Shown here piece after piece: positions 1 to 64,000 of a stretch of 64,000 bases of DNA. The stretch comes from Xestospongia bergquistia (lineage: Eukaryota; Porifera; Demospongiae; Haplosclerida; Petrosiidae), in contig OZ014422.1 in NCBI GenBank assembly GCA_963965975.1, forward strand, positions 3,495,155-3,559,154, read 5' to 3'. How positions within the stretch are numbered: position 1 is the first letter of the stretch; the number at the start of each line of letters is the position of its first letter. A program made the translations under genes and the position numbers. The notes under the pieces are model-generated. The model saw nothing but the letters and a program-made list of their open reading frames with translations. It made no database searches and had not been told where the DNA came from.

Positions 1-329
1 AACTAGAAGAAAAACTATAGGGTCAATGGAGTGAACTTGACCAAGTCATGACTTGAATATCTGATAAGAGAGAAGTATTTAAAAAATTATTTAGAAGACA
101 TTGATAGATAGGATCAAAGAGTACAAGAAGTAGCTAACAATGTAAAAGAATCGAAGGCTGCTTTCAAAGTATCTTAATAGAACTCTTAATTTCCATAAAA
201 GTATGTCTTCTAACTTTTGTGCTTAATATTGAAATTAGTAGAAGTAATATTTTCTGTATTGATATATTTACACGATGTGTGTATCTGTTTAATTTTGTCA
301 TATTATATTAGTTTGCTTCTGATGAGCTA

Positions 330-680
330 GGGAGAGCTACTAGAATGGTTATTGATTTCGAGAAAAGGGAGAACAAATAAAGAGAAAACTACAAGAAGCT
401 AAGAGCTAGGAGTCAAAATGAAGATATTGTCAAGACTGCAGAGCAACATTGTCCTAAAATTAAGACTGAACGTTTTTCTGCTAATATTGAAAGAGAGATG
501 GTGAAAATTCAAAAAAACTAACTGAAGAAGCAGGCAGATGAGATGTATTCAGTATATAGTAGTAATAGTTATGATATAGGAGAGATAACCAAGATTGATC
601 AGATAAGGCAGAATTATCTTGAAGCTGTGGAATAATTTGAAGCTACTGACACTGCTATTTAAAAGTAAAAAGTTCCATTG
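330..680 (+). pseudogene. SMC6-like coiled-coil scrap (inverted copy)
   Basis: Broken reading frames give a charged, Lys/Glu-rich coiled-coil segment (for example EEQIKRKLQEAKR in loose form, then DQIRQNYLEAVE). The same DNA appears on the minus strand at about 3160-3330 and 61560-61830, where it lies upstream of an SMC6-type signature motif. This plus-strand copy therefore looks like an inverted, truncated duplicate of the same gene part. Stop codons are frequent and no ATPase motif follows. The identity as SMC6 rests on the neighbours in the other copies; the scrap alone would only be called coiled coil. Confidence 0.5.
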
Positions 681-1660
681 AAATTCAGTTATAGCAATAA
701 ATTGTTTTTGACAGGACAGAGATTTCATACTGTGTTAATAACAAATTGAGCATGTGGTAATAAAGCTATATACTCATTGTAAATTAGTATGTGTGTCCTA
801 GAAGCCACATTGTTACTAAGTACTAACAATTCATGCCTACCTTTTAACCCTACAGAATCTAAACTGGAGTCTAACCTGACATATAGCTGACTATAAAGAT
901 ATTGTAAACAAATTTCCCATCATGCTTGTATGTGTTTCCAATCATTTGTTGGAAGAAGAGGCTATAGTAAAACAAGAAGAAACTAGATGTCATTGTGAGT
1001 TCAGAATAATAGTACTATAATAGTAACTGTAACGGAAGCTTTTCCTTCAGGCGCATCATGAAATATAATGCTAAATCATCAAAGAAACCACATGCATTTG
1101 TAAACCAATGTGTACCTGACAAAAGAAGATTTGCACTGTAGTCCCCTCGACTATATATAGCTGTGTGTCATACCAGTTGATATACACACCTTATTGTCAA
1201 TTGTCCAGTTTTCATTACTATGGTGAAGTCAACAAACATCAAGACAGCTGTAGTTTATTAGACATGTATATAATATTGATCGTATATCACATATAATTTC
1301 ATATATGTGTTAATATATGAATATCACATTTCACTTAATGTACATTGCTTGGTTTTATTACTTATTTTGCTATAAATAGACTTTGTATTGACTGAATGAA
1401 ACTCTGTCCTGTTTGTGCATGTCAGTAACAAGGTCTATTTAAAGGGTAACAGAAATGGTTTTCATATTCTGATTAAACTGAATGACCTTGTAGTAATATA
1501 CAAATATGTAAAAAAAATTGGTGCAATACTAGTCATGCTATTGCAGAAATCTATTATCTAAACAAAATGTATTAGTGAAATAATTATATTGCCCAGTCTC
1601 GTGGACGTTATTTCTGTTGACGTCATAATGGTAACACATTTCTGCACATGGGACTAAGAA
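681..1660. other. No gene seen; AT-rich intergenic
   Basis: No convincing coding frame. It contains short AT-rich stretches and, near 1425-1445, a string (caaggtctattta) that recurs at about 60122. That marks where the duplicated block shared with 60.1 kb resumes. Confidence 0.5.
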
Positions 1661-1849
1661 ATGCCTAACAGGTGTAGTTATTCTAGCATTCCCAGTGATA
1701 AAGTTACCCTCTATAGGTTTCCTAAAGATCCAGTAATGAGAAAGAAATGGATAGAGCAAGTTAAACGCACTAGAGATTGTTGGATTGGTCCATCAGAAAC
1801 TAGTAGTCTTTGTAGCAATCACTTCACGGATGACTATTACAAAATCTAG
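1661..1849 (+). pseudogene. THAP-type zinc finger fragment
   Basis: The 62-residue frame starts MPNRC and continues with YRFPKDPVMRKKWIEQVKR, W at the expected place, then LCSNHF. This is the order of a THAP (C2CH) DNA-binding domain: an N-terminal Cys, a RFP block, K/R-W, a W..SE block and C-x2-H. The second Cys expected two to four residues after the first is absent, and the frame stops right after the C-x2-HF block, so only the start of the domain remains. THAP domains occur in P-element-type transposases and host transcription factors; nothing further is visible here. The segment of about 400 bp around it is missing from the paralogous block at about 60.13 kb. Confidence 0.65.
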
Positions 1850-1864
1850 TGCACACCTCATGTC

Positions 1865-3330
1865 CTGTGGAGTCAAAGTATAAACTGCCTTGTTTGCATT
1901 GATTCAACTCTTTCTAACATTAGTTGCATACTAATACAACAATTCACAAGATCCATAAAGACATCAAATTCATCAAGACAATGAAAGGGACTTTCCATGG
2001 CCTCCAAAGAGCCATTATGAAAGAAATGATAGAAAAAGAGTGCTCACCACCAGAAAGAGATTGGCTGTTTTTGTAGCTTGATGTTTGTTCACCTTGACCT
2101 AAAATAAACATAAGTTGCTCTTCTAAAGTGGACAACATCATAGGACAATAACTTGTAATAGCTAGGTAATGTGAACTTTGAACCTAAAAACACAGAAGTT
2201 TGTAATACATGTAAGACTAAATCAACTAATACTATATATCTATTATGTAATTCATCAAATTTGGAAACAGATGTGTGGCACAACATGAACATAAACTATA
2301 CTAAATGTGAATTTGAACCCAAGACCTTCTAAAGAGAGCATATCCCCTAAAACACTAGAGCCTGGATGAGAAAGAGCATTTCATTTATACATAATGTGCC
2401 AATAAATTTCACTCTAGCCTATACATGTGCTGCAAAATTGAAGTTACAGAAATATCCAGCTTCTCCACAAATGAATGTAAGCAATATTACAAGTAAACTT
2501 AAATTGGAATGAACTCACAATGATTTCTAATGATTTCTATTAAAAATCAAAGTTTAGTGTTCCAAGGTAACCTCTTCTTTCAATAAAATGATAAAAATAT
2601 ATACAAGTATGTAGAGCTACTTGTTTACAAATGTCCCAATGACCTTTGATACATTTAGTTAAACTCTGGTTAAGACTCTGTAGAGTATAAAAATAAATTA
2701 ACACTAGGACTTTCACAGCTTATAAATGTTCCTAAGGTAACACTAACTATATATCTTTTACTTTATTGTACATGATCATGTAAGTCAAGTATGTTATACT
2801 CTGTCAAATTTCAGTTTGATCTCTGACTCAGGCTAGAAATAAGGTACATAGGAATACTTCAATACAGCCCTAATTGTCCAGGAAGTAAAACACTAGAAAT
2901 ATCATATAAAAAAATTTTGTCCTCTGCATACCACAATGATTTGATGTTACAAATAATCTGCATATTAATAATGAATGCTTGCACAAACATTCACTAATTG
3001 AAGCAAAACTAAGAAATGCTTCAATAAAGCTACAAGACCAAACCCAACATAACATGATGACATTTTTCATTTTTGAATTCAACAATACTGCTGTCAAACA
3101 CAAATTGGACAGAGCATACCAACCTTTAATGATTCCACTTCTAGCTCTTTTGATGTCAGTATGAACAGTCTCTAATTGTTCCTGAGCTTCAAGATAATTC
3201 TGCCTTATTATCTGATCTTGGCTAACTCTCCTATATCAGACACATTTACAACTATATACTTAATATATATCTCACTTGTCTGCTTCTTCAGTTAGTCTCT
3301 TTTCAATTTCTCTCTCTCATTTTTAACCTC
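1865..3330 (-). pseudogene. SMC6-like 3' end, copy A (broken)
   Basis: On the minus strand a coiled-coil exon (about 3160-3330) is followed by a stretch encoding TLEEQLMFILG, then the ABC/SMC signature LSGGE at 2043-2057 and [11 protein letters not shown]. In SMC6 this signature is followed by an ESPFRCLDEFDVYMD-like Walker B region; here a shifted frame reads a degraded version (VPFIVLMN). SMC6 is a core ATPase subunit of the nuclear SMC5/6 complex that acts in DNA repair. Frame changes, loss of the N-terminal half and the presence of a second broken copy at 60.13-61.83 kb show this is a duplicated relic, not a working gene. The family call is from motif recognition; SMC5 or RAD50-like ATPases are less likely because of the ALW...SPF context. 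Confidence 0.65.
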
Positions 3331-3806
3331 GCTGTGCGTGGGCGCATAGCGATAGTATGTCAGTGTGTGTGTGTGTGTCTGTTACCCCGGCAAATGGCTT
3401 TAAACTGCTTTAACTCGACAAACAAGGCACTGGTATCCACCAAACTATAGTGGATGGTAGCAAAACTTCTGTACTTCTTTAAAAATACTGCCAAAAGAAG
3501 CGTCAAACGAACAAAAAGCTTTAAAAGTCTGAAAAACCTTTGAAAAAAAGCACAGCTTTCAGTGAAGACTCGAAAATTCAACAAAAACCTCCTGCATACA
3601 ACTTATGACATTTTCTAACTTTGTAAAGTGAAAATTTTGCCAAAACACTTTGGAAAGTGATGACAGTATTACTAATTTTTGGCAGTTATCTTTGTCGATA
3701 CATTGAGCGTGAACTAAAAATACTAGCACCATAGCTGTCATTGAAGAATCACTAACGTTTACTAAGAAGTTGAAAAGTATTGGACCTTTTGTCAATTAGA
3801 GTGCAC
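3326..3806 (+). repeat. Dispersed repeat, copy A
   Basis: About 480 bp starting with cctcgctgtgcgtggg, a short (GT)n run and a CTGTTACCC block. It recurs at 33590-34243 (reverse orientation) and 55186-55722. The three copies differ by many substitutions and internal indels, so the family is old. No coding capacity is seen; it is likely a non-autonomous transposon. Copy A is cut off at a shared gacattgttaattcacac string that also occurs at about 61988. Confidence 0.8.
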
Positions 3807-3828
3807 GACATTGTTAATTCACACATGT

Positions 3829-6800
3829 TGGCTTTGGTTTCTATAATGTTAGAGGACTATTGATTCAAAATGTACACATAACACAGAGTGGAGGACCAAT
3901 GCCATCAACTAGTAACCTCTATCATAATGATACAGCTTTTTACTTTTATGAGGATCAGTCAGTAACATTACCTATTAGTTATTCCCGTGATATCACAATA
4001 CTTGGTGTAAATTTTAACAATTATTATTGTTATGCTATTCTTCTAATTAATCCTAATAAAAACACAACTCTTATTAATGTCAACATCAGTTCTTATTCTA
4101 GCACTGAGAAGTGTTCTATAAATCTACTTCCAAGTTGTGGGAGAACTTATATTTCAGTAATTTGAACAACAGAAGTGAAGTGCTTGATACATATGTACTC
4201 TTAAAATTTTTTAACAAAACTTAGTACCATATAATGATATAGCAAATGCTGCTAAAGTCCATACTGAGGAGCCTAAACCAATCAGTGCTTTTGTAGCTGG
4301 TATGACAGTTATATTTAGTCAAGGGGTCTACAGTGCTAATATAGTTTTATCAGATACAAATTTGTATGCAGACACAGGTGGTCTTTGATGGTTTAGCATT
4401 AATATTTAGTGATGCACTAATAGCAAAGACTTCTGTTCTTACACTTCAAATCAATAAAATCACTCCATTTTCCATGTTCTTACATCTTCAGATGTATCTA
4501 AAAAATTAGGAATTCTTATATCTCATTTAAATTATGAAAACGTTTATGTTGGAGTGCTTAATCCACTTATCCTCACAGAAACCACTAAGGGCCATAAAAG
4601 TCAGTTTATAAATTTGTACAATCAGTTGTTATGTTTGAAACATTTAACTATTCATTAAACACAACTCTAAATACTGGTAAATTGGTGTTTGTAAACACAA
4701 ATACTTTCAATTATTTGATGGGTTCAGTAATACAAGCATTAAACAGTGATATTTGTTTGAATGGTACAATGGTTTTCTATTACAACAAAGCTAGTCATGG
4801 AGCTGCTATTAGACTTGATTCATTATCACATCTCTTTATTTATGAATCTATACTAATGCATTTTTCATAAAAAATAGTGCTACATTTTATGGTGGTGCAA
4901 TTTACTTTCACTAGACAGAAATCTTCAAAATATAAACCCACTTTCTGGTATTTAAGTAGTGAGCAAAACTATTTTCCAACTTAAGGCCAAATTGATTTTT
5001 AAAGAAAACAGTACTATACTTGCTGGTAACTCTACTATGTATCTCCAGGATTCCGATTATAATGGAGAAATATCATTAGAAGTTGTGAGCACACACATTT
5101 GTAGCATCAATATTTCAACTAATAATGTTCAGATCAAAGTGTATCCAGCTAAAACAATTACAGCTGGTTTGAGAGCATTTGATTTTTGAATAGAAATTGT
5201 ACTTATGCCCAAATTTTTGCCAGATTAACCAGATTTAGAAAATGGTGGCACCATAATAAGCGTTATTCATGGACATATGACATCACATATTTGTTACAAA
5301 TTGAGCAACAAATTGAAACTGTCTACAGCAACAGGTGAATACTATTAAATATCCAACATTCCTAGAAAGTACAAGTAAAATAATGCATTTATATTTTGAG
5401 GTCTTGGGATATATTCCTACATCTTTATTCAAATTGGTTCCACAAACCTGTCCACCAGGATTTGTATACAATAGTAAGCATGTGTGCGTAGTCATTTCTG
5501 ACAGAGTTTGGTATCACATAATGTGAGATGATACTACATCTGTTTATATTCCACCTCAATCATGGCTGGGGGTTGTTGATAATGGAAACAATGTTTGTTA
5601 TACTAAATGCTGTCCTCCAGCATATTGTCTAACAAACACAACTATCAACATAACACAACTTGACATTATTTGTAGAGGAAATCATATGTGTGGTGAATGT
5701 AAGGAGGGCTACAGTGTTGTCTTAGGTAATCCTGGTTGCTACAAGTGTTTTAATACACTACATATTCTACTTGCTCTAACATTTGGTATACTAAGTAGTA
5801 TAGTGTATGTACTAGTGTTGTTTAGTTTGAGACTTACCATTGACTTGGGAATGAATGGAAGATTCATTTTTTGGCTAGATATTATTTGGCCAACTGTTAT
5901 ACCACATCTGATATGGCATTCACTAATACAGCTCTACAATAGATGATGCACTTGTTGATTTCCATCGTTGGAATATACCTGTATGTATAGCAAGTGATCT
6001 CAATGAGCTAGGCAAGACTGATATATTGTACATTTACCCTGTTTATTTTGGTATAATAGTTGTTGTCATTGTTCTCTTAAGTCAATTTTCTACAAGGATT
6101 GCTAACCTCATTGTTGGGTCCTCTTGTACAAGTACTTGTAACATTGGTGTACATCTCAGGTTCAGATCTGTTATCCATATCATTAATTGTTCCCACACCA
6201 GCACATATTCATTTTAATAGTATCAATAGTACTGGTAAGTTACTGGTTTGGTTTAAAGATGATAGTCTTCATTATGGTCACAATCCTTACCATATTGTTC
6301 TATTATGTGTGAGTATTGGACTACTATCTCTCTTCATCATTCCTTTTACATTGGTTGGATTATTTGGAGTTAAAATGCTTATGAGTTATTTCATTGTCAA
6401 GTACTTTTGTCCATTTATTGATGCTATACATAGACCTTACAAAGAGAAGCTAAGGTACTGGTTTGGAGTTAGGTTGGTTGTTCTTTCTCTCATCTATATT
6501 GTCATTGCTGTTCTACAAGGTAGCAACATAACTCTACAACTGTTACTGTTGATATTTATATTGGTTTCATTTACTATTGCACAAGCTATTGTCTTCCCAT
6601 ATAAGAACAAGATATTAAATACATTAGACTTGTGGTTTATGGTACTTCTGTTGATCAATTTTATCACATCTCTTTCTTTCTATCATCTCATCAGAGAACA
6701 GTACAGCTAATGCTATTATAACAACACTAGAGATTGTTCTCTGTTCCATTACTAACTTTGTCATTTTAATGTATCACATCTGTATATCAATGAGTCGTCT

Positions 6801-6945
6801 TTGATGTGTCAGGAAGTGTATAGAACATTGCCAACTTATTATAAAGACTAAACTAGTAGGAAGAGTGAGAAAGAATCTGATGATAGTCCATTGCTGAGAT
6901 ATGATGATTCTTTAAAGTAGGAAGATTGGGCACCAGATAATTAAC
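3829..6945 (+). pseudogene. Beta-helix/multi-TM protein, decayed copy 1
   Basis: Closely similar at DNA level to the intact gene at 8049-11837, beginning at its residue of about 100 (FGFYNV) and ending near its C-terminus. Pieces that can be read include the MQ-rich extracellular strands, the Cys-rich knot (CGECKEGYS, near 5690) and most membrane spans (6026-6710). The N-terminal signal peptide part is missing: the copy starts directly after a dispersed repeat. Several frame changes, stop codons and internal deletions (for example around 4380-4440, 4860-4920 and 5940) break it into at least six open pieces. It is a host-gene pseudogene lying head-to-tail with its intact paralogue. Confidence 0.9.
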
Positions 6946-8048
6946 ATATTAAATAGACAGAATTAGACATAATTTGTGTCATTGTGGATCTGTATATGTT
7001 TTATAACTGGTGAGCTTTGAGTTTTATATATTGTTGTAGTTTTATTTATAAAATTAAATCTCATTATTCAAACATTCATACAATGTTATAATAGTAGAAG
7101 CAAGTAAATTTGTTTTTCCTTCCACTTTTTTCAATAAAACTAGGATACTTAAAGGATGGAAGTATGTGCTTATACTTCAATTAAATTAAAAGAGAGATTG
7201 CATTTCTATTAAGATATAGAATTTAATGTAATTGTCATTGAGAAGATATATTGTTGTTTTTATGTATCATCAAAGATAGAATTCCAGCTTTGTGTTAACA
7301 TCCGAGACAAAATCAAAGCAGGTAATGTCTGCATGAATGATTTAATACAGTATTTCAATTACCAATATAGTCTTGAGATGCCCAATGTTTCTGCACTTTG
7401 GTTGCTGTTACCATAGTGTCCAGTTTACCAGCAATTCTCTAGACATTTCATTAACAAAACATGATGTTCTAAATAATTATTCTGAGCTCCAAGTTGCCCT
7501 CTTCTACCAGACACTGAGCTCCTCCTCCTCCCTTCTGATGTATATTACATCCTGTCTTCAAGTTCCTTATGTCTAATTAGTAACACATGAAACATTACCA
7601 TATGTAGTACATCAGAAACTTTGTTATGTCAACTTGTAGTATAGGCCATTTTTGCTTTACATTTTATAGCAATACTTTTAAATTAAGGCTTAAAATTGAT
7701 ATGCATTAATTGCCTTTAGAATAAGTTATTGCTTATTAAGTGTTATAATATAATAAAACTTTAAGTAGTAGTTACGTTCTGGGCTAAGTACTCCTTAAAG
7801 TGAAACTGTAAGACAGTAATTAATTGTTTATTTTGAGTGTGCTTGTTCAAACAGTTAGTTTATTAATGGTAAATGTTTTTGTAATTTGCATTATAGGTAA
7901 ACACGAAAAAAGGTTTTAATTGTTAATGTTTGCACTCTTCATACAAACTTTGTAAAATATAAATTTTAACATCTATTTTACTATAAAAAGACCCAAATAA
8001 GATGATTGTTCAAGTTACTACAACTAATCCTATCATATTAGACAAACA
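6946..8048. other. Intergenic, upstream region of the intact gene
   Basis: Mostly AT-rich and non-coding. It holds one recognisable relic at 7490-7624 (see separate entry). The last 100 bp before the ATG at 8049 contain no clear TATA box or upstream exon. Because the downstream protein begins with a good signal peptide, the 5' UTR probably starts in this stretch. Confidence 0.4.
7490..7624 (+). pseudogene. 5' relic of a beta-helix/multi-TM gene
   Basis: This 135-bp stretch matches 8163-8295 of the intact gene almost base for base (ctcttctaccagacac..., then ...agttcctt.tgtc and ttaccatatgtagtacatca). It corresponds to residues about 38-82 of that protein, just after the signal peptide. Nothing of the rest of the gene follows, so it is a stray 5' piece between copy 1, which itself lacks this part, and the intact copy 2. 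Confidence 0.85.
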
Positions 8049-11000
8049 ATGGTTCCTGTACAGTGGTTACTATTATTACCTGTGTCTAGTCTACTGGTAA
8101 TTCTTTCTGACAGTCTTTTACTAACAGAAAGTGAATCTTTGAATAATTATCTTTGTGGTCAAGATTACGCTCTTCTACCAGACACTCAGCTACTCCTCTC
8201 TACTGATGTACATCACATCCTGTCTTCAAGTTCCTTTTGTCAGGTTAGTAACACATCAAATATTACCATATGTAGTACATCAGAAACTCCTGCAACTATT
8301 ACTTGCAGTCATCATAATAATAGTTATGTATCTGTTGGCTTTGGTTTCTATAATGTTACTGGATTATTGATTGAAAATGTACACATAACACAGTGTGGAG
8401 GACCAATGCCATCAACTAGTACCCTCTATCCTAATGATACAGCTTTTTACTTTCATAAGGATCAGTCAGTAACATTATTTATCAGTTATTCCTCTGATAT
8501 CACAATACTTGGGGTAAATATTAATGATTATTATGGTTTTGCTATTCTTCTAATTAATCCTAATAAAAACACAACTCTTATTAATGTCAACATCAGTTCT
8601 TCTTCTACCAGTGGGCAGTGTTCTATAAATCTACTTCCGAGTTGTGGTGGATCAGGACTTATATTGTATTTCAGTAATTTGGACAACAGAACTGAAGTGG
8701 TGGATGCATATGTACTCTTTAAAAAAATGAATTTACGAGGAAATATAAACTCAGTACCATATAATGATATCATGAATGCAGCTAAAGTCCATGTTGAGGA
8801 GCCTAAAGCAATCAGTGCTTTTGCAGCTGGTATGACTGTTATATTTAGTCAGGGAGATTACAGTGCTACTGTTTTATTGTCACATACATATTGGAGTTCA
8901 GATATTGGTGGTGTTTTCAATGGATTAGCATTAATATTTAGTGATGCACCAATAGATAATGCCAATGTTACAATTTTACACTCTCGGTTTTATTACAATA
9001 TCTTTAATGGAAGAAGAACATTTGGAATAGGCTGTATGGTATATACAAGAATGGCTCCAACTTCTATTGAAAGTACATTTAGTGTACCTTGGGACATAAT
9101 CACTATTGCAGAGAGTTTTGTGCATGATAGATATTACCAATATAATTTTGATGATGACTTCAGTTCACGTATTCCTTCAAATCTATATAATCATTCCATA
9201 TTTCATGTCATTACATCTTCAGACATATCAACCAAACTCAAAATTTATGTCTCCAATTTCAAGTATTCTCAAAATTACATTGGGCTTCGTGATCCACTTA
9301 TCATCTCAGAAACAAATAGAGGGTATGTGCGTACCTACTTCAAAAACTTGTACTTCATTTTGCAATCAGTAGCTATAGTACAAGATTTCGACAATCCTTT
9401 TGACACAGCTCTAAATGCTGGAAAAATAGTTTTTGTTAATGCAGCCTCTGTATACTTCAATGGAAATAACACTTTCAAAAATATCACAGGCTCAGTAATA
9501 CAAGCATACAACAGTGACATTCATTTAAATGGTACAATGGTTTTCTATAACAACAAAGCTAGTCATGGAGCTGCTATTCGACTTGATTCATTATCATATC
9601 TCTACATTCATGAATCTACTAATGCTTCTTTCATAAATAACAGTGCTTTCTTTTATGGTGGTGCAATTTACTCTCACATGGACAGAAATCTTCCAAATAT
9701 AAACCCATTTTGTGCTATTCAAGTAGTGAGTAAAAATATTTCAGAAGTTAATGCCAAAATGATTTTTAAAGAAAACAGTGCTAAATTTGCTGGAAACTCT
9801 ATTTATGTGTCTCCACTTTATAAATGTCAACAATTGTACTTAAAAGAAGTCAATTCTAGTGACTTATATAGCAAATTGTTTTACTTCAAAGGAGAGGACA
9901 CCAATCATAATGGAGAAATATCATCAGTAGCTGTGAGCACACATCACTGTAACATCAATGGTTTAACTAATGACGTTCAGATCAAAGTATATCCAGGCAA
10001 AACAATTACAATTGGTTTGAGAGCATTTGATTTAAATGGGATTCCTACTTATGCTCAAATTTTTGCCAGATTAACCAAAGTTGGAAAATGGTGGCACAAA
10101 AATAATCATTATTCACAGACATATGATATGACATATCTGTTACCAATTGAGCAACAATTTCAAACTGTCTACAGCAACAGATGTACACTCTTAAATTTTA
10201 CAATATTCTCAGAAAGTACAAAAGATATAATGCATTTACATTTTGAGGTCTTGGGATACCTTCCTACATCTTCAATCAAATTGGCTCCACAAAACTGTCC
10301 ACTAGGATTTATATACAATAGTAATGTCAAATCATGTATGTGTAGTTCATTTCTGACAGAGTTTGGTATCACACAATGTGATATTGATACTACATCTGTT
10401 TTTATTCCACCTCAATCATGGCTGGGGGTTGTTGATAGTGGAAACATTGTTGGTTACACTGAACACTGTCCTCCTGGATACTGTCTACCAAACACAACTA
10501 TCAATATAACACAAACTGACATTATTTGTAGAGGAAATCGTATGGGATGGCTATGTGGTGAATGTAAGGAGGGCTACAGTATTGTCTTAGGTAGTACGGA
10601 TTGTTACAAGTGTTCTAATACACTACATACTGTACTTGCTCTTACATTTGGTATACTAGGTGGCATAGTGTATGTATTAGTGTTGTTTAGTTTGAGACTT
10701 ACCATTGACTTGGGAACGATTGGAGGATTCATTTTTTGGCTAAACATTATTTGGCCAGCTGTCATACCATCATCTAATATAGCAATCACAAATACTGGCT
10801 TACGATATATGGTCTATTTGTTAACTTCTATCAAATATCAATGGAACATACCAGTGTGTATAGCAAATGATCTCAATGAGCTAGGCAAGACGGCTACATT
10901 GTACATTTACCCTTTTTATTTTGGGTTAATAGTTGTTGTCATTGTTCTCTTAAGTCGATTTTCTACTAGGATTGCTAACCTCATTGTTGGGTCCTCTGTA

Positions 11001-11837
11001 CAAGTACTTGTAACGTTGATGTACATCTCATATTCAGATCTGTTATCCATATCATTAATTGTTCTCACACCAGCACATATTCATTTTAATAGTACCAATA
11101 GTACTGGTAAGTTACTGGTTTGGTTTAGAGACGGCAGTGTTCTGTATGGCCACAATCGTTACCATATTGTTCTATTATGTGTGAGTATTGGAGTACTGTC
11201 TCTCTTCATCATACCTTTTACATTGGTTGGATTGTTTGGAGTTAAGATGTTGAGGAGTCGTTTCATTGTCAAGTACTTTCGTCCATTTATTGATGCTATT
11301 CATGGACCTTACAAAGAGAAGCTAAGGTACTGGTTTGGAGTGAGGTTGGTTGTACTCTCTCTCATCTATATTGTCATTACTGTTCTACAAGGTAGCAATA
11401 TGACTCTACAACTGTTACTGTTGATATTTATATTGGTTTCATTTACTATTGTACAAGCTATTGTCTTCCCATATAAGAACAAGATATTAAATGCATTAGA
11501 CTTGTGGTTTATGGTACTTCTGTTGATCAATTTCGTGATATCTCTTTCTTACATGTCATCAGATAACACTATAGCTAATGCTATTGTTACAACAATAGAG
11601 ATTGTTCTCTGCTCAATTACTTATGTTGTCATCTTAATGTATCACATGCATATATCAATGAGTCGTCTTCGTTGTTTCAGGAAGTTTATACAACATTGTC
11701 AACTTATTATAAAGACTAAACTGATGAAGCAAACTTTGGAAAGGAGAAGCTCTGTAGATTGTCAATTGCTAAGGTTTGAGGATACAAATAATTACGAAGA
11801 ATGGAAATCAGATGATTACACAATTGTATATAAATAA
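8049..11837 (+). CDS. Large receptor-like protein: beta-helix ectodomain, Cys-rich knot, about nine TM spans
   Basis: A single uninterrupted 1262-residue frame. Residues 1-25 (MVPVQWLLLLPVSSLLVIL...) form a signal peptide, supporting the chosen start. Residues about 30-760 are rich in Asn, Ser and Thr, with many N-glycosylation sequons and repeated strands such as NNKASHGAAIRLDSLSYLYI and FYGGAIYS, typical of a right-handed parallel beta-helix (pectin-lyase-like) fold. Residues about 760-855 hold a Cys cluster ending CRGN..GWLCGECKEGYS...DCYKC, like GCC2/GCC3 or ephrin-receptor-type knots. From residue about 860 there are roughly nine hydrophobic spans (FGILGGIVYVLVLFS; YFGLIVVVIVLLS; LLLLIFILVSFTIVQAIVFP; IEIVLCSITYVVILMY) and a 75-residue charged cytosolic tail. 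It is thus predicted to be a plasma-membrane protein with a large glycosylated ectodomain. I cannot name a characterised family; the membrane part resembles TRP-like or GPCR-like multi-span proteins only in outline. Decayed or truncated paralogues lie at 3829-6945 and 62330-64000. Confidence 0.93.
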   Translation: MVPVQWLLLLPVSSLLVILSDSLLLTESESLNNYLCGQDYALLPDTQLLLSTDVHHILSSSSFCQVSNTSNITICSTSETPATITCSHHNNSYVSVGFGFYNVTGLLIENVHITQCGGPMPSTSTLYPNDTAFYFHKDQSVTLFISYSSDITILGVNINDYYGFAILLINPNKNTTLINVNISSSSTSGQCSINLLPSCGGSGLILYFSNLDNRTEVVDAYVLFKKMNLRGNINSVPYNDIMNAAKVHVEEPKAISAFAAGMTVIFSQGDYSATVLLSHTYWSSDIGGVFNGLALIFSDAPIDNANVTILHSRFYYNIFNGRRTFGIGCMVYTRMAPTSIESTFSVPWDIITIAESFVHDRYYQYNFDDDFSSRIPSNLYNHSIFHVITSSDISTKLKIYVSNFKYSQNYIGLRDPLIISETNRGYVRTYFKNLYFILQSVAIVQDFDNPFDTALNAGKIVFVNAASVYFNGNNTFKNITGSVIQAYNSDIHLNGTMVFYNNKASHGAAIRLDSLSYLYIHESTNASFINNSAFFYGGAIYSHMDRNLPNINPFCAIQVVSKNISEVNAKMIFKENSAKFAGNSIYVSPLYKCQQLYLKEVNSSDLYSKLFYFKGEDTNHNGEISSVAVSTHHCNINGLTNDVQIKVYPGKTITIGLRAFDLNGIPTYAQIFARLTKVGKWWHKNNHYSQTYDMTYLLPIEQQFQTVYSNRCTLLNFTIFSESTKDIMHLHFEVLGYLPTSSIKLAPQNCPLGFIYNSNVKSCMCSSFLTEFGITQCDIDTTSVFIPPQSWLGVVDSGNIVGYTEHCPPGYCLPNTTINITQTDIICRGNRMGWLCGECKEGYSIVLGSTDCYKCSNTLHTVLALTFGILGGIVYVLVLFSLRLTIDLGTIGGFIFWLNIIWPAVIPSSNIAITNTGLRYMVYLLTSIKYQWNIPVCIANDLNELGKTATLYIYPFYFGLIVVVIVLLSRFSTRIANLIVGSSVQVLVTLMYISYSDLLSISLIVLTPAHIHFNSTNSTGKLLVWFRDGSVLYGHNRYHIVLLCVSIGVLSLFIIPFTLVGLFGVKMLRSRFIVKYFRPFIDAIHGPYKEKLRYWFGVRLVVLSLIYIVITVLQGSNMTLQLLLLIFILVSFTIVQAIVFPYKNKILNALDLWFMVLLLINFVISLSYMSSDNTIANAIVTTIEIVLCSITYVVILMYHMHISMSRLRCFRKFIQHCQLIIKTKLMKQTLERRSSVDCQLLRFEDTNNYEEWKSDDYTIVYK

Positions 11838-12762
11838 ATATACTTTACCACATAACTATAATACATTCTAACTTGTCCATATGAGTGTGTGATAAGTGTT
11901 CATTTTCTTTTTTTAATAAATATAGCAGTCAGTGATGGTGGCAACTTGAGTATCACACAGACAATGCTGTGCATCAATTGTATGCTAGTTTATAAAGCCA
12001 ATGATGTCACTACTTAAGTTACTAATCATCTAATACAAATTGTTGATATATCTACTTACTGGGGCACATACTAAAATTGAAAGAACAACATTTATTGTTA
12101 TTTTTAGAGGGTACCAGTCTAAATAGTTACTTTATCAAGTTCAAATATAAACAATTTGCATGCAGTAAACTGTCATCATTTGCCTTTTAAGGTTAATGTT
12201 AACATAGCTATAACTAACTTTATAACAAAATGAAACCTTTAATATATAGCTGTTAATACATACACACCTTTTGGTCATATGAAGACATGTTATGATTATG
12301 TTATAATGAATTTACTGCACTGTCAGCTCTAAAATTAATTTACTTTACAAGTGTATATACAGAAATGTGAAACAGGTGGTGTTTAAAATTAACATTATCA
12401 ACTTATCATGAAGACTAAGTAGTGTGTGAAAGTGCTATAGATGAAATTGTGATCACTATAGAGTTGAATGCATGAAAAAGTTGAGATATTAATAAATAAA
12501 TAATAATATTTATTCATCAGTAAGAGGATGTTTACTGTAGCACCTGCTCCAAAACTAAACAGATGCCATTATCAAGAAATTAAACATAAATTAATTTCTT
12601 GTATATTTTCAGTGCAGCCTATAATACACAATTAGCAAGTGATAAGAAAGCAGGGCTATATCTAAACTTAAGGTTGCTTTATCTTGTATCCAAAATTTAA
12701 AATTCTAGTTTTCTTTAACTCAAACCATAAGACAGTATAATATTAAGTACACCATTCATTCA
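11838..12762. other. 3' flank of the intact gene; part duplicated at 61.8 kb
   Basis: No coding frame. About 11870-12200 is similar to 61845-62330 (shared tgtgtgataagtgtt...tttctttttttaat, then gaacaacattta...taaatagtta and atcaagttcaaatataaaca). In the second location the same flank leads directly into a truncated paralogue. The segment 12200-12762 shows only AT-rich sequence, including an aataaataaataataatattt run near 12490. Confidence 0.7.
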
Positions 12763-12945
12763 ATGAGATATCGGAAGAAGTCAGACTTAAACTGTTACTG
12801 TAAAATGCCTGAATACTACGACGAGATGATGATCGCCTGTGATGTGTGTGGGCATTGGTTTCACTGTTCCTGTGTTCATGTTGCTCCAGGTAACATTCAT
12901 GATGTTTGGGAGTGTAAATCATGTTCCAAGATCACCAAGAATTAG
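12763..12945 (+). CDS. PHD-finger peptide (isolated)
   Basis: This 60-residue frame encodes one complete PHD (C4HC3) finger: C-Y-C, then MIACDVCGHWFHCSC and WECKSC. All zinc ligands are present: CxC, CxxC, H-x2-C, CxxC. The frame is open for another 17 codons upstream of the ATG back to a stop (near 12706), so the true start is uncertain and the finger may be the last exon of a larger gene. PHD fingers read histone H3 tails. In this window similar terminal fingers end a MULE transposase (27745-27892) and a pogo-like transposase (about 49869-50021), so this could be a transposon relic as well as a host exon. Confidence 0.6.
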   Translation: MRYRKKSDLNCYCKMPEYYDEMMIACDVCGHWFHCSCVHVAPGNIHDVWECKSCSKITKN

Positions 12946-13265
12946 AATGATTTTGTTTTAATAGTTAATGACAAATTAGAAAATTTATAAGATAACTCAT
13001 TATGCACCGCTCTCCATGATGGTTTACATCCGAATACTGGTCACGTGACCCACCTGCACTCTCACACTTGTAATCTTGGTCATACAAGAAGTTCTGGGCT
13101 TCGGCTTGGAGGTTTGAAAGAAAAATCATTGATAAACTAGAATCTCACATTTCTTTGCTTGTCTCCAATTCCTAGATAGTTGTCCGAAAACTGGTTCATC
13201 TGTAATATTATATACCTTCAACAGTACAATATAGTAGATACTAGATCACTTCCAGAGTATTTGGT
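12946..13265. other. No gene seen
   Basis: Non-coding stretch between the PHD peptide and the 3' end of the LINE on the minus strand. No repeat or regulatory motif was recognised. Confidence 0.4.
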
Positions 13266-13266
13266 G

Positions 13267-15960
13267 TTATATTGTTATATTGGTATTATGGTTACCTATA
13301 GTCTCTACCAAAAGTGGGACAAAGGAAACCCCAACCTTTTGGCAAGTGTCTGTGTGAGCAGAATGTTTACGTTCCTCCCCAACAGAAAGGGTGTGGCCTT
13401 GGGACATGGAGGAGCTCTCCAGAGTAAGTTTCTGGAGAGGGGTCCAGGTCACCAGGTTTACCATGGGTCCAATGGTAGATAGATGTCAGCAGGGTGACTT
13501 TTAGAGCCTGGTATCAGTGATGGCATCTCTTTCCTTGGGCAAAGAGCTGCAGACTGGGCTGAAGAAGAGGGCATCCCTGATAGAGTCATGTCATTGTATA
13601 TGGTCTTTATTGTCGCCACATTCAATCTGATAATCACCATAAGGGTCACAGGATGATTTACAGAAGCGACATGGTTAAACCAACAGAGAACATTTTGATA
13701 CCAAGCTAGCACCAACGAAACTCTTTATCATGGAGGTGGAGACCTAAGGCAAGGGAAGGGGATCACATTGAGCCAATCTCCTGCATGGGGGATAGCAGAG
13801 GACAGGGCAAGAGCTATCAGATGAGAGGAAGGAGCATTTGAGAGGAGGGAGTCAAAGGTGGTTGATGGCTCTGGAAAGATGGAGTTGCTGGAGAAGGAAG
13901 TGAATAGCATCAGGTGAAGACCATTCCAGGTGCCTGGATGAGAACAAAACTCGCAAAAAGCTTCTGTAAGCTGAGAAGAGTGATTAGGTTAATATCCCAG
14001 GATCTCAGACGCCAGAAGCTGGGAGGAGGAGATTGAGCCAATATAGGCAGTGGGGAAGTGCAGAGAGGCCCTACAGATGCTGAGGCAACCTAGAAAGGTG
14101 GGGAGAGAAGCTTTGGTCCAAGACCAGTCTGGTAGAGGGCCACCCACCAGATCAGAGAGGGATTTGAATATAACAGTGCGAAGGAGGTAGTGGTGTCTCT
14201 GATATAGGAGGGAGGGCAAGTTCTGAGGGAGAAGACAAGACTGGACTTAAGGAGTGTTGCTTCCTTGTGCGAGTCCTGTAGGTCATGTAAGAAAGAAAGA
14301 TTGTGTTTTAGTTTTGTCACTCTCCTTAGCACAAAGGAATTACAGAAGTAGGGGTGCTTATAGAAGAGCCCAGTAAGACAAAGCCTTCACTGGTGAGTGG
14401 GTTGTGAGGTGGGGCTTTGGGGATGATGAGTAGGGAGAGGCCCCGGGTGGGGGCAATGATAGATAGAGCCAAGTTAAGATCATCAGGTGAACCACAAAGA
14501 GTACAATCATCAAGGTACCAGGAGTTTGCCAGTAGACCTGGGACCTGACTTTTCACTTTTTCAATGATGAAGTGGAGGGTCAAAGCAAAACCTAAAGGGC
14601 CCAGAGGGTCACCCTGTTGGACTCCACAAATGCTATTGATAGTGTGATCACCGAAGTGGAGGAGGGATCGACAACTATAGCAAAACTCTAGCCAGATTGA
14701 TAGACTAGGGATACAAGATCTCATTTCTTTAAACATCTCTCTGTGATCAATGGAGTTAAAAGTGTATGAGAAGTCTAGGAGGAGGGTCCGTTTATGAGAG
14801 GGAGGAATGAGGTGATCATTTTGGATGCTGCTGACACTGTGTACGGCAGCCTCAGCCCCAACTGGGATGCAGACACCCACTTGAAGAGGTGGGAGGATAT
14901 TAGCTGCTTCATGGTGTACTGTTCTAGTGAGGCACTTGGAGACCAACCGGCGTAGAACTTCCCCTACAGCTATGGGACGGTGGCCTCCATTTTTCTTCTG
15001 AGATGCAAGTAGGCATGAGGTCAGGTGGGGCTTGTCCTGAGCACAGCAAGTTGACAATCTTGGAAATAGGCCGCAGGGCTAAGGATGCTCTGGAGGGAGT
15101 TGGACAGAGGATTGCCTTCTTTAGGTGATTATCTCCGAAGCCTGTAGGACCTGGAGCAGACCTTGAAGGAAAAAATTTAAGACAATTCAGCAAAATGGTG
15201 TCACTAATCTCAGCAGGGGTGGGAGGTGTCCCATCTAGGAGTGTGGGTGCTTCATAAGGAGTTCATCTTGTAATTCAATGGTAGCCTTGCCAAACTGTTG
15301 GAGGAAAGAGCTTGAATGGCTTTACTGAAGTGGGCATCCTGAACTGCCCAACGGGCTCGACGCACATTGTCGGATCTCAGTGAGTTGGTAGAAAAATTGG
15401 TCTTCCTCAGTTTATGGCTGGCCTTGGACTCTTCAGCAATGACCTCCGCCCAAAGACCTGTGAAATCACCCTCAGACCAATGCTTTGCTCAGTCCTTGAC
15501 AATTCTTAGAGTGTCTTCCCAGGAAAGGTGTCTACCAGAAGGGTTGATTAAAATCCATTTAGCCAGCATCATGAACTTGCACCAAGAGTTGGAATTCAAT
15601 TCAGCGGTGACCAGACCTGACCACGTGTCACAGGCGCCTTTAGGTACATGCTGAAGTGTGAAAATATGGACACAGAAGATTGAAAGGTGAGAAGGGAGGC
15701 TAAACAAGGATGATGGGAGAGGACCATCCCTTGGTTGCTGATTTGGTGAGGGAGACACTGGATCAGGACTCGCGGGAGGGCACGTGGTGGAGAGAGTTAC
15801 GGTTGAAGATAGAACCTGGTTGGATGGGACATGGGTAATCATGATGTTACGACATCTTCCTGATCGACTGGGATGATAGGAAGAGCAGGGGCTCTTTGAA
15901 CTGACACAAGAACAGCGGAGGCACTTAGCATTTGAACCATTGCACTGACAATGTGGTCTG
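13267..15960 (-). mobile_element. LINE-type retrotransposon with restriction-like endonuclease, copy 1
   Basis: Minus-strand reading pieces run, in order: a Pro/Ser-rich N-terminus (about 15842), a conserved leader (TLQHVPKGACDTWSGL, then GDFTGLWAEV), the RT entry motif RSAPGPTGFGDNHLKKAI (about 15150), RT palm motifs LLLDFSYTFNSIDH, QQGDPLGPLGF and the catalytic YLDD (about 14515), and a C-terminal part (GVSFVPLLVETIG, about 13300) that in copy 2 of the same family follows an RPADI...FDVTV block. That block looks like the PD..D core of the restriction-like endonuclease of early-branching non-LTR elements. Catalytic RT residues are kept but the frame is broken several times (stops and shifts near 15060-15190, 14340 and 13740). 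No poly-A tail or target duplication was identified. It makes a cDNA copy of its own RNA at a nicked site when intact. Confidence 0.85.
14326..15057 (-). pseudogene. Reverse transcriptase core of LINE copy 1
   Basis: The longest open piece of the LINE, 243 residues. It includes fingers/palm motifs 2-7: GHRPIAVGEVLRRLVSK, then QVGV, LLLDFSYTFNSIDHREMF (motif A Asp), GVQQGDPLGP (motif B), SWYLDDCTLCG (motif C with both Asp) and the LGSSI block after motif D/E. The spacing is normal for non-LTR reverse transcriptases. It overlaps the next open piece (14090-14332) in another frame, indicating a frameshift just after the palm. Confidence 0.88.
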
Positions 15961-16182
15961 ACGCCGTTTTTGTATTACTACTACTACTAATAATATGACC
16001 ATGTGACTACAAAATTAATGATGATTTGAGTGTTATATACTAACAGCTTCTGTTTATATTCCATTGTTTTCTTGAACTCTGATAGCTATTTTAAACTATC
16101 AATAGCAAAGAAGTTTTCTTTGCAGAGAAAGAGTCATAAGATATATACAGTTCACATTTTGTAAGTCTTGTTAATTAACTTG
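15961..16182. other. Short AT-rich spacer
   Basis: Contains an imperfect (TAC)n-like run at about 15985-16000 and no coding frame. Confidence 0.4.
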
Positions 16183-17400
16183 CCATGGCTTGGAATGGCA
16201 CTAAAATAGTAATGTTGCTACTAGCAATAACGTCTTTAATGAGATCAGTTAATGGTGAGTGTTCTGGAACATTTACTGAAGTAGATAAACTGTAAAAGTG
16301 TTTGGTTGTTTAGTAAGTGAATTATGAGTATCCCTTGAAATATTTCTTGTTAATTTCCAGTTCCCTGCTGATATTGTCATAGAAAGAGTTATGAGAGGCA
16401 CAACAGTTGTTTCTGCTAATGGCATTCTTACATTGAAGTTCAAGAAAACTAATTACAGCTGATACAACAGGAGAAGATGTACCATTAAATACAAATCAAA
16501 TTTGGATTTGGGCAATGGATTCAATTTCAATTCAAGGTGATCCTGTAATATTACAACATTCTATGGTCTCCAGAGGAACATTAAATTCTGGTGCATCTCT
16601 GTCCTTAACATGTCAACCAGGTATTGTTTGAGAAAAGCAGAAATGATGGATGGATAATGATGCAGACAGATAGATAATCTAATCTATTATAAATGTACTA
16701 ATTGTCAAATTTGAAGTACTTTCAAGTGACCATTTCTCATTCCCAGTTTACTAAGGGGTGTTTGACTTGTTAATATGTCCTTTAAGGATATAGCACCTTA
16801 TTGTACTACATAAATGACAATATTGTAATTATCAAGACTTCCTTTCATTATACTACTTAAACATGTTATATTAAATGTTAAATCATAAAATACTAAACTA
16901 TTTAGTAAATATACCATGTGGAAGATTTTATAACACCATTATGGTTACTGTCAACCTTTGTATTCTATTAGTTCAACGGCCACTCTGTTCAGTGGGAGAT
17001 GTCCAACTAGTGAATGGTTGTAACAATAATACTAGAGCAGTTGAAATATGTAATGATAGTCATTACGTGGATGTATGCAGATGAGGATGGGACAGCTATG
17101 ATGCTGCTGTTATATGTTGACAATTAAAACTAACCAATCAATGTAAGTTATGATTATAACAATGAAATAATTCATAGTCATTGATATCACTATTGTAGTA
17201 TGTTAAAAGACACTATGTATAAAATTGTAAGCTATAACTGTCTTGTTTACCAGTAGTAAGAGTAAGTACCAAGAGTAATATTTGGCCCTTCAAATTGTAG
17301 AAGTTCCATGTGTCAAGATAATGGGAGATTTTTTGCTTTTACAAGTACTTGTGATGGCTATTTAACTAGATGAACTTCCTAGTCTGTGTGATGATAAGTC
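16183..17400 (+). pseudogene. Secreted SRCR-domain gene relic
   Basis: A possible first exon (16183-16252) encodes a signal peptide (MAWNGTKIVMLLLAITSLM...) followed by a GTGAGT donor. A second block (about 16352-16620, donor at GTATTG) reads VIERVMRGTTVVSANG and, in another frame, NQIWIWAMDSISIQGDPV, loosely DOMON-like. The block at 16970-17140 reads CSVGDVQLVNGCNNNTRAVEIC...DSYDAAVIC, the pattern of a scavenger-receptor Cys-rich (SRCR) domain (RLV-G...GRVEVC...DAAVVC). A TGA lies inside the SRCR block and exon phases do not agree, so this is decayed. A further weak SRCR-like piece (SMCQDNG) lies near 17310. SRCR domains are extracellular ligand-binding modules, abundant in sponges. The DOMON reading is weak. 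Confidence 0.55.
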
Positions 17401-18452
17401 AACTAGATCTCTAGCTATAAAACATTTTGTATTCTTTGATTAAACATTTAATATTGACTAAGTAGTAATACCATATGCTAGGTCAGTTAGTACTAAAGCA
17501 ATTTCATTTTTGATTTAGTTTAACTTTCTGTAATGAGTATCACTTGGTAAATTTTATTGTTGTTCATTTTTTGTGAAACAATACCAGCAATTTATATAGT
17601 AAGACAAAATGTAGTTTTACACATAATGAATTTGTGTTAGTATTAACTCTTCTTCTATATGGCTAGATATTAATTGAATTATGAAATAACAATCATTGTC
17701 CATTTTCTCATTTCGTTTTCTCTAAGGGTTATGTTAACTCAACCTGAGACAGTAGAAGACACTAACTCTCATATGGTATCTCCTATACCACAAGGTTTAT
17801 ATATATATATATATTTCATTCAATTATCTATCTCTCATAATACATGTTGTACATGTATGTGTACCTGTATATGGTAATGTTATTTTCTGTTCAATGGTGT
17901 GAATTTTAATATATTTAGTACTTTACTCAACTATGTACATCATAAAATCATAAAAAGTGAAATATTTTATTAAAATTTGACATCTTTGAGTGCCATACTG
18001 GACTGCAAAGTTGAGAAGAAAGTCACCTACTAATATATAATATAACTCAATGTTTGTAGATTGGTCTTCATTACTACAAAACCGTCATGTAATACCAAAA
18101 AAAACTAGATTCTATACAATGAGTAGTAAGGATTATATCTATAGTGGACGGTTATATCTTTAGAAACTGTCCTAGTTATGGAGGTGTCTTCAATATGGAA
18201 GTTAATAGTACTAACTTGATGTAAGCATGAGATTAAACGTGACTGTATGTAGTTTTATTAATTCAGAGTATCCCTTTTAGAGAGATTCATTTGGTCAGCA
18301 TAGTCCTTCGCCAGAAATTAACTATGTATGTGCTTATATAAATCAAATGTTATATGCTATAAATCAATGACTATAATATCATTATAAATTAACTATGTCA
18401 TGTGCTGCAATCATTCTCCGTAATCATTCTCTCTAATCTCTCTATATGTCAT
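17401..18452. other. Mostly non-coding; weak exon-like scraps
   Basis: Holds a (TA)n microsatellite at about 17797-17812 and a short reading piece near 18140-18215 (GYIFRNCPSYGGVFNM) that resembles a beta-helix rung. Nothing else is supported as a gene. Confidence 0.35.
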
Positions 18453-18453
18453 A

Positions 18454-19349
18454 GGACACTTTTTTTCTCTATGAATTCTTTCAACAAGTAATACCATCCT
18501 CTCAATTCTCTTCCAAACAAGAAGGTAAGTAAATTATACACATCATATTATCTTAATATTAATTTCTAACAACAGGAGCAACAAATTAGAACATCAATCA
18601 ATTACATCATGTCACTGTTACAACCCAAAGCTCACAAGAACATCAAGTTGATACTCCAGCAGTTATCTTAATCAAATCATTAGTCTTCTATCCTGATGTA
18701 CCAATACACATAGACTATGAAGCTAAGAGATTATACTCTGAACAAGTGGTTAATTTTATACATCTATTTAACATATGTCATGTGATCTTCACATGATAGG
18801 GCACTCTAGCAGGGATACTCCTAGGATTAAGTCACTTGGATAACTCTGAGATTACATTGAAAGCTATTACATATAAACAAGGGTCAGTTATTAGCCATTA
18901 TTGTATGTACAATATTAACAATAGCTAATGATGAAGGTACTTGCCTCAGGATATTAGGATTGAACCAGTTACTGGATCAGGTTGTTGCAGAGTGGTTAGA
19001 GGATATTAAAACTTATCAGTTGCCACACATACTTCAAGGAGTTGGTCCCTTGTATCATGTCACCCAATTATGTATGAGAAAATAATATGATGAACTCTAT
19101 CATCTTCTCTCTCTTTCTTTTCTCTCAGTTCAAGGTGTAGTAGATTTGTTGTGGTTACCAGTACAACAATATCAAGAAGATGGACGTATCGTTTGGGGAG
19201 CTGTGGGTGGAGTCCTGCATCATTTACTAGGTAACACAGTGCATCCTATCATCTTCGCTTCAGAAGGACATGTGTTGGGTGAAGTAAAGAATCAATTTGT
19301 TCCAGAAGCAAAGAGAGAAGCTTCTGAAAAATGGAAGACCAATCAATAA
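18454..19349 (+). pseudogene. ATG2-like: ATG2-like 3' end, internally deleted
   Basis: Five exons joined by good GT-AG introns. Exon 1 (18454-18522) reads DTFFLYEFFQQV. Exon 2 (about 18572-18745) reads VILIKSLVFYPDVPIHIDYE. Exon 3 (about 18799-18881) reads GTLAGILLGLSHLDNSEITL. Exon 4 (about 18950-19075) reads LLDQVVAEWLEDIKTYQLP and GVGPLYHVTQL. Exon 5 (about 19130-19349) reads VDLLWLPVQQYQEDGRIV joined to GAVGGVL...KNQFVPEAKREASEKWK. This order matches the C-terminal region of ATG2, the lipid-transfer protein that bridges the ER and the growing autophagosome. Family members have roughly 80-100 more residues between the DGRIV block and the GAVGG block; here they are joined in frame. Exon 2 has one in-frame TAG near its start, and the N-terminal three quarters of the roughly 2000-residue protein are absent. 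I read this as a partial gene duplicate that is probably dead. Confidence 0.8.
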
Positions 19350-19424
19350 TGTTGATATTGTATAATATAAAATATAATAAAATCAAAGTATTGTATATAC
19401 TAACATTATTAATGGGTAAATTAG

Positions 19425-19940
19425 TTAATTGGTTGTATCTTCAATAGGAGGTTGATCAAACGAAGATAAGACAGGATTAGCAGTAGGTGTGGTGGTTAAT
19501 GGGAAAGCTCTAGTGGCTATGATGTGAAAAAACACTTCAATGGGAGGTTCAGATAATTGTTTAGTGGTAGTGTAGATAAAACTGAGATTTTCTTTACCAG
19601 AACTGCTGGTATTGAGCCAGACACAAGAGGTACATGTGGACCATGTTGGGTAGCAATTTTCCTTTTCTTGGCACATCTATTTTGGAACCAATCCTGTGTG
19701 AAAACAAAAGAAAATATATATATATATGTAATCTAGACTTACATGTACGTTCTTTTCTTTGATATTTAACTTAACAGCAAGGTCTTCTTTTGAAATATAG
19801 CAGGGTAGTTATTTTGATCAAATAGTGACTCTAAATGGAGTAATTGTTCTTTTGTATAGTGTATCCTGGTCCTTTTTTTCTGTTCAATTTTGTTATCGCT
19901 ATCTGGTTCTTTGTTCTCCTCCTCGGCTTTTCTTTTCAGT
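19425..19940 (-). pseudogene. Homeobox gene piece, frameshift in homeodomain
   Basis: On the minus strand an exon (about 19741-19940, after an AG acceptor) encodes KRKAEEENKEPDSD, then the start of a homeodomain: KKRTRIHYTKEQLLHLESLF, then DQNNYP. One base is missing after YPA relative to the expected spacing; the next frame continues ISKEDLAVKLNIKEKNVH. An intron (GTAAGT...CACACAG) falls at homeodomain position of about 46, and the last exon reads DWFQNRCAKKRK, the recognition helix with Trp48, Gln50, Asn51 and Arg52-53-type residues. A 60-residue Ser/Pro/Thr-rich tail ends at 19425. Class is uncertain: Q50 with a YP turn fits PRD-like or ANTP-like. Either a pseudogene or one assembly error; the rest is well preserved. 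Confidence 0.8.
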
Positions 19941-20123
19941 CCTAATAAAGCAACATCAAAATTATTAACTGCCTAGCTCCACCCTTGGCCTAAGCATTAA
20001 ACCCAGAAACTAACTAGCTCATACCTCTCCTAATAAAGCAACATCAAAAATTATTAAGTGGGAAAAATAATGGACGGCATAAGACTACACACAGAAACTA
20101 ACTAGGTCATACCTCTCTAAAAT

Positions 20124-20365
20124 TGAGCAAACCAAAATTACCACAGTGCTTGCTCTAAATGTACCCTGCTCTGTAGAAACTCCATTTGTGGTATGATCAG
20201 AATTGACTCCACCTCTAGTACGATCTTCAGAATTCACTCCACCTCTAGTACAAATAAACTCTAAACTTGAGCAAACCAAAAATTATACAATGCTTGTTCT
20301 AAATGTACCTTGCTCTGTAGAAACTCCATTTGCAGTATGACCAAAATTGACTCCACCTCTAGTAC
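20124..20365 (-). repeat. Tandemly duplicated mini-exon
   Basis: A unit of about 100 bp occurs at 20124-20220 and again at 20268-20365, with a 30-bp partial third copy (gaattcactccacctctagtac) between. On the minus strand each unit holds an acceptor (ACTAG), about 48 coding bases reading GGVNFGHTANGVSTEQ or GGVNSDHTTNGVSTEQ, and a donor (AG|GTACATTT). The coding frame and splice sites are kept in both copies. It lies between the homeobox piece and the pogo element and could belong to either. Confidence 0.7.
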
Positions 20366-20423
20366 AAATTGATGCTAGTTGTTTAAATAACTATGATTAA
20401 TACTGTATAATTATACAATACCT

Positions 20424-22560
20424 GTGCCTTTTGTTGAACCAGTCACAGTAGTTTTGGAAGATGTGGAGTCTAAAAGTGACAATAATACAATATGTTATGT
20501 TATGTTGAATTTACTTGTCTCTTTTTCCTTCTTCAATTCCTTGCATTTCACTAACTCCTTCATTTTTTCCTCTTTCTTCCTCTCACGTTCATTTCCTTTT
20601 GTTTAAGATTGTTCAGATGATGATTGTTCAGATGAAACCTGACACCTAGTGAAAACTTTCCCAGGATTGTTGAGTAAGTAAGTGTGACATTCTTCTCTCC
20701 AAGCTATTTTCATGGGTCCAAAGACACCCTTATCAAGACGCTGTGTCTTATGCGTGCTGTGAGGGGGTAAACAAAATCCAATGACTTGTCCTTCAGCTGC
20801 CTTGTTCACAAACAGAGGACTAAAGTGACTCGAGTGGCCATCCATGAGAAGGAGGAGTGGTTGTGTCAGAGGAGCATAAGCTAAAAATGGTTGGTGAACC
20901 AGGAGAGTCATTTCCAGGATATCTAATCCCAAAATGTCTAATCCCATAATGTCTAAAGGTGATAACTAAGGTGTTAATATAACAAAGAGTATTTCAAGAG
21001 CAATAGACTTTTGTAGATTAGATAGCTAGAAAGTGTTATATCAGTTACCTAAGTGCATATATAAATGCAGGATGCAAAATTAATCACTAAATGCAGTTAT
21101 GGAGTTCATCACTACGCAAAAAAGTGGAGAATCCCTTATCTGGCATGGATGTAAATTTAGTCTCAAGATGGCTAATGGTAAGAGATATTGGAGGTGTGGA
21201 AAGAGGAGCTGCCCAACTAGAATTACAACAGAGGGAGATGAAGTCTTGTAAAAAAACTAATGGTCATAATCATCATGAAGATGTATTAGTAGACTTAGCT
21301 ACCAATTTGGTTGAAAATAAGGATGTTGCTTCAAAGCTTCCAACATTTTCAAGCATTAAGTCTTCCTTGTATTGAGCTCGACAAAGCCGGTTACCACCTC
21401 TCCCATAGCAACAGAAGACATCGTCATTGAAGGCAGATGGCAGAAAACATTGTCAGGAGAACAGTTCAAGAGACATATATAATTGATTTTTATGTGTATA
21501 AAAGGAGAAGCTACTGAAGCCACTATTTTACAGTTACAGGCAGGAGGATTACACAAAGCTAAAAGACGAAAGGTAATTCAAAGAGAAGTGAAGATAAAAT
21601 TGCTGAAAGATGAACTTACTAATTGGAATAGAAACATTGAATCATACATTTCTGCAATTAGACACTGTTTAATTTGATATTTTTACAATCAATTCATTAC
21701 CACCTCAGTTATCACCTTTAGACATACTGAGATTAGACATTATCGGATTAGACATTCTGGATGTTTCCAACCAGAACTCAAATATCTCACTATCAATCCA
21801 ACAACTTCCACTTAACCCGTACATCATTCCTGGTACTTCCACCAATTGACATCTCAGGCTTGAGAGACTTTCTGTCATAAATTACAAGGGATGGAATTGC
21901 ATACCCACTGGCATTACAGCATGATAAAACAGTGATCTGAATTTTTTCACTACTTTCAATGCACACTGGGTCTTTTGCTCCCTTTTTGATATAATTTTAG
22001 GTGGTTTGGGGCTTAAGGGAAAACCTGATTGATCAAGGTTAAATATCTGGCAAGGTCACTCCATTAGTTCTGCTTCAATGAGTGTTGTTTCTAGAAGGTC
22101 AAAATAGCTTTCAAGCATCGCATCAGAGACACCAGTCACATGAGCATGAGTCAATGTCTCTGGATCACGAAGTGTGAGGTCATTGTGTTGACTACGAAAT
22201 GATTTCCACCAACTACTTGAGACGGTTACATCAAGTTTTTTTTGTCAACAACACTTTGGACAATTTCAATGACTTGCTTCACAGTATGAGAATAACCAAG
22301 TGTGGACATGCCAGAAAGGAAATTAACGAGTTTGAGTTCTTTGCTACTGTTCAAGTACCTCCTTGGTCCACTCTTAGCTCCAAACTGAATCCTCCCACTA
22401 ACATGATCATGGAGGGTGGAATGGGGTACTCCATATTCCTCAGCTGCTCTCCTGATGGCCATGTCCTTATGGACAGCATCACAAGCCCTCCCCAGTCTTT
22501 CATCATCCCAGTTGTTGTATTTAAATGGGTGTCCAAAATCTCTTGTTAGAAGAAGCAAGT
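20424..22560 (-). mobile_element. pogo/Tigger-type DNA transposon, copy 1
   Basis: Minus-strand transposase pieces: an N-terminal helix-turn-helix (22226-22558; AIRRAAEEYGVPHSTLHDHV, a psq-type DNA-binding domain), then about 21780-22080 with the first catalytic Asp (IFNLDQSGF, SPKPPK) and AIPSLVIYDRKSLKPEM, then 20603-20947 with the second Asp (LLLMDGHSSHFSP) and third Asp (THKTQRLDKGVFGPMK). All three acidic residues of the DDE_1/DDD triad are present. A charged tail (ERKKEEKMKELVKCKELKKE) runs to about 20515 and a further short exon (DSTSSKTTVTGSTKG) to 20424. The transposase is split by an 847-bp element at 20914-21760 and by frame changes. Inverted ends of the pogo element itself were not located, so the outer limits are approximate. 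Confidence 0.85.
20914..21760 (+). mobile_element. MULE-like element nested in pogo
   Basis: About 59-bp inverted ends: left 20914-20972 and right 21702-21760 agree at all but about eight positions (both begin ccag.at.tctaatcc and share gtctaaaggtgataact). The ends contain internal repeats of atgtctaatcc. The plus-strand coding remnant inside (21091-21375, then 21380-21470 and 21483-21677) reads FSSIKSSLYRARQ, RLPPLP and DIVIEGRWQKTLSGEQF, the block that precedes the catalytic core in many animal MULE transposases. The catalytic domain itself is missing, so the element is an internally deleted, non-autonomous copy. The target duplication is unclear. Its insertion breaks the pogo transposase between catalytic residues one and two. 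Confidence 0.8.
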
Positions 22561-22743
22561 TCTTAGTTACAGCAACTGCACAACTGAATCTCTAAGTCTT
22601 TTCGTCGTTTATTAGTAGGCAGTGTCTGCCATATGGAAGTTTTGTCTGATTAGACGACCATCGGATTTTTAAATTTTATTACAGATATTATGACTGCATT
22701 AGCATCGTTTAACCTATAGACCTGTGTACTGAAGTAGTTTGCC

Positions 22744-22785
22744 TAAAGGCTGGGATACACGAGGCGATGTTGTTGTATGCAACAC
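22744..22785 (+). repeat. Harbinger left TSD and inverted end
   Basis: TAA duplication at 22744-22746, then the inverted end to about 22784. About four small differences from the right end. Confidence 0.9.
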
Positions 22786-22947
22786 GTTGCATGAGATATA
22801 TCTTATCGTGTATCATGAAAATCGTGACGATAGTTGATCGCATGCAACTTGTTGCAAAGTATAGGAATGCCGTCTATTCCATGCGACAATATCACAGCAA
22901 GATCAAAAGTAACCATGGAAACAGTGGTGGGTGTGGTTTCCTTAAAA

Positions 22948-24460
22948 ATGGAGAAGAAATGGACAACAAAAGATGTAAATCTTTTAATCATGTTGTACGA
23001 GGAGAGGCCAGTATTATACAACACAAAGAGTAAAGACTATTTCAACAAAGATATGAGAAGCAAGGCACTTACAGAAATATCCCAAACTCTGGACACACCA
23101 GGTAGATAATAACACACACACATAATAGTACATATATACATTATTATAGTCTCTATAAACATGTAGTGAAAGAAGTAGAGAAGAAATGGCGAAACTTGAG
23201 AACACAGTATACAAGAGAAAGAAGAAAGACGAAAAAAGAAAAACTGGGACAGGAGTAGATGATGTGTGTGTAACAAGATGGCTACATTACAAACGGCTAG
23301 AATTCTTGCAAGACTATGTTACACCAAAGACTATGCAATCAAACTTAGAGGTCAGTAAAATTATCATTAAATTAGATCATGTTGTTGTGCCATGACACAC
23401 TTCCTGCATCAGATATGAAGTATTATACTAAATGTTCACTTACGTCTCTTGCACCTTGAGAGCTTCTATTACTCCCCCTACATTCAAGAGAGAGCATTCC
23501 TTGAGGCTGCTGCCCTTGTCTCCGTTCTCCAGGAGTGATAGAATGTCTTGCGTAATCTTCACTATCAAAGCTTCCAGGCTAAGCGTAAATCACCTTTGTA
23601 GATGCATTAGTGCAGAGAAAATTATGCAAGCTACAGCAAGCGATTACAATCTATTAAACTTTGTCAGGAGTCAAATTGATTGTTGCAATAAAATCCTGAA
23701 CCTGTTGGCTAGAATTCCGAAACTGTTTTCAACGATATGTCTTGCTCGGCTCAGGTGATAGTTGAAAATCCTTCTTTCGTTTGTTAACCCTGCTTGTCCA
23801 AATGGTTTTTGTATGTATTGTTTCAATGAAAACATATCATCAGCTACCATCATGTATGGAATGGGTAATCCGCTTCCATCATCTAAAGCTCTGGAGGAGG
23901 TATTTGGAGAGTATTGTTTTCCATTGCATTGAATAACGAACAATTTTTAAATACACTGCCATCAGATATTCTACCGTTGCATTCAACATCTATGTAAATA
24001 AACTTATAGTTGGCATCTACAACTGCTACGAGAACAATGCTGAAAGTGTGTTTATAGTTAAAGTAGTAAGAACCACTCCCAGTGGGTGGTCTAATTACTA
24101 TATGCTTTCTGTCCATTGATCCTATACAGTGGGAGAAATTCCACTGTTTCTCGAAATCAAGGGCAATAGACTTCCATTCTATCTCTGTCCTAGGTACCTA
24201 TTCAAAAAGATGCTGATGATGTGTTTGGGGATTACGTAACATATGAACTGAAAAACATCAAAGACGAAGGTACGAAACAAAGAATTAAATTTCAGATACA
24301 ATCCATCATATACTCTACTCATGCTGGTACTCAAATACCAATGATGCTTGGACCACACAATTATGCCATATACCCTAATGATACTGATATGTATGGTAAT
24401 TGGAGTGGACTACTAAGTTCAAGAAGCAGTACATCACATATAAAAGATAGTACTCTGTGA
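22948..24460 (+). pseudogene. Harbinger MADF-BESS accessory protein
   Basis: Exon 1 (22948-23101) reads MEKKWTTKDVNLLIMLYEER, then FNKDMRSKALTEISQTL, the first two helices of a MADF (Myb/SANT-like) domain. Exon 2 (about 23170-23351) continues VEKKWRNLRTQYTRERRK and, after a frame change near 23240, GTGVDDVCVTRWLHYKRLEF. Exon 3 (24194-24460) reads VFGDYVTYELKNI and KQRIKFQIQSIIYS, a BESS-type protein-interaction helix. Introns are GT-AG. In Harbinger elements the second protein helps the transposase bind the ends and enter the nucleus; here MADF plus BESS fills that place. The second intron holds catalytic exons of the transposase on the opposite strand. One frameshift makes this copy non-functional. 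Confidence 0.8.
24191..24200. other. Palindromic double splice acceptor
   Basis: TAGGTACCTA is a perfect 10-bp palindrome. On plus it provides the AG acceptor of the MADF-BESS third exon (exon from 24194); on minus it provides the AG acceptor of the transposase catalytic exon (exon from 24197). The two antiparallel exons therefore overlap by 4 bp. The splice calls come from reading-frame continuity on both strands. Confidence 0.6.
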
Positions 24461-24976
24461 AAGAACTTGTGACGATTGTATAATTGTCTTAATTTTTTAT
24501 TTTAATCACTTACATACTTTCATATAATCTTTCAATACTTCACAAATAACAGAGCATGTCTCAGGTACAATTTTACCAATTGTCTGTCTGGGAATTCTGT
24601 ACAGATACTGTAAGCTAGAATATGATTCTCCTAAAAGTAACAATAATATATATACACACACATTATGCACAGGTACTGACCACTGGCTAGAAAGCGTAGA
24701 GTGAGTGCAAATCGTTCTCCAGGAGGGATTGCTGGTCTCATATTTGTGTCACTATATGTTATATGTGGTGCCACTAGACTCAAGAGCTCCTCAAAGGATG
24801 TTACATCCATTCTCAGGAAGTTTCTGTATGTGACCTAGTCAACCAGTTGGAATTCGTTCACTAGTTGGTGATATGCTCCATGTTTGCTAACCCAGTCTCT
24901 GACCCAGAAAGTTCTATTTCTTCGCTTCCTACATCTCCTGGACAGTATTATGGCTATTAACATTCCACATGCTGCT

Positions 24977-25034
24977 ATCTGCTGACAAGCCATTAGCGAC
25001 AGAAGGTTAGCATCCAGTAAAATCCCCTATTCTA
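24977..25034 (+). repeat. MULE left TSD and 50-bp inverted end
   Basis: The TSD ATCTGCTG at 24977-24984 is followed by the inverted end 24985-25034 beginning acaagccattagcgacag. Confidence 0.96.
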
Positions 25035-28000
25035 AGGGTATCCTGACGTCACGTGCTTGACTACATGTGTTAGCAACTTGCAACAACTAAGTATGTCTGT
25101 TTGCAAGCATTGTGATAAGACCTTTCAACACAAATCCAGTCTATCAAGATATATGTTAAAGCTGTTCATGAGGTAGACAGTGGCTCAGTCTTTTGCAATG
25201 AATGTCATGACAGGTGAATAATAATAATTTGTAGTCACAAAAGTGTCATTAACTATGATCATATTATGTACTAACCGCACTATATATGATGCATGACAAA
25301 ATAATTTTCATGGGTCAGCTCAGTAGGGAAGCCTGAGGTGAATATTTTTTGTGAACACACAGTGAATTTTCAGTATCTATATTTTTTACCGCATGGTGTA
25401 CTGAAACACCTGCCAGCAAACTTGGACTGGTACTAGAACTCAGTAAATTTCTAACTCAGTGACTTAAGAATTTCATCTATCATTTTCATATTCATTAGAT
25501 TTCTGAATTGAAAGGATCTGATATCTCACCTAAATAGTTCTCATAATAAGAATATTGTGTTGGAAGAGCATAATTTTGAAAGTTTTTCTCAATTTCTTGA
25601 TTGGAAACTTGCTGAAGAGAAAAAAAGCAACTCCCTCAACATTCAACAATGTGGAACTCAACTAACAGCAGACAAGAAAGGGAAACGTTATTACTTCTAC
25701 TGTAATCGATCTGGGAAATATGTGCCAAAGAGGGCTGAAAGTTGTCAATTAAAATTACAAGGATCATGTAAAATTGGCAACGCATGCTCAGGTTACATGA
25801 AGGCTCATCAAGACATTGACTCAGATGCTGTTCATGTGGAGTATTGCTCTCATCACCACAATCATGAAATACAGTTAGTCCACTGACAATAGATGCCCAA
25901 TTGCAAGCAAAAATAGCAACTAAGCTGCATGAAGGTGTCTCTGAATAGAAAATACTTGATGAAATCAGAGATAATGTTACAAGCAGCATTGGAAGAGAGC
26001 ACTTAGTTTCAATTCAAGATATTCAGAATATTGGTCGTCAATATAATGTTGAAGGAGTACAGCGGCATCAAAATGATCTTTAGAGTGTTGACATATGGTT
26101 CGAAGAAATGAGGAACAAATCCTATAATCCAATTTTGCTTTACAAAAGTCAAGGTATTGAACAAGGTAACGATGTTGATAATCTTGCTAAAGATGATGTA
26201 CTGTTGTGCATTCAAACTTAATTTCAAAAAGACATTGGCAAAGAAGTTTGGGAATAACAAGGTTATATTTATTGATTCAACACACGGCACAACAATGTAT
26301 GATTTCTTGCTAATTACCGTAATGGTTGTTGATGAGTTTGATGAAGGTTTACCAATTGCATGGGCCATTAGCAATTGTGAAGATCAGAGTGTTCTCATTG
26401 AGTTTTTTAAATCCATTAAGGCCAAGGTTGGAAACCTCGTACCAAAATTCTTCATGTCTGATTGTGCCGAACAGTTCTACAATGCGTGGATCAGTGTGTT
26501 CGATGGGAGACTTCACAAGCTCATGTGTACATGGCACATTGACAAAGCATGGAGAAAGAAGTTGACTGAATTAGTTCCATCTAAAGAAGGAAGAGTTAGT
26601 ATTTACCACTACTTGCGTGTTATAATGGAGGAAACAGACACGGGCAATTTCGAGCTTCTTCTTCAGCAGTTTCTTTCATATCTTCAGAATGAAGATTCAA
26701 GTACAAAGGATGATGGAAAAGAAAGTTTTTTGGATTAATTCAGCAGTACCTATGTGCCATGTAAGCAACAGTGGGCATATTCATATTGACTAGGTGCTGG
26801 GATCAATACTAATATGTATGTTGAAAGCTTCCACCGTGTCCTTAAAATTGTTTATCTGAAAAGTAAACAAATTCGAAGAGTAGACTGTTTAATGTCTGTT
26901 TTGTTGCGTTTTGCTAAGGACAAGGCTTTTGATCAAATTAGTAAATTAGAGAAAGGAAAGTTCACACATTGCATCAAGGAAATTGTGAAACAACACAGAT
27001 CAGCTGAAGAAATGCGTAGGAAAAATAACTCCGATTCATTGGTGAAGAATATTGACAACAGCTCATGGCTAGTGTCATCACAATCATCTGAAGATAAAGT
27101 CTATACTGTGAAAAGTGTTCTTCAGGAGTGCTCATGCCAACTGAAGTGTTCGTTATGTAATTCATGTGTTCATATGTACATATGTACATGTGCTGATTCC
27201 CATTTGCAAACCACTGTGTGTAAACACTCACACTTAGTACAGCTTCATTTAAATAGCTCGAGTAGTTTGGAAATGCTACCTGAAAACGAACAAGAAGGAG
27301 ATTCTGCACAGACGATAACTGAGAGTTGCACAGATGGTCATGATGGTACTAACAATGAGAAGGCAGAACTGGAATCTGCTGGATACTTTGTTGACATTCT
27401 TAAATCATCATGCGACACCAGCCTTAACAGCCAGAAAAAAGCTATAAGTGATGCATTATACGAGCTACAAATACTTGCTCATTCATCCGTTAACCATGAG
27501 GTGCTTTTAACTGCCAAGAAACATGTGATGCATCTCTGAAGACAATTGAGAAGCAATCTGCCCCTCTTAATGAGATATCTTTCAATGTCCGCAAGCGTCC
27601 AGCACCAAATGCTAATCATCAGAAGCAAAACAGATTTTTTTCAACTAAGAAGAAGAGGCCAAGCAATAAACGGTGGGCTAAACCTACTTTAACAGAAAAG
27701 AAACAATATCTCAACATATTGATGAAGTTGAATTACATTTTGTGCAACATGTTCAAGGGAAGATGATGCTAATGATGGAGAGAACTTTGTATGCTGGATC
27801 CAATGCACTGAGTGTGGTATGTGGGTCCATAAATCTTGTTCTGGTTTATTAGACACAGATTATGATGTTTACTTTTGTAAAAATTGTCTTTAAAAAAATT
27901 AATATTATTTTGTACAAGCCTTTACATACTGTTGATTAATACTGAAAATTTTTTATTAATTTTAGATGTGATTTACACATGATTTCAGGATACTCGTAGA

Positions 28001-28046
28001 ATACGGGATTTTACTGGATGCTAACCTTCTGTCGCTAATGGCTTGT
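24985..28046 (+). mobile_element. MULE (Mutator-like) DNA transposon, inserted in Harbinger
   Basis: Inverted ends of 50 bp (24985-25034 and 27997-28046) differ at one position. They are flanked by an 8-bp direct duplication ATCTGCTG (24977-24984 and 28047-28054), as expected for Mutator-like elements (8-10 bp). Removing one duplication joins the Harbinger transposase frame exactly, so insertion postdates the Harbinger copy. The element carries one plus-strand gene with zinc-finger, MULE transposase, SWIM and PHD modules. Confidence 0.96.
25093..27892 (+). pseudogene. MULE transposase with C2H2, SWIM and PHD modules
   Basis: Starts at 25093 with a C2H2-like finger (CKHCDKTFQHKSSLSRYM). The piece at 25557-25886 holds a Cys/His-rich FLYWCH/FAR1-like region (YYFYCNRSGKYV...CKIGNACSGYM...YCSHHHNHE). 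The piece at 26157-26738 is the MULE catalytic domain: first Asp FIDSTHGT, second Asp FMSDCAEQFYNAW, and the CTWHIDKAWRK block. The piece at 26814-27537 holds the rest (YVESFHRVLK with the likely catalytic Glu) and a SWIM zinc finger (CTCADSHLQTTVCKHSHL). After a frame change, 27745-27892 encodes a full PHD finger (FCATCSRED...WIQCTECGMWVHKSC...FCKNCL) and a stop. SWIM is usual in MULEs; the terminal PHD is not. At least four stops or frame changes break the gene. Confidence 0.88.
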
Positions 28047-28054
28047 ATCTGCTG
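27997..28054 (-). repeat. MULE right 50-bp inverted end and TSD
   Basis: The inverted end 27997-28046 is the reverse complement of the left end with one mismatch; the TSD ATCTGCTG follows at 28047-28054. Confidence 0.96.
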
Positions 28055-28171
28055 GTTGTCCGGCATTTTAAAATTAAACGTAGTTATTTAAAATAGTTAA
28101 TAAAAATTATTGTGATAATGTTGCATCAATATTCCACCCTAGCCTATTCACGCGACTTTGTTGCACTTACA

Positions 28172-28213
28172 TGTTGCATACAACCAAAATCGCCTCGTAT
28201 TTCCCAGCCTTAA
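28172..28213 (-). repeat. Harbinger right inverted end and TSD
   Basis: Reverse complement of the left end, finishing at 28210, followed by TAA at 28211-28213. Confidence 0.9.
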
Positions 28214-28595
28214 GTCTAACGTGAACTCGTCGGAAAAGATGGTATTATTATTAATTTACCAACACAATGTTGTTCAGTGGTGTCCGCTGAATGGGCGTGG
28301 CCGATTATTGGCCCTTACACAACATTACGTATTATATGATTATTTCTTGTCTTGTATTCGACACGTAGTAATACTATCTATGTTTCTGAATAAAGCACAC
28401 TTTAGACGTAAAAATCACCCAATTGAAAGGGGCATCAATGGCTAAAAATAGTACTCAAACTACAGACCAGCAACAAATACAGAGTAAATCTGCTAAAACA
28501 CAACTCTATAAATAATATTACTTACCTAGGAACCATCACAATTGGTACATATGATAAATTCCCTATTATGAAAGGAAAGCTGGGCTCCTTAAGTA
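28214..28595. other. No gene seen
   Basis: Spacer between the Harbinger right end and the death-fold relic. A short open frame (about 28158-28445) overlaps the Harbinger end and looks spurious. Confidence 0.4.
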
Positions 28596-30410
28596 CTAAA
28601 AGTTCAGAATTTATTTGAATTAGCTGGCATTGCTGTTAATGAAGTGAAGCAGTTACTTACCGTGTCTTTTCCATTTGAATATCTAGAAGACATTGAAAAA
28701 GCAGCTAATTTGACTGATATTTTTGTTTTAGTTAGAAAGCTTTGTTCACTGGTTAACAAAGAGGTCATTGTATTCATAGTTAATCATTTTAAACACTCTA
28801 GTGCTCTAATAACCATTCAAATGTATGAAGATGAAGAACAGAATTTTCATAAGAAACTGTTGAGCACTACATTTTCTGAAGAGCTGAAAGAGGAAGCTAA
28901 ATTAATAGGTCATAATCCTATACCAGAGTGTACTATTACTCTTAAATTAAATTAAAGTGGTCTTCAATTGAAGATTGTACAGTAAAAGAGTTTAAGAAAA
29001 CTATCAAAAATTTGTTCCTTGACTATGCTTATTATGTTCACTTATTTAAAGTGGATGATGGAGGTTGTATCTTTGCTACTATGTGTGCTCCTAAACAACT
29101 AATGAGAGGACTAGCAACAATGGCAAAGACAAGACTACCATATCTCCTAGATATTGGAGCAATATTGCTACAGATTGGAGATGAAGTTATACTTGATAAT
29201 CAGAGAAAAGAGGTACATAGAATTGTACATTAATCATAATATAGGCAAATTACCCAGGCCCCAAGGCCAGAGAAGCCCCTTAAGGTCAAAAATGTCTTAA
29301 ATATAACATTAGCACATTAATGTATAACTATGGATAAGTTTTTTGCTTTGGTTCAGACTTGCTCTTCAGCATCAGAGATCTCTATAATATGATAATTTAC
29401 TGCCTTGTTTCATGACCATATAATCAACCATAGATATCGGCACTACTACTACATAACTGATAGCTGTACTTGTGAATACATATTAATCATACATAATATA
29501 TTCCTTTATTCATTAGAATGCTGAAAGCTTTATACCACCTACTAAGGAATGACAGGTACTAAAAGAGCACCTTTATGAGTTGAAAGACACATTGGCTAAG
29601 GACCTGTACTGAGCTAAGCTCATCTCAGGACAGACTCTGGTAGAAGCTACCTCAGAGAATAGCAGTTACGAGGTCAGAAATTATTACTTACTGGAGGAAT
29701 TGAAGACTGCAGTGGCCAAAAATCCTGCTAACCTTATGAAAATTATATCAGTGTTGCAATCTTCTTCATTTGTTGCTATTGCTAAGACAATGAAGAGAAA
29801 ATGTGGTAATTACAAACTTTATAAGTCTATATGTTGTACTATTTAATAATGTAACACCTTTTAACAGCCTTTATCTAAAAGATGAGCATTCCTTTAAAAG
29901 ACACTAGTCACCACTAATTAAACTCTATAGCAAATTGTAAGCATAGGATTTCAACCAGCTGCTAAAAGCTATAGCTCCACTCATTATAGCATTGCTCATG
30001 TTCCACCACTTGACTAATGATATAATGATAGGTTTGTTATTTTATAAATTTGTTTTATTTATAGCTCCAGAAACAAAGTTAACAACACAACAACTTATAG
30101 GTAAGTAAGTATCTGTTCTATTTCTCTCTGATAATATGTAATCCATCAGAAATATTTCAAGGTCATTCTGCCTAACTTTGTGATGGGTTTGAAGCCGACC
30201 CTCTCTGCATTGTCAACAATCTCACTGCTGACAGACTATTACCACCACATGTTAAGAAGGATGTTGGAAGCATGAGTGATGTTACATCATATCAAAAAGG
30301 CAGCAAAATAGTTGAAGAACTAGAGAGACAGTTAGAAGCTGATAATAGTCCAGCTGAATATTTAGGAAAAATTTGTAATTTTCTAATGAAAAATAACTAT
30401 TAGATGCTTT
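28596..30410 (+). pseudogene. Death-fold multi-domain gene relic, copy 1
   Basis: Four exon-like blocks. Block 1 (28596-28955) reads NEVKQLLTVSFPFEYLEDIE, then LVRKLCSLVNKEV: a six-helix, death-fold-like pattern. Block 2 (28956-29233, one base out of frame with block 1) reads YAYYVHLFKVDDGGCIFATM and LLDIGAILLQIGDEVIL. Block 3 (29550-29811) reads EELKTAVAKNPANLMKIISV. Block 4 (30160-30403) reads EADPLCIVNNLTADRLLPPH, then KIVEELERQLEADNSPAEYL and ICNFLMKNN, resembling a CARD-like domain. Stops and phase breaks occur in each. Such proteins would be cytosolic adaptors in cell-death or immune signalling; in sponges these repertoires are large. A more decayed relative lies at 58995-59890. Domain names are inferred from helix pattern only. 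Confidence 0.5.
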
Positions 30411-30911
30411 ATGTTAGCATTCCAACATTTCTGTTTGGATTCAGTATTGCAGGTGCTATGACATGAAGATAGATGTGAACTGATAAGTGACTGCCTCTGG
30501 TCTTTCATTGTACTGTTCATTAATAACATAAATAAATTTTATACAGCAATCTTGGGACATATTCTGTGTTGATCATGACGTATGTTATGTAAACTCTTAC
30601 CTATACTCTGTACTAAAAAGGACAAGTACCCATTCATGTCTGTTAACTGCCAAAGACTATGAATGACTAAAATTAAAAATTATTTGTTAGATTGTAACAA
30701 AACTTACTAAGTTGCAAAATAGTATACTCACCAAACTATAAACAAGATGTGGGTATAAAGGTTAGAGACATGGATCTTTTTTAATATATATAATTAAGAC
30801 AATAAGAATATTTCTTGTAATATTATACTGGTCAGTGAGAAAATACTACAGTACACTCACATAATAATACACCAAAATAAAACAATGAAAAAAGAAGAAA
30901 AAAAAGACATG

Positions 30912-33007
30912 TTAATGAGCCACTCTTCCTTCATAGAAGGCCCAATCCAGAGAATTGATATTAGAGGAAACAGGTCTATGATATGAAGAGCGAGCTCCAC
31001 ATAAGCATAGGATGGTGGATCTAAGAAGGGAGAAAGACAGTCAACAGCAGATCCAATTCAGAATACGTGAATAAGGTTTTTTATGATGGTCTGACAGGTT
31101 AGAAGCTAAATGTTAGTGAAAGGTAGTAGCAGCAGGTCCCATCCCACCAGCAGTTGTGAATACCAGAGATGTGAAAGTGCCATGCTCAACTGTGCGAATT
31201 CTAGAGTCATACTGTTTTCTTTTTGCTTGTTCATTTCTCCTGTGGGATGCTTTATGGGTCAATCTGATGTAAGTGGTGGAAAATGGATTATAAACTCTAA
31301 CATCAAAAAAAGCTCTATCTGATTTGTGGCAAATGGAAGGAAACCTACCACACTTACAATTCATGGCATGGTTAATATTAAAAGAGGAGCCATGTATGCA
31401 ATGAGAGGGAAGATGAGGAGGTGTCCAACCATATCTAAGACAGATGGCATCTATAAAAGCTCCCTTGTGTAAAGCAAAACCGTGTTCAACTATAGGCAGA
31501 GCTGTAAGCCATTAAGAAGCACCTTTCTCACTAGCAACCACAAGACACCGTTTTAGACAGTGATCAGAGAAAGACTTATACAAATTAGAAAAGAGTGTAC
31601 TGACATGAGCTCAGTGGTTTGATTTCACTTTTTTTTTTCGTATCAGTGACTCATATAGAAGTGTAAAAACAAGAGTCTCAATTCTTGTGACAATTGATTT
31701 CACTATGGGAGAGAGAATGGAAATTTAGTCATGGTATTGAGTATCAGCTTCTCTAATTGGGTTAGTTATTCCAAGGCCTCTTAGGTCAGCTAGAAGAGAA
31801 AGAAGGGAGCGTATAGAATCATGGACAGTGTTCCTACCCATCAGAATGGGATCAGTCTCCTTCTCAGGCAGTCTTCCAAGGGGTGAATATGTTGACACAC
31901 ACCAAGTGTAGTACGACAAAGATATACAAGTTTATTGAAGAACCCGTGAATTAAGCCAGAAAATGAAGCATGTGGTTGAGTTTGAGCCACAGTAGTGAAT
32001 TTCTCTAGCCGGGACACCCACTCAGATGTAACATTGATGTCTATGTCACCAAAAACAGAACAGGCAGTGTCCTCAATCTCACGTTTCACTATGAGCCAAA
32101 GACTTAGTGGACTTTGCATAGTATCCAAATAAAGGACCATGACACCGAAGCTCCTCCCACCAGGATTGTATTGTGGACAGCTTCCCAAGGCTGCAGCATT
32201 ATCTGCATACCAGACTTGGTGGACTGAAGTTCGATTAAGACAATGGATGAGAGGGAGTATCCCTATTGCATACATAACCATCGCTAAAGGGTCTCCTTGT
32301 GTTGTTCCTTCTGATGAGAAGATAATATTGTCATCAATGAATAAGGGAACATCAGATTGATAGCAATTAGTTAGAATTATTGCCAGAAATGGACAGAGAT
32401 TGTGTATATTTAGTAGAGCTGCACGTCTGTTGAATGAGTTAAAAGCATTCCTTGAATTGGTGAGTAAAACAGCCTCACAGTCCACTGACTCAAATAGATG
32501 TCAAATAGACAAAGTCCTTCTCTATTGAACAACCTCATCATAGCAGGACTTAACAAGAGATGAAAAGGATTCACCATTGATGTCATTCCACAGAAAGTTC
32601 GGTTCTGCCACTAGTGAAAAATCAGCAAAGTCAGGGACTATATGAGATCCGCACATTCTCAAGCTACAAAATGGGCATGTAGTGCTAGAAGACGACCCAC
32701 AGGCAGGAGTATGACCAAAAATGCTCTCTCTATCTGAAGGAGATGAAACGTTAGAGCAAGGAGACACAGGGTCAGTACATGGAGAAACTGATATGTTCCA
32801 GTCTGGCGTCCGTACAGAAGACTGATCTATTGTCGAATGAGCTTTCAGTGAAGTGATAGACGCAGGAGCAGTAGCAGATTTGGATGAACTCAAGGGATTA
32901 AGGCAGTGTCCATCACAACCAGGTAGGCAGTTGAAACAAGCACAACCAGCTTTAACACAGTCAAAACCCTTACACAGGTCTCCGTAACTACACCTACAGC
33001 ACACCAT
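30912..33007 (-). mobile_element. LINE-type retrotransposon, second family
   Basis: Minus-strand pieces: an N-terminal Cys-rich region (32522-33007; MVCCRCSYGDLCKGFDCVKA, C-x-C and NCLPGCDGHC) that looks like a zinc-binding cluster, then RT (31841-32485) with FNSFNRRAAL, EGTTQGDPLAMVMYAIG (motif B) and VWYADNAAALG (motif C). The second Asp of the YADD box is Asn here. The C-terminal part (31113-31364) reads CGRFPS and RAFFDVRVYNP with RRNEQAKRKQYDSRIR, and 30912-31112 continues LNWICCRLSFSLLRSTILC to a stop. The RAFFDVRV block is probably the restriction-like endonuclease core. Frame changes separate the parts, and a catalytic residue is lost. This family is distinct from the copies at 13.3-16 kb and 35-37 kb. 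Confidence 0.8.
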
Positions 33008-33031
33008 TTTTTATCCATTTCTCATGTCAGA

Positions 33032-33239
33032 CTAGTTTGTGGTAAATAAGGTGGCAAACCAAGCCTGGCTTTATGTACTGATTAATGAAGACAAAATTGA
33101 GGATTTCAATGTCAATATTAAAACTGGGATTATAGACATTGCTGATTATGGAACAGTCCTACACTCTGGATGGGGGACAAGATCATCCTGTTGATATTAT
33201 ACGTAAATTGAGATTTAAGTCATATAATGATCCAGACTA
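33032..33239 (+). pseudogene. Unidentified 3'-exon-like fragment
   Basis: Open frame VANQAWLYVLINEDKIEDFN, then TGIIDIADYGTVLHSGWG; a one-base shift in a G run then gives DHPVDIIRKLRFKSYNDPDY and a stop at 33239. The composition and the end just before a stop suggest the last exon of a host gene. I do not recognise the family. Confidence 0.35.
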
Positions 33240-33352
33240 TTAGTGTGTGTTATTTGTATTGTGTTAATATGTCATCAGAAATTACTATATAATGATCCAG
33301 ACTATTAGTGTGTGTTATTTGTATTGTGTTAATATGTCATCAGAAATTACTA
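33223..33352. repeat. Exact 65-bp tandem duplication
   Basis: Positions 33223-33287 are repeated at 33288-33352 without a visible mismatch (tataatgatccagactatta...). The first copy contains the stop of the fragment above. Confidence 0.9.
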
Positions 33353-33589
33353 CTTAATATAAACCTCAAAGTAAATAGTTGAGGTCACTGACTCAAGTTT
33401 GTTATTTATCAATACTATTTGTACATACTGAGATGTGAGGTTTCAGTAATATAGCAAAATTCAAGTTATATAATACAAACAATCATTTATTAGTTCACTG
33501 TATCTAACTTCCATTGTCCCTGTTCAGTTAAAGTCACTCTCATTTGATGATAATATAAGATATACTAGACAGTCATACTACATAGCTAA

Positions 33590-34243
33590 TGAAATGCACT
33601 GAAGTGCTTAACCTCTTATCCAGATACTTCCTTATCCTCCTCAAGTGACGTAATCTCACGTGATGCTCAAGATGATCATTGATGACTCAGCATTTCTCTT
33701 CAATCAAAGGGAAAATAGCTTTGCCTTTTAGTGAGTCTACTGGGTACTTTGCACTCTAATTGACAAAAAGGTGCAATACTTTCTAACTTCTTAGTAAAAG
33801 TTAATGATTTTCAAATGACAGCTATGGTGCTGTTGTTTTTAGTTTGCACTCAAAGTATTGACAAAGATAACTGACAAAAGTTAGTAAAACTGTCATAACT
33901 AACATAACATAAGTATTTTTGCAAAAACTCTCACTTCAAAAAGTTGGAAAATGTCATAAGATGTATGCTGGAGGTTTTTATTGAATTTTTGAGTCTTCAC
34001 TGAAAGTTGTGCCCTTTTTCAAAGGTTTTTCAGACTTTTAAAGCTTTTTGTTCATTTGATGCTCCTTTTGGCAGTATTCTTAAGAAATGCCGAAAGTTTG
34101 CTATCCTCCACTATAGTTTGGTGGCTACCAGTGCCATATTTGCTGAGTTAAAGCAGTTTAAAGCGATTTACCTGGGTAACAGACAGACAGACACACACAG
34201 ACTGACAGACTACTCGCTATGCGTCTACGCACAGCTAGGTTAA
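33590..34243 (-). repeat. Dispersed repeat, copy B
   Basis: Reverse-orientation copy of the 3326-3806 repeat, the most complete of the three at one end: it extends past the caattagagtgca block to agcacttcagtgcatttcat, which copy C also has. The opposite end reads cctagctgtgcgtaga on the minus strand. Confidence 0.8.
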
Positions 34244-34957
34244 TATATTAATACCTGTTTATTAGAGGATCTATGACCAACAAAGGATAGTAGTACCCAT
34301 TTGATGAATACTGGTATAGAAATAATGTTCATCTTCTTCATTTAGTGCTGAAGTAACCTCATCAAGTACTAGAATTAGAAAACACTCAAATGTCTCATCA
34401 TACAACCTTTATATGAAGTATCTGCTACTATTTATAATCACTTACTAGCAAAGGAAGTTTTGTGGTAGAAGAGTCAAGCAAATGCTACTTTTTGCATTTC
34501 TCTTAGAGATATATAGCCATCCCTGACAAGAGAAAAAGAAAGAGAGAGAGAGAGAATCATTCACTTAATCTAGTAATAGTAACTCACCGGTTACCATGAA
34601 AAATCACATCAACTCCTCCCAATCTCTCTCTTAGTGATAACTATAAAATGTAGTATTTGATGTACAGATAAGTAACGGACAATTTACTAGACCAGCCAAT
34701 CTTAATGCTTCATTAATTGTATTCTCAAATAAGACATAATCTATAATGAGATAATGATATGTTCAGTGGAAGTGTGATAGTACCAGATATATGAATTTTA
34801 ACTTACCAGTTAAATTATCAGTTCGTCATTGAGTTCTTTAGGAAATGTGGATAAGTCACCTATTACAGTAGACAGTGGCTATGAGTGATGGTAGCTATGT
34901 AATACCTAAAACATTAAAATGTAGTAAGTTATATTATTAAATAATAATATAGAAATG
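34244..34957. other. No gene seen
   Basis: Contains an (AG)n run at about 34534-34552 and scattered AT-rich sequence. No coding frame supported. Confidence 0.4.
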
Positions 34958-37200
34958 ACAGTGTTTCTACTCTTCGACACATACCCAAGTGTGCTAGGGA
35001 TTCTTGGTCTGGCCTTCTGGCTGATGTTTTTTTCTTGGTACACTCTAACCCATACAATGATGAGGCTTGGGGAAAGGTTTTCATGCTCCCAAAATCCATT
35101 TTGTTTGTTCCTTCCGTAGGGCTTCCAACCATTGGCGTGAGTCTGTTAAAAGTGTTAAGCAAAGAATTAGACATTGGTATTCAGGTGATTTGGTTGGTCT
35201 TTGGTCAGAAGTCAAGATTGAGGAAGCTAGGTTGAATAGTTGTATGAAGAGAAAAAACTCTGCATTCTGAGAATGCCCATCGAGCTTGTCGAGCTATTGA
35301 AGATGGTCAATATAGAAAAGCCATTCAGTTTCTTACTTTTATGGTGTTGCTCAGGTATGTGATGATGTGAAATTGGAAATGTTAGCAAAGCACCCACAAG
35401 CTGACCCTCCTAAACTTCCAACTTCTGCTGCCTCTTCTCCTGTTAAAATCAACAAGTTCACTCTCATCAGGGCTTTGAGATCCTTTCCTCAGGGTGCAGC
35501 TCCTGGTCCTTCTGGTCTTAGAGCTAACCACTTTAAAGAGGCTGTGTTTTGTCCATTTCCAAAGAATGCTTTGGTTGCACTTCATTCGCTTTGTAATTTT
35601 ATCAATCTCCTCTGTTTTTCTTTAGTCCTTCATCTTGTTATTGAGAGAAATAAGAGGGAAGTTCCTGACCTTTTAATTAATGTCTAGTACCTGGATGACA
35701 GTACTCTCTGTGGTTCAAGTGGTGATCTTATAAAAGCCCTTAACATCATTGAAGAAGAAGGGCCCTCCTGAGGTCTTTTCTTAAACGGGAATAAGTCTTT
35801 GTTATTTGTTCCTGAAGATGACAATTTTCTCACAACCCCCTCCCTTCAGATATTCCCATCGCTAGGGATAGTTTTGTTCTTCTGGGTTCGCCTGTTGGTT
35901 CACAATCATTCTGTTCTTCTTATATCTGTAGTAGAGTTAAGAAAATTCAGGACATCATTCCTTTGCTTCCCGATGTTGAAGACTCCCAGATGGAAAGTGC
36001 TTTGCTGCACTCTTGACTCTCCATCCCTAAATTTTCGTTTTGTCTACGAACTTGTCCTCCAAGTTATATCAAGGAGATGATTTCCTCTTTTGACATCTCC
36101 ATGTACGAGTCTGTATCTGATTTGGTTGGTGCTCCCTTGTCTGACTGGTCTTGGCAGAAGGCTTCTTTGCCAATCTCACTTGGTGGTTTTGGTATTCGTC
36201 AAACATCTTTTCATGACCCAGCGGCTTTTGTTAGCTCTTGGGTTCAAATCAACTGATCTCATAATTGGAATACTTAACTTTGTCACTCCATCTTCTCCCC
36301 ATGTCTTCTCAGCTATAGAGTTATTATCTGCTTCTGCTAAAAGACTGGAGTAGTCCTCTTTGGACAATATTGACTCTCCCATCAATCAACACTATTTGTC
36401 CAGAGTTATTGACCAGGGATCCTTTAATATCCTGACTGACACAGCTCCAGACACTCAGTCAAAGGCTTTGGCTTTGTCATCTTCTGTTCATCACGCTGGA
36501 GATTGACTGAAGGTAGTACCTTCTAAGGCTCTTGGTCTGCATATTCCATATCGTGATTTTCGTTTGTGTTTATGGTATTGGCTGGGTGTTCAAATGTGTC
36601 AGGAGGGGTCAACTTGCCCTGTTTGTCAAGTGGTGACTAATGGCTTTTGGTGACCATCACGTTGGTTGTAGAGGCAATGGGGACCTCATTCATCGACATA
36701 ACTCCCTCAGAGATACCATTTTTTCTGCTGCCCAATCAGCTGCTTTAGCTCCTAGGAAAGAGGTTCTATCTTTAGTATCATCATCCAGTTCTCGTCCAGC
36801 TGATATCTTCTTCCCTTGTTGGAAGCAGGGGAAACCTACTGCATTTGATGTCACTGTTATCTCTCCTCTTCAGCAGCTTACCATTCAAGGTGCCTCTGTT
36901 ACTCCTAGTTATGCGATCGCTGTCGGAGAGGATAGAAAGTTCCATACACATCTGGAAAACTGTTTAGCTGCTGGTGTCTCCTTTGTCCCTCTGATGGTTG
37001 AGTCACTGGGGGGATGGAGCGATGAAGCAGTCGATACCCTCAGGCTGATTGGCAAACAACAAGCACAACGTATGGGTCTCCCACCATCTCGTTCAATCAA
37101 TCATCTCTTTCGCCTCTCTATTGTTCTTTGGTGCGGAAACACCTGCATGTTGGCGTCCCGCATGCCCATCCATTTGCCATCTGAGAATGGGATTGAATGA
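34958..37200 (+). mobile_element. LINE-type retrotransposon, same family as 13.3-16 kb, copy 2
   Basis: Plus strand. The leader TLRHIPKCARDSWSGLLAD (about 34965) and LPKSILFVP correspond to copy 1; then HWYSGDLVGLWSEV, the RT entry QGAAPGPSGLRANHFKEAVF (about 35490) and a YLDDSTLCG palm motif (about 35690). The internal RT part between about 35620 and 35630 is deleted relative to copy 1, so motifs A and B are missing. The C-terminal domain is well preserved (36640-37200): CRGNGDLIHRHNSLRDTIF, a Cys/His motif, then RPADIFFPCWKQGKPTAFDV, the presumed PD..D endonuclease core, and GVSFVPLMVESLGGW to a stop at 37200. Multiple stops and shifts occur in the N-terminal two thirds. Catalytically dead. 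Confidence 0.82.
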
Positions 37201-37518
37201 TTAATTTCATTTACACATAATATTGTTATCTTTATTGTAAAATTATAGTAATAATATAATATTACACAAAATACAAAATGACATTGCATCTGAGTATTAA
37301 TAGAGGAGTGTGTACCTCACTGTACATGAACTGTTGTTATAAGTGTCATCCAAGCCATTACTAAATGAGGTACTATCATCAGATAAATCAATGGAGGGAA
37401 TTACTGTAGTTGTAGCACCTCAAGATAACAAATCCTAAACAAAATGACATGTACTAGTAACCACAGTAACACATTGTGTTCTTCCTGCGAGTATATACTA
37501 CTAAGTCAGCAATATTGT
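37201..37518. other. Spacer with a terminal-exon-like motif
   Basis: A minus-strand stretch at about 37310-37400 reads SSIDLSDDSTSFSNGLDDTY. A similar stretch occurs at about 58650-58695 (FIDLSDDSTSFE), so a duplicated 3' exon of an unknown gene may be present in both places. Confidence 0.35.
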
Positions 37519-37642
37519 TGGAGGGATCATTTTCCCCTTGATTAGAAGAGATTCTTTCTTTTTTTCAACAACAAAAAAACTGTCTTTTTTTAATAACTAA
37601 TATTAATTGTCATAACTGCTATTGATTAACTCGACGAGTCCA
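37519..37642 (-). repeat. BEL/Pao LTR (3' side)
   Basis: 124 bp, bounded by TG/CA on the element strand. It pairs with 41682-41807. Confidence 0.8.
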
Positions 37643-40600
37643 TACCGCCAGCCAAGACCAGGGCGGTCTTACAAACAACTAATAATGAATAATGAATTAC
37701 TTATACAGTTAGTTGTCCTTTTCTTCTGGGAGTAACATGGCTATCTTGGTGATTGGCCGTCTATAGATACCCAATTTCATCTTTACAGTCATGACTCAGA
37801 CCAAATCATCCTTACCCTTGTGGACTTTATTTACTCCTCCAAATGGGCATCTATATGGGGCTAAGGTCTCATCTTGAACCATGACTATGTCCCCAACACG
37901 AACGTTTCACATTGGGTGTCGCCATTTATTATACCGGCATAGTTTGACCACCTCTGCAAAAAGTGTAGCATCAGGCATTGACACAAGTGCGAACGACACA
38001 GCATTGATAATGATTGATACAAATCTACATGATCTGGTACTGCTTCCAATGGTAGACCAACAAGAAAGTGACCAGGTGTGAGAGCTTTCACTCCATCACC
38101 CACAGCTGATATCGGGGTTAAATGTCCACTGTTAAGACAGGCTTCAATCTGCACAAGTATTGTTGTCAACTCTTCAAGTGTCAGTTTGGTTTCTCCAATG
38201 ACCTTCCTCAGATGTGTCTTTAGGCTCTTAACTGAAGCCTCCCAGAAGCCCCCAAAGTTAGGTGTTTTTTCTGGAATGAACCTCCACTCAACAGCCTGGG
38301 AAGAACAGAAATCATCTATAACTTTATTATTTTTCCTCTCTTGCAGAAACTCTGTAAGTTCCTTCAGTTCTCGAGCTGCTCCGGTGAAGTTAGTACCATG
38401 ATTGCTCCAAACTACGTTTGGTTTCCCACAATGAGCAATGAACCGTCAGAGACAAGCTAGGAATGCTTCAGTTGTTAAAACAAACACAGCTTCAATGTGA
38501 ACTGCTTTAACCAACATTGATATGAAACACAAACATAGGCCCTTAGTATGGTGGTTTGCATATGGAAGCGCATTTTATCTTAGTCACAGTAGCAAACACA
38601 TTGCCTGGGAAGGTAGGTATGATCCTTTCTGCAGGCAGTTTTTCCATCTTCTGTACCTGTAGTTTGGTTGCCTCTCTACGACACACAATGCAACCACAAG
38701 TAACGGATCGAATGTATTTACAAACACCCATGATATATAATCTATGATTCAGTGATGCTGTCAACAATGTGGGTCCAGCTTAAAGCAGTTGAAGATGATC
38801 ATGACGAATTATTAGTTGAGTGAGTTGGCGTTTACCCTGTACAGTCACAGGATATCTATGAGCATAGGTCAAGTTATGATCATCCTGACATCCACCTACA
38901 TGCAGGAGGCCACTAGTGCCAATAATTGGGTTCAGTGAGTGAAGATTGCTCTTGAATGGAAGTTGTTTCCCCTTCTCTATCCTCTTCAGTTCAACTTCAA
39001 AACAATCACTCAGTGAATACTTGATCCAGTAATTTTCGGCATGTCTCAGTTCCTTGATTGACAAACAATCTGTAGCGGTAGTCTTCTTTCGACAATGATT
39101 GATGAAATGAATTACCCATGCTGTAATTGAATTCAGATGGTGGAAATCATAATAACAATTCAATGGAATGATAGATGATAACACTTGACTACTTGAATGA
39201 TGACACATTTCTTCAAAGACGTCTTTGTGTGTTGAATCATTATTACTGTCTCTCTTTGGCCATTCCGCAAGAGGCAATTTCAACCAACCTGGGGCTGACC
39301 ACCACATCTTATAAGTCACAAGCTTGGGTCGAAATAGTCCTCTAGATGCACAGTCAGCTGGGTTACACATGATTCCATTTCTCAGGTGGGATAAGATCCA
39401 TTATGACTGATATTCTGTTGGCGACAAACTGCTTGAATCGTCTCCAATCTAAGACAATTGTGCAGTCAGTCCATGCAAATACTGACGATGATGGGATCTC
39501 AAGGACTCCTTTTGCATGATGGAGAACCTTGGCCAGTAGATGTGCTCCGCACAATTCCAGAGGTGGAATCGTCAACTGTTTGATCGGTGCAACTTTGGTC
39601 TTGGCCAGAACCAATGAAACATGTACTTTGACTTTAGAGTCGTCATATGTAGATAGACAACACTGGCAAACACATTCTCAGAGGCATCACAAAATCCATG
39701 ATGCTGCTAGTCTTGGATCACAGCATCTTTGGGAAAATAAGGGAAAATAATATTGATCAATGTGTTCCTGCAACAGAAGCTTAAGTTCTGTCCTCCATTC
39801 TTCAACTATGTACTGGGGTGCATCTTCCCAGTCAATTCCTGCTACCCATACTCACTGCAATAAGATCTTCGCTTTTACAATGGCAGGTGAAAACCATCCT
39901 AGTATGTCAAAGGTTTTCCTGATATTGGAGACCAGTCCATGCTTTGTGAGTTATCACACTGAGGTAGCTCATTTATTGTCAATTGAAAATGGATCCAGCT
40001 TAGAATGCCATTTAACACCCAGCATATTAGTGTAACCTTGTGACTCAATGATGGAGAGGATACTTTGTGAGTTCAGGAGACAGATTCTCAATGACCAAGG
40101 CAAAGGTTGGAATTCCACTTTCTCAATAGAAATCTTCTTTCACAAATAGATCTTATAACTGCCTCTGAAGTGTAATGACTTTGTCTTTGGAGCCAGCACT
40201 GATCAAACCATCATCCACATAGAATGAATTGAACACAGCTTCAACAGCCAATGGAAACTCAGAGGCGTGATCGATTGCATTCTGTCTTAGAGCCATATTA
40301 GCTACAAATGGAGAGGCAGACACTCTGAGTGTTACCTGAGTCATTTGGGATTTTTGGATAGGCTCGTTGGGATTGCTTCATGACACAAACCTGTGGTAGT
40401 CACAATCAGACTCAGTTAGCTCTACAGTGTGATACATTTAGCAGACATCTGTTGGTAAAGCAACTCTATAAGAAACCGGAGCAAAACATCAATTAGTGGA
40501 GAATACACCAATGGCCCAACAAGTAATGTGTCAATCAGGGAGACCCCGGTTAATGATTTAGCACATGCGTCAAACACCGCTCTGATCTTAGTAATTGTGT

Positions 40601-41681
40601 TCGTGCTCTGACCATGACACTTCCAGCAAGAATGAATAGATTTACACTGGTGACCAGCTCACAGACGGTTATGACATAGCTTGTGAGATTTTGGACAGAT
40701 AGCTTCCCATCATGAGCCAACTCCTTGAATTTGTTACAATTGAATAAGAAATGTCTTTCTGGTTTATGCAGTACACACATTTGGATCTTAAAGGTGACAG
40801 TGTTGGTAGTGAATGATGTTACTTGCTTACTGGACTGGAAATTTTTTCTGAACTCACCCTTTGATGGTTTCCTGCTTTCTAAACTAGAAGTTTCAGACGC
40901 TTGTGCACAAAGATTCATGAAGTCTAATAGATCCTGATAGTGTGGCATGCTGTAGCATCTTGACTGTGCTTCTGCCATTCAAAAATAGTCATTGTGTCCA
41001 ACTTGAGTTCAACAACAGAAGTGATAATGGACCTGAAGGCTCACAGTCCATTGCTTTTAGTGCTCGAATATGATGTTGCACAGTATCATGCTGCTTGCGT
41101 AGTTCCTTACCATCACCATTCTTCAATGAAGGGGCTTCTAATATCATATTAATGAACTTGCTCAACTGCTCATCATGCAAACGGATCAAACAAACATCAT
41201 CAGTCTCGGTCAGCTTACCAACAGCATCACTAACCTTAGTGAAACTTTTACACAAGTGTTCTAGTCTCCTCCCAGCTGTTTTTGTTACAGATAACATGCT
41301 TGATTGGAGTCGAGGAGATGTATCAACTACCACCATCTAGCCGAGTAGTAAATTGATGACCTCATCATCATGTTGATCAAGAATAGTCTGTTCACGAGTC
41401 TAGATAACTGATTGTAGATCTATGATTGCAAAACGGTGGTTCCTGAAGACTGAATGCAATGACTCCAGCTTTTCCTTTACTTTTTTCGACAGATTCGGTG
41501 ATTCTCCAATAGTCTTTCCTTGCTTCAATTTCCCTAACGTTGGTGGTCAGGTATGTAATGGAGGCACGTGACGCTCCTCTCCTTCTCTTGTGGGTGGACA
41601 GATCTGCCATGGAACTCACTAATACTAGACATTATTGAACAATATTGAGAACAACAATAGGTACCCGGTTCGATGGACCAA

Positions 41682-41807
41682 TGGAGGGATTGTTTCCCTT
41701 GATTAGAACAGATTCTTTTTCTATTTTCAACAACAGAAAACACGTGTTTCTTTTTTAATAACTAATAATAATTGTCATAACTGTAATTAATTAACTTGAC
41801 GTGTCCA
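41682..41807 (-). repeat. BEL/Pao LTR (5' side)
   Basis: 126 bp, similar along its length to 37519-37642 with about a tenth of positions different plus small indels. Confidence 0.8.
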
Positions 41808-42890
41808 ATTATACTTGACTGACCAGTGTAGAGAAATTGGTTAGTAGAGAGAGAAAGACAACTTACAAGAACAAAAACAAAATATATCACATCAATATTT
41901 ACATCCAAACTAAAATCCAAAGATAAAGAAGATTATAATTAAATAATCATTCTATAATCACTTGAAAATGCTAATTTTATATTACTGTAAACACTAGAAT
42001 TTGGAGTACTAATTAACTAACAAAAAGATTACAACAGCTAGAAGACAGAGAGGGAAGTTAGTAAGACTATGAAAAGTGCCAAGATAGAACAGCCACACCC
42101 ATCATCTAGTACACTTGTGAATAGAATAGAATGCTAATGAATAATTGTTGCTAATATGTGCATCAACGGTTCACAGATGTGGTTTAATCTCATTTATTGC
42201 ATACAACAATAGAATAAATGATGCAAATGGACATACAAATATATTAATTATAGAGTGAGAGAAAAAATTACGCATTATCAGACAGATCACTTTTGGATAC
42301 TATCATCAGCAAAACACAGCACAGCGCCTAGCACTACTACACAGCCAATAATCCATGAAAATGAATCACACTGTTTGCTTAACATTTGTGTATCATATGC
42401 GTATATTAGCATGATACACAGTTTTTGTGATATGCTCTGTGAATACAACTATGATTCAAGCTATTTATACATGTCTGTAGTTGTTGTCACTGTTTCACCA
42501 ATGAAAGTACATCATGTGAGATACATTAAATTAATTCTGACATGATACTGAATGAAAGTAAATTAGTCAATATGCCTGAAGCTACATTGAAAGATATTAA
42601 AGAGGTAGTGTAAGGTACATTATTATTATTTCTTTGATCATGTTATTCAAATCAGTTAGTCACATTTATTGCAATATCCATTATGAACAATTTAAATGAA
42701 ATCTGGATATATATTATAAGTGATACTTGGGTAATAAAAGAAAAAATCAAATAATACAAGAAGTGGCAACTGAATGATCAAAAAGGTGTTAAATGAATGG
42801 TCAATTACTTACTAACCAAGTTATATATGCTATATGAAAGTGAGATAAAGACATGATAAATATGAACCTTCCACTACTGCAAGCAATAAT
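41808..42890. other. No recognised gene
   Basis: AT-rich. A 96-codon open frame at 42255-42545 (plus) has no domain I recognise and unremarkable composition; I do not call it a gene. Confidence 0.4.
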
Positions 42891-42949
42891 CATTTGTCAT
42901 CTGTACAATACAATGTGAAATGTGTTCATTGATATATATTTATTTTGGT

Positions 42950-44065
42950 TAATGTACTTACAATAAAGATCTTCAAATCCATCATTGTTAAACATAGGAA
43001 CAGATGGCTCTTCGTTAATATCATGAACAACATATTCATCAACTAACATAGGATTGTCACTATATTCCACACTAATCTCTTCATTGTAACAGAATGCCAT
43101 ATCCTCGTCCATCAAGGCATCCCATTCTTCTCGTGAGGGTTCACCATTAGGATAGACTTCTGTCAACAACTCCCTGAATTTTTTATGCATTTTTTTTAAG
43201 ATTGAGAGTAGTAACTCTCACAACTTTTCTCTGTGTGACAAGCATATAACAAAATTAAAATTGCCTTTCTGATGCATTTTCTTACAAGTAAAGCAAGATG
43301 TCTGGTGAATGTAGGTAGTTTTTACTTAGGAGCCTTCATGTATACAACCAATGAAGAGGCCAAATCATGTGTTGAAAACTTTGCATGCTTTTGTCATGGT
43401 GCAACACCCAAAATCTGAATAGAAGGAATAAAATTTACTTTGGTCAATAAATATGTCAATAGTACCCTCCATCTTTCTTCAGTTTTAAATGTAGAATAAG
43501 TTTTATGTAAAAAAGCAATGGATTTCTTGTATTTGTGTTTGTCTCGTGATTCAGCCTTCAGTACTTTCCTAACACACTTCTAAGAGGATAACAGTCAAAA
43601 TATTACATGAAGTTCATTTTACTGATTTGGAATGTTTGCTGCATGTAGACATTATAGCTTAATTATTAGCTTAAAGTGAAATTGTAACATGTACCTCCAT
43701 TTGGAATTCTGTAACATGTCTAACAAGGGAATCACAATATATAGTTGCCAATTTACATCTCAGTGGTCTCTGCACATTTGATAGCAACATAATCCATCAG
43801 TAAATTAAACAATTGTTTGCATAACTTACATCAAATCCTGCATCTTTAACATTCCAAGCTTTCTTGTGATGTTCTTTCATTAATTCATGTACCCTCTCTC
43901 TGAACACTTACAATGCTATTTAGGTCTTGTTCAATTTTCTTTGTTCTGGTATTAATTGATTCAATTTGGATTTTGCAGTTCCTCACAGAAACTGCAATAT
44001 GCTGCAATACTGGAAACAGTGGATGAGATCTGGCTTGACTGGAGATCCTTTCCTCATTACTCATG
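42950..44065 (-). CDS. Multi-exon gene of unknown function, divergent from the EnSpm transposase
   Basis: Minus-strand exons suggested by open frames with GT-AG edges. The first (about 43895-44065) reads MSNEERISSQARSHPLFPVL, then IESINTRTKKIEQDL. About 43830-43895 reads VHELMKEHHKKAWNVKDAGF with a GTAAGT donor. About 43695-43770 reads RPLRCKLATIYCDSLVRHVT. About 43468-43580 reads KCVRKVLKAESRDKHKYKKS and TFKTEERWR. The last (about 42950-43190) reads HKKFRELLTEVYPNGEPSRE and an acidic tail. One extra G near 43906 shifts the frame between the first two blocks. The helical, basic middle could be a BEN-like DNA-binding region, but this is a guess. It starts about 390 bp from, and points away from, the transposase gene at 44458, so it may be the second gene of that transposon. 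Confidence 0.45.
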
Positions 44066-44457
44066 GCTGACAATTGTGATCTGTGCATATAACCATGTCA
44101 CGTGATCCCTAACATAAAGCGCCATTTTTTAAATTTTAATTTTTGAGCAACTTGAGTTGAAGAGCAACAGGTCTTCGTCTGCCAATCCCATCTCTTGAAA
44201 GGTTAATAAAGATTGTTTTCTATATGTATATATATGTTAGCTCTTCTTGTATATGCCTAATATGACATGTTAGGAAAAGCTGAACGTTTATTGAGTCGAT
44301 GGTGTCATCATCTGAGGTTGTTGACGATTCCTATTCTCTGTATCATTTTTAGAAAGTCTATGTTTACCTTAAGTTCCAATGATTTAATTCTCCCAAATTA
44401 TTAATTTTATTACAATGCTATGTTACAGATCAACCTAAGGTGACAAATCAGTGATCA

Positions 44458-47300
44458 TGGCTTCTACTGAAGGTACTGTGTTATAGTATACTCAACTAGC
44501 TCATTTTATTATTTCCATAACAGGTTTTCATTGTGACCTTGTAGGCTTACATTTTTATTCAGATCAAAATATGATTGGCAGTGTATCTCATCAATGCAAA
44601 CAGCGTATGTCATAAATAATGGATGTAGGTGAAAGTAGTAAGATATCTGACATAGACCACTATGATGAATTGCAAATGATTGATGTTGAGTCTGAAAGTG
44701 ACCCTACTATAAGATTATTTTCAAGTTTGGTATAACATACATAGACTCTATAGGAAATCACTCAAGGTGTAGACAATAATCACTCAGATAATTCTCTCGA
44801 TGAGTTTGTTGACGAATCATTGTTACTAGGTACATTTGTAAATAAACATAATTTGTAATTTATATGTATTTTCTATGCATGGTTATCATGTTATATTTTA
44901 CTTAGACTTTGAAGATGTCATGGAGTGTATAGATGAGGATCCTTCTAGATCTCTTGATTACTCTCCTTTTCCATCAGCAATGCATACCCTTTTGTTTATG
45001 TTAATCAATTCTCCAAGACCAATGGTAGGTTAACTGAAAATACACCAGTTTCGTCTTTCATGTATTTTTCAGATAGGGAGAAACGAATCTCAAGTTCATC
45101 TTCTTTATGTGCAAGAAAATGGACCCATCTCTTCCCAGTCTGGACACTCTCAAGAGATTCGCTTTGTCAGGTTTTGTAGCTCCAAAGCAAGTAAGCTAGA
45201 TATTTTCCATAATTTGCAGCAATGGAATTTGTACTTCTTATAGTTTAAATCTGAATCTGGACTTTCATTCATGTAAATCTACTGTCATCAATTTTAAAAA
45301 ATTGTTTTGCTGCACTTCTTACAGCCACAAAAATTGTGTGTTTCCCTATTATTCCCACAACATACATTTCGTAAATCCAATAACTGTTGTTTGATATTCT
45401 GTAAATTTACTCATTTTCAGTGCAATGTTTCATGCCCAGAGATGGCATGCTGACTTTCAGTCTCCGATGTTTGAGAGCAAAGTTGCCAGCATCTTTGTCA
45501 ATGACTTCATTTTACTTAATGATGACATTCTTGGTGACACAATGGGAAAGGTTGTCAAGCTATACACAAAGGTACAGTGTCTCAAACATTGATATACACA
45601 ATCACATATCTGACTTTTATGGCTTTAGGAAGAGAATTGCATTCTCTTTCTAGCAATAGACATTGTACTTTCAGTTAAACAATTGCGGAGAAGACATTCT
45701 GAAGTATCTGTGTTGTATCCTGATGACAGTCTTATAATTTGTGAGCAAGTAGAAATAAACTGTAGTGAAGTAATTAGACTATCCCATCCTCCACAACATC
45801 TAATGAAACTAGACTTGGCAAACTCTTCACTGATACATCTTAATAGACAGTTATGTAAGTAAACATGACTGTCCTCAAGTTATTCTTATTCATTGATACT
45901 GTCACACATAGTGATATCATGCTTATTATACTGCAGCAACATTTCTATACTCGATATGTTCATTGCATACATAACTTTTTAAACTAATTTTTACAGGAAT
46001 ATGCACAATATGTACACCATCACCCTCTCAAATACTGCGGTCTCCCTGTTGTGCTGCCTCCACTACTAATTTATTCCTATGACCCAAGTGGTAATAGGTC
46101 TAAAAAGTGGAATAAATTTGACCTTTGGTGTATGACACTTGCCTGTCTTCCAAAATATGAGGCCCAGAAGTTTGAAAACATCCACTTTATTGCCTGTTCA
46201 AACCAATTGTCTACAATTGAATTGAGTAAACCAATTGTTGATGGCCTGTTATCACTTGAGAAGGGTATTCGAATGTATGATGCTCTTTCCAAAGCAAATG
46301 TCCTAGTTGTTGCACCAGTAATATGTGCTGCATGTGATAATGTCAGAGCATCAGAGCTTGTTAATCATCTAGGAAGTAAAGCTACCAAACTTTGTCACTT
46401 ATGTATGGTTAGTAATTCCTTGTATTATATTTCCATTTGTATTTAGACTAGTGACCCTACTTTAGTTGGAGATGTTCGCTCTAAAGCTTTTGCTTTATCA
46501 CAAATTGAAGTTATTAAGCAATGTCAAACTGTTGTAGGCAAGCGAGAAGAAAGGACCAATCATGGCATGAAAGAGTCTCCTAATCCATTGTTTGAATTAT
46601 CCACAGATTTTTTCAAGTGACAATGGACAATTTATTGTATTTGGACTCAATTGTTTTGACAGATCAACACCAGTTGAAAGTCTCCACATAATCCTCCTTG
46701 GAGCTCATAAATACATGCTACATGAATTAATGGAAACTCTAACAGTGGCACAAAGGAAAGAAATTTTAGCTAGAGTGTTGGCATTCCCATATTGTGGATT
46801 TGGGACATGTATTACTGGTAACATCTGCTACTATTATAAGTCTTTTGTAGGAAGGGATTTTAAGAGTTGGATGCAGATGGCAATATTCATTGTTTCTTTG
46901 TACTTGTTAGAATCTCAGACAACGTGTTGGTATCTCCTTTTAAAGTATGCAAATGTGTTTAAGTTTGTGATTAATTATACAATTGAAGATTTTCCATGCT
47001 GTATACTTTCTTCCATTATTTGCTGAAAAGATAGATAAATGTAGATACCTCTGTGAAGAGTTTGTAAAGTCTACCTCTCAGTACATGCCTCAATATTCAC
47101 ATCGATTAAAAACACATTTACTTCTTCACCTCGCTGACCACTTACAAGATTTTGGACCAGCTGATTACTATAACACAGAGAGGTAAGTCTATTATATGTG
47201 TCCCACTTTCATTTCACATGACACAGGTATGAAGCATTTAATTCCCTTATGAGAGCTCAAAACATCTATGGTAACCGTCATTCTCCTAAAATGGCATGTT
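44458..47300 (+). mobile_element. EnSpm/CACTA-type transposase gene (tnp2-like)
   Basis: About ten exons with short GT-AG introns. Acidic N-terminal exons (44660-44830; DHYDELQMIDVESESD, DNSLDEFVDES) are followed by DFEDVMECIDEDPSRSLDYS and SAMHTLLFMLINSPRPM. Then SLDTLKRFALSGFVAPKQ (about 45130), FESKVASIFVNDFILLNDD (45470), YVHHHPLKYCGLPVVLPPLL and DLWCMTLACLPKYEAQKF (46020-46405), VRASELVNHLGSKATKLCHL, STPVESLHIILLGAHKYML (46665), FVGRDFKSWMQMAIFIV and HLLLHLADHLQDFGP (47110), and finally YEAFNSLMRAQNIYGNRHS. These blocks match tnp2-family transposases of animal and fungal CACTA elements. Reading frames stay open in most exons, so this may be a recently active copy. The 3' part is cut off where pogo-like sequence starts (about 47305). 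No CACTA inverted ends were found. Confidence 0.8.
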
Positions 47301-47304
47301 CTGC

Positions 47305-50021
47305 TAAACCACATGCAACTCAACCAACTCAATATGAGCTCAAAAGATCTCGAACTAGCTTGTAAAGCTGTAAGCATTGGGTTGTCAATCAGAAGAGCAG
47401 CTGAAGAATACCAGATTCCTTAGTCCACCATTCAGGACCATGTTTCTGGGAAGGTGGCAAGCAGTGCTAATAGTGGACAACAAAAGTACTTAACAGATGA
47501 AGAAGAGGAGGAATTAGTAGAGTTTTTGTTAGGATCAGCTAAAATTGGATATCCACAGACCTGAAGGAATGTTCTTTCATTGGTCAAACTTTACTTGCTG
47601 AAAAAGGTCGAAATATCAATGTGAAAGGTGGTTGGTGGGAAAGCTTCAAAAAAGGTACCCAGAAGTTACTCTTCGTGTAGCTGAACATCTATCGCATGCT
47701 CAAGCATTAGCATGTAACTCTGACACCTTAAATAGCTATTTTGATCTCTTAGGACAGACCATTGAAGATAATGATCTTTGGTCGTGTCCATCACAATTTT
47801 TCAACTATTCTGAGACGAGCATGCCTTTAGATCCGAAACTACCAAAGCCTATAGTACAGAAGGAACCAAAACATCCTGGACCATTTCAACTCTAGCTAGT
47901 TGCAGTGCAGCAGGAAACATACTTCCACCTTTTGTTGTCTTTGACAGGAAGTGTTTAAAACCAGAAATGTGTGAGGATGAAGTGCATGGGTATATGTATG
48001 GTTTGTCTGATTCTAGCTGGATTAATAATGAACTATTTGAACTCTGGTTTCTGCATCACTTTCTACTGTATGCACCATCTGCAAGGCCCTTCTCCTTTTA
48101 GATGAACACTCATCACACTATAATCTGTCAGTCATTAGAAAAGCTGCTAACGAAAAGGTGATCATTTTTTGTTTACCTTCCCACTCTTTTCATGAGACCT
48201 AGTCTCTTGACAAAGGGCCATTTGGTCCATTGAAAACTTGTTGGAAAGAAGTATGTCATCAATTTATTAGTGAAAACCCAGGAACAGTGGTTACTTAACT
48301 TTCATTTTCAAACTATTCAAAGAACCTTGGACTCAAGCAATGACAGTTAGAAATATCATAGCTGTGTTTCTTTGTACAGGGATTTATCCATTGGACAGGA
48401 GTACTGTTGTACCAGTGAAAGCAGAAGAATGTACTAGTTTGGCAAAACATACAAGGTTAAAGTTCATTCCGTTATACAACCCTGCAAAACCAAGACATAG
48501 ATCTTCTGATGTGATTGTTTTTCTTAAGAAGAACAAATTAAATTTCAAAAGAGATATATATGAAGAAACTTATGATATTAAAACTGATGAAAGTTACAAT
48601 TCATGGAAGATGATGTACCATCCACAACCAGATAAGAAATGTTCTGATATATCTCTTGTATCTACTAATTCCCACATCTCACTATTTCACTTATTAGTTG
48701 ATGGCATTGCCTCTTTTAATCCCATTAATCCCACTTCAATTGACACATGTCCCTCCTCTTGTATTGCTGACATTTCTTGTAATGTTAATCACTTTTCATT
48801 TTAATGTTTTCACCATTAAATCAAATCTCTCTTTTTCTAATGACCCTACCATTAATTTAAATCTCTCTTCAATTGATTTTGTCTTCTGGTCCTTTTCACC
48901 CTTACTATAATCCCGATCATTACCATATTACCCCATTTATAGCACCTGGGTATCATTCTTCTCAAAATAAACTTGGTTGAAACTATAGCATCAATAGACC
49001 TTTTGAGCCATATTTTTTTCTTCAATTACAGAACGCAGTATGGGATGCCATTAGAACAACCTACTGTCCCCCTTCAGAAAATTAAGCCTCAATTATGTCT
49101 AAAGCTTTGCAACAATGTCCTGATATTAAACATCCAAGTATCCAACCTAAAAAGTCTGGAAAACTGTTAACTAGTATTGAAAATTTGAAAATAATTGAAG
49201 AAAAAGAGAAAAAAGAGGACATAAAGGAACAAGGTACAAATCATGAATTGAATTTACTTATGTTGTGAATTTGCATCTCTAATAATGTTTGAATGTTTTT
49301 TCTTGTATTTTGATAGTGCAAGCAAAAAGGGAGATAAAGAATTGTGAGTTAAAGTCCATACCAAATACACAATTCTGTTTAACACAATGATAATTGTGAA
49401 AAGGGATTTGTAGCAACAAGTTGTTTCATTCCATCACTTCCTGGAATATTTCTTTGATTTTCAGGAAGTGCCTTGCATACCAGTATCATTTTATCTGTTA
49501 AAATTGCATTATCATTATTTTTGTGTAATTACATGCAGCTACTGTTAATAAAAATTGAAAAAGGGAAGACTTGTAGTAAGAAAACTCTTTTGAAAGAGGG
49601 AAGAAACCACAGACTTGTGGTAAGAAAAGTAAAGTTTGTATTAAGTATACCTTTTATATTAGCTAATGTCTCTGTTAATGAAAGAAAGATTTCAAAATCA
49701 GATGGTAAGAATTTAAACTAGACTGGTACTACATTTACTATACTTTAGATGGATTTAGTATGCATGCATCCAATTCTAAAACTGAAGGAAAGGAAAATCT
49801 GCTGGCCCACAGTATATGTAATAATGTATTGTTTTATTTTGAATGTCAACTACACTTTGTAGGATTTACTGAGAAATTTACTGCATTTGTGGAGAAGAAG
49901 GTATGGAATAATGATTTATTGTGATGGACGGAGAAGACTGTCCTATAGGCTGGTGGCATGTTAGTTGTGCAGGTCTAAGTTTAGAACCCAAAGGTGACTG
50001 GTTGTGCTCTTACTGTTTATA
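47305..50021 (+). mobile_element. pogo/Tigger-type transposase with terminal PHD finger, copy 2
   Basis: Begins with a psq-type helix-turn-helix (KDLELACKAV...IRRAAEEYQIP, about 47335-47440), then a CENP-B-like part (YLTDEEEEELVEFLL), GWWESFKKRYPEVTLRVAEH (47630) and the catalytic domain. The first acidic position reads FNYSETSMPLDPK, Ser where Asp is expected. The second site reads DEHSSHYN (about 48105) and the third SLDKGPFGPLKTCW (about 48210). The piece at 48340-48804 reads IIAVFLCTGIYPLDRSTVVP and a long tail; further exons (about 49200, 49560-49720) are Lys-rich. The gene ends in a PHD finger (about 49869-50021; YCICGEEG, CPIGWWHVSCAGLSLEPKGD, LCSYCL) interrupted by two adjacent stop codons. 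With the lost catalytic Asp and several stops it is inactive. Copy 1 at 20.4-22.6 kb has the triad but no PHD. Confidence 0.78.
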
Positions 50022-50049
50022 AGGAATACATTTTGTTTCGGACGAACTT

Positions 50050-51196
50050 AGATAGCCACATTCCTTGATGTATTATGAACTGAGAGATTGTTTCAGTATC
50101 AGAGATTACCTTGTGGCATTTTCACTCCACCAGCATTGTTTCAGCGTACAATGGAGAGTCTCCTACAAAGACTGACAAAGTATGTGTCTATATTGATGAT
50201 ATTTTGCTTGCAGATGTTGATGAAGAAGATCATTTACATAATTTAGGCCAAGTTTTAGAGCGATTAGAATCTGCTAGACTGTCTCTGAGGAAGTGAAAAT
50301 GTGTCTTTATGACAAAATCAGTGCAATACCCTGGTCATGTCATTGATGCTAGTGGCCTTCACTCCTTGAGCAGTAAGGTAAAAGCCATTGAAGAGGCTCC
50401 AGAGCCTACTAATATTACTGAATTAAAGTCTTTTTTAGGGCTACTTAATTATTATAAAAAGGTTCTCCCTAATCTGTCAACAATGTTAGCTCTTTTGCAC
50501 AACCTACTCTGTAAAGATACCAAGTGGAAGTGGTCTAGGGCACAAGCTAAAGGCTTCACATAAGCCAAGGATCTCCTTCAATCTTCCTCATTACTTGTCC
50601 ATTTTAATAGTACAAAACCATTACTTCTCTCGTGTGATGATTCTCCCTATGGCCTAGGTGTTCTTGAAAACAAAATGGATGATAATAGTGAGAAAACTAT
50701 TGTGTTTCTCTCGAACATTGTCTCCTGAAGAAAAGAAATATTCTCAGCTGGAGAAGGAAGCATTAGCAATTGTTTTTGCTATAAAACGGTTTCATCAATA
50801 CTTGTATGGTAACCCATTCACATTGTATTCTCACCATCAGCCACTGAAACACCTCCTTAGTGAGTCTCATCAGATTCCTGTCATGCCTTCCTCCAGGATA
50901 CCACGATGGGCTTTAACATTGACAGCATATCAGTACACCATTCAGCATAGACCTAGTACCAAAATGGCAAATGCTGATGCCTAAAGTCATCTTCCACTAC
51001 CTGAATTACCTTTGTCAGTACCAATCCTTGGAGACATAAACTTGGTCTTAGAGCACCTCTCAGACAATGTTGTCACTGCCTCACAGATTAAATTGTGGAC
51101 CAAGAAAGACCCTGTACTAACGAGAGTTTGTCGCTTGGTGCAAACAGGGTGGACTATAAGTGACCCTGGGCCTGATATTCATTATCAATTCTTTTA
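50050..51196 (+). mobile_element. Ty3/Gypsy fossil, RT-RNase H part (plus)
   Basis: A plus-strand fragment of a Ty3/Gypsy-type polyprotein: the second half of reverse transcriptase (YIDDILL box near 50190), the connection region (about 50310-50560) and RNase H (about 50640-50980), with a short part beyond. Ends are not defined by LTRs. It is broken several times and abuts an oppositely oriented Gypsy fragment at about 51197. Confidence 0.85.
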
Positions 51197-52997
51197 GTGT
51201 AGCACCTGCTTGTTCTAGCCAGTGCATCACTTGGTCTAATTTACGTACATGCTCTTCAGATGTCTTCCCAGTGACGAGAATATCATTGATGTAAACTACA
51301 CCCCCTGATAGGCCTTGCATTATACTTTCCATTGTCCTCTGAAAAATGGACGGGGCAGAGGTATACCAAATGGCAACTGTTGGTATTTGAAGAGTCCTTT
51401 AGTAGTATTAATGGTAGTGTATTTTTGACTCCTCGTCTAATTCAAGTTGCATGTAAGTGTGTGACAAATCAAGTTAGGAGAACAATGTACCTCCTGATAA
51501 AGCAGTGAAAAGATCATCCACTCTGAGTAGTGGGTAAACTTCTGGCTTTGCAACAGAGTTGACAGTTATTTTGTAGTCTCTACAAACATGGATGTTTCCA
51601 TCTGCCTTGATAACAGGGATAATGGGTGCTGACCAATCTGAGAACTCCGTAGGTGTGATAACTTCAGCTTGTACAAGTTGCTTGAGTTTGGCCTCAACCC
51701 GACTCTTAAGAATGTATGGCAAGAGACACAGTTTGAAGAAGCAAGGTTGAGCCTCAGGTGGTACAAAAATCTTTGGTTTCACTCCTTGAATAGTGCGCAA
51801 TTCAGAACGGAATAAATGAGAATGTTTTTTAATAAGTTCCTCTACTAAAGACTTCCAGTAAACACTTTTAATGGACTTCCAATCTACTTGAGTGGACTGA
51901 AGCCAATTTTGACCAAACAAGGTTGGTCCCTGACTTTGGACCACAACAATAGGCAATGTAATATGGTCAAGAAATGTCCTGAATATGAACATAGGGAAAT
52001 AGTAGTGGGTTTGAACTTGACCTCATCCTGAACAAGTGACTTGAAGGTGTCCTCACTGATGATAGACACTGCTGAACCTAAGTCCAACTCCATGTCGAGC
52101 TTGCAACCATAGGCTGTAACTGTAACTCTAAGTGGTGCAACTCTAGGGAGTATAGAATAAACTTAAAAAACCAGGTGTGGGTCATCTAAAGAAGATGGAC
52201 TTGTCTCTTCATAAACATTTGCTGCTTTGGGGGGGCCTGTCCTTTGAACGAGCTTGACTGGGGTGTGTGTGTAGCACAGAGGGTTTGCTGCAACAAACCT
52301 TGGAGATGTGACCAGTTCTACCACAACAGTGACACTTCTCTTTAATAAACCAACACTTGTTCACTAAGTGAGGCCCTCCACACCTGTAACAAGAAACAAA
52401 AGAATAATTTTGAGGCTTACTTGAATGATCACCGACACAATGAACCTCACGGGTCCCATGTGATGCAATTGGTGACTTCATTAATTGATCATTCAACTTT
52501 GCTCCTTCTAAACTGATAGCAATCTCTACTGCTCAATCAAACAAGAGGTCATCTGTTTCCATTAGTAACCTGCTCCGTGTGTACTCTTGAGTAAGGCCAC
52601 AAATGAATCTGTCACAAAGGTTCTCATCGAGAGCATCAGCCTTGAAATTGCAACTGGCGGAAAGTCTCCAGAGGTTGGCAATGAAGTTGGCTAGGCTTTC
52701 TGAGTCTTCCTGACAACAGCATCCAAACTTGTATCTTTCAGCAACAAATAAATTAGGGTGAAAGTGCTTAGTCAATCTGTCGACTAGTGTGGCAAAGCCT
52801 TCCGTCTCAGGATTAGTGAACATTTTTGCAAGTACCTCATACGTTTCATAGCCCAGCACAGAGAGAAAAACAGCCTTCTTGCGATCTTCTGTTGTATTAT
52901 TTGCTTTGAAGTAGAGCTCCACACATTGTAGGTACTTCAGGGAGTTGTGCCACTTCGGGTGAAATACTTCGAGCTTGCCCACTGTAGTCTGCGCCAT
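51197..52997 (-). mobile_element. Ty3/Gypsy fossil, gag to RT part (minus)
   Basis: A minus-strand fragment: gag-like region starting at about 52997, zinc knuckles (C-x2-C...H...C, about 52290-52400), an aspartic-protease region (about 52050) and the first part of reverse transcriptase down to about 51200. It is broken several times. Because both this and the plus fragment include the RT active-site region, they are likely from two copies, not one inverted element. Confidence 0.82.
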
Positions 52998-53640
52998 CTA
53001 GTTAGTGAGTTTGTGTCAGCTCTTGTCGCTTAATATGTTGTAACCTGGCCAAGATAGATTCAATATATAACAACAAATAGATAAGAATCAAGGGAGTGTC
53101 AACATGTACAAAAACACAAAAACAGAGCTAACTGCTCCAAAACGTGCTCATGCAATTTATACATGTGCTCATTGCTGGAATATATAAGTATTCATACATT
53201 ATTACCATATTCATAGTTATCACAGGCAAGACCCACTGTTGAGAACTGTACTCTCTCTATTATTCCCTCACAGTGTAGTCTGTCTAGTTCTGCTTCAATT
53301 TGAGTCTGATTGTGTATAGATCAGGATGGGGTTTAAAAAAACAGGTTTAGTCTTGGGTACGAGTCAATGTGAATTTTTGGTATTGATCCTTTTAACTTCC
53401 AGGGACCTTTCTCGATCACCAGATTATATACTTATCTAAAAGCAACTCTAAGTCTCTTTGCTGTTGGACTTATCATATACTCTCCCAATTCAATGAAAAA
53501 TGCATAAGCCAGTTAGTACCAAAATGACTTTGCACCAGTGCCTTCGTCAATCAACAGTGGTAACATCTTCTCAACTCCTTCATAACTCACTTCTACATCC
53601 ACCATGCTCAGTACTTTCACATTGTGACCAGAGTTTGACA
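52998..53640. other. Gypsy-flanking stretch, no gene
   Basis: Possible leader of the minus-strand Gypsy element just above 52997, then unassigned AT-rich sequence with weak Gypsy-like RT traces near 53250-53600 on minus. No LTR pair was found. Confidence 0.35.
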
Positions 53641-54440
53641 TATATCTAAACTGTTAATTATTTCAGTTCCTCAATATGACCCATTTGTGTGATAGCTTTC
53701 TGACTAATAATTGACAATGATGCTCACTGTCTAAATCCATTGTAATTAATATCTTATTTATATTTACTGTATTATGTATTGGTTTGGCCTGACTATCAGT
53801 TACTCTCAAAAGTCCGTGAATATCTTCTTCATATGACATAGTATCTTTATCTTCAACACAGTCTGTCTGCATATGAGGATTTCTAATCCTCTGTTTTAAG
53901 TGCTGTTGCTGACGTCCACTCATACACATTTTTGCAAGGTGACCTTGTTTATGACGTAGGTGACAGTCCTTGTCTAACATCTTTGAGCCATTTTCTGATC
54001 TCCTCATGTGTAGTAACTCTGATTTGGTTTAATCTTTTGTTGCTATATTCTCTGAACTGTGACTAGCAGTTTCTGTTCAACTCCTAACATGACTTATGAA
54101 CTTTTCTCAGCTGCTTCTAATGCTTGAGCAACTTCAGGTATTTGGGCCAGAGTCAAACCTTTTCCTGATAAATGGTGCCATTGTATTGCAAGGTGATTAA
54201 TCCCAAAACTATTCTATCTTAACATCTCATCCAACTTGTCTCCGTAATTACAAAATTCTGATAATTTCCTTAGTTCTGCTACAAAAGCCGCAAAAGTTTA
54301 TTCGACTGACAAAACTCTGGAATTGAAATTAGAATATCTTCAACTGTAAAAATGTTCTCTCACTAGCTTGACTAAATCCTCTAGGATAGATCTGAGGGCT
54401 TCATTGGAGTCAAACATTCCTGATTAATTGATACATGTTA
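53641..54440 (-). mobile_element. Ty3/Gypsy-like gag/protease fossil (second element)
   Basis: A minus-strand piece with a single zinc knuckle (C-x2-H variant) near 53930-53970 and a protease-like region near 53740, preceded by weak gag-like sequence to about 54440. It differs from the gag at 52.0-53.0 kb, so it is from another element. Broken several times; old. Confidence 0.55.
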
Positions 54441-55185
54441 ATAACAACACAATGAGAAGAATGGTATATTTCTTCTCTTTGGCTCTGTAGGATTAGACAT
54501 TTGTTTATTTATTCTCAGTAAACACATATATTGTTATTTGTTTATTTATTATAATCTCTGTATACTGCTAGAACCTTCTATGTCACATGTTGTGAATGTA
54601 TAAAAGAAAGATGATTTTTTGGTAAGGACAGAGTTCCTCCAATTCTCTCATAAAGTTAACTTTACCAGTCAGGGAATCTTTCACAGGCTCCAATATCATT
54701 AGCTACAAAATAGCTCTGAAGTCACTCTAAGTACATGTCCCAATGTTCTCTTTCCCGTAAAAATTCTCCCACACTGCCATGTTTAACCATCTCGACTTCT
54801 CTCTTAACTTGTCTTCTTTTCCTCGTGTTCTTGTGGTTTAATGAACATGGGTCGTAGACCCCTATTCTGAGCTTTAAACACCAAACTCATAGTGGGGCTC
54901 ATAGTCCTATACACAAATTAGGGTTGGGCAGAGAACTATCCCAGATTAGGTCAAGAAGGAGTTGAATAGACATTATTAAAGTTATGTTACTTTCTTTCAA
55001 GTATTCCTTTTATTCTAAATTTAGAATTTCTTTCTCTACTCTTCAAATTTCCTATTTGATTTTACATTCTGTCTTCTCCTTTGATCACAGTACCATCTTT
55101 TTAAATGTTTCTCTTCTGTCCTGTCCTTCTGATGTTGTCAAGAAATTCACTTGCCCACTCTTGCTATGATACAGCTGTGTTTCTT
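54441..55185. other. No gene seen
   Basis: AT-rich with duplicated short strings (acatatattgttatttgtttatttatt near 54530) and no supported coding frame. Confidence 0.4.
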
Positions 55186-55722
55186 CTCAATAACCTCACT
55201 GTGTGTGGGCACATAGCAAGGGTTACTGTAGTCTGTCAGTGTGTGTATGTGTGTCTGTTACCCAGGCAAATGGCTTTGAACTGCTTTAACTCTGCAAACA
55301 AGGCACTAATAGCCACCAAACTATAGTGGAGGGTAACAAACCTTCTGTATGTCTTAAGAATACTGCCAAAAGGAGCATAAAATGAACAAAAAGCTTTAGA
55401 AGTCTGAAAAACCTTTGAAAAAAAGCACAGCTTTCAGTTAAGACTCGAGAAGTCAATAAAAAACTCCTGGATACAGCTTACGACATTTTCCAACTTTTTA
55501 AAGTGTGAATTTTTTGCAAAAATACTTCTTTGGAAAGTTATGACAGTTTTACTAACTTTTGGCAGTTATCTTTGTTGATACATTGAACGCAAACTAAAAA
55601 TACTATACCATATCTGTGACTGTCTGTATTCTGTGGTATAAGTCACTTGAGGAGACTAAAAATAAAGAATGTCTCTGGATAAGACCACAGCGAGGCGAAG
55701 CACTTTAGTGCATTTCATTCAT
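55186..55722 (+). repeat. Dispersed repeat, copy C
   Basis: A third copy of the repeat seen at 3326-3806 and 33590-34243. Its two ends carry cctcactgtg (left) and, inverted, cctcgctgtgg (right, about 55690), a hint of short inverted ends. The right end finishes agcactttagtgcatttcat, as copy B. Confidence 0.8.
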
Positions 55723-56136
55723 CTTGTAATCCTATGTCCTCCTTTTGTGATCCATTTTTTTAGTTCTGTTATATCTAATGATTTCTTATGTTTCTGATCC
55801 TAAGTTCTTGATCTAACTTTTCCTTATTAATTGTAACACCTGTGATACTACAGATCACCTTTTACTAAAAAGTATCTGGTGATACAGAAATGCTTCAGTA
55901 GATTACATCATGTTATTAATGATCCTATATCACTAGCTATTGGTTTGTTTTCTGACTGGACTATGACTAAATGGAATGAAAGGGCAGTAGTTTGTGATCC
56001 TACAGCCATAAAATTTTACATCAAGTGATGGATTGATATATGGATGGATAAGCTGATAAAAAAGAATAATAGAGTGAACATAGGGTCTGTAGAAATAAAC
56101 AGATGAAGTTGGGAGTTTATTTACCACGTTATTCAT
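55723..56136. other. Spacer; possible Penelope target duplicate
   Basis: No gene. The 13-mer aaataaacagatg at about 56092-56104 recurs at about 58314-58327, just beyond the other side of the Penelope element, and may be a target-site duplication separated from the left end by about 32 bp of filler. Confidence 0.4.
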
Positions 56137-56602
56137 GTTTTTAAGAAAAAGATTATTTGAGCTTTATGAACGTGATAAAAATATATTCTGAAAAAAGTAC
56201 AGAACGTTTCGGCCAAAGGCCTTCATCAGCTGTATGAAACTAAGCAAAAAAAGTCACGCTATTTATAGCAATGCATGATTGTTTACAGTTAGTAATTGGG
56301 CTAAGAAGTGAAAGGTTGTCCCAGAAGGCTAAAAAGAGACGCTATTTTGTTCCGTGTGGAAGGTGAGAAACAACATCTTGGACCATAGAGCTCAAAACAG
56401 ACGCGAAGTAGTTAATTGTTGTGGGCGTGGCTAATGATTATTGATTTCGAACTGGTATGTTGTAGAGCAGAGATGTCCAGGTAGGATTGATGATAAAGCC
56501 TGGATCTAGGTTGATGGTGTTGCTGGTGGTTTTGATGAATATTGCTTCTTTGGTCTTTCTCTTCCACCAGCTGATCTCTTGTTCAAGTATTCTGCACTCA
56601 TC
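56137..56602 (-). repeat. Penelope inverted repeat, left
   Basis: Contains the 3' coding end, the 3' untranslated region and the minus-strand hammerhead motif. About 99% like the right copy by eye. Confidence 0.9.
56197..56235 (-). ncRNA. Hammerhead ribozyme-like motif
   Basis: Minus strand: stem I TACAG/CTGTA, core CTGATGA, a short stem II GGCC-TTT-GGCC (one extra A before it), core GAAA, and a tiny stem III made by the palindrome ACGT with the predicted cleavage after GTT. Very short stem III is the form described for Penelope-like elements. Lies downstream of the RT gene. Confidence 0.75.
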
Positions 56603-57838
56603 CCATAAAATCTTGTGTCCTGTATTGATGAAGTGGAGAGCCAAAGCATTGGTGGTATCACCATTTTTAATAGCCCTCTTGTGTTCAGCTTTTCTTATTT
56701 TCATTGTTCTGCCAGTTTTTCCAATGTATACAGCACCACATTCGCAAGGGATCTCATAGATGACTCCCACTTTATCCTCTGGTGGAGTAGGGATCTTGAC
56801 ATGTGATAGGGATCTCCTAAGTGTATTTCTGGAGGTAAATGCAGTTTTGATGTTGAGGGAACGACAAGCTTGACTGATACCTTCACTTAGGCCTTTGACA
56901 TAAGGAAGGACAAGGGTTCTCTTCTTTTCTTTTGTCAAGGATTCTTCAGATGATATTGGAGCAACTGTTGTACTCTTCTTAGGTTTAGATTGATTAAGGC
57001 CATAGTAAATCCTTCTAGATGGAAAACCGTTAGCTCTGAAGACGCCATGTAGTCTATTTATCTCATGGGGGAGTGTATCCTCTGAGCATACGTTGATAGC
57101 TCTCTCCTTGAGACAACTGATGATACCTGATTTGACAAGTGGATGGTGATTAGATCTGTAATTCAGGTATCTATCAGTATGGGTGGGTTTTCTGTAAACT
57201 GTTGTAGTCAGCCTGTTGTTATTCTTTGAGATGAGTACATCTAAGAAGGCGATGGAGTTGTTAACTTCCATCTCCATTGTGAACTCAATCCTATCGTGTA
57301 GGCTATTGATGTGGGACAGAAAATCCTGTAAGGAAGAGCTGTTGTGAGGCCAGATGACGAAGGTGTCATCGACGTATCTTCTCCACAGTTTTGGTTGTAG
57401 ATGAAAGGTTGAGATAGCAGTCATTTCAAAATCTTCCATAAAAATATTGGCTACTGTGGGTGATAGTGGTGAACCCATGGCTGTGTCGTCCGTCTGTTCA
57501 TAGAGTTTATCTCCAAACCTGAAGAAGGTAGATCTGAGGCATAGTTCTACTAGATGACAGATCTGAAGTGGGGTCATGGTGGTTCTATTTCCTAGATCTT
57601 CATCTGATATTAATCTATCCTTGATGATGGTGAGGACATCATTGATTGGTACCCTGGTAAACAAACTCTTAACATCAAAACTGACGAGTAAGTCATTTTC
57701 TTCCAGATTAAGATGAGAGATGGAACTAACAAAATGGGAAGAATTTTTGACATAACTGTCTGTTTTTCCAACAAGAGGGGAAAGAATCCTATTAAGTTCT
57801 TTTGCTAAGTTATATGTGGCAGATCCAATAGTACACAC
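56438..57838 (-). CDS. Penelope RT plus GIY-YIG endonuclease (5'-truncated)
   Basis: A 466-residue uninterrupted frame. It opens at CTIGSATYNLAKELNRILSP, within the early RT motifs (RPIV just upstream is still in frame). It goes on through LLVSFDVKSLFTRVPIND (motif A Asp), AMGSPLSPTVANIFMEDFE (motif B), LWRRYVDDTFVIW (motif C, both Asp) and IAFLDVLISKNNNRLTTTVY to YRKPTHTDRYLNY, and ends with a GIY-YIG nuclease: GVIYEIPCECGAVYIGKTGR, then EHKRAI and the Glu in KEAIFIKT. RT and nuclease residues all look intact. Full-length Penelope proteins are longer at the N-terminus by a few hundred residues, so this copy is 5'-truncated and the ATG is probably not the native start. Penelope elements prime reverse transcription at nicked or telomeric DNA. 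Confidence 0.93.
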   Translation of the reverse strand: MCTIGSATYNLAKELNRILSPLVGKTDSYVKNSSHFVSSISHLNLEENDLLVSFDVKSLFTRVPINDVLTIIKDRLISDEDLGNRTTMTPLQICHLVELCLRSTFFRFGDKLYEQTDDTAMGSPLSPTVANIFMEDFEMTAISTFHLQPKLWRRYVDDTFVIWPHNSSSLQDFLSHINSLHDRIEFTMEMEVNNSIAFLDVLISKNNNRLTTTVYRKPTHTDRYLNYRSNHHPLVKSGIISCLKERAINVCSEDTLPHEINRLHGVFRANGFPSRRIYYGLNQSKPKKSTTVAPISSEESLTKEKKRTLVLPYVKGLSEGISQACRSLNIKTAFTSRNTLRRSLSHVKIPTPPEDKVGVIYEIPCECGAVYIGKTGRTMKIRKAEHKRAIKNGDTTNALALHFINTGHKILWDECRILEQEISWWKRKTKEAIFIKTTSNTINLDPGFIINPTWTSLLYNIPVRNQ

Positions 57839-57849
57839 AATAGGTCTGA

Positions 57850-58315
57850 GATGAGTGCAGAATACTTGAACAAGAGATCAGCTGGTGGAAGAGAAAGACC
57901 AAAGAAGCAATATTCATCAAAACCACCAGCAACACCATCAACCTAGATCCAGGCTTTATCATCAATCCTACCTGGACATCTCTGCTCTACAACATACCAG
58001 TTCGAAATCAATAATCATTAGCCACGCCCACAACAATTAACTAGTTCGCGTCTGTTTTGAGCTCTATGGTCCAAGATGTTGTTTCTCACCTTCCACACGG
58101 AACAAAATAGCGTCTCTTTTTAGCCTTCTGGGACAACCTTTCACCTCTTAGCCCAATTACTAACTGTAAACAATCATGCATTGCTATAAATAGCGTGACT
58201 TTTTTTGCTTAGTTTCATACAGCTGATGAAGGCCTTTGGCCGAAACGTTCTGTACTTTTTTCAGAATATATTTTTATCACGTTCATAAAGCTCAAATAAT
58301 CTTTTTCTTAAAAAA
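57850..58315 (+). repeat. Penelope inverted repeat, right
   Basis: Inverted copy of 56137-56602; it begins at gatgagtgcag and ends before aaataaacag. Visible differences include single bases near 58043 and 58146. Confidence 0.9.
58217..58255 (+). ncRNA. Hammerhead ribozyme-like motif (inverted copy)
   Basis: Same motif on the plus strand in the right inverted repeat: CTGATGA at 58223-58229, GGCC/GGCC stem at 58231-58241, GAAAC at 58242-58246, and stem I TACAG/CTGTA. Confidence 0.75.
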
Positions 58316-58994
58316 ATAAACAGATGCTAACTATTAACTAATAAATTATAATAAAACTTACAGCTACTAGCTAGTTAAACAATAATACCCTCTACAATAA
58401 TAAATGGAACTGAGATAAATAAATTAACAGAAACTACAAATTAAATGAGATACAAGTAAATTAATAAATAATTATTATAAAATATTATATACAATTTAAT
58501 GGAAATGTCCAATGATGCAAACAAAGTTGGGTACTGATCAGTTTCTATAGCAACAAAACTAGTTAATAATATTAAAGTTAGTTAACTTAATTACTCCAAC
58601 CCTATTAGTCCTTTGGCCTGTGATTTTTCTTGGTTCAACACATTTTTAATACTACTCAAATGAAGTACTATCATCAGATAAGTCAATGAAGGTAACTACT
58701 AGAGTGATACATGGCAACTACTATAAGTTCAAGAAATTGTTTAGTTCAATGATACCTTAAGATTATGATCAATCTTAAATGCAGTGACATGTAAAACAAT
58801 GTACTTTTGACATGTTATAATCATAATTGTTTGATATACCATATATAGTAATAGACCTCCAGTGAAGGGTGTGTCCTTATACCTCCACTAATGGACATGT
58901 CTCTAAAAAGTTGTAAAAAAACAAGAAGGGTGGGTCATCTGTAGCAACAGTTACCAGTAATACTGACAGTTTTATTCCTTCTACTAGGGGATAT
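58316..58994. other. AT-rich spacer
   Basis: Holds the DLSDDSTSFE-like minus-strand scrap at about 58650-58695 shared with about 37365. No other feature. Confidence 0.4.
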
Positions 58995-59890
58995 ATAAAG
59001 TATAATGATTTCACTATAATGCAAATAAAATTAGGTAGTCTAGTGTTAACAATTCAAAAAGATGTCAAATCAGCTGGTATTGAATTTGACAACCTCAAGC
59101 AGTTACTAATTCTGTCTTATCCACTTGAAAAAGAGATTCAAGAAGCAAAGAGCTTTACACATGTTTTGTTGCAGTTTATAAACATTGTTCACCAGTTAAC
59201 ATTACTGATCATTTTAAGCTCACAAATACACTACCCGACATTCAAACATATAATCTTGAAAAACAAAACTACCATGAGAAATTTCTGAGTACTACATTTG
59301 TGCAAGAGCTACAAAAATAAGCTGAAATAATAGGCCATAAACCTCTATGAGAACAAACTATAGCTTTTAAATTAAAGTGGTTGTCCAACTAATCATTTCA
59401 CAGTTAAAGAGTTTTGAAAAATTGTAAAAAAAATTGTTCTTTGACTATACTCTTAATATATTCACCTTTATAAAGTTGCTGAAGGTTTTATCTTTGTTAC
59501 TGTGTGTGTTCCTAAACCACTAATGGGAGTACTAGAGAAAATGGAAAAGACAAGGCTATCATATCTCCTTAATATTGGATTGATCTTGTTACAAATTGGA
59601 GATAAAGTTATCCTCGATAAGAGATAAGAGAGAGAAAGAGGTATAGACACTAAAATAATCATGATAAAATTAATTATTAATACATTAAAATAATATAACA
59701 GTAAATATATACTTCCATTGTACTATTATATACACATTTTACAGGTAATATATAATGAAGTATACAAACCTACTTTAGATATTACTAATGTTCCTGGTAG
59801 TAGTAGTCTCATCCCTAAACCAGTCTCATCTGATTAAGGACTTGAGGAGACCCCCAATCTCTAGCCCAGAAGAAAGGTCAAGAGGTAAGA
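58995..59890 (+). pseudogene. Death-fold gene relic, copy 2
   Basis: Reads GIEFDNLKQLLILSYPLEKE, then HVLLQFINIVHQL (59070-59210), matching block 1 of the relic at 28596 (VKQLLTVSFPFEYLEDIE). The homologue of block 2 follows in broken frames (59380-59640) and a third scrap (VYKPTLDITNVPGSSSLIPK, 59757-59840) has no counterpart noted at the first site. Many stops; clearly dead. Confidence 0.5.
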
Positions 59891-60129
59891 CTAATGAATT
59901 AATTTATATAAGATAATATGAAGTATCATTTCTATGGTCAGGTAATACATACAGAAGTGTATCAAGACCAATCTCTTCCAATAGATAACTTTTCTATTAT
60001 GTCAACTATCTCTTAGACAGGCTAGGTTAGTAATGACTATAACTACTGTCTAGTAACATATATTCAGTCAATGTATTCTTTGTGTTACACTATTCTGCAT
60101 TAATACTCAGTAAGACAGTAAACAAGGTC
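59891..60129. other. Spacer, no gene
   Basis: AT-rich; nothing recognised. Confidence 0.4.
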
Positions 60130-61830
60130 TATTTAATGTTTACAAAATTTAGTCCAAACCTCATCTTCTGTGGAGTGAAAATATAAACTGCCTTGTTTGC
60201 ATTGATTCAGGTCCTCCTAACATATTATTATGACGATTCACAAGATCCATAAAGACACCAAATTTATAAAGACAACGAAAGGGACTTTCCATGGCCTCCC
60301 AAAGAGCCATTATGAAAGAAACAATAGCAAAAGAGCACTCACCACCAAAAAGAGATTGGATATTTTTGTAGCTTGCTGTTTGTTTACATTTACCTAAAAC
60401 AAACATAAGTTGCTCTTCTAAAGTGGACAACATCTTATGGCAATAGCTTGCAATAGCTAGGTACTTTGTTGTGAATATAAACAGTAAATGTGCACTTTAA
60501 ACTTAAAAATACTAAAGTTGCTAATACATATAAGACTAAATCAACTAATTACTTGTAATTCATTAAATTTGGAAACAGATACGTGGCACAACATGAGCAC
60601 AAACTATACTAGATATGAATTTGAACCCAAAACTTTCTAAAGATGGTATGTCACCTAAAATACTAGAGCCTGGATGAGAAAGAGCATTTCATTTATATAA
60701 AATGTGCCAATAAATTTCACTCTAGCATAAACATGTGCTGCAAAATTGAAGTTACAGAAATATTCAGCTTATCCACAAATGAATGTAAGCTATATTACAA
60801 GTAAACTTAAATTGGAATGAACTCACAATGATTTCTAATGATTTCTTATCAAAAATCAAAATTTAGTGTTCCAAGGTAACCTCTTCTCTCAACAAAATGA
60901 TAAAAATATATACAAGTATGCAGAACTGCTCATTTACAAATGTTGTGATGACCTTTGATACGTTTAGTTAAACTCTGGTTCAGAGTCTATAGAGTATAAA
61001 AATAAACTAACACTAGGACTTTCACAGCTTGTAAATGTTCCTAAGGTAACACTAACTATATTATCTTTTACTTTATTGTACATGATCATGGGTGGCAAGT
61101 ATGTTATACGCTGTCAAATTTCAGTTTGACCTCTGACTCAGTGTTATCTCTCAGGCTAGGAATAAGGTACAGAGAAATACGTTATACCATTGAATACACA
61201 CAAGTTGTCGTGGAAGTACTAAACTAGAAATCTCATATAAAACAAATTGTGTTCTTTGCATACCACGATGATTTAATGTCACAAATAGTCTATATATTAT
61301 TAATGAATGCTTGTACAAGCATTCACTAACTGACACAAAATTATTTATAAACAGTATAAAACGTCTTTTATAGTAAAAACAAGAAAAATTACGGAAGAAA
61401 AAAACAGCGAAGAATGAAGAAATGCTTTGATGAAGCTTGCGAAAGTGTAAACTACAAGACCAAACCCAACATAGGATGATGACATTTTTCATTATTGAAT
61501 TCAAGAAAACTGCACAAATTGGACATAGCATACCAACCGTTAATGATTCCACTTCTCTTTTAATGGCAGTGTGAATAGTTTCTAATTGTTCCCAAGCTTC
61601 AAGACAACTCTGCCTTATCTGATCTTGGTTAACTCTCCTATATCATACACTATTACAACTATATACTAAATATATCTCACCTGTCTTCTTCTTCAGTTTT
61701 TTGTTTCTTTTGAATTTTCGCTCTCTCATTTTCATGGCTCCTAACTTCTTCATATTTTCTCTTAGCTTCTTGCAGTTTTCTCTTTATTTGTTCTTCCTTC
61801 TCTTGATGATCATTCTATTAAAATAATTAC
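60130..61830 (-). pseudogene. SMC6-like 3' end, copy B (broken)
   Basis: Minus strand. The coiled-coil exon at about 61690-61830 reads EEQIKRKLQEAKRKYEEVRS. The next exon (about 61500-61650) reads REVESLTVGMLCPIC. The last (60161-60433) reads TLEEQLMFVLGKCKQTASYK, then FGGECSFAIVSFIMALWEAM and ESPFRCLYKFGVFMDLVNR. Compared with SMC6, the signature LSGGE is LFGGE and the Walker B DEFDVYMD region is degraded (YKFGVFMD). This copy keeps ESPFRCL, which copy A lost, and makes the SMC6 assignment firmer. The N-terminal half is absent. Orientation and order relative to the beta-helix gene are as in copy A. Confidence 0.72.
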
Positions 61831-61844
61831 ATTGTATTATGTCC

Positions 61845-62330
61845 TTGTGGGTGTGTGATAAGTGTTAATTTTCTTTTTTTAATATGTTAGATGATTTGAC
61901 CGTACAAACTATTACTAAATATTTATGTAGTATTTGTAATTTCAATTTAGATTATCAAGTTGTTCAAACCCAAATTTTTAAAAATACATGACATTGTTAA
62001 TTCACACTAAGTTGGTAAAGGAAGGATATACAGATATACAGATGTAATATGTTACCAATATAGTTGTGATGACTTCAATCGTTCTTTAGTTTACACAAGT
62101 AATCACTAATCATATTCATGGTCATAATTATTGTTAATTGTAACCATCTAATGTAAATTTAAATAGCAGTTGTTATATCCACCTACTGAGCATGATTCAA
62201 AACTGAGAGAACAACATTTATAGTTACTCTTAGAGTGTGCTAGTCTAAATAGTTAATTTATCAAGTTCAAATATAAACAATTGTGTATGAAAAACTGTCA
62301 TCATTTTCCTTTTAAGATTAATGTTAAAAT
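61845..62330 (+). repeat. Duplicate of the intact gene's 3' flank
   Basis: Similar to 11870-12200, downstream of the intact beta-helix/multi-TM gene, and here it runs straight into a truncated paralogue. It also shares gacattgttaattcacac with 3807, the start of copy 1. Confidence 0.8.
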
Positions 62331-64000
62331 GTTAAAAATTTATGTCTTTAATTTCAAGTATTCTCAAAATTACATTGGGCTTCGTGATCCATTTATAATC
62401 TCAGAAACAAATAGAGGCTGTGTTCATCCGTACTACAAAAATTTGTACTTCATTTTGCAATCAGTAGCTATAGTACAAGTATTTGACAATCTTTTTAACA
62501 CAGCTCTAAATGCTGGAAAAATAGTTTTTGTTAATGCAGCCTCTGTATACATCAATGGAAAGAATAACATTTTCAAAAATATAACAGGCTCAGTAATACA
62601 AGCATACAACAGTGACATTCATTTGAATGGTACAATGGTTTTCTATAACAACAAAGCTAGTCATGGAGCTGCTATTCGACTTGATTCATTATCACATCTC
62701 TACATTCATGAATCTACTAATGCTTCTTTTATTAATAACAGTGCTACCTTTTATGGTGGTGCAATTTACTCTCACATGAACAGAAATCTTAAAATAGAAA
62801 CCCACTTTGTACTATTCAAGTAGTGAGTAAACATATTTTGCAACTTAAGGCCAAAATGACTTTTAAACAAAACAGTGCTATACTTGCTGGTAACTCGATT
62901 TATGTATCTCCACTTTATAAATGTCAACAGTTGTACTTAAAAGAAGTCAATTCTAGTGACCTATATAGCAAATTGTTTCACTTCAAAGGAGAGGACACCA
63001 AACATAATGGAGAAATATCATCGGTACCTGTGAGCACACATCACTGTAGCATCAATGGTTCAACTAATGATGTTCAGATCAAATTGTGTCCAGGTAAAAC
63101 AATTACAATTGGTTTGAGAGCATTTGATTTGAATGGGATTCCTACTTATGCTCAAATTTTTGCCAGGTTAACCAAAGTTGGAAAATGGTGGCATAAACAT
63201 AAGCGTTATTCGTGGACATATGATATGACATATTTGTTATCAATTGAGCAACAATTTCAAACTGTCTACAGCAATAGATGTACTCTATTAAATTTTACAA
63301 TATTCTCAGAAAGTACAAATGATATAATGCATTTACATTTTGAGGTCTTGGGATACCTTCCTACATCTTCAATGAAATTGGTTCCACAAACCTGTCCACT
63401 AGGATTTGTATACAATAGTAATGTCAAATCATGTGTATGTAGTTCATTTCTGACAGAGTTTGGTATCACACAATGTGACATTGATACTACATCTGTCTAT
63501 ATTCCACCTCGATCATGGCTAGGGATTGTTAATAATGGAAACATTGTTGGTTATACTGAATACTGTCCTCCTGGATACTGTCTACCAAACACAACTATCA
63601 ATATAACACAAACTGACATTATTTGTAGAGGAAATCGTATGGGATGGCTATGTGGTGAATGTAAGGAGGGCTACAGTCTTGTCTTAGGTAATACTGATTG
63701 TTACAAGTGTTCTAATACACTACATACTGTGCTTTCTCTTACATTTGGTATACTAGGTGGTATAGTGTATGTACTAGTGTTGTTTAGTTTGAGACTTACT
63801 ATTGACTTGGGAACAATTGGAGGATTTTTTTTTTGGCTAAATATTATCTGGCCAACTGTCATACCACCATCTGATATGGCAATCACAAATATTGTCTTAC
63901 GATATATGGCCTATTTGTTAACTTCTATCAAATATCAATGGAATATACCAGTATGTATCGCAAATGATCTCAATGAGCTAGGCAAGACAGCTTTATTGTA
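62330..64000 (+). pseudogene. Beta-helix/multi-TM protein, copy 3 (5'-truncated, runs off window)
   Basis: Homologous to the intact gene from its residue of about 397 (KIYVFNFKYSQNYIGLRDP) onward. The N-terminal 395 residues and signal peptide are replaced by duplicated 3'-flank DNA. One base is missing near 62790 (RNLK... instead of RNLPNI), after which the frame stays open from about 62800 to the window end, through the Cys knot (WLCGECKEGYS, about 63645) and the first membrane spans. Apart from the missing start and the single frameshift, conservation is high, which suggests a recent loss. The C-terminal spans lie beyond the window. Confidence 0.88.

What the first reader, a model, noticed from the sequence alone, without database searches (positions are those of the whole stretch)
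8049..11837. Intact single-exon beta-helix / Cys-knot / multi-TM receptor-like protein
A signal peptide, a roughly 730-residue Asn-rich beta-helix ectodomain, a CxxC knot and about nine membrane spans in one intronless 3.8-kb frame is an unusual architecture, and I cannot match it to a characterised receptor. Its family is expanding and dying locally (three copies plus one relic within 64 kb), a pattern typical of fast-evolving recognition genes. Function is unknown.
Basis: partly seen in the sequence, partly recalled or inferred. Interest (0 to 1): 0.72.

Follow-up and report, generated by a model that had tools for sequence, protein, structure and literature searches.

The report
Large beta-helix nine-span receptor-like family
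One intact gene here belongs to a very large animal gene family whose proteins appear to carry a long beta-helix outside the cell on a nine-span membrane core, and whose outer surface evolves unusually fast, as expected of cell-surface recognition receptors.

Summary
Window 8049-11837 is an intact 1262-codon frame: signal peptide, ~835-residue sequon-rich ectodomain with beta-helix-type repeats, a module with 10 invariant Cys, nine predicted membrane spans (N out, C in) and a conserved tail. The other local copies are broken (3818-6941; 62332 to the edge) or a relic (7472-7620). Genome-wide it is one of a very large intronless, tandemly arrayed family: 27 of the 33 family loci fetched first have ORFs of 1200 aa or more; 11 of 12 divergent loci that I picked (19-27% identical) are complete and align over the whole length, the 12th is open to the fetched edge; merging three capped searches gives 201 candidate long frames. 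One paralogue passes Pfam's Beta_helix cut-off, so the helix is supported by sequence; both AlphaFold runs failed (pLDDT 36 and 30). Codon models favour positive selection in the ectodomain; the membrane part has 0 and 5 such sites in two clades, the five on predicted outer faces. No Pfam, PDB, viral or prokaryotic match explains the core; a fungal TRP-like match is weak and inconclusive. Best reading: a fast-evolving cell-surface recognition receptor family; function is inferred. The genome is an animal's (three Wnt loci); species not identified.

The parts
8049..11837 (+). Intact single-exon gene, 1262 aa plus stop
   Evidence: 26 further loci with ORFs of 1200 aa or more
8049..8123 (+). Signal peptide (residues 1-25)
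   Evidence: hydropathy peak 7-25, family mean peak 1-19
8124..9878 (+). N-terminal ectodomain, right-handed beta-helix by sequence (residues 26-610; borders approximate)
   Evidence: POMP_repeat above the NCBIfam cut-off (21 vs 15 bits); Chlam_PMP 27 of 27 at E<=10; homologous paralogue L036 passes Beta_helix PF13229, E=7e-10
9543..9809 (+). Three PMP-like rungs (residues 499-512, 524-542, 573-587); the first and third were read by eye
   Evidence: conservation 0.86-0.92 per block at 476-550
9966..10283 (+). Spacer with conserved PG (residues 640-745), perhaps a beta-sandwich (inference)
   Evidence: no significant PDB match
10296..10613 (+). Cys-rich module (residues 750-855), 10 invariant Cys; its last third resembles DUF7630 below that family's cut-off
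10626..11642 (+). Nine membrane spans (860-880, 888-906, 950-970, 982-1004, 1038-1060, 1094-1113, 1121-1141, 1147-1167, 1178-1198; borders set by hand), N out, C in; span 2 is the weakest
   Evidence: K+R 0.195 per residue in inside loops and tail, 0.068 in outside loops; 84 sequons in outside loops, 1 inside, over 27 members
11301..11648 (+). Spans 6-9, weak match to PF06011 (fungal TRP-like), inconclusive
11643..11834 (+). Cytoplasmic tail with conserved LLRxDDxFxYExW-type motif
3818..6941 (+). Copy A, broken (stops, frameshifts, gaps)
7472..7620 (+). Relic of the 5' coding part, 85% over 151 aligned columns
62332..63998 (+). Copy C, no match to residues 1-396, frameshift near 62793; continues beyond the window and is broken again there
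1060..1164 (-). Small fragment of residues 263-297
   Evidence: E=1e-5

Best explanation
A cell-surface recognition receptor of a very large, expanded animal family. Shown by sequence: secretion signal, sequon-rich ectodomain with beta-helix repeats, conserved Cys module next to the membrane, nine spans with N out and C in, conserved tail, tandem birth-and-death, purifying selection overall, and positive selection concentrated in extracellular positions. Inferred: the helix presents variable loops that bind ligands (microbial, allogeneic or food-derived glycans or proteins); the Cys module, perhaps disulfide-linked to the invariant Cys of the first outside loop (C937), couples binding to the nine-span core, which signals, gates ions or carries the ligand inward.
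For: 27 of the 33 loci L001-L033 (the window copy included) give ORFs of 1200 aa or more. Of 12 divergent loci picked by me, 11 gave complete ORFs of 1175-1408 aa and align end to end; the 12th is open for 1376 codons to the fetched edge. Profile-profile homology E=1.3e-69 and 1.2e-59 over 1091 and 1028 columns. Topology. At the nine span positions, 14 of 14 aligned members have hydropathy of 1.0 or more, and 6 to 9 of the nine reach 1.5. dN/dS of residues 26-449 vs membrane part: 0.53 vs 0.26 (C8/C12 set), 0.74 vs 0.39 (C1 22-Mb set), 0.48 vs 0.25 (C1 9-Mb set). M8 beats M8a in both clades tested (2dL 59 and 67); with a separate tree per segment it does so at p<0.05 in 5 of 6 ectodomain segments and 1 of 2 membrane segments. 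The five membrane-part sites (903, 922, 1019, 1177, 1180) lie in outside loops or at outer span ends of the model. No Asp, Glu, His, Lys or Arg is invariant over the 14-member alignment, which argues against a conserved enzyme site.
Against: No ligand, expression or signalling evidence. No usable structure model. The M7/M8 code is my own, with fixed trees and a capped optimiser, and gene conversion among tandem copies can mimic positive selection. One ectodomain segment shows no signal (C1 450-740, p=0.35) and one membrane segment does (C1, p=0.0022). Per-site omega correlates between clades as much in the membrane part (rho 0.34) as in the ectodomain (0.30), so that correlation is no special support. 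A free hydropathy scan finds only 6-9 C-terminal peaks of 1.5 or more in divergent members, span 2 being weak, and 3 of 11 divergent ORFs lack a clear N-terminal hydrophobic stretch (L036, L042, L043). Large tandem expansion also fits sensory or adhesion roles.
Confidence: 0.56

Rival explanations
1. A ligand- or force-gated channel of the fungal TRP-like (Flc/Pkd2, PF06011) kind, the beta-helix acting as sensor arm.
For: Fragments of spans 6-9 match PF06011 positions 286-395: window protein E=0.0092 and 0.016 for two cuts, as the only family reported; L006 E=5.5e-5; 25 of 38 fragments at E<=10, best 3.9e-4; positions roughly colinear. In a whole-genome search one of only two PF06011 matches (E=1.18) lies in a family member. 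Nine spans and a signal peptide are also Flc features (recalled).
Against: All scores are below the curated cut-off. 0 of 10 divergent fragments match. 5 reversed control fragments gave no TRP hit but chance hits to other families down to E=0.009, and a divergent fragment hits FUSC at 0.0054; another family, DUF7027, is hit by 18 of 38. 5 fragments of spans 1-3 or 4-5 do not match. Full-length and TM-only scans do not report it.
Confidence: 0.2
2. An adhesion or matrix-anchor protein without signalling.
For: Large sequon-rich ectodomain with a Cys module; adhesins often use beta-helices (recalled).
Against: A nine-span core with low dN/dS (0.25-0.39) and a highly conserved polar span 4 (0.96 at 976-1000) is more than an anchor needs.
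Confidence: 0.15
3. A membrane-tethered polysaccharide enzyme of the pectin-lyase fold.
For: Such enzymes often have this fold (recalled); a non-significant profile hit to GH110 (E=2.5).
Against: No invariant charged residue over the 14-member alignment; no enzyme family among the significant matches, apart from a Tyrosinase match in 1 of 27 members at E=4.8e-4, not looked into.
Confidence: 0.04
4. A seven-span G-protein-coupled receptor with an odd ectodomain.
For: N out, C in; large ectodomain.
Against: Nine spans; no 7tm family among the listed matches at E<=10 over 27 full-length members or 14 TM-only members.
Confidence: 0.03

Closest known systems
Right-handed beta-helix proteins (Pfam Beta_helix PF13229; Chlam_PMP PF02415 / POMP_repeat TIGR01376)
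   Same: Repeated FxNNxA..GGAI rungs; paralogue L036 passes both Pfam cut-offs, the window protein passes TIGR01376
   Different: Here joined to a Cys module and nine helical spans in an animal; the window protein itself is below the Pfam cut-offs
Chlamydial polymorphic membrane proteins
   Same: PMP repeats; expanded family (recalled)
   Different: They end in an autotransporter beta-barrel (recalled); here helical spans
DUF7630 (PF24633)
   Same: Cys pattern at the end of the Cys module
   Different: Below the curated cut-off in each member listed by hmmscan; in the six-frame genome search 5 of 150 places pass it, one of them at the L042 locus. No paper in the library names it
Fungal TRP-like / Flc / Pkd2 proteins (PF06011)
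   Same: Signal peptide, extracellular domain, nine spans (recalled); weak match in spans 6-9
   Different: Below cut-off, absent from the 10 divergent fragments scanned, other ectodomain
Expanded sponge recognition families (SRCR, NLR)
   Same: Many copies: SRCR domain 389, 408 and 375 in three of the four demosponges tabulated, 174 in the fourth (PMC12465263, passages seen)
   Different: Unrelated domains

Membership tests
Right-handed beta-helix ectodomain | Match to curated repeat or helix models | tested here: met
   TIGR01376 21 vs cut-off 15 bits for the window protein; PF13229 39.2 vs 25.9 and PF02415 30.9 vs 20.6 for homologue L036. The window protein itself is below the PF02415 cut-off and has no PF13229 match
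Right-handed beta-helix ectodomain | Three-dimensional coil of parallel strands | tested here: inconclusive
   AlphaFold on window-only rows: pLDDT 30.4, pTM 0.26
Fungal TRP-like (PF06011) | Score over the curated cut-off (28.5 bits) | tested here: not met
   best 22.6 bits; whole-genome best 15.2
Fungal TRP-like (PF06011) | Signal peptide and nine spans, N out (recalled as an Flc feature) | tested here: met
Fungal TRP-like (PF06011) | ML-like N-terminal domain (recalled) | tested here: not met
   no such family among matches at E<=10
GPCR | Seven spans and a 7tm profile match | tested here: not met
Chlamydial Pmp autotransporter | C-terminal autotransporter barrel (recalled) | tested here: not met
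   helical spans, no autotransporter match
Recognition receptor (functional class) | Binds a ligand and signals | not testable with these tools
   needs binding or signalling assays

The most novel reading that the evidence does not exclude
An undescribed class of animal recognition receptor: a beta-helix ligand arm on a nine-span core, encoded by about 200 or more intronless, mostly tandem genes, diversifying by birth-and-death and positive selection on the outer face, serving self/non-self or microbe discrimination (or chemosensing) in an animal without adaptive immunity.
Probability: 0.35. Interest if true: 0.87.

Novelty: new variant of a known kind. Interest (0 to 1): 0.62.

Why it matters
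If right, one of the larger gene families of this animal is an unannotated receptor class. If the host is a sponge, it offers a concrete, testable gene set, with predicted hot spots and topology, for the open question of how such animals tell symbionts, food and kin apart. It also raises whether a nine-span core known from fungi was reused in early animals.

Tried and rejected
AlphaFold on window-only alignments gave unusable models (pLDDT 36.1 and 30.4), so no fold search was run. Six PDB sequence searches found nothing significant (best E 1.9). Pattern-based scans of the viral (3) and prokaryotic (2) collections found no relative at E<=1e-3. TRP-like membership was tested and left inconclusive. 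A silicatein test for a siliceous sponge gave nothing: the two pieces read from the C9 peptidase cluster carry Cys at the active-site motif and so look like cathepsins (motif recalled). The species was sought in papers by assembly size without success. Literature: in ten searches none of the listed titles or abstract starts describes such a family; only the top 10-20 of each list were shown and the library is open-licence only. Two papers were looked into by passages only (PMC12465263; PMC13044578). From memory, similar proteins occur as unnamed genes in other sponges and cnidarians; this could not be tested.

Full report
What is there. The frame at 8049-11837 is real and intact: 1262 aa. It begins with a signal peptide, has 20 N-glycosylation sequons before residue 860 and three more at residues 1014, 1017 and 1117, and ends in nine hydrophobic spans. 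Over 27 family members the mean hydropathy gives nine C-terminal peaks. Under an N-out model with span borders that I set by hand, K+R density is 0.195 per residue in inside loops and tail against 0.068 in outside loops, and 84 sequons fall in outside loops against 1 inside. The membrane part is among the most conserved stretches (0.66-0.96 per 25-residue block from 876 to 1025 and 0.73-0.94 from there to 1200).

Ectodomain. The window protein passes the NCBIfam POMP repeat (21 vs 15 bits) but is below the Pfam cut-offs for Chlam_PMP and DUF7630. All 27 close members match Chlam_PMP at E<=10, best 3e-6; of 14 diverse members 11 do at E<=1, and 3 match Beta_helix. L036 passes Beta_helix (39.2 vs 25.9 bits) and Chlam_PMP and is, with two others, homologous along its length to the window clade (hhalign E=1.3e-69, 1091 columns). 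A second group of six divergent members is homologous too (E=1.2e-59, 1028 columns). Between helix and Cys module lies a stretch with a conserved PG, perhaps a beta-sandwich (inference). The Cys module has 10 Cys invariant in 14 of 14; another invariant Cys, C937, is in the first outside loop. AlphaFold, given only four window rows per job, failed.

The family. The protein search in the own genome (146 Mb, 21 contigs) gave 38 match rows, with 37 of 975 candidates scored. Of the 33 loci L001-L033, 27 have ORFs of 1200 aa or more. DUF7630 gave 150 matches at E<=10, 150 of 319 candidates scored, 5 over the cut-off; its control rang in 2 of 14 known genomes, none over the cut-off. Chlam_PMP gave 150 at E<=1, 150 of 596 scored, flagged over the cut-off; its control rang in 1 of 14. 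Merging the places by my own rule gives 289 loci, of which 201 have a stop-to-stop frame of 1100 codons or more, on 13 contigs; of 112 neighbouring pairs closer than 30 kb, 109 are on one strand. Only 20 of the 289 carry both Pfam tags, since each list is a capped part. These are candidates, not each verified; capped scoring may hide more. A strict DNA motif for the Cys module gave 22 places against 0 for the reversed control; a looser one 118 against 11. I picked 12 divergent loci with long frames: 11 gave ORFs of 1175-1408 aa, and the 12th is open for 1376 codons to the fetched edge. Identity to the window protein is 19-27% for the 11. A free hydropathy scan finds 6-9 C-terminal peaks of 1.5 or more in them; at the positions aligned to the nine spans, 14 of 14 aligned members reach 1.0 at each span and 6 to 9 spans reach 1.5, span 2 being weakest. 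8 of the 11 have an N-terminal hydrophobic stretch of 1.5 or more; L036, L042 and L043 do not, perhaps because the start was chosen mechanically.

Local birth and death. In the window one copy is intact; A, C and the relic are decayed, and more broken pieces lie beyond the edge. Blocks upstream of A (1837-3323) recur upstream of C (60140-61732) at 84-85%, which points to segmental duplication rather than retrocopy.

Selection. Mean dN/dS is 0.43, 0.57 and 0.37 for the whole protein in three clades; residues 26-449 are 0.53, 0.74, 0.48 and the membrane part 0.26, 0.39, 0.25. My own M7/M8a/M8 code on two clades (8 and 10 sequences) favours M8 (2dL against M8a 59 and 67), with 8% and 11% of sites at omega 2.45 and 2.83; sites with posterior over 0.9 number 19 in the C8/C12 set, all before residue 858, and 31 in the C1 set, 26 before 858 and 5 in the membrane part. 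With separate trees for shorter segments the signal stays in 5 of 6 ectodomain segments at p<0.05 and in 1 of 2 membrane segments, with lower statistics. The five membrane-part sites lie in outside loops or at outer span ends. The between-clade correlation of per-site omega is as high in the membrane part (0.34) as in the ectodomain (0.30), so it speaks for shared constraint, not specially for recognition. Gene conversion remains a caveat.

Membrane core identity. Full-length scans report no convincing membrane family. Fragments of spans 6-9 match fungal TRP-like PF06011 (window E=0.0092, L006 E=5.5e-5; 25 of 38 at E<=10), but 0 of 10 divergent fragments do, and 5 reversed control fragments gave chance hits down to E=0.009, though none to TRP. 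I treat this as a lead only.

Tail. [DE]xxxL[LI] occurs in 20 of 38 tails against a shuffled mean of 3.6; 27 of the 38 are close relatives sharing the tail, and the window protein has only the DxxLL form, so this is weak support for a sorting role.

Organism.

Judgement. Likely a fast-evolving cell-surface recognition family; ligand, signalling and fold are not shown.

Noticed in passing
window 56132-58320: 466-aa frame (56441-57838, -) with a reverse transcriptase domain (RVT_1 E=5.8e-9) and a GIY-YIG-like stretch by eye; a 471-base inverted repeat at 99% (56132-56602 / 57850-58320) whose first arm overlaps the frame's end. Looks like a recent Penelope-like element (name recalled).
   Followed up: partly
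window 14329-15057 (-): Reverse transcriptase fragment (RVT_1 E=3.4e-12) in a GC-rich island (48% in 14-16 kb against 30-41% in the other 2-kb blocks).
   Followed up: partly
window 3323-3805, 33750-34243, 55229-55617: A dispersed repeat of about 370-500 bases, 85-87% alike, three copies in the window; one sits just before broken copy A.
   Followed up: no
window 33222-33352: Perfect 65-base tandem duplication (2.0 copies, 100%).
   Followed up: no
G000 C9:1502757-1523415: Tandem cluster of peptidase C1 (cathepsin-like) match pieces, apparently intron-bearing genes; the two pieces read keep Cys at the active-site motif.
   Followed up: partly
C-terminal tails of the window clade (L001-L033): Tail motif LLRxDDxFxYExW is kept while neighbouring residues vary: a candidate adaptor-binding site.
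   Followed up: partly
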